From assembly GCA_025149125.1 (NCBI GenBank), contig CP102272.1, positions 4,340,001 to 4,404,000 on the forward strand: a stretch of DNA of 64,000 nt. The letters run 5' to 3'. The notes below the pieces were generated by a model that had not been told where the DNA came from, searched no databases, and worked only from the letters and a program-made list of their open reading frames with translations. This stretch comes from [Clostridium] asparagiforme DSM 15981. Lineage in GTDB: Bacteria; Bacillota; Clostridia; Lachnospirales; Lachnospiraceae. The position numbers and the translations under genes are program-made. Shown piece by piece: positions 1 through 64,000 of this stretch (positions within the stretch are counted from its first letter, which is position 1; every line of letters starts with the position of its first letter).

Positions 1-2240
1 ACGGACTTCACGGTTCCCTGACCGAACTTGATGTGGGAAACCCGGTCGCCGGGTCCGTAGTCCAAAGACGACTGCTTCTGCACGGTAAATGCCTTCCCAA
101 AGGCCGGTTTCGACGCGGGGGCCGGAGCGGTATTCCGGGAAGCATAGGGGTTGTGGCTGCTGCCAAATCCCCTCCCCTCAGCCTTGGGCTGCGCTTTCAT
201 GCCGCCCTGATTCCAGGGCAGGGAGTCGTCCGCATAAGCGTCCGTTTTCCGTCCGGAACCTCCGGCGCTCCCGCTGCCTCCGCCAAAGCCGCCGTACCCG
301 GACAGGGCCGGCTCCAGACGGTCAAATTCCACCGCAGAGGCGGGAAGTTCCTCCACAAACTGGCTGGGCTTGGAATAGCGGGTCTCCCCGTTGACCATGC
401 GCTGCCTGGCGGAGGTCATCACCAGCTCCTCCCTGGCCCGGGTGATGCCCACGTAGCAAAGCCTGCGCTCCTCCTCGATCTCCGACTTGTCGTCCGCAGT
501 GATGGACATCATGCTCGGAAATAAACCGTCCTCCATCCCCACCAGGTACACCTTGGGGAATTCCAGGCCCTTGGCGCTGTGCAGGGTCATGAGGGTCACC
601 CGGTTCTCGGATTCGTCCATGTTGTCGATGTCCGCCACCAGGGCCACCTGTTCCAAAAACTCGTCCAGGGAGGGGTGTTCGCTGTCCTGCTCATAGCTGA
701 CGGCCTTGTTCACCAACTCCTCGATATTCTCCAGGCGGGTCTGGGACTCGATCTCCCCCTCCGCCTCCAGCTCCTGCCGGTATCCGGTCTCGTCCAGGAT
801 CCCCTCGATCAGATCCTGGATGGTAAAGTCCTCGGAATTTGCCCGAACCTTAAAGCTGTCGATCTGGCCCACGAAAGCCTCGATCTTAGCCGCGGCCTTG
901 CCAAGCCCCGGCACCTGGCGGGCCGCCTTCAGCGCGTCGTACAGGCTCATGCCGTGCTCCGACGCGAAAATCGTCACTCTGCCCATAGTGGTGGCTCCGA
1001 TCCCGCGTTTGGGCACATTGATAATCCGCAGCACGGACAGGTCGTCCACGCCGTTGGCGATGGTCCGCAAATAGGCCAGAATGTCCTTGATCTCCTTGCG
1101 CTGATAGAAGTTCACGCCTCCCACCAGGCGATAGGGCACGTTGTAGTAAATGCACCGCTCCTCCAGAAGACGGGACTGGGCGTTGGTGCGGTAGAGCACC
1201 GCCTGATCCTGGTAGGAAAAGCCGCTGTCCCGGATCTGCCGGGCCACATAGTCCGCCTCGTCCCGTGCGTTCTCAAACTGTTTGAAATGCACTAGCGTGC
1301 CCTCGCTGTTGGCCGTCCAGAGCGTCTTGTCCTTCCGTCCCCGGTTGTGGCGGATCACGCCGTTGGCCGCGTTTAAGATGTTCTGGGTGGAGCGGTAGTT
1401 CTGCTCCAGCTTGATCACCCTGGCCCCTGGAAACGCATCCTCAAAGTTCAGGATATTCTCGATGTTGGCCCCACGGAACTTGTAAATGGACTGGTCGTCG
1501 TCGCCCACCACGCAGAGGTTCTTGTATTTTGCCGCCAGCAGGCTGATGAGCTTGAACTGGGCCAGGTTGGTGTCCTGGTACTCGTCCACCATTATGTACT
1601 TGAAACGCTCCTGGTAATAACTCAGCACATCCGGGTTGTTCTGGAACAGTTCCACCGTCTTGACGATCAGGTCGTCAAAATCCATGGCGTTGTTCTTCTT
1701 TAACTGTTTCTGATACTCCTGGTAGATCTCCCCGATCCGCCGCTGCCTGAAATCCCCGGTGGCGTTCAGCAGAAATTCCTCCGGCCCGATCAGCTTGTCC
1801 TTGGCCGACGAGATCGCGCTAAGCGCGCCCCGCTCCTTCAGCTGCTTAGTGTCCACGTCCAGGGTTTTAAACACCTGTTTCATCAGCGTGCGCTGGTCGT
1901 CGGTATCATAGATGGAAAAGCTGGTGGAATACCCCAGCGCCTCGATATGCCTGCGCAAAATGCGCACGCAGGAGGAGTGGAAGGTACTCACCCAGATGCT
2001 CTCCGCGCCGAAGCCCACCAGCTTGTCCACGCGCTCCCGCATCTCCCCCGCCGCTTTATTGGTAAATGTGATGGCCATGATGTTCCATGGGTTGACCTCT
2101 TTTTCTTCGATCAGATAGGCCACCCGGTGGGTCAGCACCCGGGTCTTGCCTGAGCCGGCCCCGGCCAGCACCAACAGCGGGCCCTCCGTGCAGAACACGG
2201 CCTCCTGCTGCATTGGATTCAGTGAATCGTAAATACTCAT
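1..2240 (-). CDS. pcrA: ATP-dependent DNA helicase PcrA/UvrD (C-terminus cut by window edge)
   Basis: Superfamily 1A 3'-5' DNA helicase of nucleotide excision repair and replication-fork maintenance. The frame opens at the ATG at 2240 and runs off the left edge after about 746 codons, so only the last few residues can be missing. Visible motifs in order: Walker A AGAGSGKT near residue 27, DEYQDT (motif II), QNYRST (motif IV region), VTLMTLHSAKGLEF (motif V) and YVGITRARE (motif VI). A Gly/Ser/Pro-rich linker follows, then the C-terminal GDRVSH-KFGQGTV signature found in PcrA proteins. The start is chosen because the Q-motif LNPMQQEAV follows directly. Monocistronic as far as can be seen. Confidence 0.95.
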   Translation of the reverse strand, partial: MSIYDSLNPMQQEAVFCTEGPLLVLAGAGSGKTRVLTHRVAYLIEEKEVNPWNIMAITFTNKAAGEMRERVDKLVGFGAESIWVSTFHSSCVRILRRHIEALGYSTSFSIYDTDDQRTLMKQVFKTLDVDTKQLKERGALSAISSAKDKLIGPEEFLLNATGDFRQRRIGEIYQEYQKQLKKNNAMDFDDLIVKTVELFQNNPDVLSYYQERFKYIMVDEYQDTNLAQFKLISLLAAKYKNLCVVGDDDQSIYKFRGANIENILNFEDAFPGARVIKLEQNYRSTQNILNAANGVIRHNRGRKDKTLWTANSEGTLVHFKQFENARDEADYVARQIRDSGFSYQDQAVLYRTNAQSRLLEERCIYYNVPYRLVGGVNFYQRKEIKDILAYLRTIANGVDDLSVLRIINVPKRGIGATTMGRVTIFASEHGMSLYDALKAARQVPGLGKAAAKIEAFVGQIDSFKVRANSEDFTIQDLIEGILDETGYRQELEAEGEIESQTRLENIEELVNKAVSYEQDSEHPSLDEFLEQVALVADIDNMDESENRVTLMTLHSAKGLEFPKVYLVGMEDGLFPSMMSITADDKSEIEEERRLCYVGITRAREELVMTSARQRMVNGETRYSKPSQFVEELPASAVEFDRLEPALSGYGGFGGGSGSAGGSGRKTDAYADDSLPWNQGGMKAQPKAEGRGFGSSHNPYASRNTAPAPASKPAFGKAFTVQKQSSLDYGPGDRVSHIKFGQGTVKS

Positions 2241-2391
2241 TCTTTTCTTACCGCCTTTTGTCCCCCTCGCGGGGTTTGTCCGCCCCGCCGAGGCGGGGCT
2301 GCGAATGCTGCAAAGTCTATCTTATAACATTTTCGGCGATTTGTCACCTACCACCTTGCAGGCGCGGCGGACATTCCCTCACGCAGCCGGG

Positions 2392-2544
2392 TCAGCAGGG
2401 CCTGCGCTTCGTGTTGGGTCCCATTCCTTCCCGACGGGAATTGTGGGTCTGATTCTGGTTCTCCGGCTTCACCTTTTCCGTGATGCTGTTGAACATTTCG
2501 TTAGACTTCTTTTGATTGAGTTTTTCCTCTTTGTCTTTTTCCAT
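2392..2544 (-). CDS. 50-residue hydrophilic small protein
   Basis: A short frame with a good ribosome site (GAGGTG, 5 nt before the ATG at 2544) between the helicase gene and the hydrolase. The product is highly charged, with no membrane segment or signal, and starts MEKDKEEKLNQKK. It ends in a REGMGPNTKRRPC tail. I recall a similar E(G/A)LGPNTKR ending in tiny hypothetical proteins of Clostridia, which is the main reason for calling it real. Function unknown. It could be expressed alone or with pcrA, which lies downstream on the same strand. Confidence 0.55.
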   Translation of the reverse strand: MEKDKEEKLNQKKSNEMFNSITEKVKPENQNQTHNSRREGMGPNTKRRPC

Positions 2545-2610
2545 GTGCTCACCTCAAGGATAGTATGGCATTTCCGGAGGGAAAATACACGCGGCGGCTC
2601 GCGTGTGAAA

Positions 2611-2637
2611 TGCCTGCCGGTTTGTGGCCGGCAGGCA
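2611..2637 (-). terminator. Hairpin downstream of the hydrolase gene
   Basis: A 10-bp perfect inverted repeat (TGCCTGCCGG / CCGGCAGGCA) with a 7-nt loop, 12 bases after the stop codon at 2650. On the minus strand it is followed by ATTTC, so it is a plausible though T-poor intrinsic terminator for the transporter-hydrolase operon. Confidence 0.55.
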
Positions 2638-2649
2638 CTTTACATTCGC

Positions 2650-3639
2650 TCAAATCACCGTCAAGCCATGGCCGATGAGCCAGTCCTGAAGCAGATCCGC
2701 GATCTCGAAATTGTTGTATTCCATCATCAGCATATGGGAATTTCCCCGGATTCCCATCTCCGGAAGATCCAGTATCTGTCCGTCTCCTCCCGCCCGGCAG
2801 AACCGGCTGCAGTATTCCCGGGCCACCTCCTTGGCCTCCTTCCACGCCGGATGCAGATCCGTATAATCTCCAAAGACCCATAACACCGGCACATTCACAG
2901 ACTCTCCAAAGCGGCCGTTTTTCCCTGCGCCGTATGGCTCCACTGCAATCAGCGCTTTTACCAGCTCCGGCCGTTTTTCCATCACCTCAAACGCCAGCGT
3001 GGCTCCCTGGGAGTGGGCCACAATCACGGAAGGACCGGTCCGCTCCAAAAGGCAACAATACGCTTTCACGGTCAGCTCCGAGCTCTCCGTCCAGCGCGGC
3101 ACAAACTGCATGGCATACTGGCGGAAACTGTTGATGGGAAAACGGCTGTCCTCAAACAGTTCCCCCTTCGCATAAGACGCCCCCAGCCGAAAACGTTCAA
3201 ACACATATGTATAGTTGAACAGCGTCGGAGACTCCTTAAACTCCTCCGCCTCCGGGCACCAGCCTGAACGGCCGCGCTCAACGGCGTCCGCCAGATAGGT
3301 TTTCCATCCGCAGCGGATAAAATAGTTCAGCCATCCCGGCCTTCCGTCCGGGGTCGTCTCAAATGCCTTTCCCGTCATACCTCCACCGTGCCACAGCAGC
3401 AGCGGGCATCTGCCCTTTACGGTTTCCGGTATAAAATACTGGGCATACATCTGTCCGGCCCGGCGGATTCCATTGGGATCCACCACGATGCGCCGTCCGC
3501 ATTTCCCATTCACGTCAATCTCTTTTACCGGACGGCCGCAGATCTCTACTTCCTCCCCGCCAACGTGAAAAGCCCCCATATCCTGCAGCCGAATTCCCGA
3601 CGCCAGTTTTTTCGAACAATCATACAATGACATTTCCAA
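2650..3639 (-). CDS. Alpha/beta-hydrolase, esterase-like
   Basis: A 329-residue cytoplasmic alpha/beta-hydrolase. The oxyanion-side loop LLWHGGGMTG lies near residue 103 and the nucleophile elbow AHSQGA near residue 209 supplies the catalytic serine. A GNSHMLMMEYNN segment near the C-terminus supplies the likely catalytic histidine. The acid is probably the Asp in WVFGDYTD. There is no signal peptide. It follows the 2-hydroxycarboxylate transporter gene by 18 nt, so the two are surely cotranscribed, which suggests hydrolysis of an imported hydroxy-acid ester or related compound. That substrate idea is inference; the fold assignment is firm. Confidence 0.8.
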   Translation of the reverse strand: MEMSLYDCSKKLASGIRLQDMGAFHVGGEEVEICGRPVKEIDVNGKCGRRIVVDPNGIRRAGQMYAQYFIPETVKGRCPLLLWHGGGMTGKAFETTPDGRPGWLNYFIRCGWKTYLADAVERGRSGWCPEAEEFKESPTLFNYTYVFERFRLGASYAKGELFEDSRFPINSFRQYAMQFVPRWTESSELTVKAYCCLLERTGPSVIVAHSQGATLAFEVMEKRPELVKALIAVEPYGAGKNGRFGESVNVPVLWVFGDYTDLHPAWKEAKEVAREYCSRFCRAGGDGQILDLPEMGIRGNSHMLMMEYNNFEIADLLQDWLIGHGLTVI

Positions 3640-3657
3640 AATCCACCTTTTTCATTT

Positions 3658-5001
3658 TTATCCCGCAAACGCGGACATCAGAATACTTGCGATAATCAGC
3701 ATAACTCCTCCGCCGATCCGGGAAGAAATCTGCGCCCAGGAAAGCAGATTCATGCGTTGGGCCGCGCCCAGAACCGCCACATCCCCTGCCCCGCCGGAAT
3801 TGGACATGCACAGGGCTGCGGTAATCACCGCCTCCACCGGGAAGAATCCCATCAGCCAGCCCATAAGCGCCGCTCCGGCCATAGCTCCCAAGATCACGAA
3901 AAATACCATAATAAAATTGCTGATGGTGAGCACCGCCAGCACATCCGCAATACTCACATACACCACGCCAACGCCCACCATGATCACCCAGGAAAGCTGT
4001 CCCGCGAAAAACGACTGCAATTTCCTGGAGCCGTCCTTTACGCTCTGCGGAATCAGGCCAAGCATATTGCTGACCGCCAGCAGAATCACCATATAGGCGA
4101 ACGCATGGATGGAAACGCCCATAACCGGTGGAATTATTTTGCTCAATATCACTCCCATGATATAATAGCCGGTGGCCAGCACGAAGCCAGAAGCGCAGGA
4201 GCGCGGCGTAACGTTCTCCACTCCTCCTTCCGTCACGTTTTCCTGCTGTTCCCTCCGGGACAGCCTCCCCTCGCCCGATAGCTTTGGAAATACGAGGCCG
4301 ATTTTGTTGACCACCGCCCCCAACACGATGGACATGACCAATCCCAGAGTCAAAATCGGGACTGCAGTGGACAAAAATTCCGCAGCAGGACCCATACCGG
4401 CCGACTCGTAGATCTGGGACATCGGGACGGCCCCCGCTCCAGTCCCCGGCCCCATGATCGGGAGAAAATAGTACAACAGCACTTCTCTGACGGTTTTTCC
4501 AAAAAACAGACCTCCCAGACTTCCCAGCGCCGCCGCCCCGGCCAGTCCTGCCAGCACGGTAGGGATATACCCCAAAAAAGATTTGAGCAGCACTGCCCGG
4601 TCGATGGACAGGATGCTTCCCGTGATCAGCACTGCCGCATAAAAGGTGATAAAATCGGTGGTTTTCATCAATTCGCCGATGGACTCCCTGCAGGATTCGC
4701 CCAGAAGATTGAAATACACCAGCAACGATCCCCCCAGCAGCGCCAGAAGCGTTCCGCCTCCGATATAGTCTTTCCATACCGGCAGCCTGTCCCCCAACTC
4801 GCCCATCACAATCCCGATGATAAACATCGCCCCGATGGATCCCACCATGGAAGAGGGAATGATATCCAGTTGATTGGCCGTTATCACGGTGAACGCGAGA
4901 AGCAAGAACAAATACATTGGTATCGCGAACAGTTTGTAACCCCAGAATGAGTGGCCGTCTAAGGCCTGAAATAGTTTCTCCACATTTGTACCCCCTGTCA
5001 T
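3658..5001 (-). CDS. 2-hydroxycarboxylate transporter family permease (CitS/MleP-like)
   Basis: A 447-residue polytopic membrane protein with about a dozen hydrophobic segments. It carries the two glycine-rich re-entrant-loop signatures of the 2-HCT family: GPGTGAGAVPMS in the first half and SNSGGAGDVAVLGAA in the second. The N-terminal part (SMVGSIGAMFIIGIVMGELGDRLP) and the C-terminal SSRIGGGVMLIIAS also fit the family. Known members move citrate, malate or lactate with Na+ or H+, or by exchange. It heads an operon with the hydrolase and is divergent from a LysR regulator that probably controls it. Confidence 0.85.
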   Translation of the reverse strand: MTGGTNVEKLFQALDGHSFWGYKLFAIPMYLFLLLAFTVITANQLDIIPSSMVGSIGAMFIIGIVMGELGDRLPVWKDYIGGGTLLALLGGSLLVYFNLLGESCRESIGELMKTTDFITFYAAVLITGSILSIDRAVLLKSFLGYIPTVLAGLAGAAALGSLGGLFFGKTVREVLLYYFLPIMGPGTGAGAVPMSQIYESAGMGPAAEFLSTAVPILTLGLVMSIVLGAVVNKIGLVFPKLSGEGRLSRREQQENVTEGGVENVTPRSCASGFVLATGYYIMGVILSKIIPPVMGVSIHAFAYMVILLAVSNMLGLIPQSVKDGSRKLQSFFAGQLSWVIMVGVGVVYVSIADVLAVLTISNFIMVFFVILGAMAGAALMGWLMGFFPVEAVITAALCMSNSGGAGDVAVLGAAQRMNLLSWAQISSRIGGGVMLIIASILMSAFAG

Positions 5002-5031
5002 TTTTCAGTTGTGTTTGTTACATCTTTAGTA

Positions 5032-5093
5032 TATGATAGTCTCATACATAACTCAAAGCGTTTATTCTTATAAAAATAATAGGTTTAACCTAT
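5032..5093. promoter_or_regulatory. Putative LysR-type binding sites in the divergent intergenic region
   Basis: The 112-bp gap between the transporter and the LysR gene holds a perfect 15-bp palindrome, ATAGGTTTAACCTAT (5079-5093), containing the T-N11-A form usual for LysR recognition sites. A second element, TATGA-N5-TCATA, lies at 5032-5046, with centres about 47 bp apart. This fits the recognition-site/activation-site arrangement of LysR regulators. Binding is inferred. Confidence 0.6.
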
Positions 5094-5113
5094 GATTATG
5101 GCAGGGGGAGTAT

Positions 5114-6031
5114 ATGGACGATATTGAAATCAAAGATTTACGGTATATGTCGGCGATCGCCAGACATGAAGGCATCTCAAAGGCCGCGGACGAGCTCTAT
5201 ATTTCCCAACCCGCTCTCAGCGGCTACCTGAAAAACCTGGAAACCCGGCTGGGAGTTCCCCTGTTTCAGAGAATCGGCAAGCGGATGGTCCTCACCTATT
5301 TCGGAGAATGCTTTCTGAAAGAAGGGAACGAAATTCTGCTGCGCCACAAGCATTTCACGGAGGAGTTGGATCGAATCCGCTGTGAGGAACGCGGACGCCT
5401 GAGCATCGGCTTTCCGATATTGCGGGGAATTTCCCTGCTCCCAGCCACACTGCCCGTTTTCAGCAAACGCTTCCCCAACGTGGAAATCCGATGTTACGAG
5501 GAGGATGCCTCCGCCCTGGACCGCCTGATTCAGCAAGGTGAGCTGGATATCGGTTTTTTCAACTGCCCCATCGACAATGACAACATTGACTACCAGGTGA
5601 TCAGCAATGAAGAAATTGTTCTCTCCACCGCCCCGGATGATCCCATTATTTCCCAAGCCTTCAACAAAAAAGGCTGTAAGTATCCCTGGCTGGATCTGCG
5701 GTTGTGCCGGGACCACAAGTTCATTCTCAATTATCCGGAACAGCGTACCACTCAAATCGCCGGCCACCTTTTTAAACAGGCCGGATTCACCCCCACGGTC
5801 TCACTGAGGATCAGAAGCCTGATGACAACTGTCAGTCTCTCCGCCAAGGGTTACGGGATGGCCTTTTCCTCGGAGAAATATCCCCGGGAGCTGTGCCTGG
5901 GGGACAAACCCTATATCCTCTCCATCGGGGAGCCTGTGACGATGATGAATTTGGTAGCCGGCTACCGCAAGGGCATAAAACCTTCCCTTTACGCTCAAAC
6001 CTTTATCGATATTGCCCGGCAGTTCTATTGA
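5114..6031 (+). CDS. LysR-family transcriptional regulator
   Basis: 305 residues. An N-terminal winged HTH (residues about 5-65) has the typical LysR sequence with ISKAADELYISQPALSGYLKNLE and GVPLFQR. A periplasmic-binding-protein-like effector domain follows (about 90-300). The start at 5114 follows a GGGGGA ribosome site. It is transcribed divergently from the 2-HCT transporter and hydrolase, so it most likely senses the transported hydroxy acid or its ester and activates that operon. Effector unknown. Confidence 0.9.
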   Translation: MDDIEIKDLRYMSAIARHEGISKAADELYISQPALSGYLKNLETRLGVPLFQRIGKRMVLTYFGECFLKEGNEILLRHKHFTEELDRIRCEERGRLSIGFPILRGISLLPATLPVFSKRFPNVEIRCYEEDASALDRLIQQGELDIGFFNCPIDNDNIDYQVISNEEIVLSTAPDDPIISQAFNKKGCKYPWLDLRLCRDHKFILNYPEQRTTQIAGHLFKQAGFTPTVSLRIRSLMTTVSLSAKGYGMAFSSEKYPRELCLGDKPYILSIGEPVTMMNLVAGYRKGIKPSLYAQTFIDIARQFY

Positions 6032-6162
6032 CCGCGCGGACAGCCGTGAAATGCGCGGACCGCTCCGCCACACCATCACCATCCCTTTTTTACAACTTAT
6101 CACATTTCCCACTTGTCATCTAGTATTGAATACTATATAATGGTGACTATGAGGTGATAACG

Positions 6163-6786
6163 ATGAAAACCAACGAAGAACGGCTTCAGGACATGCTGGA
6201 CTGCCTGGGCGCCCTCTCCCATGTGAAATCCCGGGAGATTCCGGGCATCGATCTGTATATGGACCAGGTGACCACCTTTATGGACGAGCACTTAAAGGAC
6301 ACCCGGCGCCATCCGGAGGACAAGGTTCTGACCAAAACCATGATCAACAACTATGCGAAGAACAACCTGCTCCCTCCGCCTGTAAAGAAAAAATATTCCA
6401 AAGATCACATGTTGATGCTGATCTTTATCTACTATTTTAAAAATGTACTGTCCTTTGCGGATATCGAGGAGATTTTCCGGCCCATTACCAGCCGCCACTT
6501 CTCCGGCAAGCCCTCCGACGTAAAGCTGGAGGACATCTACGAGGAAGTATTCACTCTGGCGGCCGGACAGATGGACCGGTTGCGGGAAGATCTGATGCAG
6601 AAATACGACAAGGCCCAGGGCACCTTCGGCGACTCCGGCCTGGACGGGGAGGAACAGGAATACCTGCGGCTCTTCGCGCTGATCTGCGAGCTGTCCTTTG
6701 ACGTGTACTTAAAGAAGCAGATGATCGAGCTGCTGGCCGATCAGCTGCGCAGCGAAACCCCTGACCGGGACCGCAAAAAGAAGTGA
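6163..6786 (+). CDS. DUF1836 domain-containing protein
   Basis: A 207-residue soluble protein of the DUF1836 family, which is common in Firmicutes and resembles a MerR-like DNA-binding unit. Its hallmark segment KTMINNYAKNNLLPPPVKKKYSKDH lies around residues 60-85, followed by an alpha-helical region. The ATG at 6163 is preferred over the GTG at 6154 because GAGGTG sits 7 nt upstream of the ATG. Biochemical role unknown; transcription regulation is only suggested by the fold. Confidence 0.8.
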   Translation: MKTNEERLQDMLDCLGALSHVKSREIPGIDLYMDQVTTFMDEHLKDTRRHPEDKVLTKTMINNYAKNNLLPPPVKKKYSKDHMLMLIFIYYFKNVLSFADIEEIFRPITSRHFSGKPSDVKLEDIYEEVFTLAAGQMDRLREDLMQKYDKAQGTFGDSGLDGEEQEYLRLFALICELSFDVYLKKQMIELLADQLRSETPDRDRKKK

Positions 6787-6834
6787 GAAAACACAGGAAT
6801 CCGGCCGCGCCAGCGGCCCATTCCATGAATGAAA

Positions 6835-6872
6835 GACAGCCTGTCCGGCGCCTATGGCTCCGTACAGGCTGT
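6835..6872. terminator. Bidirectional hairpin between convergent genes
   Basis: GACAGCCTGT (6835-6844) pairs with ACAGGCTGTT (6863-6872) between the convergent DUF1836 and TrpR-like genes. It is followed on the plus strand by CTCTTAT. It probably ends both transcripts, although the T-run is weak. Confidence 0.5.
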
Positions 6873-6898
6873 TCTCTTATCATACATCAACCATACCG

Positions 6899-7207
6899 TT
6901 ATGTCCCGGCAGGTCCGTCCGGCGGCGTAAGTCTTGCAAATACCATATCATACCCATCGCTCCCGTAGTTCAGCGAGCGGTTCACGCGGCTGATGGTAGC
7001 GGTGGAAGCGCCCGTCTTCTCCGCAATCTCCAGATAGGTCTTACCCTCGCGCAGCATCTTGGCCACCTCGTAGCGCTGAGAAAGGGAGAGCAGCTCGTTG
7101 ATGGTGCAGACATCCTCGAAAAACTTATAGCACTCCTCCGGGTTCTTCAGCGTCAGGATCGCGTCGAACAAATGATCTACCGCCTCGGTTTTGATTTTCT
7201 TGTTCAT
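6899..7207 (-). CDS. YerC/YecD family TrpR-related protein
   Basis: A 102-residue helical protein of the TrpR-like superfamily. The central helix-turn-helix reads LLSLSQRYEVAKMLREGKTYLEIAEKTGASTATISRVNRSL (about residues 40-80), the standard YerC/YecD pattern. These proteins are annotated as tryptophan-repressor-related DNA-binding proteins, but their targets are mostly unknown. Stand-alone gene with its own candidate promoter at 7249-7277. Confidence 0.85.
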   Translation of the reverse strand: MNKKIKTEAVDHLFDAILTLKNPEECYKFFEDVCTINELLSLSQRYEVAKMLREGKTYLEIAEKTGASTATISRVNRSLNYGSDGYDMVFARLTPPDGPAGT

Positions 7208-7248
7208 GGTTCGGTACCCTCTCCTTGGTCATCTTTCAAACTTCATTC

Positions 7249-7277
7249 ATTTTAGCATATTAAAGTCCGAAAGTCTA
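7249..7277 (-). promoter_or_regulatory. Candidate sigma-A promoter for the TrpR-like gene
   Basis: On the minus strand TAGACT (7277-7272) and TAAAAT (7254-7249) are separated by 17 nt, about 40 nt before the start codon at 7207. The -10 is good and the -35 matches at 4 of 6 positions. Confidence 0.5.
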
Positions 7278-7303
7278 CCCTTCCCATGAATTTTTAGAAT
7301 GAT

Positions 7304-8116
7304 TTAAGATAACATGAATTTCTCCACCACATGGGCCACCCCATCCTCATTGTTGGACAGCGTGATGTAGTCCGCGGCTTTGCGCAGGGGCAGAACCGCA
7401 TTCTCCATGGCAACGCCCAGGCCGGCGAACTGAACCATAGTCAGATCGTTGTAGCCGTCGCCGCAGGCGATCATCTGATCCTTCGTCATCCCGAGCACCT
7501 CCAGCAGGCGCGCCAGGGACAGGGCCTTGTCGATCCCCTTGGGCATCACTTCCAGGAAATACGGCTCCGAGCGGTAAACGCTGAAATTCTTGCCCAACGC
7601 CGCCTTCACCAGCGGTTCCACCGTCACCAAATAGTCGCCGTCGTCCAGCATGAGGAATTTGGGCACCTCGAACCGGACGTAATCCCTCATGCTCTCCACC
7701 TGAACCAGCGGCAGATGGTTGATGTTGGACTCCTTCACAGCGTAGGGACACTGATCGTTGTTGGTGATGATCCGGTCCCCCTCATAGGTCAGAATATCCA
7801 CCCGGTGCTCCTCCGCCAGACCGATAATCCGCTCGTTGGCCGCCAGCGGAATCTGCGAGGCGAACACCACCTCTCCGGTGCGGCAGTTGATGATCATGCC
7901 CCCGTTGTAGGACAGAATGTAGCTGCCGAAACGCTCCAGCTCCAGTTCCTTTGCCAGGGGCTCCACCCCCGCTGTGGGGCGGCCTGAGGCCAGAACCACG
8001 ATCTTCCCCTGTTCCTGAGCGCTCATTAGCGCCTGTTTGGTCCGGGGCGTAATCACCTTGTCCCGGTTTGTCAGCGTGCCGTCCAGATCCAGCACAATCA
8101 TCTCATAATTGGTCAT
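7304..8116 (-). CDS. Cof-type HAD-IIB phosphatase
   Basis: A 270-residue HAD-superfamily hydrolase of the Cof/YbiV class. Motif I DLDGTL is at residues 10-15 with the nucleophile and acid/base Asp pair. Motif II is ASGRP, motif III is the Lys in MPKGIDK, and motif IV is GDGYNDLTM with the Mg-binding aspartates. A large C2-type cap lies between. Such enzymes dephosphorylate small sugar phosphates or cofactors (for example PLP or FMN), but sequence alone does not fix the substrate. Single gene. Confidence 0.9.
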   Translation of the reverse strand: MTNYEMIVLDLDGTLTNRDKVITPRTKQALMSAQEQGKIVVLASGRPTAGVEPLAKELELERFGSYILSYNGGMIINCRTGEVVFASQIPLAANERIIGLAEEHRVDILTYEGDRIITNNDQCPYAVKESNINHLPLVQVESMRDYVRFEVPKFLMLDDGDYLVTVEPLVKAALGKNFSVYRSEPYFLEVMPKGIDKALSLARLLEVLGMTKDQMIACGDGYNDLTMVQFAGLGVAMENAVLPLRKAADYITLSNNEDGVAHVVEKFMLS

Positions 8117-8179
8117 TTCCAGTTTCTCCCCTTGTCGTGCGTAATTTCACCTATTCATTCTACCAGAAACGCAGCCGTG

Positions 8180-10669
8180 CTACAACTGCAATTTCTCATA
8201 CCGCTTGCGGTAGTAGTCCATGGTCCGAAAATCGATCACATCCCGCATCTGCCCGGAAAACCCCGGCAGGCGCACCGCCTCATGCAGCTGGGGATTCAGC
8301 GCCAGCACCGCCCCATCCTGCTCCACGAAAAATCCGTTTCCGGACTGCAGCAGGAAATGCACCGGGTTCTTCAGCGCCTCGCTCACACAGCGTTTCTTAT
8401 CCCAGGTCCTGAAATCGCTGGTGCTTTTATCCCGCTCCAGATCTTTCCAGTTGTTGGCCGTGCCGTAAAATTCCTTGTAGCTCCGGTAAATGTCCTCCTC
8501 GTCAATGGCCGTCTTGACATCTCCGTTGTTGTAAAATGCCAGCAGCACCGTCATCTTGTAGGATTTAGACATCCCTGTGGTCTCCAGCAATTCCAAAAAC
8601 TCGTTGCCGATGCTCCCAAAGATAGCCCGCTCCCGCTCCCCCAGTTCCCCAAGACTGTCCAGGTAACGCAGGTAATGTTTAAAGGGGCTGGTCTTCATGC
8701 CGGCGCACAGCTGAAAGACCTCGTCCTCCATGCAGGTAAACAGATCCATCCGGGTGGGCACTTTGCCGTCAAGCAGCTCCTTGACCCGGAAATACTCCTC
8801 CCGGACCCGGTCCTCCCGCTTCGCCTTCTTCCTTGCCATCTCCCGGAACAGGTCGATCAGCCGCATATCGAAATCCACCAGACAGTCGTCCGGAAACTCA
8901 AAATCCCGCGGCTCCATTTTCCCGGCCTCAGCGCTGGAGTAGGGCCTGCCGCTCAGGAGGAAGGGCGCGGCTCCGGCCTTCTCATAGTTGCCGATAAAGT
9001 CCAGCACATTGAGAAACTCCTTACCCCGGCTCTTTCGCAAGCCTCTGCCCAGCTGCTGTAAAAACACCACCGGCGACTCCGTGGGCCGCAGAAACATGAC
9101 CATGTCCAGCTCGCTGATATCCAGCCCCTCGTTGAACATGTCCACGGAGAAAATCACCCGGAGCTCGCCATCCCGCAGCCTGCGCACGGCCTCGCCCCGG
9201 TCCGCCGCGTACTCCCCGTCACTGTCGCTGTACACCGCGGCGGCGGGAATATTCCGGCGGCAGAATTCCTTAGCCATCTGCTCCGCGTGCTTTCGCGAGC
9301 AGCAGAAGCCCAAAGCCCGCCTGGACCTGTATTTACAGTAATACCGGTAGATCAGCTCGTAGCGCGTCCCCGCCGTCAGTTTTCCGGTCAGCTCCTCCTC
9401 CGCATACCTGCCCTTCACGATGCGGATTTGGGAATAATCCACCGTCTCGTCGTAAATTCCATAATAGTGAAACGGCACCAGCAGCCCCTTGTTGATCGCA
9501 TCTCTTAAATTGATCTCATAGGGGACATTGTAATCGCACAGCTCATAAAGGCTCCGGCCGTCCAGGCGGTCCGGCGTGGCCGTCAAACCCAGAAGAAACT
9601 CCGGCTGGAAATATTCGATGATGCGCCGGTACTGATCCGTGACCGCGTGGTGAAACTCGTCGATCACGATATAGTCAAAGTAATCCCTGGCAAAATACCA
9701 CTCGTTTAAATAGGCGGGTCTTCCCAGAGTGGACACCGAGGCGAAAATCACGGATTTCCCCGTGGTCTTTTCCCGGCCGGTAAAAAAACCGTAATCCTGG
9801 GAATGGCGCACATTATAGAAGCTTTCCGCCGCCTGTCTCAAAATCTCATCCCGGTGGGCCACAAACAGCACCCGCTCAAAGCTCTGTGAATCAAAGGCCG
9901 CCAGATACGTCTTGCCCACGCCGGTGGCGGCCAGGACCAGCCCCTTTTTCGCGCCCTCCCTGCGGCTGTTCTTCAGCGCATACAGAGCCTCGATCTGCGC
10001 GCCCCGGGGCTGGAACAGCGCCTCCACCTTCATTTCCGGTCCGAACTGGTCGTATTTCTCCAAATCCCGTTGAACGGCCGGCTTCTTCCACTCTCTGGAG
10101 TACCGGGCCAGCTCCTGATCGTCGATGAGAATCGAATGCCGGTAAAATAAATCCTCAAAGGTCTCGTAGAACCGGCTGAAATTCCCGCTGTCCCGCAGGC
10201 TGTCAAAGTGATAGTTCCACTCGATCCCGGAGGTCAGGGCGCTGCGGGACATATTGGACGAGCCAATATAAATTTCCCCCAGGTCTCCGCGATGAAAAAT
10301 GTATGCCTTGGGATGAAAGGACCGCCCTTTTTCGTTGTAAAACCGCAGCTCCACCTGATCCCCCAGCTGGTCCTTGATCAGATACAGCGCTCCCGGCTGG
10401 GTGATTCCCAGATAGTTGCCCGTGAGAATCCGGATTTTCACCCCGCGGTCCAGAGCCTGCTTTAAATCCGCTAACAGCAGCCGCACCCCGGATTCCATGA
10501 GAAAAGACACGATAATGTCGATCTGCTCCGCGCAGGCCATGCTGCGCTTCAACTGGTACAGCAGGAAGCGGTTTTTGTCCCGCCCCCCGGTCAAAACGTC
10601 GCAGGGCTCGATGCCCACAATGATTTGTTCCGATTCGTCAAACGCTTCCCTAACCGTATTTTCCGTCAT
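8180..10669 (-). CDS. PLD-type nuclease fused to SF2 DEAD/DEAH helicase
   Basis: An 829-residue fusion. Residues about 30-150 form one phospholipase-D-type nuclease unit with the HxK motif (His119, Lys121) and GSSNMS (136-141). A superfamily 2 helicase follows: Walker A ATGVGKT (248-254), Walker B DEFH (337-340), LTATPDR, and a helicase C-terminal domain with LGRGLRKSRGK. The last ~200 residues are a mostly helical domain I cannot name. With one HKD motif the nuclease probably works as a dimer. Similar fusions occur as solitary genes or near defence systems. Here no methylase or partner is adjacent, so repair or anti-phage function is open. Confidence 0.85.
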   Translation of the reverse strand: MTENTVREAFDESEQIIVGIEPCDVLTGGRDKNRFLLYQLKRSMACAEQIDIIVSFLMESGVRLLLADLKQALDRGVKIRILTGNYLGITQPGALYLIKDQLGDQVELRFYNEKGRSFHPKAYIFHRGDLGEIYIGSSNMSRSALTSGIEWNYHFDSLRDSGNFSRFYETFEDLFYRHSILIDDQELARYSREWKKPAVQRDLEKYDQFGPEMKVEALFQPRGAQIEALYALKNSRREGAKKGLVLAATGVGKTYLAAFDSQSFERVLFVAHRDEILRQAAESFYNVRHSQDYGFFTGREKTTGKSVIFASVSTLGRPAYLNEWYFARDYFDYIVIDEFHHAVTDQYRRIIEYFQPEFLLGLTATPDRLDGRSLYELCDYNVPYEINLRDAINKGLLVPFHYYGIYDETVDYSQIRIVKGRYAEEELTGKLTAGTRYELIYRYYCKYRSRRALGFCCSRKHAEQMAKEFCRRNIPAAAVYSDSDGEYAADRGEAVRRLRDGELRVIFSVDMFNEGLDISELDMVMFLRPTESPVVFLQQLGRGLRKSRGKEFLNVLDFIGNYEKAGAAPFLLSGRPYSSAEAGKMEPRDFEFPDDCLVDFDMRLIDLFREMARKKAKREDRVREEYFRVKELLDGKVPTRMDLFTCMEDEVFQLCAGMKTSPFKHYLRYLDSLGELGERERAIFGSIGNEFLELLETTGMSKSYKMTVLLAFYNNGDVKTAIDEEDIYRSYKEFYGTANNWKDLERDKSTSDFRTWDKKRCVSEALKNPVHFLLQSGNGFFVEQDGAVLALNPQLHEAVRLPGFSGQMRDVIDFRTMDYYRKRYEKLQL

Positions 10670-10764
10670 CTGCTCTCTCCCCGGCCAAATTCCGTATCAG
10701 CTTCATCCCATTTATCATACCATTATTTTCCAGACCCGGCAATGGGAAAACATTTCCCAACCCG

Positions 10765-10794
10765 TTCACACTCCGCCCCGTCCCGCAATACAAT
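10765..10794 (+). promoter_or_regulatory. Candidate sigma-A promoter for the solute-binding lipoprotein
   Basis: TTCACA (10765-10770) and TACAAT (10789-10794) with an 18-nt spacer lie just upstream of the AAGGAG ribosome site and the ATG at 10830. The implied start is close to 10800. Confidence 0.55.
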
Positions 10795-10829
10795 GGTACT
10801 ATGAGACTATGATTATTAAGGAGACGATT

Positions 10830-11825
10830 ATGAGACGACTGCTCACTGTTTTTTTGGCAGGCTCCCTGGCCGCCCTCAGCCTGACCGGCTGTGGAAAAAA
10901 GGAGGCCGCCGCCGGGCTCACCCCTGTGACCTTAAACGAAGTGGCCCATTCCATATTCTATGCGCCCCAGTACGCGGCGATCGAGCTGGGTTACTTTGAG
11001 GATGAGGGCATCGATCTGACGCTGGTCAACGGAGCCGGCGCGGATAAAGTGATGACCGCCATGATTTCCGGCGATGCGGACATCGGTTTTATGGGCTCCG
11101 AGGCCAGCATCTATACTTACGCCAACGGCAACGAGGATTACGCGGTCAACTTCGCCCAGCTGACCCAGCGGGCCGGCAACTTCCTGGTAGGCCGCCAGCC
11201 GGAAGCCAACTTTGACTGGAACAGCCTGAAGGGCAAGAAGGTGCTTGGAGGGAGAGCGGGGGGGATGCCCCAGATGGTATTCGAGTATATCCTGAAAAAG
11301 CACGGCCTGGACCCCAAGACGGATCTAAACATCGACCAGAGCATCAACTTCGGCCTGACCGCCGCCGCCTTCACCAGCAACGACGCGGACTACACCGTGG
11401 AATTCGAGCCCTTTGCCACCGGCCTGGAAATGGACGGCAGCGGCTACGTGGTAGCCTCACTTGGCACGGAATCCGGCTATGTGCCCTACACGGCTTACTG
11501 CGCGAAGAAGAGTTATATGGAGAAGAATCCGGAGATTATCCAAAAATTTACAAACGCGATCCAAAAAGGCATGGATTACGTCAACTCCCACTCCGCCGAG
11601 GAGATCGCAAAGACCATCCAGCCCCAGTTCCAGGAGACGCCCCTGGATAAGCTGACCATCATCGTGGACCGCTACAAATCCCAGGACACCTGGAAGGACG
11701 ACACCATCTTTGAGAAAGAAAGCTTCGAGCTGCTGCAGAACATCCTGGAGGAAGCCGGAGAGCTGCCCCAGCGGGTGCCCTATGAAGATTTGGTGACGAC
11801 GCAGTTTTCGGAGGCGGCGAAGTAA
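10830..11825 (+). CDS. NMT1/ThiY-type substrate-binding lipoprotein, orphan
   Basis: A 331-residue exported lipoprotein. The signal peptide starts MRRLLTVFLAGSLAA and the lipobox LTGC anchors the mature protein. The binding domain is of the NMT1/THI5-like class (nitrate, sulfonate, pyrimidine and thiamine-precursor transporters), with APQYAAIELGYFEDEGIDLTL near the N-terminus. The start at 10830 is chosen for the AAGGAG ribosome site and the signal sequence. No permease or ATPase gene is adjacent, so its transporter partner must be elsewhere. Ligand unknown; no thiamine riboswitch was recognised upstream. Confidence 0.85.
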   Translation: MRRLLTVFLAGSLAALSLTGCGKKEAAAGLTPVTLNEVAHSIFYAPQYAAIELGYFEDEGIDLTLVNGAGADKVMTAMISGDADIGFMGSEASIYTYANGNEDYAVNFAQLTQRAGNFLVGRQPEANFDWNSLKGKKVLGGRAGGMPQMVFEYILKKHGLDPKTDLNIDQSINFGLTAAAFTSNDADYTVEFEPFATGLEMDGSGYVVASLGTESGYVPYTAYCAKKSYMEKNPEIIQKFTNAIQKGMDYVNSHSAEEIAKTIQPQFQETPLDKLTIIVDRYKSQDTWKDDTIFEKESFELLQNILEEAGELPQRVPYEDLVTTQFSEAAK

Positions 11826-11856
11826 ATCCTGATATTTATGCCGGATCATTCTCAAA

Positions 11857-11885
11857 TTCCCCGGGCCAATCGATGGCCCGGGGAA
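11857..11885 (+). terminator. Intrinsic terminator after the lipoprotein gene
   Basis: A 12-bp GC-rich stem with core CCCCGGGCCA / TGGCCCGGGG and loop ATCGA, followed by AATTTAGTTAT. It starts 32 nt after the stop codon. Confidence 0.75.
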
Positions 11886-12046
11886 ATTTAGTTATATAAC
11901 AGTCAAAATAAACCCGGCAGAACTTTTACATTCAGCCGGGTCGACCATTCGATGCCACTGGATATCTTATTTTGTTTGCTCCTCAACTCTTTATCAAATA
12001 AATAGAGCGTGTCGCAAAATTCTGTTTTATTGCGCTGAAAAGGAGC

Positions 12047-12083
12047 TGCTGCTCCGGTAGATGATTGATCTACCGGAGCAGCA
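12047..12083 (-). terminator. Perfect 15-bp inverted repeat, probable terminator of the small gene
   Basis: TGCTGCTCCGGTAGA and its exact complement enclose a 7-nt loop, 14 nt past the stop of the gene at 12097. On the minus strand CTCCTTTT follows. It most likely terminates the 12.1-13.5 kb gene group. Its perfect symmetry and the neighbouring sequence could also be the relic of a mobile-element end. Confidence 0.5.
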
Positions 12084-12096
12084 CCCCCTACCATTT

Positions 12097-12327
12097 TTAA
12101 TCCTCTGCCTTATAGGAAAAGGGCAGCAGCTCCTCTGCTCTAAGATTCATCGTTCCTTCCAGAATTTCTGCAATATAGGCGCTGCCATACTGAAACACGC
12201 GCCGCGGATATTCATTTCCTGAAAAGTCTGTTTTTGACAATTTTATCTCATCAAGAATACTGCAATTATGCTCTCTGATAAATTTCAGTTCTTCCTCTGA
12301 ATAATTTACGTCTAATTTAAATACCAT
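12097..12327 (-). CDS. Small hypothetical protein (76 aa)
   Basis: An unrecognised small soluble protein beginning MVFKLDVNYSEEELKFIREH. There is no membrane segment and no obvious cofactor motif. The ATG at 12327 is chosen because AGGAG lies 5 nt upstream; a GTG at 12354 with GGGAG upstream is the alternative and would add nine residues. Base composition is visibly more AT-rich than in the flanking genes, as in the next two genes, suggesting a recently acquired or poorly ameliorated group. Confidence 0.55.
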   Translation of the reverse strand: MVFKLDVNYSEEELKFIREHNCSILDEIKLSKTDFSGNEYPRRVFQYGSAYIAEILEGTMNLRAEELLPFSYKAED

Positions 12328-12444
12328 GACTGCTCCTGTAGCCGGTTTTACCACATATGCTCCCTTTCACAGGCTTTCCTTTTTCTGATTCAAAAGTCGG
12401 GTTTCCATCCGATTTTTTATTTCCCTTAATTACCTTACATATGT

Positions 12445-12744
12445 TTATAACAAATAGTTATTTTCCCGGTTTGCGATTTGTAAGGTGACTAATTTGTACG
12501 TCGCATATCCTCCCAATACCAAAGGCTCCATTCTGCAAATTTCTTCCGCTTCTTCCCGGCTATTTGTTTTCAGAATATACATACCGGCCATCCCCGGATA
12601 ACCTTTAAACACACCGCAAATTTCCAATTTCCCCTCGTCATCCAGTTTTCTTATATTTTCAACATGTTCTATTACGATTTTCTTTGTTAACTTATTATAG
12701 GTCTTACTCTTCTCAATCATCATCATGTACATCAACGGTTCCAT
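12445..12744 (-). CDS. YciI-like (YCII-related) small protein
   Basis: 99 residues with a dimeric ferredoxin-like alpha-beta layout resembling YCII-related proteins. An N-terminal helix region (IEHVENIRKLDDEGKLEICGVFKG) is followed by GMYILKTNSREEAEEICRMEPLVLGGYA, which matches the usual 'A-x-DPf-x-x-g' part of the fold. These proteins are mostly of unknown function. The ATG at 12744 is preferred because GAGAGGGA directly precedes it. It lies 25 nt after the AlkD-like gene, probably in the same transcript. Confidence 0.6.
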   Translation of the reverse strand: MEPLMYMMMIEKSKTYNKLTKKIVIEHVENIRKLDDEGKLEICGVFKGYPGMAGMYILKTNSREEAEEICRMEPLVLGGYATYKLVTLQIANRENNYLL

Positions 12745-12769
12745 TCCCTCTCCCTTCGCACATCCTGCT

Positions 12770-13498
12770 TTATTCAACAGAATCACACCCTCCTGCTCCC
12801 ATTTGCGTTTTCGCCGAAATCAAACGAGCCCGGCCTTCCACTTTCACCAAATTCTCCAACTCTTTAATGGCATCTTTCGCAACCCAAATCTGCGCTTTAT
12901 TTCCGCCATGCAACATTTCATGAGCTGTTAAAAGAGCCTTTTCATTAAAGCCAAAATCTCTCTTTCCAATTTCTCTTAGCGCCCAGGACACGGCTTTTTT
13001 TACTTGATCCTGTTCAATATCTGAATCGCGCTTGATTCGTTCCAAATACCCGTCCAGAGTGTCGTCGGAAAGCTTTTTGTTGTGAACAGCTGCTGTGGCG
13101 ATGAGCGTGTAGGCAGCACGTTTTTTGTAAGTATGAGTCGATTTGCTCCATTTATCGATAAACTCCTCGTAGTCATTCATTTTGGCGATCAGATTTTTAC
13201 ACAGATGATCGCACAAATCCCATGACACCACCTCATCCATTAGTTTTTCAATATCGGCGTGCGTGATGTGCTTCTTGTCAAATACAAGAACCGCCAGCAA
13301 TTTTGCCTCATGATAACCCGTGTTCCACAATTCAAACGCCAGTTCATTGCACTTTCCGACTTTTTTTGCAATCGCCCGAACCTCACCCGTTGACACGCCT
13401 ATACAATGTTCCTCCGGTATTCCCATTCTCACAACATTGGCTTTATATTTTTCAGAAGCCCGCGACTGTAACTCCTCCATAATTTCTTTACGATCCAT
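12770..13498 (-). CDS. AlkD-like DNA alkylation repair protein
   Basis: 242 residues, the usual length for the AlkC/AlkD HEAT-like-repeat glycosylase family, which removes N3/N7-alkylated purines without base flipping. Recognisable segments are GVSTGEVRAIAKKVGK near the N-terminus, AVLVFDKKHIT, VVSWDLCDHLCKNLI and the VKKAVSWALREIGKRD repeat. The start at 13498 follows GGAGGGAG. Upstream in-frame sequence overlaps the DUF554 gene region and does not look coding. AT-richer than neighbours. Confidence 0.85.
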   Translation of the reverse strand: MDRKEIMEELQSRASEKYKANVVRMGIPEEHCIGVSTGEVRAIAKKVGKCNELAFELWNTGYHEAKLLAVLVFDKKHITHADIEKLMDEVVSWDLCDHLCKNLIAKMNDYEEFIDKWSKSTHTYKKRAAYTLIATAAVHNKKLSDDTLDGYLERIKRDSDIEQDQVKKAVSWALREIGKRDFGFNEKALLTAHEMLHGGNKAQIWVAKDAIKELENLVKVEGRARLISAKTQMGAGGCDSVE

Positions 13499-13524
13499 AA
13501 ACTCCCTCCAGGTTTCAAATTCGC

Positions 13525-14223
13525 TCAGACCGGCAGCGTCAGCCACCACCGCGAGATAAAGAACACCAACACCAGCGCCGGTACCATGTTGATCACGCGG
13601 AAATAGCGGATCTTGGCGATTTTCAGCCCCACCGCCAGGGTAATGATTCCCCCCACCGCTTTGAAATCGCTGACCATCTGTTGGTTCAGCAGCGGCATGA
13701 GCAGGCTGCCCAGGAAAAACAACAGCGTGCCGATACACATCTGCGGCACAGCGATCACCCCCACCAGATAACCGCTGGTGGCCCCGAATATGATAGCGGT
13801 AAAGAAATCCATGATCGCCTTGGAAATCAGGATAGAGTGATCCCCGGAAAGGCCGGAGTTCATGGCTCCGAACAGGCCCGTCCCGCTGAAGCAGAACAGG
13901 ATGATCATGCTGATAATGTTGTCCAGCTGTTCCTCGGACAGCGAGTCCCCTGGCAGTCTGGAAGCCAGGCGGGAGAGCCCGCGGCTCAGGCCGTGCTCGA
14001 TATTAAAGCACTCCCCGATCAAAGTTCCCAGAATAATGGACATGACCACCGCCGACAGGGCCGAGAGCTGGATGATCAGGTAAATGCCCATGGTGATGGC
14101 GGAAAGCCCGAACACTCCGGTAAGAGCGTCGTTGATCCGCTGTGGGATGCGTCCGCCCACCAGGGCTCCCACGATGCCGCCCAGAAAAATGGCAGCGGTG
14201 TTGATCAGTACGCCGACTGGCAT
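13525..14223 (-). CDS. DUF554 family membrane protein (YqgA/YdfK-like)
   Basis: A 232-residue integral membrane protein with about six to seven hydrophobic segments. The family-typical glycine-rich start is INTAAIFLGGIVGALVGGRIP, and the central portion has SIILGTLIGECFNIEHGL. Members are conserved, poorly characterised inner-membrane proteins, possibly transporters. It is separated by 26 nt from the AlkD-like gene and has normal base composition. Confidence 0.85.
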   Translation of the reverse strand: MPVGVLINTAAIFLGGIVGALVGGRIPQRINDALTGVFGLSAITMGIYLIIQLSALSAVVMSIILGTLIGECFNIEHGLSRGLSRLASRLPGDSLSEEQLDNIISMIILFCFSGTGLFGAMNSGLSGDHSILISKAIMDFFTAIIFGATSGYLVGVIAVPQMCIGTLLFFLGSLLMPLLNQQMVSDFKAVGGIITLAVGLKIAKIRYFRVINMVPALVLVFFISRWWLTLPV

Positions 14224-14340
14224 ATGTTAACCTCCTTTGCCGGCTTTTCACCGGTATGTAAAATTTTCCCTGTTAAAAAGCTTAACATATGCGCTCCAAA
14301 AATGCAATGGGCTGCAAACTCCAACCGCCGCCACTGCGAC

Positions 14341-14388
14341 AAAAAGCCGCCGGTCCGCCATGTTTCACGGCAGCCCGACGGCTTTTCC
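14341..14388 (-). terminator. Terminator after the sirtuin-like gene
   Basis: On the minus strand GAAAAGCCG pairs with CGGCTTTTT around an inner loop/stem, ending in a T-run, 33 nt after the sirtuin stop. It is a plausible intrinsic terminator. Confidence 0.55.
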
Positions 14389-14420
14389 CATTTTCTCATT
14401 TTCCGATCGATCTGTTCCAT

Positions 14421-15230
14421 CTACCCGTTTTGGGCCTCTGGGTTCTCCAATACCCGCAGCCTGCTTTTCAGGAGCTGCCTGTTCCTCTCCCGCTCCAGAT
14501 ATCCCAGACCGGGGAGCACATTCTGCGGCATGTCGTAGACCACCAGATCCGCCTTCTCATCCAGGGGCCTTGGAAGGCGGTGGATCATAATCAAACCGCT
14601 TCCCTTAAAATAGCGGATGTACTGGCTGTAGACGTCGGACCGCAGGGAGGTGCCCAGCAAAAGTAGCAGGTCGGCACGGGATATCTCCTGGGCGGTGCGG
14701 CTCATGCTGTGGCTGTCCACCATCTCGCCGAACAGGGAGACGCCGGGACGGATAACCGCATGACAGTCCTGGCACAGCGGCACGGGTACGGAGTTTATCA
14801 TATAATCCACGCCGTACTGCCTGCCGCAGCGCGGGCAGCGGTTGTGGTACACGCTGCCGTGGAGACAGATCGCATGTTTGACCCCGGCCTTTATGGGGGC
14901 GTCGTGCAGGTTGATGGTCACCAGGCACTGCAGCTTTCCGGCCCGCTCCATGGCCGCCAGCTCGTACACTGCTGGGGAAATCTGCATTTCCTGCTTCAGT
15001 ATCTCCTCCCTGTAGAACTGGAAGAACCGCTCCGGGTGCCTGGAGTAACAGGCAATATTGAAGAGCTCCTCCGGGGAGGCTCCATATTTCTCCTCAATCT
15101 CGTAAGCCCTGTCCTCCCGCTTTAACCCCTTCAAGCCCACTTCCTCCATCATGCCGGAACCGCAGAGCGCCACCGTATAGCGGCTCTCCTCCACCATGGT
15201 TTTCATGCGCTCCAGTATTTCTCTGTCCAT
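14421..15230 (-). CDS. Divergent SIR2-family protein
   Basis: 269 residues. Sirtuin features are present: a four-cysteine zinc module CPRCG...CQDC near residues 150-175, the catalytic His in ICLHGSVYHNRCPRCG, LLLLLGTSL for NAD binding, and a TINLHDAPIKAG segment matching TQNID-GLH-AG. The nucleotide-binding start is unusual: GSGMMEEVG replaces GAGIS and the PDFR-type loop is missing. It may therefore be a non-canonical deacylase, an ADP-ribosyltransferase or an NAD hydrolase. The start at 15230 is chosen for its AGGAG site; an earlier ATG at 15278 lacks one. Confidence 0.75.
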   Translation of the reverse strand: MDREILERMKTMVEESRYTVALCGSGMMEEVGLKGLKREDRAYEIEEKYGASPEELFNIACYSRHPERFFQFYREEILKQEMQISPAVYELAAMERAGKLQCLVTINLHDAPIKAGVKHAICLHGSVYHNRCPRCGRQYGVDYMINSVPVPLCQDCHAVIRPGVSLFGEMVDSHSMSRTAQEISRADLLLLLGTSLRSDVYSQYIRYFKGSGLIMIHRLPRPLDEKADLVVYDMPQNVLPGLGYLERERNRQLLKSRLRVLENPEAQNG

Positions 15231-15367
15231 ATGGTCTCCTTTCCAGTGATCCCCGTTCACGTCTTCGCCCCAAGACATTGGTCACATCCGGTACATCCCA
15301 TATAGCGTTATTATACTGCGTTTATCGGTGCTTTACCAGCCAATAGCGCATAAATATTATGTAAATA

Positions 15368-16660
15368 TTATATTAATTCACTCACACAGACCGCTCCGTA
15401 AGGCCGGATGCTCATCCGGTAGGCGCTGCCCTTGCCCGTGGCCTTCTCGATACAGGAAATATACTCGTCTACCAGATCGTTAGGCAGCATGGCCATGATC
15501 ACGCCCGCAAATCCGCCGCCGTGAACCCGGCAGGCCCCCCGCTGTTTTTCCGCAATAAACAGCTCGGTCAGAGCCAGAGCCACCGTGATGCCCTGCTCCT
15601 GAAGGCTGGCGGTGGTGTAGCAGTTCTGCAGCCATTTCCAGGAGGAATTTCCGGAAGCGGTGATGTTGGTCAGGAAATCTTCAAACCGGTTCTCCTTTAA
15701 CGCCGCCACCTCGGCCTCCACCCGTTTGTTCTCCTCAAAGAAATGCAGGGCCCGCAGCACGGACCGGTCTCCGGCGAACTCCCGGATCTCGGCGATGTGT
15801 TCCAGCACCTCGGCCTCGCTGACCTGGGCCAGCACCTCTTTGCCGAAGAATTGCGCCACCTTCTTCATCTCGTTGGGAACAGAGGAATAATCCGCGCTGA
15901 GATCCGCGTGGCCCTTGCCCGTCTGCACGATGATCAGACTGTGGTTCTGGGATCCAAAGTCAAAGTTAATCTTCTCCACCACCGGATCCGAGGGCTCTAA
16001 GAAGTCGATGGTGATCAGACCGCCTACCGCGCAGGCCATCTGGTCCAGCAGCCCGGAAGCCTTGGCCCAGTATTTGTTCTCCGCAAACTTTCCGATGTGA
16101 GCGTAGGCCACGGTGTCCATGCGGCCCTCGTTGAAAAAGGTATTCAGAATGGAGCAGAGAAGCATCTCAAAGGAGGCGGAGGAGCTGACGCCCGCGGCGC
16201 TGATCACGTTGCTTGTGATGTACGCGTTGAAGCCGCCCACCGTATAGCCGGACTCCTCAAATCCCTTTAACAGGCCCTTGACCAGGTCCACGGTGCCCGC
16301 CAGTTTGGGGCTGGGCTCCAGCTGATTTAAGTCAATGGTAAAGTCCTGGTTGTAGGTCTCGCTGACGATGCGCACCTGGCTGGAGTTGTTCTTAGCAGCC
16401 ACGCCTACACAATCCAGGTTAATGCTGCCGGCCAGAACCTTGCCGTGGTTGTGGTCCGTGTGGTTGCCGCTGATCTCCGTGCGCCCCGGCGAGGAGAAAA
16501 GCTTTACATCCTTGTACTCCCCGAAGGTCTTCTCAAATCCTGCCAGAAGTTCCTGATAGCGCTTCACCTGTTCCTCAACCGCTTCTTTTCCGTAAAGCGC
16601 CCCCAAAAGCTTACCGGCCGGTTCGCTCTCCATCAGACGGATCGTTTCCTTCACATTCAT
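15368..16660 (-). CDS. galK: Galactokinase
   Basis: A 430-residue GHMP kinase that phosphorylates alpha-D-galactose at C1 (Leloir pathway). The sugar-binding signature GRTEISGNHTDHNHGKVLA is near residue 60, the ATP-binding glycine/serine loop ISAAGVSSSASFE near 155, and the third GHMP motif GGGFAGVIMA near 375. It differs from the textbook GR-N-GEHTDY motif in the same way as other clostridial GalK proteins. No galT or galE lies next to it, so the rest of the pathway is elsewhere. Confidence 0.9.
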   Translation of the reverse strand: MNVKETIRLMESEPAGKLLGALYGKEAVEEQVKRYQELLAGFEKTFGEYKDVKLFSSPGRTEISGNHTDHNHGKVLAGSINLDCVGVAAKNNSSQVRIVSETYNQDFTIDLNQLEPSPKLAGTVDLVKGLLKGFEESGYTVGGFNAYITSNVISAAGVSSSASFEMLLCSILNTFFNEGRMDTVAYAHIGKFAENKYWAKASGLLDQMACAVGGLITIDFLEPSDPVVEKINFDFGSQNHSLIIVQTGKGHADLSADYSSVPNEMKKVAQFFGKEVLAQVSEAEVLEHIAEIREFAGDRSVLRALHFFEENKRVEAEVAALKENRFEDFLTNITASGNSSWKWLQNCYTTASLQEQGITVALALTELFIAEKQRGACRVHGGGFAGVIMAMLPNDLVDEYISCIEKATGKGSAYRMSIRPYGAVCVSELI

Positions 16661-16791
16661 GACTTGCCTCTCCTTTTATGTAAAATTTTCGGGCAGGCTC
16701 CCTGTCCTCATTGTGACCATTTTAACACAGCCGCTTGCCGGGCTTCAATAGAATATTTTCTTAATATATAGCAAAATTTATCAGTCCGGAT

Positions 16792-16819
16792 TTGCCTCCC
16801 CTTCATTTTCTGCTATAAT
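16792..16819 (+). promoter_or_regulatory. Candidate promoter for the radical SAM gene
   Basis: A perfect -10 TATAAT (16814-16819) with TTGCCT (16792-16797) 16 nt upstream. It lies about 48 nt before the ATG at 16867. Confidence 0.55.
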
Positions 16820-16866
16820 CAATTTCAAAGCCCTGCCCCGCCGGGCCAAACTGCAGGAGGTCACAC

Positions 16867-17826
16867 ATGGACTGGAACCAGAAACCCTATCACTCCCTGG
16901 ACTATGAGCTGAAACGCCGGTTCGGGCGCAAGATCTACAAGCTGTCCCTGGACGGAGGCATGACCTGTCCCAACCGGGACGGTACTTTGGGAAACCGGGG
17001 ATGCATTTTTTGCAGCAGCGGCGGTTCCGGGGATTTTGCCGCCCAAGCCTGCCCGGACGTGTGGGAGCAGATCGAGGCCGCCAAGGCCCGTGTGCGCCGG
17101 AAAATGCCCCCCGAAAGCAGCGCCATGGCGCCCCCTTCCCCCTCCTACATCGCCTACTTCCAGTCTTACACAGGCACCTACGCCCCTCTCCCCCGGCTGC
17201 GCAGCCTCTTTGAGCGGGCCGTCTCCCACCCGGACGTCGCCCTGCTCTCCGTAGCCACCAGGCCGGACTGCCTCCCCGACGAGACCGTCTCCCTGCTGGC
17301 CGGTTTGAACCGCAGGAAACCGGTGTGGGTGGAGCTGGGACTTCAGACCGTACACGAGGACACCGCCCGGTTCATCCGGCGCGGGTACGGCTTTCCCGTG
17401 TTTGAGGATGCCTGCCGCCGCCTGAAGGCGGCCGGCATCACCGTGGTGGTTCACGTGATTCTCGGCCTGCCGGGCGAGGATCGGGAACGGATGCTTGAAA
17501 CCATAACCCGCATGGCGGATTTCTCCCGGGCCGGGCTCATCGACGGCATCAAGCTGCAGCTTCTGCACGTGCTAAAAGGGACGGACCTGGCGGATTATTA
17601 CCAGAACCATCCCTTTCCCATCTTTTCCATGGAGGAATACATTGATTTTGTCATTGACTGCGCCGAGCTTCTGCCCCCTGAGCTGGTGATCCACCGCCTC
17701 ACCGGCGACGGACCCAAGTCCCTGCTCATCGCGCCCTCATGGAGCGGCAACAAACGGTTGGTGTTAAACACGCTGGCCAGGCGCTTTAAGGAGCGGAACA
17801 CCTGGCAGGGGCGTTTATCCGGCTGA
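16867..17826 (+). CDS. TIGR01212-type radical SAM protein (YtqA-like)
   Basis: A 319-residue radical SAM enzyme. The cluster-binding motif near residue 38 is CPNRDGTLGNRGCIFCSSGG, with the widely spaced first cysteine typical of the YtqA/YhcC family (C-x10-C-x2-C). TIM-barrel elements follow (WVELGLQTVHEDTARFIRRG, VHVILGLPGEDRE, KLQLLHVLKGTDL). Related proteins act on tRNA or other substrates, but this branch has no established reaction known to me. The start has a strong CAGGAGG site. Stand-alone gene. Confidence 0.85.
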   Translation: MDWNQKPYHSLDYELKRRFGRKIYKLSLDGGMTCPNRDGTLGNRGCIFCSSGGSGDFAAQACPDVWEQIEAAKARVRRKMPPESSAMAPPSPSYIAYFQSYTGTYAPLPRLRSLFERAVSHPDVALLSVATRPDCLPDETVSLLAGLNRRKPVWVELGLQTVHEDTARFIRRGYGFPVFEDACRRLKAAGITVVVHVILGLPGEDRERMLETITRMADFSRAGLIDGIKLQLLHVLKGTDLADYYQNHPFPIFSMEEYIDFVIDCAELLPPELVIHRLTGDGPKSLLIAPSWSGNKRLVLNTLARRFKERNTWQGRLSG

Positions 17827-17912
17827 ATCCGGCCATACCGCGCGCATTCGCCGGTCCGGGCTGCCTTCCCGGCTGCCCGGCCGCTCCGCCCAGCCGAACG
17901 TACCTCACCGCC

Positions 17913-18620
17913 TTACCGCAGCTCCTCCACATAACTGACCCCGGGCAGCTGCCCGAATTCCTGGATGATCACATCGTGGGGTTTTCTCTGCTCCATTCGG
18001 ATCGTCCCGCGGATACAGATCCCTCCGCCGTTCATCTGCTTCTGCTTGGTGATCTCCAGATCTCCCAAGGCCATCCCGTGCTCCCGCGCGTAACTGAGAA
18101 GGCAGCTGACGCTCTTGATGTCATCCACCTCCGCGTACAGGGAGACGACCGGCGATTTGCGGTATATGAGATAATCCACGGTGTGGAGCACCTTGATGGA
18201 AATCAGAATCGCCAGAAATCCCATAATCGCGCCGCTGTAAAATCCGCAGCCCACGGCAAGCCCCAGCGCCGCGGCAGCCCACAGCCCTGCCGCCGTGGTC
18301 AGGCCCCTTACCTGATTGTTTTTAGTGACTAGAATGGTGCCCGCTCCCAAAAATCCGATGCCGCTGACCACCTGGGCCGCGATGCGGGTGGGATCCGGCG
18401 CCCCCATGTAGAGGTGGGCATACTGATTGGTCATCATTACCAGGGTGGAGCCCAGGCAGACGATCACATAGGTGCGGAAGCCCGCGGGCCTGCGCTTCTG
18501 CTCCCGCTCCACCCCCAGCACGCCTCCCAGCGTCATGGAGAGCATCAGGCGCACAAACACAGACAGGCTGTTGAGTTCCCTCAGTTCCGTAATTTCTTCC
18601 CAAATTAACAGTTCTTCCAT
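17913..18620 (-). CDS. MgtC/SapB family membrane protein
   Basis: 235 residues. The N-terminal four-to-five-helix MgtC domain carries the family signatures GGVLGVEREQKRRPAGFRTY, GIGFLGAGTIL and VRGLTTAAGLWAAAALGLAVG. A soluble C-terminal domain of about 85 residues (ACT-like in related proteins) follows. MgtC proteins are linked to Mg2+ limitation and F-ATPase control in pathogens; the role of commensal homologues is less clear. It follows deoC by 86 nt on the same strand and may be independently expressed. Confidence 0.88.
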   Translation of the reverse strand: MEELLIWEEITELRELNSLSVFVRLMLSMTLGGVLGVEREQKRRPAGFRTYVIVCLGSTLVMMTNQYAHLYMGAPDPTRIAAQVVSGIGFLGAGTILVTKNNQVRGLTTAAGLWAAAALGLAVGCGFYSGAIMGFLAILISIKVLHTVDYLIYRKSPVVSLYAEVDDIKSVSCLLSYAREHGMALGDLEITKQKQMNGGGICIRGTIRMEQRKPHDVIIQEFGQLPGVSYVEELR

Positions 18621-18706
18621 TTCCTTCTCCCGTCGCGGTTAAGTTTCATCCCTGCTCCTCAGCCCGCCCTCCAAAAAACGGGACTGCAGAGCGTTTCCGC
18701 TGCACC

Positions 18707-19372
18707 TTAATACCCGGAAGTATTCTCCCCTTTAATCAGCTTAATCGCCGAGCTGGTTCCCAACCGGTCCGCCCCGGCGTTTATGAAGTCCTCCATGTCG
18801 GCGATGCTGCGGATTCCGCCCGCCGCCTTCACCTTCACCTGGGGGCCCACATTGGCGCGAAGCAGCTTTACATCCTCCAGATTGGCCCCCGCGCTGCCGA
18901 AGCCGGTGGAGGTCTTGATGAAGTCTGCCCCCGCTTCCGTCACGCAGTGGCAGAGCTTAATCTTCTCCTCCTCCGTCAGGTAACAGGTCTCAATGATCAC
19001 CTTCAGCACGTGATCTCCCACCGCTTTTTTTAAGGTGCGGATCTCTTCCGTAATCGCGTCGAACCGTCCGCCCTTGGCGTCCCCGATGTTGATCACCATA
19101 TCGATCTCGCTGGCGCCGTCCTCCAGGGCCTTTTTCGCCTCCAGGGCCTTCACCTCCGTCACTTGGTATCCCAGGGGGAAACCGATCACCGTACAGATCT
19201 TTACCCGATCGCCGTAAGCTTCCCGAATCCGGCCGATGTAGCTGGGCGGAATACAGACTGTGGCGGTGTGGTAGGCGATGGCGTCCTCGCAGATCTGACG
19301 GATGTCCGCCCAGGTTGCATAGGGTTTCAACAGTGTGTGGTCCACTTTTGCCAACATCTCTTCATTGCTCAT
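18707..19372 (-). CDS. deoC: Deoxyribose-phosphate aldolase (copy 1)
   Basis: A 221-residue class I aldolase that cleaves 2-deoxyribose-5-phosphate to glyceraldehyde-3-phosphate and acetaldehyde. Key segments: DHTLLKPYAT at the N-terminus, EIDMVINIG with the general-acid/base Asp, FIKTSTGFG with the Schiff-base Lys, and VKAAGGIRS with the second catalytic Lys. The length is standard. The ATG overlaps the stop of the HAD gene by 4 nt (ATGA), so the two are translationally coupled. It is the last metabolic gene of the pentose ABC operon. A second copy lies at 28946. Confidence 0.93.
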   Translation of the reverse strand: MSNEEMLAKVDHTLLKPYATWADIRQICEDAIAYHTATVCIPPSYIGRIREAYGDRVKICTVIGFPLGYQVTEVKALEAKKALEDGASEIDMVINIGDAKGGRFDAITEEIRTLKKAVGDHVLKVIIETCYLTEEEKIKLCHCVTEAGADFIKTSTGFGSAGANLEDVKLLRANVGPQVKVKAAGGIRSIADMEDFINAGADRLGTSSAIKLIKGENTSGY

Positions 19373-20076
19373 ATCGCTTCACATTCTCCTATCCAATTTT
19401 CCAGATTTTGTATTAACGTTACTCCCTCAATCTCCCTGGGAACACTCTTTCCGCCGGGAACCCGGGCCAATGTCTCCGCCCGCCCTCCGACCACCAGGGC
19501 TGTTTTCGCCGCCAGGAGCAGAGGCAGGTCGGAGTCCGAATCCCCGGCCGCCAACATCGGCGGACAGCCAAATCGCTCCGCCAGCTCCCGGACCTTGCGC
19601 TCCTTGTGGAAACCGCAGTTTTCCAGGGCGTTTCCGGTGAGCCGCCCGTCCCGCATTTCCAACCGGTGGCCGTAGGCCTCCCCGATTCCGTACTCCCCGA
19701 AATACGCTTCGATCATATCCACCGGCGCGCCGGTAATCACAACGGGCTGTATTCCCCTGTCCTTCAACCAGCGAAACAATACCGGGGCAAAGGCCAGCTG
19801 CCGGGTGCGGTCATAGCGGTGGTACTCGCTTCGCAGCGCCTCGTAGCGCTCTACCCGGGTCCCCCGGATTCCCTCCTCATAGTTTTGGCAGCTCTCCCGC
19901 GCCAGCACGTCGTGGGATATCCGTCCGTCCCTGTAATCCGCCACCAGACGGTCGTGACGCTTCAGTACCCGGGCGGAGAGGATTTCCCCCCGTTCCCGCA
20001 AAAAACCGATCCACTCAAACAGCGTGTACCCCTCCCGCAGCGTGCCGTCCCAGTCGAACAGCGCGTAGCGCTCCAT
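19369..20076 (-). CDS. HAD-IB phosphoserine-phosphatase-like hydrolase
   Basis: A 235-residue HAD hydrolase. Motif I FDWDGTL lies at residues 7-13, VVITGAP is the second motif, FHKERKV holds the motif III Lys and AAGDSDSDLPLL is motif IV. A small helical cap sits between motifs I and II, as in the PSP/SerB branch. It sits between rbsD and deoC with tight spacing and a 4-nt overlap, so it is probably a sugar-phosphate phosphatase balancing the kinase in the same operon, or a repair enzyme for side products. Substrate unknown. Confidence 0.85.
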   Translation of the reverse strand: MERYALFDWDGTLREGYTLFEWIGFLRERGEILSARVLKRHDRLVADYRDGRISHDVLARESCQNYEEGIRGTRVERYEALRSEYHRYDRTRQLAFAPVLFRWLKDRGIQPVVITGAPVDMIEAYFGEYGIGEAYGHRLEMRDGRLTGNALENCGFHKERKVRELAERFGCPPMLAAGDSDSDLPLLLAAKTALVVGGRAETLARVPGGKSVPREIEGVTLIQNLENWIGECEAI

Positions 20077-20079
20077 AGG

Positions 20080-20478
20080 CTAATACGCGCAGCCCGCCAC
20101 CAGGATCACGCTGGGATAGGGCGTAAACTCTCCGGTGCGGATGATGCCCCGGGCCTGCTTCGTCTGTTCCTTTAACTCCACGTGCGGCACGTATTCCACC
20201 GGAACTCCCTGGGGCAGCGTCTTTAAAATCTCCTCGTGCATGGCCGGGCTGACGGTCTTAAGCTCCTCCGCCAGAATAGCCTTCTCCACCACAATGTGCT
20301 CCAGAATCTCCGTGAGCACCGGAATGTAGCCGGGTTCATTTTCCTTCCAGGCCAGATCGATGCGCTCCACGCCCAACGGCATGGGCAGCCCGGCGTCGCT
20401 GACCACAATGGCGTCCTTGTGGCCGGTCTCCGCCAGCAGGCGGGCGATATTTGGGTTTAATATTCCTTTTTTCAGCAT
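20080..20478 (-). CDS. rbsD: D-ribose pyranase
   Basis: A 132-residue RbsD/FucU family mutarotase that interconverts pyranose and furanose forms so that the kinase gets the furanose. It has the conserved start MLKKGILNP, the catalytic histidine in LAETGHKDAIVVSDAGLPMP, and the C-terminal GEFTPYPSVILVAGCAY. It lies between the solute-binding protein gene (with a terminator hairpin between) and the HAD gene. Confidence 0.92.
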   Translation of the reverse strand: MLKKGILNPNIARLLAETGHKDAIVVSDAGLPMPLGVERIDLAWKENEPGYIPVLTEILEHIVVEKAILAEELKTVSPAMHEEILKTLPQGVPVEYVPHVELKEQTKQARGIIRTGEFTPYPSVILVAGCAY

Positions 20479-20538
20479 TTCGTCTCCTTTCCCTCAAACG
20501 GGTGGGCCGCGGCAGCCCAATTTCATTCAAACTGGTTT

Positions 20539-20572
20539 AAAAAACAGCGGCAGCCGCTGTACAGCTGCCGCT
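20539..20572 (-). terminator. Strong hairpin between the binding-protein gene and rbsD
   Basis: A 9-bp perfect stem AGCGGCAGC / GCTGCCGCT with a 9-nt loop, followed on the minus strand by TG and a run of six T, 23 nt after the binding-protein stop. It would give high binding-protein expression and reduced read-through to rbsD-HAD-deoC, or stabilise the upstream mRNA 3' end. Confidence 0.75.
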
Positions 20573-20594
20573 TTGGCAATCAAATCTGCAATCT

Positions 20595-21977
20595 TTACTG
20601 GTTCAGCAGAAGCTTGGCGCGGTTGGAAATGTCTTTTACCGCAACCTCACCGGTGTAGGACGGATCCAGCAGGATCTGGCTGATGGCGTCGTTCAGAACG
20701 TCATAGTAATACTCGGTGTAGTAGGGGTGATACGGACGCTCTTTTACATAGTTTAACATATCGCAGGGAACCTGGTAGGCCGGGTTCTTGGCAATGATCT
20801 CCTTAAACGCGGTGCTCTCCGCGGCCGCGGGGCTGGTGGGCAGATATCCGGTCAGGGAAGCGAACTTGCCCGCAACCTCCGGATCGCAGAGATATTTCAC
20901 GAAATCCCAGGTCGCCGCGTTCTCCTCGTCGGAGAAGCCGTCAAACATCACGATGTTCGCGCCGCCGCTGCCAACGCCCTGCTCGGTATTGGCGGGAAGC
21001 ATGGCAACGCCCAGTTCAAATTCAGTGCTCTCGGTCAGATAGTTGATGTCGCCGGAGGAGGAGTAGATGATGCCCACGGTCCCGCCGATGAAATCGTTTC
21101 TGCAGGAGTCAAAGCTGGTGTAGTCCTCGCCCGCCGGGGTTTTCATCAGGCCGTCGTTCATCATGCCCTTTAAGAAATCGATGGCCTCGATGCCCGCCTC
21201 GTTGTTGAAGCCGATGTCCGTGCCATCCTCGTTTAAGGAGGTGCCGCCGCACTGGAACACCAGGCTCTCTAAGAACATGCCGTCCGCCGGGATGGAGAAG
21301 CCCCAGCGCTTGCCGTCGATGGACAGCTTCGTGGCCGCGTCCTTTAACTCAGCCCATGTGGTGGGCGGAGCTTCGGGGTCAAGTCCCACTTCCTTAAACA
21401 TGTCCTTGTTGTAGTACATGATATAGGTGGAACGGTTAAATGGCAGGGAAGCCAGGGCGCCGCTCTCATCGTAGGAGAAGCTCATCAGACCTTCGTAGAA
21501 GGAGCCCAGGTCTAATCCGTCCTTCTCAGCGAAAGGCTTCAAATCCAGAACCTTTCCGGTGTTGAAGAAGGGTTTGATTCTGGAAACCTCCAGCTGGCAT
21601 AAGTTGGGCTGGTTGCCCGCCGCCAGAGCAGTCTGGGCCTGAGCCGCAGTCTCGTTGTAGTCGCCCTGGTAGGACACGGTCACCCACACCTTGTCCTGAG
21701 AATTGTTGTAATCGTTCACAATCTTCTCGATGTTCTCCAGATGGGAGCCCTTTAAGCCCTCCCAGAAGGAAACCTGGATTCGGCCCTCGCCGCCTGCCGC
21801 GCCCGTATCTGCCGCAGCAGTATCCCCCGCTGCCGCCTGGGTGGTCTCGCCTCCCGCCGCCGGAGCCGGCGTGGGTGCCGCAGTCTCAGCCTTTCCGCCG
21901 CCGCAGCCGGCCAGCATCCCGGCACACATGGCCGCCGTCATCATCATAGCCGCTGCCCTTAAAGTCCTCTTTTTCAT
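20595..21977 (-). CDS. Sugar ABC transporter substrate-binding lipoprotein (family 1)
   Basis: 460 residues. A lipoprotein signal MKKRTLRAAAMMMTAAMCAG ends in the lipobox LAGC, followed by a long Ala/Thr/Gly/Pro linker and a family 1 extracellular binding domain (VSFWEGLKGSHLENIEKIVNDYN). The start is set at 21977, where AGGAGGA precedes the ATG and the signal peptide begins; the reading frame stays open much further upstream but overlaps the permease. Partner of the two permeases and UgpC-like ATPase upstream in the operon. The ligand is inferred to be a pentose, deoxypentose or derivative from context. Confidence 0.92.
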   Translation of the reverse strand: MKKRTLRAAAMMMTAAMCAGMLAGCGGGKAETAAPTPAPAAGGETTQAAAGDTAAADTGAAGGEGRIQVSFWEGLKGSHLENIEKIVNDYNNSQDKVWVTVSYQGDYNETAAQAQTALAAGNQPNLCQLEVSRIKPFFNTGKVLDLKPFAEKDGLDLGSFYEGLMSFSYDESGALASLPFNRSTYIMYYNKDMFKEVGLDPEAPPTTWAELKDAATKLSIDGKRWGFSIPADGMFLESLVFQCGGTSLNEDGTDIGFNNEAGIEAIDFLKGMMNDGLMKTPAGEDYTSFDSCRNDFIGGTVGIIYSSSGDINYLTESTEFELGVAMLPANTEQGVGSGGANIVMFDGFSDEENAATWDFVKYLCDPEVAGKFASLTGYLPTSPAAAESTAFKEIIAKNPAYQVPCDMLNYVKERPYHPYYTEYYYDVLNDAISQILLDPSYTGEVAVKDISNRAKLLLNQ

Positions 21978-22012
21978 TAGAAATCCTCCTCTTTTAAAAT
22001 GATATATGAAAC

Positions 22013-22846
22013 TTACTTTATTCCCGAGTAAACAAACGCCTTGCGGATCTTGCCGCTGGCAAAGCCGTAAACCACCAGGATCGGAAGCACCATCATCAGG
22101 TTGCCCGCCATCACGATGGGCCACTGGCTGGCTCCCTCGGAACCGGTCAGAAGCGTGACTCCAATGGGAAGCGTACGGTAGGTATTGTTGCTGGTCATGA
22201 CCAACGGCCAGAAATAGGAGTTCCAGGAAGAGATGAAACTCAGAAGGCCGATGGAGGAGATGGCCGTGCGGGCCATCGGAATCATGATCCGCACAATGAT
22301 CTTCCACTCGCTGGCGTCGTCCAGCCTGGCGGCTTCAATGATCTCCTGGGGTATCTGCAGGAAATACTGCCGCAGCAGGAATATGCCAAAGGCATTTCCA
22401 ATGAAGGGAATGATCATGGGGGCGTAGCTGTTTAACAGCCCCACTTTGTTAAACATCAGATAGGACGGCGCAAAGGTAATCTGCTGCGGGAGCATGAAGC
22501 CCAGAAGGACAAATGCGAAGAACAGATTCTTGCACCGGAAATTGTATTTGGCAAAGCCGTAGGCCGCGGGCACCACCACGATAAACTGCAGCAGCACCAC
22601 GCTCAGCGCGATGATCAGCGAGTTCTTGAAGAACAGGCCGAAAGGAATCTTTTCCATCACCGTGCTGAAGCTCTCAAAGGTGATCTGGCTGGGAATCAGC
22701 GTGGGCGGAAAGATCATGGATTCCTTCTGCGTCTTAAACGCCGTAATCACCATCCAGTAAAAGGGAAATACCATGATCACCACCAGAAGGCATTTCATGA
22801 CCAGGTCGATCACCCGGGTGACGATATTTTTTGCCCCGTTATTCAT
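22013..22846 (-). CDS. Carbohydrate ABC transporter permease (MalG/UgpE type)
   Basis: A 277-residue inner-membrane permease with six predicted helices. The EAA motif EAARLDDASEWKIIVRIMIPMAR near residue 190 docks the ATPase. It is the second permease of the importer; it follows the MalF-type permease by 14 nt and precedes the binding-protein gene. Confidence 0.92.
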   Translation of the reverse strand: MNNGAKNIVTRVIDLVMKCLLVVIMVFPFYWMVITAFKTQKESMIFPPTLIPSQITFESFSTVMEKIPFGLFFKNSLIIALSVVLLQFIVVVPAAYGFAKYNFRCKNLFFAFVLLGFMLPQQITFAPSYLMFNKVGLLNSYAPMIIPFIGNAFGIFLLRQYFLQIPQEIIEAARLDDASEWKIIVRIMIPMARTAISSIGLLSFISSWNSYFWPLVMTSNNTYRTLPIGVTLLTGSEGASQWPIVMAGNLMMVLPILVVYGFASGKIRKAFVYSGIK

Positions 22847-22860
22847 AACTTAACCTCCCT

Positions 22861-23775
22861 CTATTGATAATGAACCCGTTTCTCCAGCACCTTGAAATAC
22901 AGGAACGTGAGAACGCCCACCAGGATCAGAAGCAGCAGGCTGGCAGCGCTTCCGGTACCCAGCTTGCCGAACTTGTAGGTCTGCTCGTAAATATAGTACA
23001 CCAGCGTGTTGGTGGAGTTGAGCGGACCTCCGCCGGTAATCAGGTTCACCGCGTCAAATATCTGGAAGGATGAGATCGTGGCTGTGATGGACACGAAAAA
23101 CAGCGTGGGCGAAATCATCGGCAGGGTGATTCTGAAAAATGTCTTGTAGGCCGGCGCGTCGTCGATGGAGGCCGCCTCGTAAATCTCCTGGGGCACACCC
23201 TGGAGCGCCGCCATGATCAACAGGGTGTAATATCCGGCCTGCTTCCACACCATGACCAGAACCAGGGAAAACAACGCGGTCCTTGGGCTGGTGAAAAATG
23301 GAAACGCCTTAAATCCGATGGCGGTGATGATGGAGTTCAAAAAGCCCACCTGGGAGTCGAACAGCCACAAAAACACCATGGAAACGGACACCAGGGAGAT
23401 GATGTGGGGCGTAAAAATCACCGCCTGCACAAATCCGTTAAATTTCTTGTGAAGCTTGCCGTTGAGCCATACGGCCAAAAGCGTGGCCACCGCGATCGTC
23501 AGCACCACCACGATCACGCTGTAAAACACCGTGTTCATCAGCACTTTCAGGAAGCTGGGCGTGGAGAACAGATAGCGGAAATTGTTCATGCCCACGTACT
23601 TGCTGTCCGGCGAGATCAGGTTGCCGGAGTGGAAGGCCCAGTAAAGGGTGAAAATGATGGGGTAGACCGTAAACAGCGAGATCAGAAACACCGCCGGAGC
23701 GACCAGGGAAAACCCTTTGATATTGGCGAATTTCTGCTGGTTTGGATCGTGGAATTTCTCCTTTGTCTTAGCCAT
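22861..23775 (-). CDS. Sugar ABC transporter permease (MalF/UgpA type)
   Basis: A 304-residue permease with about six transmembrane helices after a short cytoplasmic N-terminus. The EAA loop EAASIDDAPAYKTFFRITLPMISPT lies near residue 205. It pairs with the MalG-type permease downstream. The gene starts 4 nt after the ATPase stop. Confidence 0.92.
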   Translation of the reverse strand: MAKTKEKFHDPNQQKFANIKGFSLVAPAVFLISLFTVYPIIFTLYWAFHSGNLISPDSKYVGMNNFRYLFSTPSFLKVLMNTVFYSVIVVVLTIAVATLLAVWLNGKLHKKFNGFVQAVIFTPHIISLVSVSMVFLWLFDSQVGFLNSIITAIGFKAFPFFTSPRTALFSLVLVMVWKQAGYYTLLIMAALQGVPQEIYEAASIDDAPAYKTFFRITLPMISPTLFFVSITATISSFQIFDAVNLITGGGPLNSTNTLVYYIYEQTYKFGKLGTGSAASLLLLILVGVLTFLYFKVLEKRVHYQ

Positions 23776-23779
23776 CTGA

Positions 23780-24832
23780 TCACCGCCCCTCTCTCACGCG
23801 TGCGCTGATCTCCTCCACCTGCCGCCTGACGGTCTCGTCAAGGGGCGCCCGGTTGGACTCCGCGTCGAATATGTAAAGGTTGCTGTATTTCACATAGACC
23901 GTCACGTCCCGCTCCATCACATCGTCCTGGGACTTCACGCTGATGGCGCCGAAATCGCAGGTCATGGAGTAAATGCACTCGGATCCTAAGTTCTCCTTGG
24001 TCACAACGTGCACGTTCATCCGGAAAGCCGGCTCCCCCTCGGGGCGTTCAAACAGCACGCGCTCCGGCCTGAAGCCCAGCTGGTAACCGTCCGGCAGGGC
24101 CTTCTGCAGAATGTTCATGGGAGGCGTTCCAATGAACCGGGCCGTGTAGACGTTCTGCGGGTTCTGGTACATTTCCGTGGGAGCGCTGCGCTGCATGATG
24201 ATGCCCTTATCCATCAGGATAATGTTATCGCCCATGGACATGGCCTCCACCTGGTCGTGGGTCACGTAGACGAAGGTGGTTTTTAAGCGCTCGTGCATCT
24301 GGATCAGCTCCACGCGCATCTGGGTCCTCAGCTTGGCGTCCAGGTTGGACAGCGGCTCGTCCATCAGGAATACCTTGGGCTTTTTCACCATGGCCCGGGC
24401 CAGCGCCACACGCTGTCTCTGGCCGCCGGAGAGCTTGGACGGCTTCCGGTCCAGATAGGGCGTCAGGCCCACGGTCTCGCTGATCTCCTCCACCAGCTTC
24501 CTGCGCTCCTCCTTGGGAATCTTCTTGTTTTCCAGTCCGAACTCGATGTTCTGGCGGACCGTCATGGTCGGATACAGGGCGTAATTCTGGAATACCATGG
24601 CGATATCGCGTTTGCCGGGCGGCAGCACGCCGATGTCCGTGTCGTCGATGAAAATGCGGCCCGAGCTGGGCGTTTCAAGACCTGCGATCATGCGCAGCGT
24701 GGTGGACTTTCCACAGCCCGACGGTCCTACCAGTACGGTGAAGGACCCATCCTCGATCTCCAGGTTCAGATCCGGAATGATCACGTCTTTTCCGTAGGTT
24801 TTATTGATGTGTTCCAGTTTAATTGATCCCAT
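23780..24832 (-). CDS. ugpC: ABC transporter ATPase, UgpC/MsmK type
   Basis: 350 residues. The nucleotide-binding domain has Walker A GPSGCGKST near residue 37, Q-loop FQNYALYP, signature LSGGQRQRVALARA, Walker B VFLMDEPLSNLDAKL and switch His in VTHDQVEAM. A C-terminal OB-type regulatory domain (about 240-350) is found in ATPases that serve CUT1 sugar importers. It energises the adjacent permeases and, by analogy with MsmK, may also serve importers lacking their own ATPase, such as that at 59.9-63 kb. The symbol reflects family, not proven substrate. Confidence 0.92.
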   Translation of the reverse strand: MGSIKLEHINKTYGKDVIIPDLNLEIEDGSFTVLVGPSGCGKSTTLRMIAGLETPSSGRIFIDDTDIGVLPPGKRDIAMVFQNYALYPTMTVRQNIEFGLENKKIPKEERRKLVEEISETVGLTPYLDRKPSKLSGGQRQRVALARAMVKKPKVFLMDEPLSNLDAKLRTQMRVELIQMHERLKTTFVYVTHDQVEAMSMGDNIILMDKGIIMQRSAPTEMYQNPQNVYTARFIGTPPMNILQKALPDGYQLGFRPERVLFERPEGEPAFRMNVHVVTKENLGSECIYSMTCDFGAISVKSQDDVMERDVTVYVKYSNLYIFDAESNRAPLDETVRRQVEEISARVREGR

Positions 24833-24878
24833 GATTACCCCTCCGTTTTCTATCGCTTAAGCTCCGGCCTCGTCCCGC

Positions 24879-25811
24879 TTACCTGCGGCCCTCCTCCGAA
24901 TTTAAAAATGCATCGATTTCCTCTCTCGTGGGCATGGCCGGGGAGGTCCCGATTTTCCGCACGGCCAGGTTGCCCACCACGTTTCCGAACTCCACGGCCT
25001 CAAACACATCCCTGCCTTCTCCCAAAGCCGCCAGGAATCCGCCGCAGAACGCGTCGCCCGCGCCGGTGGTGTCCACCGCTTTGGTGGAGGCGTAAACCGG
25101 CACTCTGCGGCTCTTAACGCCGTCGTTAACGTACACTCCGTCTCCGCCCAATGTGATGACCACGTTCTGCACGCCCCGGTCGAAAAACCACCTGGCGGCC
25201 TCCTCGCAGCCCGTCTCCTTCACCGGAATCCCGGTGATCAGTCTGGCCTCCACCTCGTTGGGAATGATCGCGAACAGACCGTTAAACAGTTCTTCCGGAA
25301 GCTTTGCCGCGGGGGCCGGGTTCAGGATGACCTTCACGCCCTTTTCCCTTGCAAAGGTGATCACCCGCTCCAGCGCCCACTGGTTGATCTCCAGCTGAAG
25401 CAGCAGATAGTCGCAGGCCTCAATCTCCGGGTACAGCCGCTCAAGGTCCGCCTGGTTAAAGTCGTCGCTGGCGCCCAGAAACACGGAAATCATGTTCTGC
25501 CCCGTGCTGTCGTCCACCATGATGAGCGCCGCCCCCGTCGGAACCGTCTCGCTGAAACAGACGTTGGATTTGTCCATCCCGTCCCGTTCCATCCAGTTTA
25601 AGGCCACCTGGGCGAATTCATCCCGTCCCAGCTTGATGGCGGCGCGCAAATCTGCTCCTGCCCGGCCGGCGGCCACCGCCTGATTGAATCCCTTTCCTCC
25701 CGGTCCCATCTTAAAAAAGCTGCTCTTTACCGTTTCCCCTTTTTCCGGAAAATGCGGGGACCTGGCCATCAGATCCACCACAAAGCTTCCCAACACCATC
25801 ACTCTGCTCAC
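24879..25811 (-). CDS. PfkB-family ribokinase/deoxyribokinase
   Basis: A 310-residue ribokinase-type sugar kinase. The N-terminal substrate motif is GSFVVDL, followed by GGKGFNQAVAAGRAGA, LNPAPA, PNEVEA, and the ATP/anion-hole motif DTTGAGDAFCGGFLAAL with the catalytic Asp near residue 250. Ribokinases have Asn in the GS-x-N-x-D motif; here that place is Val, and as I recall deoxyribokinase (DeoK) has Met there. This, plus neighbouring deoC genes, suggests 2-deoxyribose rather than ribose as substrate. The specificity is inference; the family is firm. Confidence 0.88.
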   Translation of the reverse strand: MSRVMVLGSFVVDLMARSPHFPEKGETVKSSFFKMGPGGKGFNQAVAAGRAGADLRAAIKLGRDEFAQVALNWMERDGMDKSNVCFSETVPTGAALIMVDDSTGQNMISVFLGASDDFNQADLERLYPEIEACDYLLLQLEINQWALERVITFAREKGVKVILNPAPAAKLPEELFNGLFAIIPNEVEARLITGIPVKETGCEEAARWFFDRGVQNVVITLGGDGVYVNDGVKSRRVPVYASTKAVDTTGAGDAFCGGFLAALGEGRDVFEAVEFGNVVGNLAVRKIGTSPAMPTREEIDAFLNSEEGRR

Positions 25812-25831
25812 GTCGTCTCTTCCTTTCTCTT

Positions 25832-26830
25832 CTATTCGTATACGCTCAATTTGGGCATCAAATCCATTCGGATTCCGGAGCGGATCACGCTGCTCTCCGG
25901 AAGCTTGGGCTTCTGCAGCAGAATCTCCGCCGCCGCCCGCCCCATCTCAACCGTGGGCCGGTCCACCGTGGCGATCTTTAAATCCATCACCTGGTCGATC
26001 AGCTCCAGCTTGTCAAAACCCGCCACCTGGATATCTTTGCCGATCTTCACCTTGTGGGCGGCCAGGGCCTTGACGCAGCCCATGGTCATCAGGTTGTTGC
26101 AGCAGAACACCGCCTGGGGAAGGTCTCCCTGCAACAGCATTTTCTCAGCCAGGGCATATCCGCTCTCTAAGCTGAAATCACCCTCAAAGAACAACTTTTC
26201 ATCCGGAGTAATCCCATATTTTTCCAGAGCGTTCTTGTACCCCTTAAGCCGCTCTCTGCCCGGCTTGGAGTACCTGGGGCCGCTGATAATCGCGATCCGC
26301 GCGTATCCCTTCTGGATCAAATAGGACGTGATCTCAAAGGCGCCCTGGGTGTTGTTGATGAACACGCCGTCAAACGCGGAGTTCTTCACATCCCGGTCCA
26401 CCAGGACCACGGGCACGTTTAAGTCCGTCAGCATCTTTTCGATCTCATAACCGCCCTGTCCGCAGTCGGATATGGGGGTAATGATCAGGCCGCACAGCTT
26501 CATGCTCTGCATCAGGGCCAGCGCCCGCTTCTCCTGATTGAAATCCTCGCTGGTGTCCATGACCACCACTTCCTTGTGCATGGTCTCCGTCACCTCTTTG
26601 ATCCCTCTGATCACTGCCCCGAAAAATGGATTGGACAGGTCCGGCACAATCACGCCCACAATGTTGTTGTTCAGCACGGTGTTCTTTTTCTTCTGAAAAT
26701 ATCCGCCTTCCTCAGCGGCCTGCATGACCTTCCGGTAGGTCTCCTCGTTCACATAACCGGTCCGGTTCATCACCCTGGAAATCGTTGTGATCGAAAATCC
26801 GGTTTTCTCTGAAATTTCTTTTAACGTCAT
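25832..26830 (-). CDS. LacI-family transcriptional regulator of the pentose locus
   Basis: 332 residues. The N-terminal LacI HTH begins MTLKEISEKTGFSITTISRVMNRTGYV, and a ribose-binding-protein-like effector domain covers residues about 60-330. It is the first gene of the minus-strand operon and faces the divergent phosphodiesterase-mutarotase-deoC operon. The four palindromes at 26919-27160 are its likely operators, so it probably controls both transcripts and itself. The inducer is presumably the transported sugar or its phosphate. Confidence 0.9.
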   Translation of the reverse strand: MTLKEISEKTGFSITTISRVMNRTGYVNEETYRKVMQAAEEGGYFQKKKNTVLNNNIVGVIVPDLSNPFFGAVIRGIKEVTETMHKEVVVMDTSEDFNQEKRALALMQSMKLCGLIITPISDCGQGGYEIEKMLTDLNVPVVLVDRDVKNSAFDGVFINNTQGAFEITSYLIQKGYARIAIISGPRYSKPGRERLKGYKNALEKYGITPDEKLFFEGDFSLESGYALAEKMLLQGDLPQAVFCCNNLMTMGCVKALAAHKVKIGKDIQVAGFDKLELIDQVMDLKIATVDRPTVEMGRAAAEILLQKPKLPESSVIRSGIRMDLMPKLSVYE

Positions 26831-26918
26831 TTCTGTCTTCCTTTCCTGTTAATGAACACAAAAGTTGTTATATGAGACAGGTATATCAAATCATTGCGTA
26901 TTTGTACAGTCTTATTTG

Positions 26919-27160
26919 TGAAAATTTTCATATATTTTACCATGCTTTTTCGCTTGTGTTTTCATTATATTTTCTCATGTGAAATTTTTCAATACACAAA
27001 GTGCCTCATCTTTTTATTATTTTATAGTGAAATACGCACAAGAAAATTTTCATATTATTCGTAAATTTGTTCAAAGTTTATTTAAAATGCAGTTTGTCCT
27101 CTTGAACTGCCTGGTTCTTTATGCTATACTCCACAGTAAGAACCGTGCAGAAATTTTTCA
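26919..27160. promoter_or_regulatory. Cluster of four near-identical palindromes, putative LacI operators
   Basis: In the 443-bp AT-rich divergent intergenic region, the 12-mer WGAAAWTTTTCA occurs at 26919-26930, 26980-26991, 27041-27052 and 27149-27160. The first three centres are exactly 61 bp apart. The last lies just downstream of the plus-strand promoter. The rest of the gap holds AT-rich leader sequence and no gene. Confidence 0.6.
27102..27130 (+). promoter_or_regulatory. Sigma-A promoter of the phosphodiesterase operon
   Basis: TTGAAC (27102-27107), a 17-nt spacer, then TATACT (27125-27130). Transcription would begin near 27137, giving a leader of about 135 nt containing the fourth palindrome. 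Confidence 0.7.
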
Positions 27161-27273
27161 CATGATTTTTTCTGAATTTCATCAATAATATGAAAAATAT
27201 ATGAAAATTAATGTGTGAATTTTCCGCAGGTAAACCAGAAGTTTATATTCTATATTCAGAAAGGCGATGCATT

Positions 27274-28563
27274 ATGGAAAAGAGAAAATTGATTGTAATC
27301 TCCATCGACTCAATGGTGACGGAGGATTTAGAGATCATCCGCCAGATGCCGCACATGGGGAAGCTGCTGGAACGCTCCTCTATTATCAGGCGCAATCTCA
27401 CCACCTACCCCAGCTACACCCACTCTATCCACACCTCCATCAGCACGGGCTGCTATCCCGGAACCCACGGCGTGATCGGCAACGAGCACTTCGATCCCGG
27501 CAACATGGAACCCGAATGGTTTGAGAAGGCCACGGACGTGAAAGTGCCCACCCTGATCCAGGAAGCCAGAAAACACGGCTACACCGCGGCCGAGGTCTAC
27601 TGGCCCCTGACCCTGGGGGACGACGCGGAGTGGAATATCCACCGGGCAGGCATCCACGTGATTCCGGAAAATGAGCAGGAGATCATCCGCCAGCGCTCCA
27701 AGCCGGGATTCTTTGACGAGGTATACCCCTACATCAAAGACTCCTTCAAGCTGCATAAATATTACAAGGGCGACGAGCTCTGCTTTGACACCGCCGAGTA
27801 CCTGATCGGCAAATACCAGCCGGACGTGATGTACCTTCACCTGGTCTGCATCGATTACCTGCGGCACAACTACGGCGTGTTCAGCAAGGAGCTTTGGACC
27901 GGCTACGAGTATCTGGACAAGGGCTTCGCCCGCATCTTAAAGGCGTTAAAGGACCAGGGTCTGGAAAACCGCACCATTATCAACGTGACCAGCGACCACG
28001 GCCATCTGGACATCCGCAGAGTGTACTCCATCAACCGTTTCCTGCGGGACCACGGCTTTATCACCGTGGACGAAAACGGCGGGCTTGCGGACTGGACCGC
28101 GTACTTCCACACCTGCTCCCTGTCCGGCCATCTCTATATTAAGAACCACGACCCCGAGGTTGCGGGGAAGGTGATCTCCCTGTTAAAGGAGCACGCCAGG
28201 AAGCTGAACATTGAAAAATTCTACACCCGTGAGGAGGTGAAGGAGAAGTACCATCTGGACGGCGATTTCGACTATGTGCTGGAATCCTTCGGCAACGCCT
28301 CCTTCTCCTCGGATTTCAACGCCGAGCTGGTGCAGGACACCAACAACTCCAGCTACCGCTCCAGCATCGCCACCCACGGCCACGAGCCCTACAAGGGCGT
28401 GCAGCCCACCTATTTCCTCTACAACCCCTATTCCAGACGTAAGGTGGACCTGCCCCAGGGCCGCATCATCGACCAGGCGCCCACATTAGCCCGCCTGCTT
28501 GGATTTGAGATGACCACCTGCGACGGGTCGCCGATCGAAGAACTTTTAGAAGAAGGAGAATAA
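27274..28563 (+). CDS. Alkaline-phosphatase-superfamily phosphodiesterase (NPP-like)
   Basis: 429 residues, cytoplasmic (no signal peptide). Metal and nucleophile motifs of the nucleotide pyrophosphatase/phosphodiesterase group are visible: ISIDSM at residues 9-14, Thr in TTYPSYTHSIH (about 43-53), GCYPGTHGV, CIDYLRHNYG near 195, SDHGH near 250 and the late THGHEP near 370. Such enzymes hydrolyse phosphomonoesters or diesters with two zinc ions. The ATG at 27274 is used because homology-like sequence begins there. First gene of the divergent operon with a mutarotase and deoC, so an intracellular nucleotide- or sugar-phosphate substrate is inferred. Confidence 0.85.
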   Translation: MEKRKLIVISIDSMVTEDLEIIRQMPHMGKLLERSSIIRRNLTTYPSYTHSIHTSISTGCYPGTHGVIGNEHFDPGNMEPEWFEKATDVKVPTLIQEARKHGYTAAEVYWPLTLGDDAEWNIHRAGIHVIPENEQEIIRQRSKPGFFDEVYPYIKDSFKLHKYYKGDELCFDTAEYLIGKYQPDVMYLHLVCIDYLRHNYGVFSKELWTGYEYLDKGFARILKALKDQGLENRTIINVTSDHGHLDIRRVYSINRFLRDHGFITVDENGGLADWTAYFHTCSLSGHLYIKNHDPEVAGKVISLLKEHARKLNIEKFYTREEVKEKYHLDGDFDYVLESFGNASFSSDFNAELVQDTNNSSYRSSIATHGHEPYKGVQPTYFLYNPYSRRKVDLPQGRIIDQAPTLARLLGFEMTTCDGSPIEELLEEGE

Positions 28564-28567
28564 TACT

Positions 28568-28933
28568 ATGGGAAAACGCTATGTGATGATCAATGAACTG
28601 AAACCGGAACATGTGCAGGACTACATCGACATGCACATGAACTGTCCCTCCAGCGAGATCTATAAAGGCCAGCTGGACGCTTTGAAGGAAGCCGGGGCCG
28701 AGGAGTGCATCGTGTACATGTGGAAGAATTATTCCATCCTCATCGTCAAAACCGACGATATCGATGCCTACATGAAGAAACTGGGCGAAACCCACGCCAA
28801 TCAGATCTGGGAGGAGAAGGCCACGCCCTGGTTCGCAAACGCAACCAAATTCGACGGTTCCTGCGAGATGGAATTCCTGCAGAAGGTATTCGACATGAAG
28901 CAGATGGCCGAGGGCGATTTCAACCCATACTAA
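28568..28933 (+). CDS. L-rhamnose-mutarotase-family protein
   Basis: A 121-residue dimeric alpha+beta-barrel protein of the RhaM/DUF718 family, which equilibrates sugar anomers. The family-typical parts are an N-terminal strand with INELKPEHVQDYIDMHMN, a central CIVYMWKNYSILIVKTDD and C-terminal WEEKATPWFAN. It starts 4 nt after the phosphodiesterase stop and is followed by deoC. Context suggests a pentose or deoxypentose rather than rhamnose, since no rhaABD genes are near. Confidence 0.82.
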   Translation: MGKRYVMINELKPEHVQDYIDMHMNCPSSEIYKGQLDALKEAGAEECIVYMWKNYSILIVKTDDIDAYMKKLGETHANQIWEEKATPWFANATKFDGSCEMEFLQKVFDMKQMAEGDFNPY

Positions 28934-28945
28934 AGGAGGTGCGCT

Positions 28946-29686
28946 ATGGGATTATCAAATGTAAAAATATTTCATGACGGGGATTCCATCACCGTGAGGG
29001 AGATCGCGGGCACCATCGACCACTCCCTGCTGAGGCCGGACATCACCACCGCAGAGCTGGTGGAGGGCTGCGCCCTGGCAAAGGAATACCACTGCGTTTC
29101 CGTGTGCGTGCGCCCCTCGGACCTGCCCATCGTGGCCCGGGAGCTTAGGGACAGCGGCGTGCTGGTCACCACTGTGGCCGCCTTCCCCCACGGCACCGCC
29201 ACCACGGAGTCCAAGGTTTTTGAGACCATTGACGCCATCGAAAAGGGCGCGGTGGAGGTGGACGTGGTGATGAACTACGCCCGATTTCTGTCCGGAGAGT
29301 TCGACTATGTACAGGATGAGCTGGCAAGGGTTGCGGCAGCAGCCCACGAGCGCGGCGCGCTGTTGAAGGTCATTTTTGAGAACCACTATCTGACCGGAGA
29401 GCAGATTGCGCACGCCTGCCGCATCGCGGAGAAGGCGGGGGTGGATTTTGTGAAAACGTCCACCGGGTACGCGCCCTCCGGCTCTAAAATCGAGGATTTA
29501 AAGATCATGCGCGCGTCGGTTAGCCCGCATATTATGGTCAAATCCGCCGGCGGCGTCAAGACGCTGGACCAGGCGCTGGCGGTACTGGCCACCGGCACGG
29601 TGCGGATCGGAACCCGTTCCACAAAGGCCATTCTGGAGGAAGCGGCCCAGAGGGAGCGGGAAGGAAAGTTGTTCGTGAGGTTTTAA
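28946..29686 (+). CDS. deoC: Deoxyribose-phosphate aldolase (copy 2)
   Basis: A 246-residue DERA-type class I aldolase with an N-terminal extension of about 20 residues compared with copy 1. Catalytic elements are all present: DHSLLRPD, EVDVVMNYA (Asp), FVKTSTGYAP (Schiff-base Lys) and VKSAGGVKT (second Lys). The overall sequence is clearly different from copy 1, so this is not a recent duplicate. GAGGTG precedes the start. It ends the divergent operon; it may act on a different 2-deoxy sugar phosphate. Confidence 0.9.
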   Translation: MGLSNVKIFHDGDSITVREIAGTIDHSLLRPDITTAELVEGCALAKEYHCVSVCVRPSDLPIVARELRDSGVLVTTVAAFPHGTATTESKVFETIDAIEKGAVEVDVVMNYARFLSGEFDYVQDELARVAAAAHERGALLKVIFENHYLTGEQIAHACRIAEKAGVDFVKTSTGYAPSGSKIEDLKIMRASVSPHIMVKSAGGVKTLDQALAVLATGTVRIGTRSTKAILEEAAQREREGKLFVRF

Positions 29687-29703
29687 ACGGTTTACTTTGA
29701 ATG

Positions 29704-29736
29704 CAACGGCCTGCCGGCGTAGCCTGCGGGCCGTTG
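29704..29736 (+). terminator. Hairpin after deoC copy 2
   Basis: An 11-bp stem CAACGGCCTGC / GCGGGCCGTTG with one wobble, 17 nt after the deoC stop. The following sequence is only moderately T-rich, so it is a possible rather than strong terminator. Confidence 0.45.
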
Positions 29737-29908
29737 TCTGCGCTTTACTTTCCCGGGAATTTCCAGGGAAAAGATGGAATTTATCAGATAAGGCGTTTGA
29801 CATAAGCGGGGGGATGTGGTTAAATACAGGTAGATGTTAAAATTTTGTAAAAGCTGGCGGTTCACGGCGGAATCCGCCCCGCAGCTGCCGGGGATGAGGG
29901 GGATCTGT

Positions 29909-30967
29909 ATGTCAAAGTACAAAGGTTTAAAGTCAAGTTGGTTTTTGATCGTGCTCTTTTTGGGAATTGGAATTTTTATGCTGGGCAATTCCGGGAAATC
30001 CCTGTTTACAAGGGCGTTCAGCCAGCCCGTGACGCTGGACGAGTTGGACTACAGCGAGGAAATCGAGGGGAAATACGTGCGCACCACGGTTTACGGGATT
30101 TACGGCGCTTACTCGGAGACCGTCTCCTCCAAGACGAACTCCGTCAAAGCCAGGGAGTACGTGATCGACGCCGGAGATTACCACTACATCTCCCTGAAAG
30201 CCCGCAGCGGCGACTTAAAGAAGGCGGACGCGCTGATGGAAGCCTCCTTCGATTACCTGGACGGCAAGATCGACTCGGACGCGCTGGAACCTTATCAGTT
30301 TGAGATCACCGGCACCATCCAGCCGCTGTCCAGCAAAAGCCTGCAGTATTACCACGAATTTTTTGACTGGTATCAGCTGGACGATGAGGTGAAGGAAAGC
30401 ATTCTGCCCTACTATGTGGAGATCGGCGAGGTCGCCGGGATGGATAGCCTCACCATGTGGTTGTTGTTCGGCCTCGGCGTTCTGTTGACCGGCGTGGGGA
30501 TGATCTTCCTCTACAGCAGCCTGACCGGTTACGAGCGGGCGATCCGGAAATTCCTGAAATCTGCGCCTGATTCCCGTTCCGAGGAGCGTGTGCGGGATTT
30601 TCTCTCCCACACCCAGGAGCTGCACGGCCTTCAGATCGACCGGAATTTCCTGTTTATGCTGGTGGGCCGCTCCGATTACTACCTGGATCTGCCGGACCAC
30701 GTGGTGTGGATGTACAAGCGAATCACCAGCCACCGCTACAACGGGATTCCCACCGGAAAGACCTACGGCGTCAACATCTCCTTCGCGGACCACAAGCAGC
30801 GGGAGATCACGGTCAAGAACGAACAGCAGGCTGACGAGGTGATCCAGGCATTATCCAGCTACTGCCCCAGGGCCATTGCCGGGTACTCCAAGGATCTGGA
30901 CAATCTGTACCAGAAGAATTATAACCAGTTTCTGGAACTGCGTTATAATCAGACCGGACAGAGCTGA
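29909..30967 (+). CDS. Hypothetical two-pass membrane protein (352 aa)
   Basis: Not recognised with confidence. One N-terminal hydrophobic segment (SSWFLIVLFLGIGIFML, about residues 9-25) and a second around residue 185 (LTMWLLFGLGVLLTGVGMIFLYSS) enclose an extracytoplasmic domain of about 150 residues. A cytoplasmic C-terminal domain of about 160 residues follows. Similar hypothetical proteins occur in Lachnospiraceae. The ATG at 29909 is chosen because GAGGGGG precedes it; an in-frame ATG at 29894 is possible. Single gene followed by a strong terminator. Confidence 0.75.
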   Translation: MSKYKGLKSSWFLIVLFLGIGIFMLGNSGKSLFTRAFSQPVTLDELDYSEEIEGKYVRTTVYGIYGAYSETVSSKTNSVKAREYVIDAGDYHYISLKARSGDLKKADALMEASFDYLDGKIDSDALEPYQFEITGTIQPLSSKSLQYYHEFFDWYQLDDEVKESILPYYVEIGEVAGMDSLTMWLLFGLGVLLTGVGMIFLYSSLTGYERAIRKFLKSAPDSRSEERVRDFLSHTQELHGLQIDRNFLFMLVGRSDYYLDLPDHVVWMYKRITSHRYNGIPTGKTYGVNISFADHKQREITVKNEQQADEVIQALSSYCPRAIAGYSKDLDNLYQKNYNQFLELRYNQTGQS

Positions 30968-30985
30968 ATGATTTCATGAGACGGT

Positions 30986-31022
30986 AAAAGCCTGGAAAGC
31001 AAAACACTTTCCAGGCTTTTTG
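30986..31022. terminator. Strong bidirectional intrinsic terminator
   Basis: A perfect 14-bp stem AAAAGCCTGGAAAG / CTTTCCAGGCTTTT with a 7-nt loop, flanked by A and T runs, 18 nt after the membrane protein stop. It also faces the end of the convergent capA-like gene. Confidence 0.9.
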
Positions 31023-31114
31023 AATTGGATGTGACCGGATGCCGGCGCAGCTGCGGGCGATTACCGGATACGATGGACCTCCGGCGCAGCCAATGGGCCG
31101 TTACACGGGCCGCC

Positions 31115-32392
31115 TTACTGTGCGCTGATCCCCTGCTCCGTGACGGTAACGCCGTAGGAGATATCCGTCATATACTGGTAAAATTCCTGCTTCTTGGCCT
31201 CGTCCGTCACCATCCGGGTATAGCCCGCCGACGAGGTGGCAGGCACCAGGCGCAGGGTGGTGTTCTCGCCGTCCCAGTCTGCCTCCAGCAGGGCGGTTCT
31301 GGGAATACTGCTGCCGAACACCAGGTTGCCCAGGCTGTACACGATGGGTTTTCCCTTGTAATACTCAAGGCCCTGGAGCACGTGAGGGTGAGCGCCGATC
31401 ACCAGATCCGCCCCCGCGTCAATGTACTGCTGCCCCAGAGAGCGTTGGTAGTCCTGGGGGCACTCATCCCGCTCAATCCCCCAATGCACATAGACGACCA
31501 GGTAATCACAGCGCTCCCGGAGAGCCTTGATCTGTTCCACCAGAGCCGCAGGATCGTAGGTGGTCAGCATGCCCGGTCTGGTGGACGAGGCGTTCCAGGA
31601 GCCCTCGGGAATCACCCGGGAAGCGCCCAGAAACCCGATGCTCCTGCCCTTGGCCGTGAGGATCACCGGTTCCTTGGCCTCATCCAGATTCCGCCCCGCG
31701 CCCACATGGGGGATCCCCGCCCCGTCCAGGGTATCCAGAGTGTCCACCAGCGCATCGGTTCCGAAATCCAGAGCGTGGTTGTTGGCCAGCGTCACGATGT
31801 CCACGCCCATTTCATTCAAAATGGATACCTTTTCCGGCGGCAGACGGAAGGTGTACTGTTTGTCCGCCGCCGCAGTCCCCCGGCTGCTGAAGGGGAATTC
31901 CTGGTTGACCATAAACAGGTCGCTGCCCGCAATAACCTCCCGCAGCCCGTCGTCCAGCACGCCGGTGATATCCCCAGTCTTGCTGTAAGCGTTGAGCACA
32001 TGGTCCGAGAGCAGCACGTCTCCGCCGAACACCAGGCGCACGGTATCATCCTCGGGTTCAGCCGTTTCGGATTCCGCCGCCTCTGCCGGATCCCCGTGCC
32101 CAAAGGAACCGCTGTCTCCGGTTTCATTCCCCTCGATGCCGCCCCCGTCAACCGCGCTATCCCCGCCTCCGCCAAAACCGGTATTCCCAAACGCCTCGTT
32201 CTCACCGCCGGGCGCTCCGTTTGCGCCTTCCTGCCCGCCGCTTCCGCCGCTTTCGGCCTCCCCCGCAGCGGTTTGCGTCTCCACCGCCTGGTAGGAATGT
32301 CCGGCGCTGTGCCACACCATATAACCGATCACGCCGGCAAGCGCAATCCCCAGCACTGCCGCCAGCGCGGCAGCCCATCCTGTCCTGTTCAT
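31115..32392 (-). CDS. CapA-family (PGA_cap) metallophosphatase-fold protein
   Basis: 425 residues. An N-terminal membrane anchor (GWAAALAAVLGIALAGVIGYMVW) is followed by a Gly/Glu-rich low-complexity stretch (about 40-100) and then the CapA domain. That domain has LVFGGDVLLSDHV, VNQEFPFSSRG, TLANNHALDFG, VYVHWG and IGAHPHVLQGLEYYKGKPIVYSLGN, the pattern of poly-gamma-glutamate capsule proteins. Many Firmicutes carry such genes without capsule operons; no capB/capC is nearby. The ATG at 32392 is preferred because AGAGGTGG precedes it and the anchor begins there. Confidence 0.88.
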   Translation of the reverse strand: MNRTGWAAALAAVLGIALAGVIGYMVWHSAGHSYQAVETQTAAGEAESGGSGGQEGANGAPGGENEAFGNTGFGGGGDSAVDGGGIEGNETGDSGSFGHGDPAEAAESETAEPEDDTVRLVFGGDVLLSDHVLNAYSKTGDITGVLDDGLREVIAGSDLFMVNQEFPFSSRGTAAADKQYTFRLPPEKVSILNEMGVDIVTLANNHALDFGTDALVDTLDTLDGAGIPHVGAGRNLDEAKEPVILTAKGRSIGFLGASRVIPEGSWNASSTRPGMLTTYDPAALVEQIKALRERCDYLVVYVHWGIERDECPQDYQRSLGQQYIDAGADLVIGAHPHVLQGLEYYKGKPIVYSLGNLVFGSSIPRTALLEADWDGENTTLRLVPATSSAGYTRMVTDEAKKQEFYQYMTDISYGVTVTEQGISAQ

Positions 32393-32551
32393 CTGTCCAC
32401 CTCTGTCACGTTCCTCTTCGTCTGAAAAAGCCGCCGCGCCGGCTTTAACCGGCTCCGGCAGCAGCCCTGATATTCCCGCCCGTTTCCCGTTCACAGACCG
32501 TCCGAACACCAGGTCCTGCAAACAGTAAGCTAATCATACCATTAAAACGCC

Positions 32552-32590
32552 ATTGTGCCAAGCCGCATATTGTCCGCGGTTTGGCACAAT
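32552..32590. terminator. Hairpin between DegV and CapA genes
   Basis: A 15-bp stem with one wobble, ATTGTGCCAAGCCGC / GCGGTTTGGCACAAT, and a 9-nt loop. On the minus strand it is followed after a few bases by GTTTTAAT, and on the plus strand by TTTTAAT. It likely ends the degV transcript. Confidence 0.6.
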
Positions 32591-32664
32591 TTTAATCCCA
32601 ATCGTTTGATTTACAATGCGCTCCGGCACAAACCGTCCGGCGCAAACCACCGGATCGCCGGCCG

Positions 32665-33522
32665 TCAGATCGCCAGCACGATCCCGCCGTCCCCGGCGTA
32701 CACCGTCGCAACGCCTGCGGTCTCTGTGATCACAATCGCTTTGAACTTCGCCCGCTTTGCGAGCTCCGCCTTCACATAATCCGCCCGCTGGGCATTGTTG
32801 CAATGGGCGATCACAGCCACCTTATCCGCGCTGTCGCCCGCTTCCTGAACCGCGATATCGCACATCCGCTGCAGTCCCTTGTTGATCCCACGGGCCTGAT
32901 CCAGCTTGATGATGGTACCCTTGTCCGCTCCCATCACGGGCTTGATGTTTAACGCCGTGGCAAAAAATGCCTGCAGGCCGGAGAGACGGCCGTTCTTGCG
33001 CAGGGTGTCCAGCGTCTCCAATACAAAATATGTGTGCATCCGGTCCCGGAACTCCAGGGCCCGCTTCACCACCTCGTCGAACTCCAGCCCGGCCTCGCAG
33101 AGTCCCTGGATATAGAGAGCGATATTCAGCTCCCCTGCGGACGCGGAGAGGGAGTCGATCACCTCCACCCGCTTGTTGTCCGTAATTTGCTTCTCCGCAC
33201 GCTCCTCCTCGAAGAGCCGCTTGGCCAGGACAGCCGAATTGTTGGAACCGCTTAAATGGCCGGACAGAGTGATGACGAACACCGCTTCCGCCTCCGCCTG
33301 CTCATAGGCCTCCTTGTAGGTCTCCGGCGACGGGCATGCCGTCTTGGGACACTCCGGACAGGCCTTCACCAGCCCCAGGAATTTTTTCTGGTCAAATGTC
33401 TCGTCATCCACTACCTGGGCGCTCCCCACCTGGAGCGTCAGCGGAACCATCTGAAAACGGGAATCCCGCTTCATCTCCTCCGTCAGATCCAGGCAGCTGT
33501 CCCCGATGATTTTGTAGGTCAT
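32665..33522 (-). CDS. DegV family fatty-acid-binding protein
   Basis: 285 residues with the DegV two-domain fold. The N-terminal GDSCLDLTEEM segment, a lipid-contacting T-x-S-type motif in TACPSPETYKEAYEQA, VITLSGHLSGSNNSA near residue 90 and ALNIKPVMGADKGTI near residue 195 are family hallmarks. DegV/FakB proteins bind fatty acids and present them to FakA for phosphorylation; no fakA gene is adjacent. The start at 33522 follows GGAGGAAG; the in-frame start at 33612 lacks a ribosome site. Confidence 0.9.
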   Translation of the reverse strand: MTYKIIGDSCLDLTEEMKRDSRFQMVPLTLQVGSAQVVDDETFDQKKFLGLVKACPECPKTACPSPETYKEAYEQAEAEAVFVITLSGHLSGSNNSAVLAKRLFEEERAEKQITDNKRVEVIDSLSASAGELNIALYIQGLCEAGLEFDEVVKRALEFRDRMHTYFVLETLDTLRKNGRLSGLQAFFATALNIKPVMGADKGTIIKLDQARGINKGLQRMCDIAVQEAGDSADKVAVIAHCNNAQRADYVKAELAKRAKFKAIVITETAGVATVYAGDGGIVLAI

Positions 33523-33680
33523 ATTAAGCTTCCTCCAAACCCGAAGCATCCTTGTCTTCCGGCAAGGATCCCTCCACTTTTTTAACATGTCTATATCACA
33601 TGTAGTATTCATTACTACTTATTATATCATGATAGGTCCAGATGTCAAGCGGACCCTGGGTTGGATTTAGGTTTCTTTTC

Positions 33681-33902
33681 TCACGCTTTGGCTTTCAGCC
33701 GCTCCAGATCCTCCGGGTCCTGGGAGTGGACCACGGCTTTGGCGTGGCAGCCGCAGCCCATAGCCAGCACGCCCTGGATGGACTTTGCGTCTACCAGAAT
33801 GTGCCCGAACTGCAGGTCAACGTCCGCCTCCACTGTGTTTGCCCGGCGCACAAAATCCACCATCTCTTCCATATTTTTAAAGTAAATTTCCAAATATTGC
33901 AT
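33681..33902 (-). CDS. HPr-like protein lacking the phosphorylatable histidine
   Basis: 73 residues. The second half matches the HPr fold, with a serine-site-like region VDAKSIQGVLAMG corresponding to the Ser46 loop. The N-terminal strand-loop that normally carries GLHARPA with His15 is absent: the protein reads MQYLEIYFKNMEEMVDFVRRAN. It therefore cannot be a PTS phosphocarrier, but could be regulatory, similar in idea to Crh. The ATG at 33902 follows GAGGAACGCG. Such His-less HPr-like genes recur in Lachnospiraceae. Confidence 0.7.
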   Translation of the reverse strand: MQYLEIYFKNMEEMVDFVRRANTVEADVDLQFGHILVDAKSIQGVLAMGCGCHAKAVVHSQDPEDLERLKAKA

Positions 33903-34009
33903 CGCGTTCCTCCGCGTCCTCATTTCCGGGATTCCCTATCAGTATATGCGGTTCCCTGTCCTTAAATGCAGGCCGCGCGCCGGTGCAATTCCCCCAGCTC
34001 ACTGCATCC

Positions 34010-34040
34010 AAAAATGCGGCGCCGCTTTCGCGGCACCGCA
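34010..34040 (-). terminator. Terminator after the HPt gene
   Basis: A 10-bp GC-rich stem (GCGGTGCCGC / GCGGCGCCGC on the minus strand, one G-U pair), loop GAAA, then a run of five T, immediately after the HPt stop at 34046. Confidence 0.85.
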
Positions 34041-34045
34041 CCTTG

Positions 34046-34420
34046 TCATTCGCTCCAATCGCGCTCGATAATATCCACAATCTTCCCGTACTCCACCTTG
34101 CAGGCACTCACCTGTTCTTCGGAGGGTTCTTTGCCGGCGCGCAGCACCTCCACCATGGGGACCAGCACGGCCAGCAGATTATTGATTCCCAGATTGCCGG
34201 CCACGCCTTTGAGCGTGTGGGCCTGGCGGAACGCCTCCTCCGGATCGTGACCGGCAAGACTTTCCAGCATATCGGGATAGGACCTGTCCTCAAGAAATTT
34301 TTTCATAAACTTCTTGTACAGCGAAACCTTCCCCATAAACCGGTTCAGCGCGCCGTCCACATCGGCTCCGGCCGCATCCATCGCCACCAGGAACTTATCG
34401 TTTTTGTACTCTTCTTTCAT
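34046..34420 (-). CDS. Stand-alone HPt phosphotransfer protein
   Basis: A 124-residue helical protein. The HPt signature AHTLKGVAGNLGI places the phosphorylatable histidine at residue 68. Its N-terminal 50 residues are an additional helical region. It would shuttle phosphate between a hybrid histidine kinase and a response regulator, neither of which lies in this window. It follows htpG by 47 nt on the same strand, and a terminator follows. Confidence 0.85.
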   Translation of the reverse strand: MKEEYKNDKFLVAMDAAGADVDGALNRFMGKVSLYKKFMKKFLEDRSYPDMLESLAGHDPEEAFRQAHTLKGVAGNLGINNLLAVLVPMVEVLRAGKEPSEEQVSACKVEYGKIVDIIERDWSE

Positions 34421-34467
34421 CCCCGTAAATCCTCCTACGTTATTCAGGGAACTGCAGCTTCAGGGAA

Positions 34468-36477
34468 TTATTCCGCCTTCTCGCCCGCCATGATCAGCAT
34501 GATCTCATTGCTGCGGGACACGAACTTCGTCATGCGCTCCGGCGAGAGCGGGCCATGGCTTAAGCTGGCCAGATCGTAGAGCTGCTCGCAGATCTTGTCC
34601 GTGTTCTGATTCTCCTTATGGTTCAAAACGTACTTGACCAGCGGATGGTTGGCGTTTAATACCAGCGTTTCCCCGGTGCCGCCGAACATCGACGGATCCA
34701 TGCCGCCCATGTTGTACATCTTCATCATATCCTGCATCCGGCGGGTTTCCTCGCTGACCGTGATCATGGAGGCCACGCCCTCGTTCTTCATCTTCTCCAC
34801 CTTGATGTCCAGCTTGTCGTTGGACAGGGCTTTCTTGAACAGCTCCGTCAGCTCCTCGGAGCTCTTCTTGAACTCCTCGTCGTCCTCCTTCACTTCCTCC
34901 TTGAAGGCGGCGTTTAAGTCCGTGTCGATGCGCAGGAATTTCACGCCCTCGTGCTTCTGCTCCATGTGGCTGATAAAGGGGCTGTCGATGTTGTGGGGAA
35001 GCAGCACCGCGTCGATTCCCTCCTGGCGGAACAGGTTGATATACTGGCTCTGCTCCTTCTCGTTGGTCACGTAGAAAATCGTGTTCTCGTGCTTCTCCTT
35101 ATTCTCCTCCAGGCAGTCCGTAAAGGTCAGATACTTGCCGTCCAGATTCTTGAACAGGATATAATCTCCCATCTTCTCTGCAAATTTCTCATCCTTAATA
35201 TACCCGAATTTGATGAAAGGCGCAATATCATCCCAATATTTTTCATAATTTTCACGGTCCGTCTTGCACATGCCGGACAGCTTGTCCGCCACCTTCTTGG
35301 TGATGTAGTCGGAAATCTTCTTCACAAAGCCGTCGTTCTGCAGCGCGCTTCTGGACACGTTGAGCGGCAGATCCGGGCAGTCGATCACGCCCTTGAGCAG
35401 CATCAGGAACTCCGGAATCACCTCTTTGATGTTGTCCGCGATAAACACCTGGTTGTTGTACAGCTTGATGGTGCCTTCCAGGCTGTCGTACTCCATGTTG
35501 ATCTTGGGGAAATACAGGATGCCCTTTAAGTTGAAGGGATAGTCCATGTTCAAATGGATCCAGAACAGGGGCTCCTTGTAATCCATAAACACCTTGCGGT
35601 AAAACGCCTTGTAATCCTCTGCGGTGCACTCGTTGGGGTGCTTGTTCCACAGCGGGCTCACGTCGTTCAACGCTACCGGGCGCTTTAAAATCTTGTACTT
35701 CTCCCGGGAGGGCTCCACCTCCACCGTCTCCTTGGTGCCGTCCTCATTCTCCTTTTCCTCGGTTTTGGCCGGCTCCACCACGGTCTCCACGATGGTGTCC
35801 TTGTCCGTCAGCTCGTCCTTCTCAATGGTCTCATACTGAGGCTCAGCGGTCTCGTTATCCAGGAAAATCGGCACGGGCATGAACGCGCAGTATTTGTCCA
35901 GAACCTCTCTGGCCCGGTACTCGTTGCAGAATTCGTGGCTGTCCTCGTTCAGATACAGGGTGATGGTGGTTCCCACCTGCTCCTTGTCGCCCTCGGCCAT
36001 CTCAAAGTTGATGCCGCCCTCGGACTCCCAGTGCACGGGCTTTGCGTCCTTCTGATAGGACAGGGTGTCGATGGTCACCTTGTCGGCCACCATAAACGCA
36101 GAGTAGAAGCCCAGGCCAAAGTGGCCGATGATCTGATCCTCGTTGGCCTTGTCCTTGTATTTTTCCAGGAAATCCTGGACACCGGAAAATGCAATCTGGT
36201 TGATGTATTTGTCGATTTCGCCCTCGGTCATACCCAGGCCGTTGTCCGTGACCTTGATGGTCTTTTCATTGGGGTTGACGGAAACCTGAATCTTGTAATC
36301 CATATCCTCCGGTCTCTCGTACTCTCCGATCAGCTCCAGCTTTTTCAGCTTGGTAATTGCATCGCAGCCGTTGCTGACCAACTCGCGGTAGAAAATATCG
36401 TGGTCGGAATACAGCCACTTTTTGATCACCGGAAATATGTTCTCACTGGTAATGGATAAACTGCCTTTCTTAGCCAT
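34468..36477 (-). CDS. htpG: Molecular chaperone HtpG (Hsp90)
   Basis: A 669-residue bacterial Hsp90. The N-terminal GHKL ATPase domain has the adenine-binding segment YRELVSNGCDAITKLKKL (E and N at the ATP site), DNGLGMT and GHFGLGFYSAFMV lid/loop motifs. The middle domain follows from about residue 280 and the C-terminal dimerisation domain ends at the stop. An acidic insertion rich in Glu/Lys (about 215-260) separates N and middle domains, resembling the charged linker of eukaryotic Hsp90. A promoter and a perfect CIRCE element lie upstream, so HrcA control is likely. Confidence 0.95.
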   Translation of the reverse strand: MAKKGSLSITSENIFPVIKKWLYSDHDIFYRELVSNGCDAITKLKKLELIGEYERPEDMDYKIQVSVNPNEKTIKVTDNGLGMTEGEIDKYINQIAFSGVQDFLEKYKDKANEDQIIGHFGLGFYSAFMVADKVTIDTLSYQKDAKPVHWESEGGINFEMAEGDKEQVGTTITLYLNEDSHEFCNEYRAREVLDKYCAFMPVPIFLDNETAEPQYETIEKDELTDKDTIVETVVEPAKTEEKENEDGTKETVEVEPSREKYKILKRPVALNDVSPLWNKHPNECTAEDYKAFYRKVFMDYKEPLFWIHLNMDYPFNLKGILYFPKINMEYDSLEGTIKLYNNQVFIADNIKEVIPEFLMLLKGVIDCPDLPLNVSRSALQNDGFVKKISDYITKKVADKLSGMCKTDRENYEKYWDDIAPFIKFGYIKDEKFAEKMGDYILFKNLDGKYLTFTDCLEENKEKHENTIFYVTNEKEQSQYINLFRQEGIDAVLLPHNIDSPFISHMEQKHEGVKFLRIDTDLNAAFKEEVKEDDEEFKKSSEELTELFKKALSNDKLDIKVEKMKNEGVASMITVSEETRRMQDMMKMYNMGGMDPSMFGGTGETLVLNANHPLVKYVLNHKENQNTDKICEQLYDLASLSHGPLSPERMTKFVSRSNEIMLIMAGEKAE

Positions 36478-36541
36478 ATCTTATACGCCTCTTTCTTTTC
36501 GTTCTTGTCAGAGATTCCACTCCCGGAACCCTTTATTCTAC

Positions 36542-36570
36542 ATTTTAGTACCATCCAATGAAAAAGTCAA
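36542..36570 (-). promoter_or_regulatory. Sigma-A promoter of htpG
   Basis: On the minus strand TTGACT (36570-36565), a 17-nt spacer, and TAAAAT (36547-36542), giving a leader of about 55-60 nt before the ATG at 36477. Confidence 0.75.
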
Positions 36571-36577
36571 CAAAAAA

Positions 36578-36604
36578 TTAGCACTCAATCAAAATGAGTG
36601 CTAA
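36578..36604. promoter_or_regulatory. CIRCE operator (HrcA site) upstream of htpG
   Basis: TTAGCACTC-N9-GAGTGCTAA, a perfect match to the CIRCE consensus. It sits 7 bp upstream of the htpG -35 box and 29 bp past the stop of the debranching enzyme gene, and is expected to bind the HrcA repressor. Confidence 0.93.
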
Positions 36605-36633
36605 TAAATATAATTCAACACCGTTTCCCGCTG

Positions 36634-38751
36634 TCACTGGTTGCCGTTCACCGTGAACACGGCCACGGAACGGGGCCGCATCCGAAAACCGGAGTCCACC
36701 CTGCTGCGCTCTCCGCAGCGGTAGCAGAAGCGGCTCTGCCCGTCCCCTGCGGTGTTCACAACCGCATACCAGTCCAGATACTTAGGCAGCTCCGGCAACT
36801 GAATGTTCACGTCCTCCCAGTAGACGTTGACGGCCAGGTAAACCACGTCGTCCCGTCCCCGCTTCCGGTCGTATCCGGCGTAGAGAATCCCCAGAGCGGC
36901 GGTGCCGTCGTCCACCCGGTTCTCCCCACCGTTTCCGTACACGGTCAGGGCGGGCAGACCGCAGACCGCGCCGGGCAGATCCCTCCGGATGGCCGGATGG
37001 TTCATACGGAAGCGGATCATAAAGCGGAAAAAACCGAACAGGTCCTCATTTTCCTTGAGCAGTTCCCAGTTGAGCCAGGAAATCTCGTTGTCCTGGCAAT
37101 AGGCATTGTTGTTGCCAAGCTGCGTGTTGCCGAACTCGTCCCCGGCAAAAAACATGGGCGTGCCGCGGCTGCACATCAGCACCGCGCAGGCGTTGCGCAT
37201 CATGCGGAAACGCAGATCCAGCACCTCTTTGTCGTCCGTCGGCCCCTCCGCACCGCAGTTCCAGCTGCGGTTGTCGTCTGCCCCGTCGGTATTCCCCCAG
37301 CCGTTCTCCTGATTGTGCTTTTCATTGTAGGCGTACAGGTCGTAGAGGGTGAAGCCGTCGTGGCAGGTGATAAAATTCACCGAGGAATTGTAGCCAGCAT
37401 AATGGCCGTTGTAGAGATCTCCGGAGCCGGTGATCCGCCTGGCAGCCTCCCCGGCCGCCCAGGTTCCGCCCTTTAAGAACTCCCGCAGAGTATCCCGGTA
37501 TTTACCGTTCCACTCGGCCCAGCGCTTCCAGGCCGGAAAGGTTCCCACCTGGTAGAGGCCGCCCGCATCCCAGGCCTCGGCGATCAGCTTTACATTGCCC
37601 AGAATGGGGTCAAAGGCCAGGCGCTGCAGCAGGGGCGGATTGTTCATGGGAGAGCCGTCCTCGTTCCGCCCCAGAATGCTGGCCAGATCAAATCGGAAGC
37701 CGTCCACCCGGTAGTCCACGGTCCAGTAGCGCAGGCATTCCACAATCATCTGCTGCACGATGGGGTGATTGCAGTTGAGCGTGTTGCCGCAGCCGCTGAA
37801 GTTGTAGTAATACCCGTCGGGCGTCAGCATGTAGTAAATGTTGTTGTCAAAACCTTTAAAGGAGATCACCGGCCCCTTTTCATTGCCCTCGGCGGTGTGG
37901 TTGAACACCACGTCCAGGATCACCTCGATGCCGTTCTCGTGCAGAGTGCGGATCAGGTTCTTGAACTCCGTCCCCTCCCGATTGTACTCCAGCCCGGCGG
38001 TGTAGCTGGTGTTGGGCGCGAAAAATCCAACCGTGTTGTACCCCCAGTAGTCCAGCAGCTTGCGGCCGTTCACCTCCCGGCCGCCCATGGTCTCGTCGAA
38101 CTCAAACACGGGCATCAGCTCCACCGCGTTGACCCCCAGGTCTTTTAAATAGGGAATTTTTTCCAAAATCCCCGCAAAGGTACCGGGGTGAGCCACACCG
38201 GAGGAGCTGTGGCGGGTAAAGCCCCGCACGTGAAGCTCATAGATCACCAGGTCGCTCATCTCCCGGCCGGACTGCGGCATGTCTCCCCAGTCGAAATTGT
38301 TCTTCACCACCCTGGCCCGGTATGTACAGCCCGGCTCCTGCTTTTCCCCCCAGACGCTCTGTCCGGTCACGGCCTTGGCGTAGGGGTCCAGAAGAATCTG
38401 ATCCCGGTCAAACAGCAGTCCCGCTCCGGGATCATTGGGTCCGTCCACCCGGTAAGCGTACTCGAATTCCCCGATATCCAAGCCAAACACGATCATGGAG
38501 TACACGTTGCCGATTTTGTACTCCTCCGGGAACGGAAGCACGGCGTAGGGATCCTTCTCCCCCCGATTAAACAGCAACAGCTCGCATGCGGTTCCCGAGT
38601 GGGTGTGCACCGTAAAATTCACGCCGTCCTGCAAAAGGGTGGCGCCGTTCATATCATACAGACCCGGACGCACCGGAAAACCAGCGATTTCCCGCAGAGG
38701 CAGCACCGAAACCGGAACGCTCTTTGCGGATTCCTGATTGATTATCTTCAA
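36634..38751 (-). CDS. glgX: Glycogen debranching enzyme (GH13, GlgX/isoamylase type)
   Basis: 705 residues. An N-terminal carbohydrate-binding module (CBM48-like, residues about 25-130) precedes a GH13 barrel with ELHVRGFT, VIFDVVFNHT-type region I (EVILDVVFNHTAEG), nucleophile motif DGFRFDLAS near residue 355, acid Glu in LIAEAWDAGG, and region IV NFITCHDGFTLYD. This is the GH13_11 pattern hydrolysing alpha-1,6 branches. No other glycogen genes adjoin it; it lies 16 nt after rpoD on the same strand, so cotranscription is possible. Confidence 0.92.
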   Translation of the reverse strand: MKIINQESAKSVPVSVLPLREIAGFPVRPGLYDMNGATLLQDGVNFTVHTHSGTACELLLFNRGEKDPYAVLPFPEEYKIGNVYSMIVFGLDIGEFEYAYRVDGPNDPGAGLLFDRDQILLDPYAKAVTGQSVWGEKQEPGCTYRARVVKNNFDWGDMPQSGREMSDLVIYELHVRGFTRHSSSGVAHPGTFAGILEKIPYLKDLGVNAVELMPVFEFDETMGGREVNGRKLLDYWGYNTVGFFAPNTSYTAGLEYNREGTEFKNLIRTLHENGIEVILDVVFNHTAEGNEKGPVISFKGFDNNIYYMLTPDGYYYNFSGCGNTLNCNHPIVQQMIVECLRYWTVDYRVDGFRFDLASILGRNEDGSPMNNPPLLQRLAFDPILGNVKLIAEAWDAGGLYQVGTFPAWKRWAEWNGKYRDTLREFLKGGTWAAGEAARRITGSGDLYNGHYAGYNSSVNFITCHDGFTLYDLYAYNEKHNQENGWGNTDGADDNRSWNCGAEGPTDDKEVLDLRFRMMRNACAVLMCSRGTPMFFAGDEFGNTQLGNNNAYCQDNEISWLNWELLKENEDLFGFFRFMIRFRMNHPAIRRDLPGAVCGLPALTVYGNGGENRVDDGTAALGILYAGYDRKRGRDDVVYLAVNVYWEDVNIQLPELPKYLDWYAVVNTAGDGQSRFCYRCGERSRVDSGFRMRPRSVAVFTVNGNQ

Positions 38752-38767
38752 TGAATCCCCCTTTTCT

Positions 38768-39985
38768 CTAAGGCAGAAAATCCCTGACCTTCTTGCTCCG
38801 CACGGGATTGCGCAGTTTCCGCAGCGCCGCCGTCTCGATCTGGCGGATGCGCTCTCTGGTGACGTTAAATTGTCTTCCCACTTCCTCCAGGGTCAGGGGC
38901 CGGCCGTTCTCCAGGCCGAAGCGCAGCTTGATTACCTGGCGCTCCCGCTCGTTGAGCCCCTGTAACATACTGTCGATCTCCTCCCGCAGCAGCACGTTCT
39001 CCGCCTGATCCTCCGTAGAGTCGCCCGCGTTGTCGGCCACGAAATCTCCCAGGCTGGAGCCGTCCTCATCTCCCACCGGAGTCTCTAAGGACACCGTGTC
39101 GCCGGAAGTCTGAATCAGCTCTTCCACCCGCTTCTCGGTCATTCCCACCGCCTCGGCCAGCTCCCGGTTGGACGGGTCCCTGCCCAGCTGCACGGACAGG
39201 TCACGCTGGGTACGGCGGATCTTGTTCACCGCCTCCACCATGTGCACGGGAAGCCGGATCGTCCGCGCCTGGTCCGCCAGGGCTCTGGTGATGGCCTGCT
39301 TCACCCACCAGGTGGCGTAGGTGCTCAGACGGTATCCCTTCTCATAGTCGAATTTCTCCACCGCCTTCATCAGGCCGATGTTGCCCTCCTGAACCAGGTC
39401 CAGAAAGCTCATCCCCCGGCCGGTGTAGCGCTTGGCGATAGAGACCACCAGCCGGAGATTGGCTTCCACCAAGCGTTTTCCAGCCTCCTCATCCCCCTCC
39501 GCGCAGCGCTTGGCTAGTCCGGCTTCCTCCTCGGGAGTCAGCAGCGCGATGGCGCCGATCTCCTTCAGATATTCCCGGATGGGATCACCGGTGCTCACGC
39601 CCTCCAACACCTTCTGGGGCGCTTCCTCGCTGAACAGGTCCTCCTCGGCCTCGGCGTATTCCGACGGCTTCTCCCGCAGAACCAGACCGTCCTCCGTCTC
39701 CTCGTCCCCGGTCAGAAGCTTGTCCTTGCCTAAAACACCCGCGTCCAGCCCGGTGTCAAAATCGTCCTCCAAATCCAGCTCCGGCTCCAGCTCCGCGTCT
39801 CCCTCCGGGGTTCCCACACGGATTCCCTTCCGCTCCAGACGGCTGTAAACTTCTTCCAATTCCTCCGGTGTCACCTGGACATCCCGCAGACAGTCCAGCA
39901 CTGCGGTCAATTCCAGGAAGTTCTCCTGTTTTGCCGCCATGTCCTGAAGAATCCCCAGCTTCTCCGCCAGTACCTTTTTGTCCAT
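38768..39985 (-). CDS. rpoD: RNA polymerase sigma factor RpoD/SigA
   Basis: A 405-residue primary-type sigma-70. Region 1.1-like N-terminus (1-60), an acidic stretch, region 1.2 ([21 protein letters not shown]), regions 2.1-2.4 ([42 protein letters not shown]), region 3, and region 4 with [20 protein letters not shown]. The core is very close to SigA, so recognition of TTGACA/TATAAT is expected. The usual dnaG neighbour is absent; tdk lies upstream and glgX downstream. It could be the only primary factor or a second one. Confidence 0.93.
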
Positions 39986-40048
39986 ACACCGCCGTCCTTT
40001 CCGTGTGCGCTTTTATAACCGCGCCGTCCGCTGCCTCCATAGTTGCTG

Positions 40049-40663
40049 TCAAAACAGGTCCAAACCGCCTGTGTCCGCCGTCACCGGTTCCTTAAGACCC
40101 GGCCCCAGGTCGCCCTGGTTGTAGTGTTTCCGGCAGAGCGCCACATAGCGGTCGTCGCCGCCCATGACTACCTGGTCCCCGATCCGCACCATCCGGCCGT
40201 CCTCGCCGATCCGCGCGGTACAGTTGGCCGCCCTTCCGCACCAGCAGACGGTTTTCAGCTCCTCAACCTTGTCCGCCCAGGCCATCAGCCACTTGCTGCC
40301 CTCAAAAAACTCGTGGCGGAAATCGGTCCGCAGCCCGTAACAGATCACCGGAATGTCCAGATCGTCCACAATGTGGACCAGAAATTCCACCTGTTCCTTG
40401 GTTGCGAACTGAGCCTCATCCAGAATAATGCAGTCGTATTCCCGCAGCCGGACGTCGCTCATCTGTGTCAGCTCTTCTAACAGAACGCCCTCGCGCTCCA
40501 GGCCGATCCGCGACCGGATCATGTGATCCCCGTCCCGGCTGTCCAACCTGGGTTTCACCAACAGAGCCCGCTTGCCCCGCTCGCCGTAGTTGTATTCCAC
40601 CATCAGCGCGTTGGCCGTCTTGGAACTGCCCATCGCGCCGTAACGATAGTATAATTTTGCCAT
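40049..40663 (-). CDS. tdk: Thymidine kinase (type II)
   Basis: A 204-residue type II thymidine kinase that phosphorylates thymidine and deoxyuridine in salvage. The P-loop is YGAMGSSKTANALM near residue 8, Walker B IILDEAQFA near residue 87, a zinc lasso uses cysteines in VCWCGRAANC and the later LCRKHY, and the thymidine lid lies near the C-terminus. The ATG at 40663 is preferred; upstream ATGs (40681, 40747) would add residues before the first beta strand LYYRYGAMG. It may complement the deoxyribose genes at 18-30 kb in nucleoside use. Confidence 0.92.
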   Translation of the reverse strand: MAKLYYRYGAMGSSKTANALMVEYNYGERGKRALLVKPRLDSRDGDHMIRSRIGLEREGVLLEELTQMSDVRLREYDCIILDEAQFATKEQVEFLVHIVDDLDIPVICYGLRTDFRHEFFEGSKWLMAWADKVEELKTVCWCGRAANCTARIGEDGRMVRIGDQVVMGGDDRYVALCRKHYNQGDLGPGLKEPVTADTGGLDLF

Positions 40664-40765
40664 CTCATCATCCCCGCACATAAAAATCATCCGCAGGCCG
40701 CAGCCCGCGGCTTTAATCTCCGCTCCATATCCCGGACGGATCGACACTGACCCGGTCAGGGTATG

Positions 40766-41257
40766 CTATTCCCGCAGGCAGGCGATTCCCCGCTTGCGCA
40801 GAAATTCTTCCGCGGACCGGTCCCACAAATCCTCCAGGGTCTTGTCCAGCGTAAAAAAGCCCAGGGACAGCCCGGTTATACAATAGAGTGCTCCATCCTC
40901 GTACCGAATATTCAGATACATGCCCTGAATCTGTCCGGCCTCCACGCCGTTGCCGGACGCAAAGCGCTCCACCTGACCGGCCGGCAGCTGGAGCACGATG
41001 TGAAAACTCCCCGGCAGCCGCTTTCCCTTGATCAGGCCGAAACACACAGGCCGCAGCAGCTTCCAGGGCGCAAATCCCTCATCTCCGATCTCTTCCAGCT
41101 CCTCCTCGGAAAAATATCCCTTCCGGATATGTCCGTCGATGGAAAAGCTGTTGAAGGTGACAATCTGTACCTCCTTTACCAGAAACAAATCAAAATCTTC
41201 TTTTACAAAAAGCTTGCTGGTAAAACCCTTTACATCCTCAATTTTTAGTCCAACCAT
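40766..41257 (-). CDS. DUF5721 family protein
   Basis: A 163-residue soluble protein of a Lachnospiraceae-typical family (DUF5721 by my recollection): KIEDVKGFTSKLFVKEDFD at the start, TFNSFSIDGHIRKGYFSEEE, and a C-terminal FTLDKTLEDLWDRSAEEFLRKRGI. No catalytic motif is visible and no function is known. It has a clear sigma-A promoter at 41292-41320. The bounds are well supported. Confidence 0.75.
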   Translation of the reverse strand: MVGLKIEDVKGFTSKLFVKEDFDLFLVKEVQIVTFNSFSIDGHIRKGYFSEEELEEIGDEGFAPWKLLRPVCFGLIKGKRLPGSFHIVLQLPAGQVERFASGNGVEAGQIQGMYLNIRYEDGALYCITGLSLGFFTLDKTLEDLWDRSAEEFLRKRGIACLRE

Positions 41258-41291
41258 CTGCGTTCACCGCTCCCAAAAACTTACTTCCATC

Positions 41292-41320
41292 ATTATACTT
41301 GCTTTTCCATACAGCGTCAA
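41292..41320 (-). promoter_or_regulatory. Sigma-A promoter of the DUF5721 gene
   Basis: TTGACG (41320-41315), a 17-nt spacer and a perfect TATAAT (41297-41292) on the minus strand, about 35 nt before the ATG at 41257. Confidence 0.8.
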
Positions 41321-41517
41321 ATAGTATTTTCCCGCGCGGTTTTTCTGGCATTTCCCCCTCACTTTGGTCAATTTATCGACAACAAAATCATTGACCGCAA
41401 TCTGCCTTTACATTTCTCCCGCCATCACGCGGCAAAACGGCGGCACGCAGTCCTCACAAAGGCCTGCATGCCGCTGGATCGCTCCTTCCCATACCGTCTG
41501 CCAAAATTAAAAGGGGA

Positions 41518-42381
41518 TCAAAGGTCCTCTTCCTCGCGCAGAATGTCGTCTACCTCCTTCCGCCCGATCCCGCAGTCCTCGGCAATCTGATCCCGCGTGA
41601 ACCCCTTCGCCGACAGGCGGAGCACCCGCTTTGTGAGGGCGATCCCCTGTTCGATTCCCTGTTCGATCCCACGGGCAATCCCGTCCTCAACCAACATTTG
41701 ACCAAGTCTCGTCATCGCAATCATCTCCTTTACCTGTTCCAGATCCCCGGCGGATAAGAACTTATCCGCAAACGTGTACAACACCGCCTGCATTTTTTCC
41801 ATCTCCAGGCCGGTCACCGCCGCCTCTTCCTCCTGAAGGATTTCCAGGCTTTTCACAATCCGCTCTCTCACGCTCAGACGGCTGGACATCAGCGGCGTCA
41901 GAAGTAACGGCACCAGCTCTGCCTTCTGAACCTTCCCGCCATTTCTGCGCTTCTCCTCCAGCCCCGCGAATACCTTGTCCCCGTCCCGGCTTCTCATCCG
42001 GATCACGCGCACCCGGTAAACATTGATCCCCTCCGCCAGCTCGGTGACCGGTTCCGTCACCCGGGAGGAGCAGATCACGTAAGTGACCACAGCCACCCTG
42101 TGGGTGCGGCTTGTGGAAGCCTCATACTCCCGGAACCTCCGCAGGTCTTCCAGGGTGATGAGATCGCTCTCAAACTCCAGATGCACCCAATAGCCGCCCT
42201 CCATCACATAATTGAAGTCCTGGTACATTTTCCGGGCTTCCAGCTTCACCGTCTCCGTAGGTGCGGCCAGCGCCACCACCCCGGGTACGCCCATAAACCG
42301 CAGCAGCTCCTCACCAAAATACTGGGCCGCCGTTTTGAGCGCCAGGTCCTCGTGATGAATCCCCTGTTTTTCTTTGTCCAC
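41518..42381 (-). CDS. Rpn/PD-(D/E)XK nuclease-like protein
   Basis: A 287-residue protein resembling recombination-promoting nuclease (Rpn)/DUF4351-type proteins. A predicted PD-(D/E)XK core is visible as DFNYVMEGGYWVHLEFES near residues 70-88, which supplies the Asp and Glu-x-Glu-type acids. The C-terminus has the repetitive coil GIEQGIEQGIALTKRVL and a small HTH-like end (TRDQIAEDCGIGRKEVDDIL). The start is set at the GTG at 42381 because AAGGAGG lies just upstream; an earlier GTG at 42417 lacks a site. It could act on DNA during recombination, or be a toxin-like element. Confidence 0.7.
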   Translation of the reverse strand: MDKEKQGIHHEDLALKTAAQYFGEELLRFMGVPGVVALAAPTETVKLEARKMYQDFNYVMEGGYWVHLEFESDLITLEDLRRFREYEASTSRTHRVAVVTYVICSSRVTEPVTELAEGINVYRVRVIRMRSRDGDKVFAGLEEKRRNGGKVQKAELVPLLLTPLMSSRLSVRERIVKSLEILQEEEAAVTGLEMEKMQAVLYTFADKFLSAGDLEQVKEMIAMTRLGQMLVEDGIARGIEQGIEQGIALTKRVLRLSAKGFTRDQIAEDCGIGRKEVDDILREEEDL

Positions 42382-42699
42382 ACAGCCTCCTTGTCCCGCA
42401 AAGCTATGTGCAAACACCTGTCTACATTATAATTATAACAACTATTCCGGCACCAGGCAACCGGCCCCCGCGATATTTCAATCAACCTTATGTATTATAC
42501 ATATTATACTACAGATTGTCGTTTAACTGAACATTCGTCCGAAACGGACTGGATAATCGACTGCCGCGCGGTCTGACCGCCCACGGCAAAATGAATGAAA
42601 CATATGATGATTCGATCGTTGTGAATCCGGCAGACAGGCATTTGGCACACGCTCCGGTTCCCGGTGTTTCTTTAATATAACACAAAGAATGGCGGTTGC

Positions 42700-42760
42700 C
42701 AAGACGGATATTCAGCGGCTTCTGTATTTCTGCAAATCAGCCGCCGGATATCCGTCTTTG
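42700..42760. repeat. Long inverted repeat downstream of the sugar-acid operon
   Basis: A 21-nt arm at 42700-42720 (starting CAAGACGGATATTC) and its near-complement at 42739-42760 (two mismatches) enclose an 18-nt loop, 16 nt past the stop of the zinc dehydrogenase. No T-run follows, so it may protect mRNA 3' ends or terminate weakly. The rest of 42382-42775 shows no gene. Confidence 0.6.
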
Positions 42761-42775
42761 TACCGGAACCGGCCG

Positions 42776-43795
42776 TCAGGTGAAATCCAGCATCACCTTC
42801 AGGCTTTTGCCTGGATGATTTTTAAAATCCTCAAACGCCCGGGCTGCGTCTTCAAATTTATAAAGGTCCGTTATGGCCTTCCCAACATCCGCGTTTTTGC
42901 TCCGGATGAGTTCGATTAATTCAATAAAATCATCCTTAAAAGCATTGCGCGATCCCAGAATATTGAGTTCCTTCTTCTGTATCATGGTAAAATTGAAATC
43001 TGCGTTTTTCTTCCCGATTCCGATCTGTACCACACGCCCGCCAAAACAGGCGGAATCAATACAGTTCTGAAATGTATCCGGCAATCCCACGGCCTCTATG
43101 GTCACGTCAAACCCGTCCCCGTCTGTTATATCGTTCACCGCCCGTTCAAGGACCTCTGCGGATTCATTTAATATGGCGCCGTCCACTCCAAAATTTTTTG
43201 CGTATTCCAGCTTATCCTCCGCCACATCCGAAATATAGACCTGGGCTCCCGCCGCCTTGGCGGCCACGGCCGCGAACACTCCGATGGTTCCGGCCCCTAC
43301 CACCAAAACCTTCTCGCCGCGCTTAACGGCGGCTCTCTTCACCCCGTGATAGCTGATGCAGAAGGGCTCCACCAGCGCCAACAGCTTGGGATCCAGTCCC
43401 TTTCCGTCATAAATCCGCTCCACCGGCATGGTGATATACTGCGCAAAGGCCCCTTCTCTCTGGACGCCCATCGTCTCGTTGCCCGTGCAACAGTTTACAA
43501 GCCCTCTCCGGCATGAATAGCATTTTCCGCAGTTAAAATACGGATTCGCGGTCACGATCATCCCCGCTTTCAAGCCGTATTCATTTTCTCCGACCTCCAC
43601 TATTTCCGCCGAGAACTCATGTCCGGGAATACGCGGATAGGACACATACGCCAGCGTGCCCCGGTATGTATTTAAATCTCCGCCGCAGATCCCCCCATAA
43701 AGTAACTTTAAAAGCGCCTCGCCTTTTTTAGGCACGGGCTTTTCCATCTCGATCAATTCCACCTCTCCGGGTGCGTTAATCCTGATCGCCTTCAT
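42776..43795 (-). CDS. Zinc-dependent medium-chain dehydrogenase (sugar-acid/polyol type)
   Basis: A 339-residue MDR-family NAD(P) dehydrogenase. The catalytic-zinc Cys lies in GGICGGDLNTY, followed by GHEFSAE (His-Glu) and a structural zinc cluster CGKCYSCRRGLVNCC (C-x2-C-x2-C-x7-C). The Rossmann glycines are VVGAGTIGVFAA near residue 170. The family includes sorbitol, L-idonate 5- and L-galactonate 5-dehydrogenases. The ATG at 43795 follows AGGAGG. Last gene of the sugar-acid operon, so it probably oxidises or reduces a hexonate or keto acid intermediate; the exact position attacked is unknown. Confidence 0.85.
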   Translation of the reverse strand: MKAIRINAPGEVELIEMEKPVPKKGEALLKLLYGGICGGDLNTYRGTLAYVSYPRIPGHEFSAEIVEVGENEYGLKAGMIVTANPYFNCGKCYSCRRGLVNCCTGNETMGVQREGAFAQYITMPVERIYDGKGLDPKLLALVEPFCISYHGVKRAAVKRGEKVLVVGAGTIGVFAAVAAKAAGAQVYISDVAEDKLEYAKNFGVDGAILNESAEVLERAVNDITDGDGFDVTIEAVGLPDTFQNCIDSACFGGRVVQIGIGKKNADFNFTMIQKKELNILGSRNAFKDDFIELIELIRSKNADVGKAITDLYKFEDAARAFEDFKNHPGKSLKVMLDFT

Positions 43796-43814
43796 CCGTT
43801 GTACCTCCTGTCTG

Positions 43815-44897
43815 TCAGGATATATATAAATGATTTCCCGACGCAGCCTCGCACTGATACATAGGAATACTGCTTCGAAACAGCACCTCACTTCTGACAT
43901 AGACATTCTCCGACGGGGGAGCAATATTTCTCAGCAGATATTCCGTGAGATACTGAGTCGCCACATATGCCTGGCGGTAAGTATTCTTATGAAGCAGATT
44001 TGAGAAAATCCCCTGCTCCAGGCAGCACATATTTTCCGGGAACAGATCGCTTCCCACGGCAAGCACGCTGCCTTTTCGACCGCAGCTCTCGATGGCTTTG
44101 CCCAGAAAGATACTCCCCCGCGCTGTAACGCTGGAACAGGATTTAATGTTGTAATTGTTATGGAACTGCTCGCATATCTTCTCATAGGTTACGCTGTCGT
44201 AACCCGGGATCCGTATGATCCTGTTTTTGATTCCATATTTTTGAATGTAGGAGTCGAACCCCTCTACAATGAGGAAATGGGAGGGAACCGTCTCGTTTCC
44301 GATGCACAAGAGCACCTCGTCCTCGTCCCCAAGCCTGCTCGTCAGTATCTCCCCAAGAATCTCTCCAAGGATCCGGTAATGGGTTTGAACACAGCACAGC
44401 CGGTTGATTTTTTCATTGTCATTTCCCACCAGCGCCACGGGAATCCCCGCCTCCGAATATTTACCCACAGGCGGCACGATTCCGGAGGACGAATACCCGA
44501 CGGAAATGATTCCGTCAATCTGGCCTTCAGCGGACAGCTGGTCAAGTTTTTCCTCAATATACCGGTGATCCGGCTCATCTCTGTACGGAATCTCAACCGC
44601 CTTTATGCTGAAATCCGCCAGCGTTTTCATATAATCGCGAAAGCCCTTCCAAATATCCGCATAATAATAGCGGTATTCCCCTGTCTCCTGTGGAAAAAGC
44701 GCCGCAATACAGTAAGGCTTCCGTTTCAGGGAAGCTGCGACCGTATTTGAATGGTAGTCAAGCTCTTTTGCGATCTCACAGATGCGGTTTCTGGTTTGTT
44801 CACCCACACCTGGTTTGTTATTCAGGGAGGCATGGACTGTCGACAATGATACGCCCGCCCTGGCAGCGATATCCTTAATAGTGGTTCTGGTTTTCAC
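43815..44897 (-). CDS. LacI-family regulator of the sugar-acid operon
   Basis: A 360-residue LacI/GalR regulator. The HTH starts TTIKDIAARAGVSLSTVHASLNNKPGVGEQTRN (residues 4-36), with an unusual His-Ala where most have Ser-Arg, then the hinge helix region VAASLKRKP and a sugar-binding core. It sits inside the operon, 30 nt after the LarA-like gene, so it would be autoregulated through the paired operators at 53536-53583. Note that the recognition helix differs from standard LacI members. Confidence 0.88.
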   Translation of the reverse strand: MKTRTTIKDIAARAGVSLSTVHASLNNKPGVGEQTRNRICEIAKELDYHSNTVAASLKRKPYCIAALFPQETGEYRYYYADIWKGFRDYMKTLADFSIKAVEIPYRDEPDHRYIEEKLDQLSAEGQIDGIISVGYSSSGIVPPVGKYSEAGIPVALVGNDNEKINRLCCVQTHYRILGEILGEILTSRLGDEDEVLLCIGNETVPSHFLIVEGFDSYIQKYGIKNRIIRIPGYDSVTYEKICEQFHNNYNIKSCSSVTARGSIFLGKAIESCGRKGSVLAVGSDLFPENMCCLEQGIFSNLLHKNTYRQAYVATQYLTEYLLRNIAPPSENVYVRSEVLFRSSIPMYQCEAASGNHLYIS

Positions 44898-44926
44898 GAG
44901 TTCAGACCTTTCGATTTTTTTTAAGT

Positions 44927-46219
44927 TTAACTCATAAAACCTTCCCCGTCAAACAGGATTTCTTCCGGACCTCTCACATATTCAATGTCCGGCTGATCCC
45001 TGATCGCCTCATACAGCGCCTCCGACACCTGCAGTTCCTTCATGGACAGCGTGTCTTTGATTCGCGCCACCCTGTGCGGTCTGGGCGCGCCGTTGCAGCA
45101 GCGCAGGGCTATGGTCAGGGCTTCCTTGTCATTGTTGACGTACATCGGTATTTTGGAGCCCTGTATCTCAGTGGCGGTGATCAGATTGGTCCATGTCTCC
45201 GACCAGTCTATGTCATTTAAACAGCGCCGGGTGGTGATATCCGCCTCATTGATTCCGCTGCCATTGTGATGGCTCTCCGGCGTCAGCCCTCTTATAAACA
45301 ATCGCTTGATTCGGACCGGGTCCTCAAAACCATAACACCGGCTGTTCGAGCGCCCCACCACATTGGGGTCAAAGCCATAGCCGCTGATATTCTTACCGAT
45401 CCGGTCGATGATCAACACGTCGATATCGTCAAACTTAAAACCGGCCAGCTGCTGCTTGGCTGCCTTTAACAGGCGCGCGTCTGCCTCCATGATCTGCGCT
45501 CCCGGAATCACCTCCAGCGTATGGATCTCATCGTATGCGTTCTGGATCATTCCTACGCCGAACGCCACGGGAGCCGCCTGCAAAAACTGCCGGGCCGCTT
45601 CCGTAATAAAACTTCCGAACCCGCAAAATCCCTGTGAGTGGATGGCTGCGGCCCCCTTGTGCTTGCCCAATCCGATTGCGATCATTTTGCACAGGCCGCT
45701 CTCATGCTCATTTCGAAAATCCGTATGCGGTTTTATCTTGTGGCAGATCACGATACCGTCCGACTCAAACGCAAGCTTGTCGCAGAACAGCGGAATCCCA
45801 TTGGGCAGCGTTCCGTACTGCACCACGTCCATAGAGGATCTGATGGGCGCTCCGATTCCTGCCTCGGTAATTCCGTAGGAGGCCAGAACCTCCTCCTGCC
45901 CCTTGGCGGTGGCGCCTCCGTGGCTTCCCATGGCAGGCACGACAAAGGGCTTGGCCCCCCATTCCTTCAGGATATCGCAGATGGCTCTGAGGATTACCAC
46001 AATATTGGGAATTCCCCTGCTGCCCGCAGTGATAGCGATGCGCTTGCCTTTAAAACGCTCAGGCGCTCCCGCGTTCGCCTCCATCTGTTCCCTGATATGA
46101 AGGGGTATGTCGGCAATCTGATAGGTGTCGAAATGCTGCCGTATGGTAACCATTTTGGGGATCGTGACTTCCCTGTCCTGGATCATAAGGTCGTTAATTT
46201 CCGGAAAATTGATAAACAT
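44927..46219 (-). CDS. LarA/DUF2088-family racemase or epimerase homologue
   Basis: A 430-residue protein of the lactate racemase family. The N-terminal domain has ITAGSRGIPN, then VPAMGSHGGATAKGQEEVLASYGI. The residues I align with LarA's cofactor and acid/base set are His100, His165, Lys178 and His194; in LarA (from memory) these are His108, His174, Lys184 and His200, and the Lys-to-His spacing of 16 is identical. This predicts a nickel-pincer cofactor enzyme inverting an alpha-hydroxy centre. larB, larC and larE, needed to make the cofactor, are not in the window. Its place in a sugar-acid operon suggests an aldonate or uronate substrate. Confidence 0.8.
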   Translation of the reverse strand: MFINFPEINDLMIQDREVTIPKMVTIRQHFDTYQIADIPLHIREQMEANAGAPERFKGKRIAITAGSRGIPNIVVILRAICDILKEWGAKPFVVPAMGSHGGATAKGQEEVLASYGITEAGIGAPIRSSMDVVQYGTLPNGIPLFCDKLAFESDGIVICHKIKPHTDFRNEHESGLCKMIAIGLGKHKGAAAIHSQGFCGFGSFITEAARQFLQAAPVAFGVGMIQNAYDEIHTLEVIPGAQIMEADARLLKAAKQQLAGFKFDDIDVLIIDRIGKNISGYGFDPNVVGRSNSRCYGFEDPVRIKRLFIRGLTPESHHNGSGINEADITTRRCLNDIDWSETWTNLITATEIQGSKIPMYVNNDKEALTIALRCCNGAPRPHRVARIKDTLSMKELQVSEALYEAIRDQPDIEYVRGPEEILFDGEGFMS

Positions 46220-46238
46220 GTTGTTTCCCTCGGTTCTC

Positions 46239-47531
46239 CTAGAATACTAAATTGACAATTCCCAGCGTAAATACCGGCACAAAGGTCAGCAACGCCAGGC
46301 AGCCCAGCGCCAGCGCGTAAAATGGCAGGCCCGCTACGATAAAATCTTTCATCTTGCACTTGGTGATGCCGCAGACGGTAAACATAAGCGTTCCCATAGG
46401 CGGAGTTACCGCGCCTATCGCCATGTTGAAATTGAAGATCAGCGCAAACTGGATCGGATCCACGCCAAAGGCAACCGCCATGGGATGGAGCAGCGGTACC
46501 AGCACGATCAGCGCCGCGTTTCCCTCGATGAACATTCCCACAAACAGAAGGAATACATTGACAATCACCAGAAACGCGTATTTTCCGCCGATATAGGTGG
46601 TCATCAGGGCCGTCAGCTTCTGGGGAATCTGCTCTCTGGTCAAAATCCAGGAAAACGCCGATGCCGCCGACACGATAATCAGCACGGAAGCCGTGGTAAG
46701 CACGCTCTCCCTGAGCCCTTTTTTCAGCTCGCCCCAGCCCAGCTCCCGGTAGAGAACCCCCAGGATAATGGAGTAAACCACCGCGATGGACCCCGCCTCC
46801 GTGGGCGTGCAGATGCCCAGCCGGATGCCTCCTATAATGATAACCGGCAGGCAGAGCGGCAGAATTGCGTGGCGAAATTTCGTGCCCAGCTCCTTCCTGT
46901 CCATCCTGGCCTGTCCGTACGCCTGGTAGCCGCGCTTTTTAGAGATAATCCCGCAGAGTAACATCATCGATGTACACAACAGCAAACCAGGACCGATCCC
47001 CGCGATAAACAGTTTCCCGATGGACAGATTGGCGATTGAACCGTACAGAATCGCCGCGATTCCCGGAGGGATTAAGGGCGTGATGATCGATGAAAATGCC
47101 GTCACCGCCGAAGAAAACGGCTTGCTGTATCCATGGCGTTCCATCTCCGGCTCCAGCATCTTGGCCTCCATGGCGGCATCCGCCAGGGAAGAACCCGACA
47201 GGCCCCCCATCATCGTCGACAGCAGCACATTCACCTGCGCCAGACCACCCGGCAGTTTACAGGTCAGCACCGTACAGAAATCCATGATCCGCTTAGTGAC
47301 GCCCGTATAATTCATAAATACGCCCGCCGCGATAAAAAACGGCACGGCCAGAAGCGGGATGCTCTCGATCCCGGCGATCATCCTCTGAATAATCAGGTAG
47401 ATGGTAACGTCCGGCTGCAGCACGAAATAAATAATGGTGCTGCCAAGGATTGCCCCGTAAACGGGAACCTTGAGGAAGAGGAGAATCAAGAGCGCGATGC
47501 ACGAAAATCCTATGATTGTTCCTGAGCTCAT
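46239..47531 (-). CDS. dctM: TRAP transporter large permease (DctM)
   Basis: A 430-residue membrane protein with about 12 hydrophobic segments, the Na+- or H+-coupled translocating subunit of a tripartite ATP-independent transporter. Family-type motifs include FFIAAGVFMNYTGVTKRI near residue 65, MMGGLSGSSLADAA near residue 110 and FNFNMAIGAVTPPMGT near residue 370. It overlaps dctQ by 4 nt. Substrate is a carboxylate, presumably a sugar acid from the operon context. Confidence 0.92.
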   Translation of the reverse strand: MSSGTIIGFSCIALLILLFLKVPVYGAILGSTIIYFVLQPDVTIYLIIQRMIAGIESIPLLAVPFFIAAGVFMNYTGVTKRIMDFCTVLTCKLPGGLAQVNVLLSTMMGGLSGSSLADAAMEAKMLEPEMERHGYSKPFSSAVTAFSSIITPLIPPGIAAILYGSIANLSIGKLFIAGIGPGLLLCTSMMLLCGIISKKRGYQAYGQARMDRKELGTKFRHAILPLCLPVIIIGGIRLGICTPTEAGSIAVVYSIILGVLYRELGWGELKKGLRESVLTTASVLIIVSAASAFSWILTREQIPQKLTALMTTYIGGKYAFLVIVNVFLLFVGMFIEGNAALIVLVPLLHPMAVAFGVDPIQFALIFNFNMAIGAVTPPMGTLMFTVCGITKCKMKDFIVAGLPFYALALGCLALLTFVPVFTLGIVNLVF

Positions 47532-48043
47532 ACGTCTTGCCCCCTTTCGCGGTCCGCGGTGTCTTCGTCAGAGCCGCCTTTCCATAATTGATATAGTTCC
47601 GCCAGCATGTTGCAGATCATGAGAAAGCAGCCCACCGGAACCGCCGAATAGATCAAAGCATAGGGCACCTTTGTGTAGCTGGTAGCCCGTCCGGTGTTCA
47701 GCATCTGCCCCACCAACCGTCCTCCCTGGACCATAAGGAACAGCAGTATGAATACCATGAGCACATTGACCGCCGCGGCGATAATCCTCTGCACCTTCTT
47801 TGGAAATGATTCCACCAGTATCTCGATGGCGATATGCCCTCCGTTGCGGTAGACGGCTCCCGCCCCCAGATAGACCAGCCATACCATACACCACAGCTGA
47901 ACTTCCTCCAGCCACACTATGGGGTGAAAGAAGATGTAGCGCGAAAACACGCTGATACAGGTCAGGCCCACGAGAACCGTCAGCACCGCGCTTGTCAAAA
48001 CCAAATCCAAATTCAAAAATATGACCTTTAGTTTCGTTTTCAT
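47528..48043 (-). CDS. dctQ: TRAP transporter small permease (DctQ)
   Basis: A 171-residue membrane protein with four helices; the segment GLTCISVFSRYIFFHPIVWLEEVQLWCMVWLVYLGAGAVYRNGGHI is the standard DctQ core. The start at 48043 follows AGGAG; the longer in-frame start (48106) would add charged residues without a ribosome site. It forms the membrane complex with DctM and sits 80 nt after dctP. Confidence 0.9.
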   Translation of the reverse strand: MKTKLKVIFLNLDLVLTSAVLTVLVGLTCISVFSRYIFFHPIVWLEEVQLWCMVWLVYLGAGAVYRNGGHIAIEILVESFPKKVQRIIAAAVNVLMVFILLFLMVQGGRLVGQMLNTGRATSYTKVPYALIYSAVPVGCFLMICNMLAELYQLWKGGSDEDTADRERGQDV

Positions 48044-48123
48044 GAAACCCCTTCTCCTTGTTGGACAGTCCATGCACATAACTACCCGCCGGACAATTAT
48101 GTGCATGTCTGTGACGGTAACGG

Positions 48124-49233
48124 CTACTTGCCGATCGCGGCCCTCACTACATTGTAAAGATCCGGAGTGCTCCAGCTTCCGTTCACTTCAGGATCCGTGT
48201 AAACGCCGGAGGTAGCTTCCTTCCAGAGAGCCAGCTCCTCATCGGAGAGTTCATAAACCTCAACCCCCGCTTCCTTCATCAGCTTGAGGCACTCTTCCGA
48301 CGTAGTCTCCACAGCCTCATTGTTGGCTTTCGCGCCCTCATGCATGGCATTGATCAACGCTTCCTGCTGCTCTGCGGTAAGAGAATTATAGAAATCCGCT
48401 CCGCAAATCCAAAGCGAAATATTCTTGACCATTCCGTCCCGCACAATATACTTACACACCTCATGGAACTTGTTATTGTACATGGTTGTGAAGGTATTCT
48501 CAAGACCGTCGATGGTTCCCTGCTGCAGCCCTGTATAGACGTCGCCCAGGGCCATGGGTGTGGGAGCTGCCCCCATATTGGAGAAGGTCTTGATCTGGAT
48601 CGGGAACGCGTTTACACTGATTTTCGTGCCTTTGAAATCATCCGGGACATGGATCGGTTTGGAGCTCATCGTGTAGCGCTCACCGTAAATCCAGTCCGCC
48701 CCGATGACCTTAAGCCCCTTTGTCTCCAGCTCCGCGTTGATGCTCTCAAACCAGTCTGTCTCAAAGGTAGCCCAGGCGTCATCCCATGTGTCGAACAAGA
48801 ACGGTCCGAACAGAATGCTGAAATCCGGCACAAAATCGCTGAGGTACAGTCCGTCCGCCACCGTGACCACGGAATCCCCCGCAAGCATCTGATCAATCAG
48901 ATTGGACTTGTTGCCCAGCTGGCTGGAGGGATATAAGACCACCTCCCAGTTGGCTGTCCCGTCGGACTCCAACGCTGTTTTTACGGCGTTGGCGCCAAGG
49001 TCGGCTGGTTCGCCCGGATTCAGCTCATATCCGATTTTAACATTTACCTTTGGCAGTTCTGCCGCGGGCGTCTCCGCCTTGGCTCCCTCAGCCTGCGTCC
49101 CCTCCTCTTTCGCCGACTCCGCCTGCGTCTGGGCGGGCGCCTCCGTTGTCTTCGCCGCTCCTCCCCCGCAGCCTGCCAGTATTCCGGAAACCAATGCCGC
49201 CGTCAAACATAATGCCGTTACTCTTTTCTTCAT
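48124..49233 (-). CDS. dctP: TRAP transporter substrate-binding lipoprotein (DctP)
   Basis: 369 residues. The signal peptide MKKRVTALCLTAALVSGI ends in lipobox LAGC, followed by a Glu/Ala/Thr-rich linker of about 45 residues. The mature part is a DctP family periplasmic-type fold with KIGYELNPGEPADLGANAVKTALE, FKGTKISVNAFPIQIKTFSNMGAAPTPM and GLQQGTIDGLENTFTTMYNNKFHEV, the segments that hold the carboxylate-binding Arg/Asn sites of the family. Binds the acid sugar imported by DctQM. Confidence 0.92.
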   Translation of the reverse strand: MKKRVTALCLTAALVSGILAGCGGGAAKTTEAPAQTQAESAKEEGTQAEGAKAETPAAELPKVNVKIGYELNPGEPADLGANAVKTALESDGTANWEVVLYPSSQLGNKSNLIDQMLAGDSVVTVADGLYLSDFVPDFSILFGPFLFDTWDDAWATFETDWFESINAELETKGLKVIGADWIYGERYTMSSKPIHVPDDFKGTKISVNAFPIQIKTFSNMGAAPTPMALGDVYTGLQQGTIDGLENTFTTMYNNKFHEVCKYIVRDGMVKNISLWICGADFYNSLTAEQQEALINAMHEGAKANNEAVETTSEECLKLMKEAGVEVYELSDEELALWKEATSGVYTDPEVNGSWSTPDLYNVVRAAIGK

Positions 49234-49288
49234 CGTAAACCCTCCTTAAAATATGTATGTTTTTCCGCCCTGTAAAGGCGGTTTTTAC

Positions 49289-50404
49289 TTACGCGCGTAA
49301 ATCCCTGTAGGATACGCATTTGCGTTGAATCAGCTCCCAGTCCAGCTCAACTCCCACCCCTGGCCGGTCCGAAACGGTTATGATTCCGTTTTGGATCGGA
49401 AGATTCCCCTGCATCGGAAGGCGGAAATTGTCCTCCGGGACAAAATACTCAAACCACTCGCTGTTCCGCACGGCGCAGGCCACATGAAGGGTGGCCATAT
49501 CCATATAGTTCATGGTGGTCGTATGCATCTCGCAGTTCATGCCGAAGCTTTCCGCCAGATGGGCGATTTTAAGCGTCCCCGTGATCCCCCATTTCCATGA
49601 GACATCGGCTCTCACCAGGTCGGTTGCCCGGTTGAGGATGGACTGAGCGGCTCCCCAGTGACACCCCCTGCTGGTCTCAGTTGCCAGTATGGGAATGTCC
49701 AGGGCGCTGCAGAGTTCCGTATATTTGTTGATCTCAAAATCCCGGAAGGGTTCCTCAAACCACAGATACCCCAGGTCCTCCAGATTCCTTCCCACCCGGA
49801 TGGCGTCGCCCAGCGTGTACTCCCCAACCGGATCCGTCATCAAATCCATGGTGGTTCCCACGCCGTCTCTCAGGGCGGTATGAACTGCGATATCCTCCCG
49901 CCATACCCCCGACGGATGGGCTTTGTAACAGCGGATCCCCTGCTCCCTGTACCGCAGGGCCTCCTCCACATATTCCTCCGGCCTATCGTGAAACAGGCCG
50001 CTGGCGTAGACCGGCAGCTGGTTCCGGTAAGCCCCCAGGTACTTGTAAAGCGGAAGTCCCGCCTCCTTTGCAGCCATATCCCAAAGCGCCACATCCACCG
50101 GCCCGGGAAGGTAAACCGGGAAAAAAGTCAGATTGCGGTCAATATTCCACAAATCCTGCCATATGGCCTCCCGCTCATATGCGGACCTGCCCAGAACCAC
50201 CGGCGCAATATTATCCTCCAGGTAGCTCTCCGTCACCCTGGCCGAACGGGCCGCCATTGCCGTGGCGATCCCCTCCGCGCCGTTATCAGCCGTAAGCTTA
50301 ATCACCACCACGTCCCAGTCCATCTTTGATCTGCCGCGGTGTTTTTCGTCGAAAAAGTTCTCGCCCCTCTGCACCCACCACGTCTCAAAACGCTCGATCC
50401 TCAC
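49289..50404 (-). CDS. Enolase-superfamily sugar-acid dehydratase (mandelate racemase subgroup)
   Basis: A 371-residue MR/MLE-type enzyme. Expected catalytic elements: Lys161 and His163 in CYKAH (K-x-H where the classic subgroup has K-x-K), metal ligands around Asp191, Glu217/218 (WFEEPF) and Glu243 (ATETSRG), and the Asp267-His294 dyad with the same 27-residue spacing as mandelate racemase (Asp270-His297). It most likely dehydrates an aldonate to a 2-keto-3-deoxy acid. The unusual His163 argues against simply naming a known substrate. Confidence 0.85.
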   Translation of the reverse strand: MRIERFETWWVQRGENFFDEKHRGRSKMDWDVVVIKLTADNGAEGIATAMAARSARVTESYLEDNIAPVVLGRSAYEREAIWQDLWNIDRNLTFFPVYLPGPVDVALWDMAAKEAGLPLYKYLGAYRNQLPVYASGLFHDRPEEYVEEALRYREQGIRCYKAHPSGVWREDIAVHTALRDGVGTTMDLMTDPVGEYTLGDAIRVGRNLEDLGYLWFEEPFRDFEINKYTELCSALDIPILATETSRGCHWGAAQSILNRATDLVRADVSWKWGITGTLKIAHLAESFGMNCEMHTTTMNYMDMATLHVACAVRNSEWFEYFVPEDNFRLPMQGNLPIQNGIITVSDRPGVGVELDWELIQRKCVSYRDLRA

Positions 50405-50418
50405 GCTCGCTTATCCCC

Positions 50419-51126
50419 CTATAAAATACCGTATTTTGCAAATGCCTCCGTGGCTGTCATACCGTTTTCAATCGCCGCGCGCACGGTCTTTTCTCCCGCC
50501 GCCTTGACAAAAGCCCTTTCCAGAACCTGCTCATGGATTTCCCTTGGAATCACCAGTACGCCGTCCACATCGCCGAACACCACGTCGCCGTCGCGGATTG
50601 TCACCTGACCGATCTCAATGGTGCATCGAAAATCGCAGACATATGTCCGGACGCTGGAATCCTGCGCCCAGCAGGCCCTGGCGAATACCGGGAAATTGAG
50701 TCCGATCACCTGGGGCGTATCCCTCGTGTAGCCGTCTAAAACAGCTCCCGCAGCGCCCCTGACCTTTGCCGTCGTGGTCAGAAGCTCTCCCCACAGCGCA
50801 GAATGGTGAGCGCCTGTGGCCACGTAAATTTCATTTGGTTTTAACTGATCCAGCGCCTCCGTCAGGTAGCCGAAGGGCTTTTTCGGCTCCTCAAATACAT
50901 CGTTCTCCAAAATCGTACAGGCAAAGCCCGCCAGCTTCAGCCGGTTGTCCTCCCCGTCCCCTTTTATGTAGGCCTGGACCGGAGCCAGAGCGGCCAGGGG
51001 CCTTATCTGCGCCGGAAGGAATTGATGCTTATACCCCATCTGGTCCAGGATATCCCCCACAACCGGGGTGTACAATTTCTCCTTCATCAGCGCAAACATT
51101 TCTTCATCATTTTTCCACATAGCCAT
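50419..51126 (-). CDS. RraA/HMG-aldolase-family protein
   Basis: A 235-residue RraA-like protein. The active-site pattern of class II HMG/CHA aldolases is seen: GELLTTTAKVRGAAGAVLDGYTRD near residue 110-133 (Arg and Asp for metal) and GDVVFGDVDGVLVIP near residue 180. Such proteins split 4-hydroxy-4-methyl-2-oxoglutarate-like or other 2-keto acids to pyruvate, or decarboxylate oxaloacetate. In this operon it could cleave the 2-keto-3-deoxy acid, as no KDPG-type aldolase is present. Earlier labels as menaquinone methyltransferase should be ignored. Confidence 0.85.
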   Translation of the reverse strand: MAMWKNDEEMFALMKEKLYTPVVGDILDQMGYKHQFLPAQIRPLAALAPVQAYIKGDGEDNRLKLAGFACTILENDVFEEPKKPFGYLTEALDQLKPNEIYVATGAHHSALWGELLTTTAKVRGAAGAVLDGYTRDTPQVIGLNFPVFARACWAQDSSVRTYVCDFRCTIEIGQVTIRDGDVVFGDVDGVLVIPREIHEQVLERAFVKAAGEKTVRAAIENGMTATEAFAKYGIL

Positions 51127-51139
51127 ATGAGTCCTCCGA

Positions 51140-51937
51140 TCAAAAGCCGATCAGCGCGCCGCCGTCCACCGGAATACATGTGCCGCTGATGTAACGGGCC
51201 GCATCGCTGCAGAGAAAGGCGGCGCACATGCCCACGTCCATTGGGTCTCCCACTGTCTTTGCCGGTATGCGCCCCATGATCTTGGCAAGGCGCGGCGGAT
51301 CATTGTCCACCGCCTTGTGGAACATGGGCGTGTCAATCCACCCGGGCGCTATGGCATTGACCGTTATGCCAAACTCCGCCAGCTCTGCCGTCAGCGTATG
51401 GATCAGCCCCAGATATCCCGCCTTTGCGGTCGCGTACCCCGCCACCATCGGCTGGCCGATATAACTGGTCATGCTGGCCTGAAACAAAATGCGCCCGCGG
51501 CCAAGTTCCTTCATCTGCGGCACAAACGCCTTTGTCAGGGCGAACGCTCCTACCAGATGAACGTTCAGAACCTTGACGTAATCTTCCACCGTCATGTCCC
51601 AGATATATTTCTTGCAATGATTCCCCGCATTATTAACCAGAATACCGACGGGTCCATGTTCCCGCAGAATACGCCCGGCTATCTCCTGGGTGTGCGCCGT
51701 ATCGGTGATATCAAACTGATAGAATACGGTTTTATCACCGAATTCCTTTAATGATGCGCAAGCCTGCTCCTCGCTTTCATAACTTAAAACCACTACCTTT
51801 GCGCCGGCGCTCACAAGGCACCTGGTAATGGCAAGCCCCAGGCCGGTGGATCCCCCTGTGACAACTGCCGTCTGGCCGTCCAGGGAATAGCACCTGGACA
51901 TACAGAAATCCTTTAACTGCTCATCGGTAAATACCAT
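51140..51937 (-). CDS. SDR-family oxidoreductase (gluconate 5-dehydrogenase-like)
   Basis: A 265-residue short-chain dehydrogenase. The nucleotide motif TGGSTGLGLA is near residue 21, NNAG near residue 105, the catalytic Ser in LFQASMTSY, and Tyr-x3-Lys in YATAKAGYLG near residue 168. The C-terminus CIPVDGG is typical. The closest families by eye are 2-keto-3-deoxy-gluconate or gluconate 5-dehydrogenases (KduD/Ga5DH). It lies 13 nt upstream of the RraA gene and 4 nt after the UxaA large subunit. Confidence 0.88.
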   Translation of the reverse strand: MVFTDEQLKDFCMSRCYSLDGQTAVVTGGSTGLGLAITRCLVSAGAKVVVLSYESEEQACASLKEFGDKTVFYQFDITDTAHTQEIAGRILREHGPVGILVNNAGNHCKKYIWDMTVEDYVKVLNVHLVGAFALTKAFVPQMKELGRGRILFQASMTSYIGQPMVAGYATAKAGYLGLIHTLTAELAEFGITVNAIAPGWIDTPMFHKAVDNDPPRLAKIMGRIPAKTVGDPMDVGMCAAFLCSDAARYISGTCIPVDGGALIGF

Positions 51938-51941
51938 AACA

Positions 51942-53174
51942 TTAAACCTCTCCTTCTATTTGATCGCAAACGCGTTTGACCCCCACGTTCTTGTCCTGAT
52001 ATTTGTAAGGTATGTAGTATTCTTTGTGGCCCAGCGCCTCGCTTCTGGTCATCTCGCCGCCGGCCACCCGCCCGGCCAGCCCGGCCAGCCGCCCGGCCAG
52101 TTCGTCCAGGGAACACTCTCCCCTCAAAACAGCGCCCGCATCAAAATCCATATCGTCCTTCATGCGGAGAAAGGTGCTGCTGTTGCCCGTGATTTTGATA
52201 ACCGGGGCCACAGCGCTCCCCACCACATTCCCAGCGCCCGTAACCAGAAAGGTCAGGTGGCAGCCGCAGGAGATCAGATCCGTCAACCCCTCGTTGTCAT
52301 TTGGATTTGTAATGCCAAACTGCATCCAGTGGGGATCAGGCGTGGAATCGAGCAGCCACAAGCCCGGATGTCCCGGCCTTCCCCCCACCTTCAGAACCCC
52401 TTCAATGGGACGGGAACCGCTTTTTACGACAGCGCCCATGCTTTTCTCCTCGATTGTGGAAAGACCGCCTGCAAAATTCCCCGGACTTACGGAATATTGG
52501 CGCACGGATTTGCAGTAATCAAGGGCCTTGTGATAGGTGTAACGGATCTCTTCCCGGGCCCTGTCAGTAGCCGCTCTGTCCAGAAGGCTGTCCAGCAGCC
52601 CAACCGCCTCCACGATCTCCTCAAAAATCGCGGTACCGCCCTGGTCAACCAGCCGGTCAAAAAATCTGCCCACCACCACATTCCCGGCAAGCCCGCTTGT
52701 GAAATCGCTTCCGCCGCATTCCGCCCCGACTACCAGATCGGAAAACCCCATAGGGACAACCGGTACCTGCTTCAACTGTTCCATCATGTCCCGGCAGTAA
52801 CCCAGCCCCTTTTCAATCGCTTTCTCCGTACCGCCCTCATTTTGGATAAACATCCACGCTCCGGGCTTTCCCTCCTCCCTGGCAATCCTGCACAGCCACT
52901 CAGGCTGCACATACTCGCAGCCAAGCCCGACGGTGAGCACCGCGCCCACGTTGGGGTGGCGGATCAGCGCGATCAAAAGCCGAACCGCATACTCATTGTC
53001 GGTACATCCCTGAAAGCCGACCACTTCCACCTCGCTGCAGTTCATCCTCCGGACAATCTCATCCGCCACGAAATGAGAACACTCCACCGTATAGATCACC
53101 AGCAATTTATTCCGGATACCGATTCTCCCATCCAGGCGCTTAAAGCCGTTCCATGTATGCTCAGACGTTCGCAT
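51942..53174 (-). CDS. UxaA-family altronate dehydratase, large subunit
   Basis: 410 residues, matching the C-terminal part of UxaA/GarD: WNGFKRLDGRIGIRN at the start, VVGFQGCTDNEYA, GAECGGSDFTSGLAGNVVVG near residue 165 and a C-terminal TRSEALGHKEYYIPYK. The cysteines in these segments fit an iron-binding dehydratase. The start at 53174 is chosen because GAGGTGG precedes it; the ATG at 53192 overlaps the preceding gene and lacks a site. It works with the SAF subunit encoded next to it; together they are the split form of single-chain altronate/galactarate dehydratases. Confidence 0.88.
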   Translation of the reverse strand: MRTSEHTWNGFKRLDGRIGIRNKLLVIYTVECSHFVADEIVRRMNCSEVEVVGFQGCTDNEYAVRLLIALIRHPNVGAVLTVGLGCEYVQPEWLCRIAREEGKPGAWMFIQNEGGTEKAIEKGLGYCRDMMEQLKQVPVVPMGFSDLVVGAECGGSDFTSGLAGNVVVGRFFDRLVDQGGTAIFEEIVEAVGLLDSLLDRAATDRAREEIRYTYHKALDYCKSVRQYSVSPGNFAGGLSTIEEKSMGAVVKSGSRPIEGVLKVGGRPGHPGLWLLDSTPDPHWMQFGITNPNDNEGLTDLISCGCHLTFLVTGAGNVVGSAVAPVIKITGNSSTFLRMKDDMDFDAGAVLRGECSLDELAGRLAGLAGRVAGGEMTRSEALGHKEYYIPYKYQDKNVGVKRVCDQIEGEV

Positions 53175-53184
53175 ATTTACCACC

Positions 53185-53511
53185 TCATTCATATTTAATA
53201 TCGCAGGGGGCGCCCGTATAGAGATCCAGGTGACTCGACCGCTCGTCGTATATACTGCGCATACAGTGCAGATGCACCCACTGACCGCATTTTATATCCC
53301 TGGTCGCACGCCCAATGACGGCTCCGTATTTTATAATATCGTCCCCACTCGTTATATCGTTCACAGCAATCTTATGTCCGATGGGGATATTCTCAAGCAC
53401 AGAAACCGAGTCCGTCTTCCGGTCCCCCTTCACCTGCGCGGGGCCGGGCGTCAGCGGCGCCAGGGCCGTAGCCACATTGTCTTTCATTTCCACTTGAAAA
53501 ATTACCTGCAT
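53185..53511 (-). CDS. UxaA-family dehydratase, small (SAF) subunit
   Basis: A 108-residue protein whose core is the SAF domain usually found at the N-terminus of UxaA: ENIPIGHKIAVNDITSGDDIIKYGAVIGRATRDIKCGQWVHLHCMRS (about residues 40-86). It is the first gene of the operon, with TSS predicted about 45 nt upstream and two LacI-type operators at the promoter. Confidence 0.88.
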   Translation of the reverse strand: MQVIFQVEMKDNVATALAPLTPGPAQVKGDRKTDSVSVLENIPIGHKIAVNDITSGDDIIKYGAVIGRATRDIKCGQWVHLHCMRSIYDERSSHLDLYTGAPCDIKYE

Positions 53512-53535
53512 TTTTATACCCTCACATCCTTTAGG

Positions 53536-53591
53536 CGAAACGTTTCTGTAAAATCTGCTTTCATCATATACCGAAACGTTTCGCTTGTCAA
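53536..53591 (-). promoter_or_regulatory. Promoter with paired LacI-type operators for the sugar-acid operon
   Basis: On the minus strand the -35 TTGACA (53591-53586) and -10 TATGAT (53568-53563) have a 17-nt spacer. The palindrome CGAAACGTTTCG (53572-53583) sits inside the spacer. A second copy, CGAAACGTTTCT (53536-53547), lies just downstream of the expected start site near 53556. Their centres are 36 bp apart. Confidence 0.85.
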
Positions 53592-53736
53592 TAATCTTTT
53601 TGTATTTGCCGCCAATTCCGTCATTATTGACAAATTAATATCATAATTTTAGCTACAATATCCATATAAGGCGGGCAATCTGGTTCCATCCAACCATCGT
53701 CCACAGACTGTGCCGGAAGCCGTTTGCATCCAAACG

Positions 53737-53783
53737 AAAAAGGAACCCTGCCGGCAGTTTTGCCGGAACAGAGTTCCTTTTTC
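53737..53783 (-). terminator. Terminator of the mannosidase-glucokinase operon
   Basis: On the minus strand AAAAAGGAAC pairs with GTTCCTTTTT around an inner TCCGGCA-loop-TGCCGG stem, ending in a T-run. It is a strong intrinsic terminator about 70 nt after the glucokinase stop. The rest of the 53512-53852 gap holds the operator region and no gene. Confidence 0.8.
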
Positions 53784-53852
53784 AAATATGGGGTTTTCAT
53801 TCGGTGGACGCTTCTTCTGTCCGGTTTCAGGATTTCGCCATGCGAAAGCCGC

Positions 53853-54809
53853 TCAACGCCTCCCAAGCAGCGCCGCCCCGATCAATCCCGCGTCGTTTCC
53901 CAGCTCCGCCAGGCGGATATCCGTGTGGACGCTGCTGTCCCTGGCGTAATCCTCCTCCGCCACAAGCCGTTTCAACGGCTCCAGCAGCAGCTCCCCCGCC
54001 CGGCTGACGCCTCCGCCGATGCAGATGATCTCCGGCTGAAAGATGTTGACCAGGTTGGTGACGCCGATTGCCAGATAACCGATATACCGCTCCACCACCA
54101 TGGCCGCAGTCTGGTCTCCGCGTCCGGCCGCCTCAAAGACGGTTCTGCCGTCCGCCATCCGCTTGTCTCCTCCGCAGAGCTCCCACAGCAGAGACCCGGG
54201 CGCGCTGTCCATTGCCTCCCGGGTCTGGCCGATCAGGGCCGTGGCCGATGCCAGGGCCTCGAAGCAGCCTCTGCGTCCGCAGTTACACTCCGGCCCGTTC
54301 CGGTCGATCACCATATGGCCCAGCTCCCCGGCGCCGTAGTTCACGCCGTTCCAGAGCTTCCCGCCCAGGATGATTCCTCCGCCCACGCCTGTGCCCAGGG
54401 TCACAGCGATCATGGAATCGGCTCCCCTTCCGCCTCCCGCCAGGTACTCGCCCCAGGCCGCGGCGTTGGCGTCGTTGTCAAACCAGATCTTTTTGCCCGG
54501 AAAACAGCCCGCCATCATCTCCACAATGGGCTCGTGGAGAAAGCCCAGATTGTTGGCGAATTCCAGTACCCCTTCCTTCTGGTTGGCAGTGCCGGGCACC
54601 CCCATACCCACGGCGCTCACCTGCTCGATGGGAACGCCCGCCTGCTCTGCGGCTCTGCGGCCCGCGTGAGCCATGTCCGCCGCGATCTCCGCCGCAGGAC
54701 GGCCCGCCCCGGTGGCAAGGTTGGCCCTGCCCAGGATTTTTCCCTGTTCATCCACCAGAGCCGCCGCAATATTGGTGCCTCCCAGGTCGATTCCGATATA
54801 ATATTCCAT
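53853..54809 (-). CDS. glcK: ROK-family glucokinase
   Basis: A 318-residue ROK sugar kinase. The ATP-binding start is GIDLGGTNIAAALVDEQG, the catalytic Asp lies in IWFDNDANAAAWGEY, and the ROK zinc motif CNCGRRGCFEALAS near residue 170 is complete with GELGHMVID. It phosphorylates glucose or another hexose with ATP. As the last gene after the mannosidase, it probably phosphorylates the hexoses released, such as mannose or glucose; this is inference. Confidence 0.88.
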   Translation of the reverse strand: MEYYIGIDLGGTNIAAALVDEQGKILGRANLATGAGRPAAEIAADMAHAGRRAAEQAGVPIEQVSAVGMGVPGTANQKEGVLEFANNLGFLHEPIVEMMAGCFPGKKIWFDNDANAAAWGEYLAGGGRGADSMIAVTLGTGVGGGIILGGKLWNGVNYGAGELGHMVIDRNGPECNCGRRGCFEALASATALIGQTREAMDSAPGSLLWELCGGDKRMADGRTVFEAAGRGDQTAAMVVERYIGYLAIGVTNLVNIFQPEIICIGGGVSRAGELLLEPLKRLVAEEDYARDSSVHTDIRLAELGNDAGLIGAALLGRR

Positions 54810-54877
54810 GTTGTCCTCCTGTTATCATCAAAATGCCGCCGTCGTTTCCGCCAACCAGCGCCTCAATATCAGCAATA

Positions 54878-57800
54878 TCAACAGATTTTGAGGGTGAGAA
54901 TTTCGTAGGGTTTTACGGTGATCTCCGCACGCTCTCCGTCGTGCTTCAGCTCCCGCAGCCGGTTTTCCATACAGCTGCACGCCCAGAGCTGTTTTCCTGC
55001 CAGAATGGAGGCCTCCACCGCGGCCCGGGTCCGTTTTCCGTAGGCCTCGTACAGGCGGATCACGATCCCGTCGCCGTCCTCCGCCTGTTTGACGGTCTCC
55101 ACGATCACATTTTCCGCCCTGACGCGGATGAGGGAGAAACCGGTGAGAGGCGCGCCGGTAAGTGCGGCTGTGGTTCTACCGCTTCCGGGGCCCATGGCTG
55201 CGTTTTCGCCGTCTCCGCGCCGCGCTGCTGCCGTTTTGCAGTTCCTGCACCCCACTTCTGCTTTTTTACCGTCCCCCCATACCTCCATCCCGTTTTCCTG
55301 CTTCCGCTCCGTCTGCCACCCAATCAGCGGACAGTTCAGATCATACGCCTCCCGGACCACCCGCCCGGCCCGGAAATCTCCGGCGTGGGGGTACAGAGCG
55401 TAGGTGAAGCGGTGGATCTCCTGATCCGCGTCGGGGTAGGGAAATATGCCGGATTTGATCAGCGTCAGACGCATCACCCCATCATGGATGTCATAGCCGT
55501 ACTTGCAGTTGTTGAGCAGCGCCACGCCGTAACCATACTCTGACAAATCCGCCCACTTGTGGGCGCAGACCTCGAACTTCGCCTGTTCCCAGCTGGTGTT
55601 GCGGTGGGTGGGTCGCTCCACGTTTCCGAACTGCACATCGTAAACCGCGCGCTCCGCCAGCACGTCCACGGGGAAGGCCGCCTTTAACATCAGCTGGCTC
55701 TCGCGCCAGTCCACGGTGGTGACAAAATCGATTCGGGCCGTGTGGCGGTAAAAGCAGATATCCTGACGGATCGCGGAACTCATAAAGCGCTTCTCACAGC
55801 GGACCACCGCTCGGACCGCTGTGTTTTCCACCAGTTCCAGACGGGTCACATCCGTGACGGCCCACTGCTTCTCCTCGTAGGACTCGTCGATGTTCCAGGC
55901 GTCGTAGCTCTCAGGCCGGTCCTCAAAGACCATCAACGCGTTGCCCGTCCTACCGGCGGCGATGATCTCCCGCTCCTCCCTGCGGTCATACAGGGAAACG
56001 ATCTCCCCCGCCCCGTCAAAGCGCAGATCATAAAAATCGGTGCGAAGACCGGCGAGATAGCCGCCGTCGCCGTTCTCCCAGCTGAGAACCACCCCGGTTC
56101 CTTCTGCTTCCTCCCGCGCTGTCCAGTCTGACGGACTCAAGACCCTCACACCCTTGGCCGGCACGTTTTCCACCAAAAGCAGCCGTTTTTGCCCGTTTAC
56201 CACAGTTTCAACCAGACCGCTGCGGTCAAATCCCAGCTGGTTTACCACGAACCATTTTCCATCCGGCTCATCATGCCCCGCCGCGGCAATCCCCCGTTTC
56301 GCCCGCTCCGTCACCTGCGCGCATATCTCCCGCAGCCTCGCAAACTGCCGGTCCGAATCCTGGTAGACCTCCCCGATGGAGGACCCGGGCAGAATGTCGT
56401 GGAACTGGTTGAGCAGCAGCAGCTTCCACGCCTCCTTAAGCTCCTGCTGCGGGTAGGAAAATCCCTGGTCCGCCAACCCCGCCATAACGCAGAGCAGTTC
56501 CGCGTCCATGAGCAGGAACTCGCACTCCCGGTTGTTCTTCTTGATCCGGGCCATGGAGGTATAAGTGCCCCGGTGGAATTCCAGATACAACTCCCCGCAC
56601 CACCTGGGAACTTTTTTGCCCTCCAGATTATTCTCCAGAATATGGAAAAATTCTTTTACACCCGTGATCCGGACCGCCGGGCAGTCTCCCGTGAAGTTCC
56701 CTGCCCCCGCCTCCAGGCGCTTCTCCTCCTCCAGCATCTCCCGGGTGGTGCCTCCCCCTCCGTCCCCAAAACCGAAGCAGGTCAGCACGTCCCGGCTCAG
56801 ATCCTTGTTCCGGTAGCGCTGCCAGGTCCCCATGACCTGGCTGGCGTTCATCCGCCCGTTGTAGGTGGTCTCAAAGGACCTGCGGCCGCCCACCTGGGGA
56901 TATTTTTTGTAGTCGCTGGTAGTGATAAAATAGGTCAGCACCTCGCTGCCGTCCAGTCCCCGCCAGTAAAAGGTGTCGTTGGGGATCTGATTGTACTCGT
57001 TCCAGCCCAGCTTTGTGGTCATGAAATACCGGATCCCCGCCTGCCTTAAAATCTGCGGCAACGCCACGCAGTAGCCGAACACGTCCGGCAGCCAAAGCAC
57101 CTCCTGGCCGTCCCCGGTTCCGAACTCCTCCTGAAAAAAGGCTTTTCCGTAGAGAATGTGCCGGATCAGGGATTCCCCGGAGGACAGGTTGCAGTCCGCT
57201 TCCAGCCACATGGCGCCCTCGGTCTCCCAGCGTCCTTCCCGCACCCGCTCCCGAATCTTCTCATAGAGCCAGGGCGCTTCCTCCTTCACAAACTGGTAGA
57301 GCTGGGGCTGGCTGGACATAAAGCGGTACTCCGGGTACTCCTCCATCAGCCGGATCACGGTGAGGAAACTGCGCACCGCCTTCTGCCGGGTCTGACGCAG
57401 AGGCCATTTCCAGGCCACGTCGATGTGAGTGTGGCCGATGCCGTGAACCACCACCCGGGGCAGCGGCCGTTCTGCGCTATAGTGCGCGGTCTGCAAAAAC
57501 GCTTCCGCCGCCTTTACGGACTGCGCAAAGGCCGGGCCGCTCACATCCCGCAGATCCAGCAGGTTGACGCACCGGTTCAGAACCTCCTCCCGCTCCAGCC
57601 GCCCGTTCTCCTCATCGCCCATAAGATCGGCCAGGTCCCACAATACCTTGAGATCATAATACAGCTGATCAATCTCCCGGTCCAGGGCGCACAGGGAAAC
57701 GTCGAAGAAGTTCGTCCTGCCCGCCGAATTGGAATAGGCGTAAAAGCTCAGGTCCACGGTCTCCCCACCCGCCGCCCGCTCCGCCAGCAAAATCCGGTTG

Positions 57801-58165
57801 TGGTTTAAATCCATGGTGCCGTACATCTGCCCGTCCCGGTACACGATCACCTGGGGATTGTCCGTGTTCCAGAGATCCGTCGCCCCGGTGGACAGGCAGA
57901 GAAGAACCTTTTCCCCACGCCAGTCCGCCGGCAGCTTCACCTGCGTGTCGAACCAGAAATGCCGGTCCGACCCGCCCCAGGTGTCCCCGGGGAGCGCCGT
58001 CTCCCAGTTCAGCCCCGCAAACGCCTCCGCTTCCGGTTCAAAAACAGCGGGCAGATCATATGCCGCGTCCGCCCGCCTGATGGTCTCCGGGCGGAGCCGC
58101 CCTTTAAAGCGCAGCTCCCCCAGTGTCTTTATAATTGTATGGATTCTGTCCCATTTTCGATTCAT
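54878..58165 (-). CDS. Alpha-mannosidase, glycoside hydrolase family 38
   Basis: A 1095-residue GH38 enzyme. A beta-sandwich N-terminal region is followed by the catalytic domain starting near residue 245: VHGIGHTHIDVAWKWPLRQTRQKA (zinc-binding His and Asp), then WLPDVFGYCVALPQILRQAG with the nucleophile Asp near residue 375, and SIGEVYQDSD. C-terminal beta-domains complete it. No signal peptide, so intracellular action on imported alpha-mannosides is likely. The start at 58165 is used since the upstream gene stops at 58179 and the earlier frame overlaps it. Confidence 0.9.
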   Translation of the reverse strand: MNRKWDRIHTIIKTLGELRFKGRLRPETIRRADAAYDLPAVFEPEAEAFAGLNWETALPGDTWGGSDRHFWFDTQVKLPADWRGEKVLLCLSTGATDLWNTDNPQVIVYRDGQMYGTMDLNHNRILLAERAAGGETVDLSFYAYSNSAGRTNFFDVSLCALDREIDQLYYDLKVLWDLADLMGDEENGRLEREEVLNRCVNLLDLRDVSGPAFAQSVKAAEAFLQTAHYSAERPLPRVVVHGIGHTHIDVAWKWPLRQTRQKAVRSFLTVIRLMEEYPEYRFMSSQPQLYQFVKEEAPWLYEKIRERVREGRWETEGAMWLEADCNLSSGESLIRHILYGKAFFQEEFGTGDGQEVLWLPDVFGYCVALPQILRQAGIRYFMTTKLGWNEYNQIPNDTFYWRGLDGSEVLTYFITTSDYKKYPQVGGRRSFETTYNGRMNASQVMGTWQRYRNKDLSRDVLTCFGFGDGGGGTTREMLEEEKRLEAGAGNFTGDCPAVRITGVKEFFHILENNLEGKKVPRWCGELYLEFHRGTYTSMARIKKNNRECEFLLMDAELLCVMAGLADQGFSYPQQELKEAWKLLLLNQFHDILPGSSIGEVYQDSDRQFARLREICAQVTERAKRGIAAAGHDEPDGKWFVVNQLGFDRSGLVETVVNGQKRLLLVENVPAKGVRVLSPSDWTAREEAEGTGVVLSWENGDGGYLAGLRTDFYDLRFDGAGEIVSLYDRREEREIIAAGRTGNALMVFEDRPESYDAWNIDESYEEKQWAVTDVTRLELVENTAVRAVVRCEKRFMSSAIRQDICFYRHTARIDFVTTVDWRESQLMLKAAFPVDVLAERAVYDVQFGNVERPTHRNTSWEQAKFEVCAHKWADLSEYGYGVALLNNCKYGYDIHDGVMRLTLIKSGIFPYPDADQEIHRFTYALYPHAGDFRAGRVVREAYDLNCPLIGWQTERKQENGMEVWGDGKKAEVGCRNCKTAAARRGDGENAAMGPGSGRTTAALTGAPLTGFSLIRVRAENVIVETVKQAEDGDGIVIRLYEAYGKRTRAAVEASILAGKQLWACSCMENRLRELKHDGERAEITVKPYEILTLKIC

Positions 58166-58178
58166 ATTCCGTCCCGCC

Positions 58179-59867
58179 TCACTGCAAGTCCCGGTTTCCC
58201 GCCGCCACAAGGCGGATATCCACCGTTTTTTCAAATGGAGTATACTCGTTTAAGTACACGGTGTAGCCGGAAGCGTTGACTTCCTCGCCGCTGTAATGCC
58301 CGCCGAACTCATGGGTACCGAAGCCGGGGCCGAACTCCACCGTCCGGTCGCCCTGGCGCAGCTGTGCCATTCCGCTCTTTAAAATCATCCAGCCGCCCGC
58401 ATCCGTGCGCAGGTGGAAGCAATCATGCTCCAGCACCGCGTCCTTCGGAGTGCAAATCTGCACCCGGAGCGGAACTCTGGAGAGCCCCTCCGCCTTGATG
58501 CGCAGGCTCAGTCCGTCCGCCGCCTCGGCGATCTCCACCTGGATATCCAGGCGCGCGTTGTTTAGAATCTCCCGCCTGGTGTGGTCCATTTTCCACCAGT
58601 CGTTTGTGCCCTGGGATTCCCCAAAGGGCTGGTAATAGCTGGTGTAAACCGTGGATTTCAGGGTACATTTCCCCTCCTCCACCTCCATGGTCTCCGGGAT
58701 AAAATTGCGGCAGCTGCCCACGCTCTCGCCGATCTTCACAAACAGCGGCAGCTCGCCGAACTTGACGTACAGAAACGCGGATTTTCCGCTGAGCACGCTG
58801 TAGCCGTACCGCCCGTTTTTGACCCTGAGCACCCCCGCGTCCCGGAAATATTTCCGGTAGGTATCCGGGAAGCCGCAGCCCGAAAACTTATGCTCATACA
58901 TGGCCTTGTGGGCCATGACAATGTGCAGGCAGTCCGGAGCCAGATCGCCCCGCTCCTGATTGTCCCGGATGATCCTGTGGGCCGCCGCGTCGAACTCCTC
59001 GCGATATTTTCCATATTCTCCCAGTTTCTCCTCCGGCAGGGAGGCCATAAACAGGTACTGGTAAAAGTATTTGTCCGGATAGTCGGCCTTGCCCTGATCC
59101 TGGCGGGTGGAATTCTGGGTGAAAATGGTGCCGTCCGGGTCAATGTAGGTCAGCATCATATGAAGGTTTCTGGCCACGTAGCCCAGGTAGTCCGGGTCGC
59201 CGGATTCCTCATACATGGCCATCATGGCATTGTTGACCACCGCATTGTAATTGCCTGTGGACCGCTCCGCGTACTCTCCGTCCGCGCTCCCGTCGATGCC
59301 CTCCGCCAGATACTGCCCGGCCCGGGCCATAAGCTCCGGCGCCAGGTCCGGAAACAAACCTGCACCCTGCATCAGGGCCGCGGTGATGCCCCAGCGGTGG
59401 TTGGGTGTGTGAAATCCTCCGGTGCGGATCATTTCCAGGGAACGCCTCATGACAAAGCGATATTTTTCCCGCAGCGTATCCACCAGTTTGTCCGCTCCCG
59501 CGGGCTCGTACAGCTCCAGCACGCGGTAGGCGGCGAACAGCCGCTTGAAGCAGAAGGAGGTGTCGGCCGCGGAGTTGAAATTGCAGGTGGGGTAATCCAG
59601 CGCGCCGTTGTCCCGCTGCCATCTGCCGATGAAATCCATTGCCAGGTTCATGGCCTCAAGCAGCTCCTTGTCATGGTAGTACCGGCTGTCCCGGTTACAG
59701 TACACCGAGACGGCCGCGGCCAGGGCGTAGATCGTGGGTTTGCCCTCGATCACATCCCCCCGCATGGCTCCGAAGTCCTCCCTGGACCGGTCCAGAACCT
59801 GGGCGTTTAAGAAATGCTCCACCCTGCGCTCCGCAGAGCGGATCAGATGCCCCAGATAGCGTTTCAT
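58179..59867 (-). CDS. Unclassified alpha/alpha-toroid plus beta-sandwich carbohydrate enzyme
   Basis: 562 residues without recognised family. The first ~330 residues are helix-rich with motifs typical of polysaccharide-lyase or unsaturated-glycoside toroids: QRDNGALDYPTCNFNSAADTSF, GGFHTPNHRWGITAALMQGAGL (around residue 150-172) and STGNYNAVVNNAMMAMYE. The second half, with EFGGHYSGEEVNAS, appears to be beta strands. The fold resembles heparinase II/III-type proteins; a cytoplasmic glycan hydrolase or lyase role is inferred from neighbours GH38 and GH88/105. Lies between permease and mannosidase genes with 13- to 15-nt gaps. Confidence 0.6.
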   Translation of the reverse strand: MKRYLGHLIRSAERRVEHFLNAQVLDRSREDFGAMRGDVIEGKPTIYALAAAVSVYCNRDSRYYHDKELLEAMNLAMDFIGRWQRDNGALDYPTCNFNSAADTSFCFKRLFAAYRVLELYEPAGADKLVDTLREKYRFVMRRSLEMIRTGGFHTPNHRWGITAALMQGAGLFPDLAPELMARAGQYLAEGIDGSADGEYAERSTGNYNAVVNNAMMAMYEESGDPDYLGYVARNLHMMLTYIDPDGTIFTQNSTRQDQGKADYPDKYFYQYLFMASLPEEKLGEYGKYREEFDAAAHRIIRDNQERGDLAPDCLHIVMAHKAMYEHKFSGCGFPDTYRKYFRDAGVLRVKNGRYGYSVLSGKSAFLYVKFGELPLFVKIGESVGSCRNFIPETMEVEEGKCTLKSTVYTSYYQPFGESQGTNDWWKMDHTRREILNNARLDIQVEIAEAADGLSLRIKAEGLSRVPLRVQICTPKDAVLEHDCFHLRTDAGGWMILKSGMAQLRQGDRTVEFGPGFGTHEFGGHYSGEEVNASGYTVYLNEYTPFEKTVDIRLVAAGNRDLQ

Positions 59868-59882
59868 ACGATGTCCTCCTTA

Positions 59883-60722
59883 TCAGCCTTTCACGCCTGT
59901 GGTGGCGATTCCCCCGGTAATGTACTTCTGGAGGAAAATGAAAATCACGATGATGGGCAGAATGGAGAGGATGGAGGACGCCAGAATCGCGTTCCAGTTG
60001 ACTCCCATGGTGCCGATGTAGCTCTTGATTGCGATCTGAATGGTGAATTTCTTCTGGTCGGACAGCACCATCAGAGGCAGGATATAGTCGTTCCATCTCC
60101 ACACAAAGGAGAAAATGGTCAGGGAAACGGTCACCGACGATGCCAGCGGCATCATGATGGTGGTGAAAATCTTGAACTCCCCGGCCCCGTCCAGCCTGGC
60201 CGACTCCGCCAGGGACAGCGGAATGGACATGAAGTGCTGGCGGTACATGAAAATTCCCGTGGTGGTGGTGACCACCGGCAGAATCACGCCCCAGATGTTG
60301 TTGTACAGGCCGATGGCGCTGATCACGGTGAACTGGGAGACCGTCAGAATCTCGCCGGGGATCAGGGTTCCCAGCAGGAACACGGCGAACACCTTGTTGG
60401 AGTAGGGGATCTCATGGCGGTAGATGGCCAGGCCGTACCCGCACATGGCGCTGATAGCCAGAGTGATCAGGGTGCCCACCACAGCCAGAAACAGGCTGTT
60501 CTTCACATACTGGAAAAATCCGCTGCCGATCACATTTTTGTAGGAGTCCAGACTGAAGTTTTCCGGCAGGAAATGAAGGGGGTAAGCGAACAGCTCCGTG
60601 GAGTCCTTAAAGGAGCTCATGAGCAGCCAGATAATGGGAAATACCATCACAAAGGACACGCCAAGGCCCACAATGGTGGTGACCACGGTCAGCACGCGCT
60701 TTTTATCGGAAGCCTTACTCAT
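59883..60722 (-). CDS. Carbohydrate ABC transporter permease (MalG type)
   Basis: A 279-residue membrane protein with six predicted helices and the EAA-type loop AESARLDGAGEFKIFTTIMMPLA near residue 180. It overlaps the MalF-type gene by 4 nt, showing translational coupling. Glycan-operon importer; its ATPase is not encoded locally. Confidence 0.92.
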   Translation of the reverse strand: MSKASDKKRVLTVVTTIVGLGVSFVMVFPIIWLLMSSFKDSTELFAYPLHFLPENFSLDSYKNVIGSGFFQYVKNSLFLAVVGTLITLAISAMCGYGLAIYRHEIPYSNKVFAVFLLGTLIPGEILTVSQFTVISAIGLYNNIWGVILPVVTTTTGIFMYRQHFMSIPLSLAESARLDGAGEFKIFTTIMMPLASSVTVSLTIFSFVWRWNDYILPLMVLSDQKKFTIQIAIKSYIGTMGVNWNAILASSILSILPIIVIFIFLQKYITGGIATTGVKG

Positions 60723-61603
60723 TCGATTTCTCCTCCCTTCGTAGCCTTAAACTGGATTGCCGCAATGATAATGAACACAATACTCACAACCACGCCGATT
60801 GCGGAGGCGTAGCCGTAGCGGTACTGGGTAAAGCCCTGATTAAACATGTACTGCACGATATAAGTGGTGGAGGTTCCCGGCCCGCCGGAAGTGATACCCT
60901 GTACCAGCGCGTACTCCTTTAACAGGTTTACGGTGGATAAAAGCAGCACGATGAAAATGGTGGGGCTGAGCATGGGCAGGGTGATCTTAAAGAAGGTCTG
61001 GTACCCCTTTGCCCCGTCCACGCTGGAAGCCTCGTACAGCTCCTTGGAAATGTTGTTGATGCCTCCGATGAACATGATCATGTAAAATCCGGTGGAAGCC
61101 CAGTTGGAGGCGAAGCTGACCACAAAGGTGGCAAGCATGGGATTTAACGCCCACTGAAGGGGCTCCCCGCCCAGGGACTGGATGATGAAATTGATCAGGC
61201 CGTACTCCTGGCCGAACATCCAGTTGATGGTGATACCTACCACCAGGGCCGAGATCAGCACCGGCAGATAGCTGATGGTACGGACCACGGTGATGCCCTT
61301 GCAGTATTTGGTGGTAGCCAGAACCGCGATCAAAAGGGGGACAATCACTTTAAACGGAAGGCTGAACAGTGCGTAGCCGAAGGTCCTCCCCAGCGTCTTG
61401 TAGAACTCCCCGCTGGACAACAATTTTGTGTAGTTCTGCAGCCCCGTAAAGTTCATGGTTTTCCAGCCGTCGTAATCCGTGAAGGAAAAACCGATGCTAA
61501 GGATCAGCGGCAGTATGAAAAATACGGAAAACAGCAGCAGCGCCGGCATGACAAACATCCAGAACGCCCTGGTATGGCAAAACGCCTGTTTCCTCTTACC
61601 CAT
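60719..61603 (-). CDS. Sugar ABC transporter permease (MalF type)
   Basis: A 294-residue permease with about six helices. The EAA-loop is EASSVDGAKGYQTFFKITLPMLSPT near residue 195. Paired with the MalG-type permease. It follows the binding-protein gene by 35 nt. Confidence 0.92.
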   Translation of the reverse strand: MGKRKQAFCHTRAFWMFVMPALLLFSVFFILPLILSIGFSFTDYDGWKTMNFTGLQNYTKLLSSGEFYKTLGRTFGYALFSLPFKVIVPLLIAVLATTKYCKGITVVRTISYLPVLISALVVGITINWMFGQEYGLINFIIQSLGGEPLQWALNPMLATFVVSFASNWASTGFYMIMFIGGINNISKELYEASSVDGAKGYQTFFKITLPMLSPTIFIVLLLSTVNLLKEYALVQGITSGGPGTSTTYIVQYMFNQGFTQYRYGYASAIGVVVSIVFIIIAAIQFKATKGGEIE

Positions 61604-61638
61604 TTGATCATCCTCCTTAAACTATGGCACAGCTTGTC

Positions 61639-62964
61639 TTACTCGGCAATGGACCAGCCTGAGGATTCAGACAGCTCCTTTGCGAAGGAATCCAGCGCAT
61701 CCTTTGCGGACAGCTCGCCGCTCACCGCGCGTTTGATGTAATCCCGGTACTCGTTATCCTTGTAGGTTCTCCATGCGGAGCTTTCGTCCACCATAAAGGT
61801 GTCGGTCACATAGCTCACTTCCTCCTGGAGAATCTTGTAATCCGCGGCAGCGCCCTCATCCGACGGCTCGTACACCACGTTCTTTAACGCGGAAAGCCCC
61901 TTGTCGTCCTGGAGATAATTCTTGAAATTGCCCTCCTCAAAGAACCATTTCACAAATTCCTCTGCCAGATCCTTGTTCTTTGCGTTCTCCGGGATCGCCA
62001 GGGCGCTTCCGCCGATGATGGCAGCCTGGGAAACGGTTCCCTTGGGAGAAGGCATAACGCCGAACTCGAACTTGGTAATGTCGGTGGTCATGGAGTTATA
62101 GTTCCAGGAGCCGGACAGCAGGATGGCCACGTCGCCGTTCTTGAAGTATTCCACCGGGTTGTCCGTGGAACCGCCGGCCCAGATGGCCTTGGGCATCACG
62201 CCGTCCTCGTTGGCCTTCACAAACTGCTCCAGGGTGGACACGTTGGCGGGGCTGTTCACCGCCACCTTGAAGGAATCGCCGTCCTTCACCGTCAGGGAGC
62301 CGCCGTTGGCATACATCAGAATATCGTATCTGGCTCTGGAAACGTCCGCCACAAAGCCGTACTTGATGTTTCCAGCCGCCTGGATCTTAGCCGCATTCTC
62401 GTACAGCTCATCCCAGGTCCAGGGATTCTCGACCGTGGGGGCTTCCACGCCGGCAGCCGCAAACGCGTCCTTATTATAATAGAAGTTTGTAGTCGTAAAC
62501 TGGCTGGGCAGACCGGAAATCTTGTCGGACTTGTAGTCCTTTCCCACGATCTTTAATGCGGACTCCTCAAAGAGGCTGGTGTCCACCACCGTGCTCATGT
62601 CCACGAACTCCTCGGGGTAGAGCTGGTGCAGTCTGGTGGTCTGGATCAGGTCCGGCAGATCCTTGTTCTTAGCCATGGAGGGGAACTTGGTCAGCTGGTC
62701 GTCGTGGGAGATCACCATCTTGTCCAGGGTTACCCCCGCCTCAGCCGCCCAGGCCTCCATGGCCTTGTTCAGCGCGTCCTCAGCGCCCGGCTCCTCGGGG
62801 TTTAACACCTTCATGGTTCTGCCCTCGGTCTTTACGGAGCCGTCCGCCTGGGTCTCGGCCGGAGCCGGAGCACCGGAATTCGAGCTGCCACCGCAGGCCG
62901 CCAGAGACAGAGCCATCATTGCCGCCAGAACTCCGGCAGCCGCCATCTTACTTGTTTTTTTCAT
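61639..62964 (-). CDS. Sugar ABC transporter substrate-binding lipoprotein
   Basis: A 441-residue family 1 binding protein. The signal MKKTSKMAAAGVLAAMMALS ends in lipobox LAAC, followed by a Ser/Ala/Pro/Glu linker. The binding domain contains PENAKNKDLAEEFVKWFFEEGNF and other CUT1-type segments. The preceding gene encodes a GH88/105-type hydrolase, so the ligand is probably an unsaturated or mannose-containing oligosaccharide. Confidence 0.92.
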   Translation of the reverse strand: MKKTSKMAAAGVLAAMMALSLAACGGSSNSGAPAPAETQADGSVKTEGRTMKVLNPEEPGAEDALNKAMEAWAAEAGVTLDKMVISHDDQLTKFPSMAKNKDLPDLIQTTRLHQLYPEEFVDMSTVVDTSLFEESALKIVGKDYKSDKISGLPSQFTTTNFYYNKDAFAAAGVEAPTVENPWTWDELYENAAKIQAAGNIKYGFVADVSRARYDILMYANGGSLTVKDGDSFKVAVNSPANVSTLEQFVKANEDGVMPKAIWAGGSTDNPVEYFKNGDVAILLSGSWNYNSMTTDITKFEFGVMPSPKGTVSQAAIIGGSALAIPENAKNKDLAEEFVKWFFEEGNFKNYLQDDKGLSALKNVVYEPSDEGAAADYKILQEEVSYVTDTFMVDESSAWRTYKDNEYRDYIKRAVSGELSAKDALDSFAKELSESSGWSIAE

Positions 62965-62994
62965 TATTACCTTCCTCTCTTTCCTTTTATCTTA

Positions 62995-63996
62995 TCATTT
63001 CATTGATTGATGATCCAGTTCCAAAAAATACAACATGGCCAGCGCCTGGCCGTAGGGCATGGGCTTTAAGGGAATTTCCTTATAAAAGTTCTTGTCCTCC
63101 CGTCCCATGGGCGTGCCGTAGGAGACCTGTTGTAAAATCCCCTCCCCGTCCGTGTAAGCCAGAATCTGCTCCAGGGGCTTTAAGGCCACCGCCTCGTACG
63201 CACCATCCAACAGCCCCATGTGGACCCCTTTGAGCAGTCCGTAGGCGAACCCGCAGGTGGCGCTGGACTCCACATAGGAATCCGGGTCGTCGATCAGGGT
63301 GTGCCACATCCCGTTTTCCGCCTGGTATTTCTCCAGGGAACGGGCCTGGGCCCGCAGAGCCTCCGTCAGGTAGCGGCGCACGCTCTCGTCGCAGTCCGCG
63401 ATCTCTAAGTATTCCGGGATCGCCGCCGTGATCCAGCAGTTGCCCCGCCCCCAAAAGGCGCCGGCGAAATTGTTCCGCTCCTCAAAGGTCCAGCCGTGGT
63501 ACCACAGTCCCGTCTCGCGGTCGCACAGATACTTGGTGTGCAGCAGGAACTGATACTGCGCTTCCTCTTTATAGTCCTTTCGGTCCAGAATCCGGCCCAT
63601 ATTGGCCAGAAACAGCACGGTCATAAACAGGGTGTCGTCCCAAAGCTCGCCCTTGTTCACGCTGTCCGAGGTGATGTGCTGAAGCCCGCCCTCCTCGGTT
63701 CTGGGGAAATCCGTCATAATCCAGTCCGCCCACTGAGTGCAGACCTTCAGGTAATCTTCCCGGCCCAGATGCTCCGCAAGAAAAGACAGAGGCAGCATGG
63801 GCGTCATGGTATTCACATTTTTTGCCGGCAGGCCGATGGCAAACTGCCGTTCGTAATATTTGTTCAGAACCGACAGATACCGCTCCTCGCCGGTGGCCTT
63901 AAACAGCTTCCAGTAACCGAAGAGTCCAACGCCCTGGGTCCATTCCCAGAACTGGTACCGCCTGATGTCATCGCAGGCCAGGCTGTTTTTCTTCAT
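62995..63996 (-). CDS. GH88/GH105-type unsaturated glucuronyl/rhamnogalacturonyl hydrolase, possibly partial
   Basis: 333 visible residues with an (alpha/alpha)6 toroid. Typical segments are WTQGVGLFGYWKLFKATGEERYL, GLQHITSDSVNKGELWDDTLFMTVLFLANMGRI (the catalytic Asp lies in the WDDTLFM motif), AGAFWGRGNCWIT and SSATCGFAYGLLKGV. These enzymes hydrate the 4,5-unsaturated uronic end of lyase products. The visible Met at 63996 lies 4 nt from the window edge; YteR-type proteins have about 30-40 more residues before the WTQGV-like segment, so the real start may be outside. Confidence 0.8.
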   Translation of the reverse strand: MKKNSLACDDIRRYQFWEWTQGVGLFGYWKLFKATGEERYLSVLNKYYERQFAIGLPAKNVNTMTPMLPLSFLAEHLGREDYLKVCTQWADWIMTDFPRTEEGGLQHITSDSVNKGELWDDTLFMTVLFLANMGRILDRKDYKEEAQYQFLLHTKYLCDRETGLWYHGWTFEERNNFAGAFWGRGNCWITAAIPEYLEIADCDESVRRYLTEALRAQARSLEKYQAENGMWHTLIDDPDSYVESSATCGFAYGLLKGVHMGLLDGAYEAVALKPLEQILAYTDGEGILQQVSYGTPMGREDKNFYKEIPLKPMPYGQALAMLYFLELDHQSMK

Positions 63997-64000
63997 CCCC

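Follow-up and report, generated by a model that had tools for sequence, protein, structure and literature searches.

Which acid is imported and degraded by an operon that carries a TRAP transporter, two dehydratases of unrelated families, and a LarA homologue, and how does its pathway end? The question is raised by eleven genes of an anaerobic bacterium in the window, the whole stretch of 64,000 nucleotides that was analyzed here. The evidence described below points to a LacI-controlled operon for the import and degradation of an aldonate with six carbons and the stereochemistry of the L-galactonate/D-altronate class, a reading that we regard as evenly balanced between being right and wrong.

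Organization of the operon and its promoter region

The open reading frame coordinates and Pfam/NCBIfam matches place the eleven genes, tightly packed, on the minus strand at 42776–53511. The intergenic gaps in operon order, beginning with the SAF gene, are −8, 4, 13, 14, 55, 17, −4, 19, 29, and 19 bases, in agreement with the same-strand arrangement with short gaps or overlaps that the initial annotation had described. The zinc dehydrogenase gene most likely starts at 43795, rather than at the mechanically assigned TTG at 43924, which overlaps lacI, because an ATG lies there behind AGGAGG and the resulting protein of 339 amino acids matches the 339–amino acid orthologue in the related locus L036. 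A search against Rfam at the gathering threshold gave zero matches.

A sigma-70-type promoter, TTGACA-17-TATGAT, is found at 53563–53591 on the minus strand and agrees with the consensus at 11 of 12 positions. The perfect palindrome CGAAACGTTTCG (53572–53583) sits between both promoter hexamers as a putative LacI-type operator, and a second putative copy with one mismatch (53536–53547) lies 36 bp from it. A single site in the 6.35 Mb genome carries this perfect 12-mer, and palindromes of its type with at most one mismatch have a chance expectation of 0.14 within the window; the palindrome listing for the operon shows those of at least 14 bp. The LacI-family regulator (43815–44897, minus strand; Pfam/NCBIfam) would act on both palindromes, with relief by the substrate or an intermediate. 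The proposal of a single promoter is supported by the near-consensus hexamers, but 22 promoter-like matches were counted on both strands between 41500 and 55000, compared with 9.5 in shuffled sequences, and internal transcription starts are therefore possible.

Proposed uptake of the acid and conversion to KDG

Family matches indicated a full TRAP set on the minus strand, namely the solute-binding protein DctP (48124–49233; Pfam/NCBIfam), the small permease DctQ (47528–48106), and the large permease DctM (46239–47531; Pfam/NCBIfam), which would together take up the acid. The best PDB relatives of DctP are 4ovt and 4o8m, the same pair as for the orthologue in L036, and we take these structures to have been solved with L-fuconate and L-galactonate. 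The predicted structure of DctP was poor, with a mean pLDDT of 35.4, and a structural comparison using this model, which gave no TRAP protein among the best 50 matches, was discarded. An operon for a simple C4-dicarboxylate is disfavored by the gene content and the neighborhoods.

The zinc-dependent dehydrogenase (42776–43795, minus strand; NCBIfam) is proposed to be an L-galactonate (hexonate) 5-dehydrogenase. Among eight E. coli zinc dehydrogenases, LgoD, the L-galactonate oxidoreductase, was its best match (36.6%, 201 bits), followed by RspB with 154 bits, and LgoD likewise ranked first for the orthologues in L035, L036, and L087, homology that indicates the presence of a hexonate 5-dehydrogenase of the LgoD type. 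At 21 orthologue loci, some of them surveyed out to 7.5 kb from the dehydrogenase and the set omitting two fragmentary matches of genome G258, both UxaB and UxaA were present at 12 and neither at 7, and TRAP genes with a DctM above 500 bits were present at 6. The four UxaB proteins scanned scored 528–582 bits for the NCBIfam tagaturonate reductase model (cut-off, 359). A more distant dehydrogenase with 30% identity, which adjoins RraA at L113, is closer to YdjJ than to LgoD.

Pfam/NCBIfam matches revealed no UxaB-family gene among the eleven, and its place is occupied by an SDR (51140–51937, minus strand), which is proposed to be a tagaturonate (5-ketoacid) reductase in UxaB's stead. The closest NCBIfam models of the SDR were general ones, all scoring below their cut-offs, and its position in relatives of the operon is beside UxaA and UxaC genes. 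A UxaA-family dehydratase is present and divided into two genes, one for a SAF-domain small subunit (53185–53511, minus strand; Pfam SAF, 26.6 bits, cut-off 21), which matches E. coli UxaA with 41% over 102 residues, and the other for a GD_AH (UxaA/GarD) large subunit (51942–53192, minus strand; Pfam/NCBIfam), in which C38, C63, C92, and C159 are common to E. coli UxaA and GarD and to all 16 orthologues. The part of PMC6336799 that was covered reports SuyAB to be devoid of the conserved UxaA/GarD cysteines, and a sulfolactate reading of the split enzyme was ruled out by the presence of all four, taking their columns to be the same as in that report.

It is most likely that the dehydrogenase, the SDR, and the split dehydratase constitute the known route from L-galactonate through tagaturonate and altronate to KDG, with the SDR replacing UxaB. 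The route was assigned because UxaB and/or UxaA genes lie near the dehydrogenase in 14 of the 21 orthologue loci. The zinc dehydrogenase would oxidize L-galactonate at C5 to D-tagaturonate, the SDR would reduce this to D-altronate, and the split UxaA-type enzyme would dehydrate altronate to KDG. The pathway has been described, as in the account of the lgu genes for L-glucose catabolism in Luteolibacter LG18 (PMC12632266, as far as covered). The earlier statement that the operon has no obvious known substrate is not supported, as the backbone fits this pathway and is similar to the genes with which Haemophilus influenzae uses TRAP-imported L-gulonate (PMC5788505). An L-gulonate/mannonate route via UxuA was rejected, UxuA being absent from the eleven genes.

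The same genome contains a second, L-galactonate–like cluster of zinc dehydrogenase, UxaB, and UxaA (L165) and a UxaC/UxaA/KdgK/Eda cluster (L116), and the operon may therefore serve a stereoisomer other than L-galactonate, for which we see a considerable chance that nevertheless falls short of even. Furthermore, dehydratases for D-idonate and D-arabinonate and a heteromeric type for L-fuconate belong to the UxaA superfamily according to the covered text of PMC6336799, and altronate is less assured as the substrate because heteromeric members can be of the last kind. Genomes G053, G214, and G258 each encode one UxaC alongside RraA and a further UxaC at a separate location, as if the RraA pathway used a different uronate. 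The conserved UxaB/UxaA neighborhood of the dehydrogenase, however, argues for L-galactonate.

The RraA-fold protein and the proposed end of the pathway

The RraA-fold protein (50419–51126, minus strand) is proposed, from its family match, gene neighborhoods, and R135-D136, to be a 2-keto-3-deoxy-aldonate aldolase, which would cleave unphosphorylated KDG to pyruvate and glyceraldehyde. Relatives were compared at 34 loci, excluding the window and eight weaker matches (28–36% identity, three of them own paralogues). The family, class, and phylum searches of this analysis sampled 299, 391, 299, and 398 genomes out of larger groups. The UxaA large subunit was found at 16 of these loci, a UxuA-like gene at 3, IlvD at 6 (one fragmentary), and MR without UxaA at one, L087; UxaC was found at 14, comprising 12 with UxaA and 2 with the UxuA-like gene. 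Because RraA is accompanied at 26 of the 34 loci by a dehydratase from at least one of four families without relation to each other (UxaA, enolase-superfamily, UxuA-like, and IlvD) and the pair of Eda and KdgK at one (L112), RraA is probably, as judged from gene position, the aldolase that ends a non-phosphorylative route, and the initial annotation had anticipated this ending. Gene absences at L035, L112, L114, L115, L151, L175, and L176 are weak because the contigs end there. R135-D136, the counterpart of the catalytic R-D pair of RraA-fold class II pyruvate aldolases, aligned with an R-D pair of 3NOJ, to which the protein scored 47.6 bits only, and was kept in all 34 rows of an alignment that includes the window and leaves out rows below 200 amino acids or 120 bits. 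The names UGL, DhuI, SMP-30, and DgoK were assigned to neighbors by eye; the NCBIfam scan gave no name for the UGL-like, the SMP-30–like, and two DgoK-like proteins and "hypothetical protein" for the DhuI-like one.

It had also been claimed that the operon lacks a sugar-acid kinase and a KDPG aldolase. Pfam/NCBIfam matches for neither were found among the eleven genes, but the genome has five PF01081 matches elsewhere, one inside L116, where Eda scored above its cut-off and the KdgK-like gene below its cut-offs. PF01081 matches were present in all 15 RraA- or LarA-bearing genomes searched, and a kinase and KDPG aldolase acting in trans are therefore possible. KDG could accordingly leave via a KDG kinase and a KDPG aldolase whose genes lie outside the operon, with a side job for RraA, such as oxaloacetate decarboxylation, and L112, which has both Eda and KdgK, would be in line with this. 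The other 33 RraA loci, however, show neither gene within the stretches covered and keep varied dehydratases, although some contigs are short, and a phosphorylative ending appears unlikely.

The second dehydratase is a predicted acid-sugar dehydratase of the enolase superfamily (MR_MLE; 49289–50404, minus strand; Pfam/NCBIfam). Its K161xH163, D191, E217, E243, D267, and H294, that is, the KxH motif, three metal-binding acids, and His-Asp pair, were invariant in 13 of 13 aligned rows, the window included, after rows below 340 amino acids or 500 bits were left out. The best NCBIfam model was that of arabinonate dehydratase (150 bits, cut-off 650), followed by talarate/galactarate dehydratase (138 bits, cut-off 500).

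The latter match would suit an aldarate route, in which acids of the galactarate/talarate type would be dehydrated by the UxaA/GarD and MR enzymes and alpha-ketoglutaric semialdehyde would be formed by RraA. In addition, at E ≤ 0.01 the large subunit matched only GarD in the PDB, and a precedent is provided by FlDet of Flavobacterium sp. UMI-01, an RraA-family protein described in PMC8563752, in the part covered, as a 2-keto-3-deoxy-hexarate dehydratase/decarboxylase and not an aldolase. The eleven genes, however, include no aldehyde dehydrogenase for the semialdehyde, and UxaC at the RraA loci and UxaB near the dehydrogenase indicate uronate-derived aldonates, which makes an aldarate route quite improbable.

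The LarA homologue and comparison with known systems

The LarA homologue (44927–46219, minus strand) is intact and belongs to nickel-pincer (NPN) isomerase group 22 (NCBIfam, 500 bits, curated cut-off 400), and the genome encodes the NPN synthesis proteins LarB, LarC, and LarE, each scoring above its cut-off. R68, H100, H165, K178, and H194 were invariant in all 22 aligned sequences, and their equivalence to R75, H108, H174, K184, and H200 of LarA1 was set by eye from motifs. All LarA matches above 299 bits were taken into the analysis, which left out the short or weak pieces G013:C55, G005:C1:4747311, G010:C17, G096, G026, and G000:C1:3830472; no LarA was found in viral contigs. The LarA profile had zero matches in PDB, apart from chance matches, 2yjg at E 0.05 was the one entry recovered with the single sequence, and the predicted structure was poor (mean pLDDT, 37.5).

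The homologue falls, with support of 100/100, in a clade with LarAs beside 2-hydroxyacyl-CoA dehydratase–like genes, and the LarAs of L035 and L036 belong to a different clade. T166-D167 and H317-H318-N319 are common to the five aligned clade members, with T-D also in L055 and HH in L041. LarA may, with a sizable but lesser likelihood, act as a racemase of some simple 2-hydroxy acid, which would arise from the operon's own reactions or be co-imported, instead of acting on a sugar acid. Against this, the gene directly follows DctM in a sugar-acid operon, as in L035 and L036, and its long terminal branch (0.68) would suit an altered substrate. A sugar-acid C2-epimerase role, in which LarA would invert C2 of the incoming hydroxy acid, is thus favored by gene position and weakened by the clade. 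The suggestion that two epimeric acids converge is partly supported by the two competent-looking dehydratases, but the best-explained pair would be the C5 epimers L-galactonate and D-altronate, linked by the zinc dehydrogenase and SDR, and not C2 epimers linked by LarA. The MR enzyme would channel a second aldonate to the same aldolase. What was observed directly is the gene content, the residues, the operator-like palindromes, and the conservation of gene neighborhoods; from these we infer all reactions, substrates, and directions of the proposed route, those for the LarA and MR substrates being the weakest.

As a broader and tentative reading, which we hold to be somewhat improbable as a whole, the RraA clade, which spans several families of the phylum and counts 34 loci without that of the window, could be an unrecognized class of metal-dependent 2-keto-3-deoxy-aldonate aldolases on the RraA fold. 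It would close non-phosphorylative pathways for sugar acids and for sugar oxidation whose intermediates come from the four unrelated dehydratase families, and in this operon a nickel-pincer LarA taken over from 2-hydroxy-acid fermentation would join it to admit a C2-epimeric hexonate. If RraA is the aldolase, a family that owes its name to an RNase E regulator gains a role in the central carbon metabolism of anaerobes, and many uronate and sugar-oxidation clusters without a kinase or KDPG aldolase become interpretable; sugar-acid members of the family are hard to annotate. Among the matches listed from the open-access literature on related topics, RraA was absent save for PMC5065237 and PMC8563752. 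LarA group 22, for whose members no assigned substrate was found in the literature covered, likewise gains a concrete test case in the operon: the main texts of PMC11770544, PMC12611868, PMC7583248, and PMC11796402 gave no match to the term, the group is absent from the assayed groups in Table 1 of PMC7583248, assuming shared NCBIfam numbering, and no mapping of the PMC11770544 enzymes to NPN isomerase groups was achieved.

No described pathway with exactly this gene set was found in the open-access literature searched, as had been stated initially. It is most likely that the overall route is largely the known one, with the probable RraA ending and the additional LarA and MR enzymes as its unusual elements. 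In the parts of the sources covered, the lgo/uxa-type route of E. coli and Luteolibacter LG18 oxidizes a hexonate at C5, reduces the product to altronate, and dehydrates this to KDG, as proposed for the operon, and shares with it an LgoD-like dehydrogenase and a UxaA-superfamily dehydratase, whereas the operon has an SDR for UxaB, a split UxaA, RraA for KDG kinase and KDPG aldolase, and an extra MR dehydratase, LarA, and TRAP transporter. The H. influenzae set (GulP, GulQ, GulM, GulD, UxuB, UxuA, KdgK, and KdgA; PMC5788505) similarly combines TRAP import of an aldonate with a hexonate dehydrogenase, reductase, and dehydratase, but its dehydratase is of the UxuA and not the UxaA type, its ending is phosphorylative, and LarA, MR, and RraA are not among the genes as listed. 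FlDet, from its description, resembles the RraA of the window in family and, as proposed, in a 2-keto-3-deoxy sugar acid substrate, and the RraA-fold HMG/CHA aldolase (3NOJ; PMC5065237) shares the fold family and R-D pair, with substrates from aromatic degradation. The D-gluconate 2-epimerases GntE (PMC7583248 and PMC11770544) share the nickel-pincer residues and C2 inversion of hydroxy acids with LarA, although GntE enzymes usually have E, V, A, and H at the substrate positions, where the LarA of the window, as assigned by eye, has T and D at the first two. The division into small and large subunits is the same in the heteromeric L-fuconate dehydratase and SuyAB (PMC6336799) as in the operon.

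Organization and control region of the operon

The window (4,340,001-4,404,000) is part of a single 6.35 Mb contig. The eleven same-strand genes with short gaps or overlaps described in the initial annotation were all present, as minus-strand ORFs running from 53511 down to 42776 with intergenic gaps of -8 to 55 bases, in the order SAF subunit, UxaA/GarD large subunit, SDR, RraA, MR-type enolase, DctP, DctQ, DctM, LarA homologue, LacI and zinc dehydrogenase. The likeliest start of the zinc dehydrogenase is 43795, just after AGGAGG. The GC content was 0.541 in the operon and 0.558 in the window. Between the MR and dctP genes lies a GC-rich inverted repeat (49265-49281, listed for the other strand), perhaps a processing or stability element. 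The adjoining same-strand genes for a ROK-family protein and a GH38 alpha-mannosidase (53853-58234) apparently form a separate system.

A consensus-matching promoter (TTGACA-17-TATGAT) was located on the minus strand at 53591-53563, with the palindrome CGAAACGTTTCG between its hexamers (53572-53583) and a one-mismatch copy at 53536-53547. The chance expectation of CGAAACGTTTCG in the window with up to one mismatch was 0.14, and the genome as a whole has the perfect 12-mer at a single site, which fits local control through putative binding of the operon's own LacI. Among RraA-cluster relatives, palindromes of 14-16 bp that share the AACGTT core of CGAAACGTTTCG were found at or near transporter genes in 4 of the 19 loci (L148, L152, L153 and L154) by a scan for palindromes of at least 14 bp.

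The RraA module

Searches for RraA, each counting the own genome, gave matches in 17 of the 299 genomes of the family (E <= 1e-15), in 7 of the 391 of the class (E <= 1e-35) and in 12 of the 17 of the genus (E <= 1e-30). In 26 of the 34 loci compared, the window being excluded, RraA was accompanied by one or more of four dehydratase families. The UxaA large subunit was present in 16 (L083, L086, L088, L089, L111, L148-L154, L158, L159, L163 and L164), of which 12 also had UxaC (14 of 34 overall). Thirteen loci had MR orthologues scoring above 200 bits: 12 of the UxaA-bearing loci plus L087. Three carried a UxuA-like gene together with an SDR (L084, L085 and L155, the latter two with UxaC), and an IlvD-type dehydratase was present in six (L091-L093 and L160-L162, fragmentary in L161). 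Four UxaC proteins scanned scored 523-605 bits (cut-off 387), and three UxuA-like proteins 128-135 bits, below the cut-off of 191. Eda and KdgK were beside RraA in 1 of the 34 loci (L112). Weak MR relatives were found in L113, L115, L156 and L157, and an SDR with DhuI-like and unsaturated-glucuronyl-hydrolase-like genes, assigned by eye, in L110; L090 and L114 were the loci among the 34 without telling neighbors.

All four dehydratase families are known to make 2-keto-3-deoxy acids from sugar acids. Because RraA occurs with these unrelated families in the usual place of the kinase and KDPG aldolase, it is most simply a consumer of a 2-keto-3-deoxy acid, a reaction well suited to a pyruvate aldolase of the RraA fold. 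Its R-D pair, aligned with that of the HMG/CHA aldolase 3NOJ, was kept in 34 of 34 rows, and Arg-123 of the 3NOJ enzyme is described as essential (PMC5065237). FlDet, an RraA-family protein of Flavobacterium sp. UMI-01, is reported to act on such a substrate but, unlike the aldolase proposed here, is described as a dehydratase and decarboxylase of a hexarate (PMC8563752).

Clusters of IlvD-type dehydratase, SDR and RraA (L091, L092, L093, L160 and L162), four of which also have an SMP-30-like gene, resemble an oxidative sugar route of the Dahms type in which RraA would be the aldolase. A small esterase-like gene travels with the RraA/UxaA/UxaC cluster in L148, L149, L150, L152 and L163, hinting at an acylated uronate source; that of L148 is weakly like the lp_1002 arylesterase and the pectin acetylesterase PaeX, below cut-offs, and the other four were assigned by eye.

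In the UxaA-type large subunit, cysteines 38, 63, 92 and 159 were common to E. coli UxaA, GarD and all 16 aligned orthologues, and we infer that these are the four reported as conserved across the UxaA superfamily, sulfolactate sulfo-lyase excepted (PMC6336799). In MR, K161xH163, D191, E217, E243, D267 and H294 were kept in 13 of 13 rows.

RraA, SAF/UxaA, SDR and MR derive from one conserved cluster, which in relatives usually adds UxaC, a further SDR and either an ABC transporter or a TRAP transporter of another type. The window operon is without UxaC and the second SDR, in place of which the zinc dehydrogenase would supply the 5-keto acid; this enzyme and DctPQM are of the type found in L035, L036, L169 and L170. 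LarA was not found within the stretches compared of the 34 other RraA loci, and the exact eleven-gene set was therefore seen only in the window.

The LarA homologue

The LarA homologue retains R68, H100, H165, K178 and H194, which were kept in 22 of 22 rows, and a group of genes at another site of the genome encodes LarB, LarC and LarE. The homologue belongs to NCBIfam group 22, for which Table 1 of PMC7583248 lists no assay, assuming that the numbering is identical. Of 98 genomes searched, the own one counted, 20 had group-22 homologues at E <= 0.001 (18 over the cut-off). The one named LarA relative found is that of Clostridium sp. MCC353. The window's genome has two further strong copies; a second group-22 LarA in it (L033, G000:C1:5724601-5726441) overlaps a KDPG/KDPGal-aldolase-like gene, with an SDR gene and one resembling DgoK nearby (by eye). 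In one genome (G010:C2, C6, C17 and C25; L060-L062), LarA genes matched in several pieces, possibly as pseudogenes or assembly errors.

Among 31 LarA loci, UxaA-type genes shared a cluster with LarA in L035, L036, L039, L046 and L060 and lay at a greater distance in L037 and L042, and KDPG-aldolase-like genes were present in L033 and L050, which suggests that these homologues are sugar-acid epimerases. For the window LarA, gene position favors such a role and clade placement counts against it: in a 29-row tree this homologue formed a clade with L002, L053, L054, L056 and L057 (support 100/100), separated from the others by a branch of 0.94. T-D after the second histidine was common to five aligned LarAs of this clade and to L055, and is thus not clade-unique; 12 of 17 other LarAs have A at the second place. 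L002 and L056 both have, next to LarA, a full set of genes for an activase, an acyl-CoA dehydrogenase and 2-hydroxyacyl-CoA dehydratase-like and Etf-like proteins, of which L053 has only the Etf-like end. The 2-hydroxyisocaproyl-CoA dehydratase-like subunits of L002, at 518 and 438 bits, fell short of the equivalog cut-offs of 750 and 700, and its activase was over its cut-off; assignment was by eye for the acyl-CoA dehydratase-type neighbors in L056 and for the Etf-like gene in L053. L054, on a short contig, is grouped with L053, with which it has LarA and a transporter neighbor in common. By neighborhood, these clusters would serve 2-hydroxy-acid fermentation.

The zinc dehydrogenase, substrate class and known routes

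LgoD is the L-galactonate oxidoreductase of E. coli. Among eight E. coli zinc dehydrogenases, it was the best match of the window enzyme (36.6%, 201 bits; RspB 154, Tdh 151) and of its orthologues in L035, L036 and L087; that of L113, a more distant dehydrogenase (30%), was nearer YdjJ. Of 21 orthologue loci (52-73% identity; L035, L036, L087 and L165-L182), 14 had UxaB and/or UxaA nearby and 12 had both, the UxaA of L035 being cut by the contig end, and seven had neither (L087, L166, L167, L176, L177, L178 and L182). Against the tagaturonate reductase model (cut-off 359), the four UxaB proteins scanned reached 528-582 bits, and the UxaA of L036 was 50% identical to that of E. coli. The dehydrogenase/UxaB/UxaA loci correspond to the L-galactonate route of E. 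coli, and their dehydrogenases are closely related to that of the window. Relatives of the window-type transporter (DctM >500 bits) were near the dehydrogenase in six loci (L035, L036, L087, L169, L170 and L175), and a LarA homologue in three (L035, L036 and L173). The nearest solved relatives of DctP, in both the window and L036, were 4ovt and 4o8m, presumably solved with L-fuconate and L-galactonate.

Outside the operon, the same genome has a KdgK/Eda/UxaA/UxaC cluster (L116) and a paralogous zinc dehydrogenase (69%) with UxaB and full-length UxaA (L165, G000:C1:4570501-4590500), and 3 of 12 genomes searched (G053, G214 and G258) have a UxaC elsewhere in addition to that in the RraA cluster; the RraA pathway may therefore serve a different stereoisomer. 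L-Fuconate is 6-deoxy-L-galactonate. D-Altronate and L-galactonate have the C2-C4 configuration of D-arabinonate (PMC6336799), and, owing to this common configuration and the likeness to L-fuconate, the class of acid is better supported than the exact acid.

The initial annotation knew of no described pathway with exactly this set; the overall route is already known from E. coli and Luteolibacter LG18 (PMC12632266). The gul genes of H. influenzae are likewise TRAP-fed and comparable to the window operon (PMC5788505). The window operon differs from the known route in having an SDR for UxaB, a split UxaA, and RraA for the kinase and KDPG aldolase, and it adds MR and LarA.
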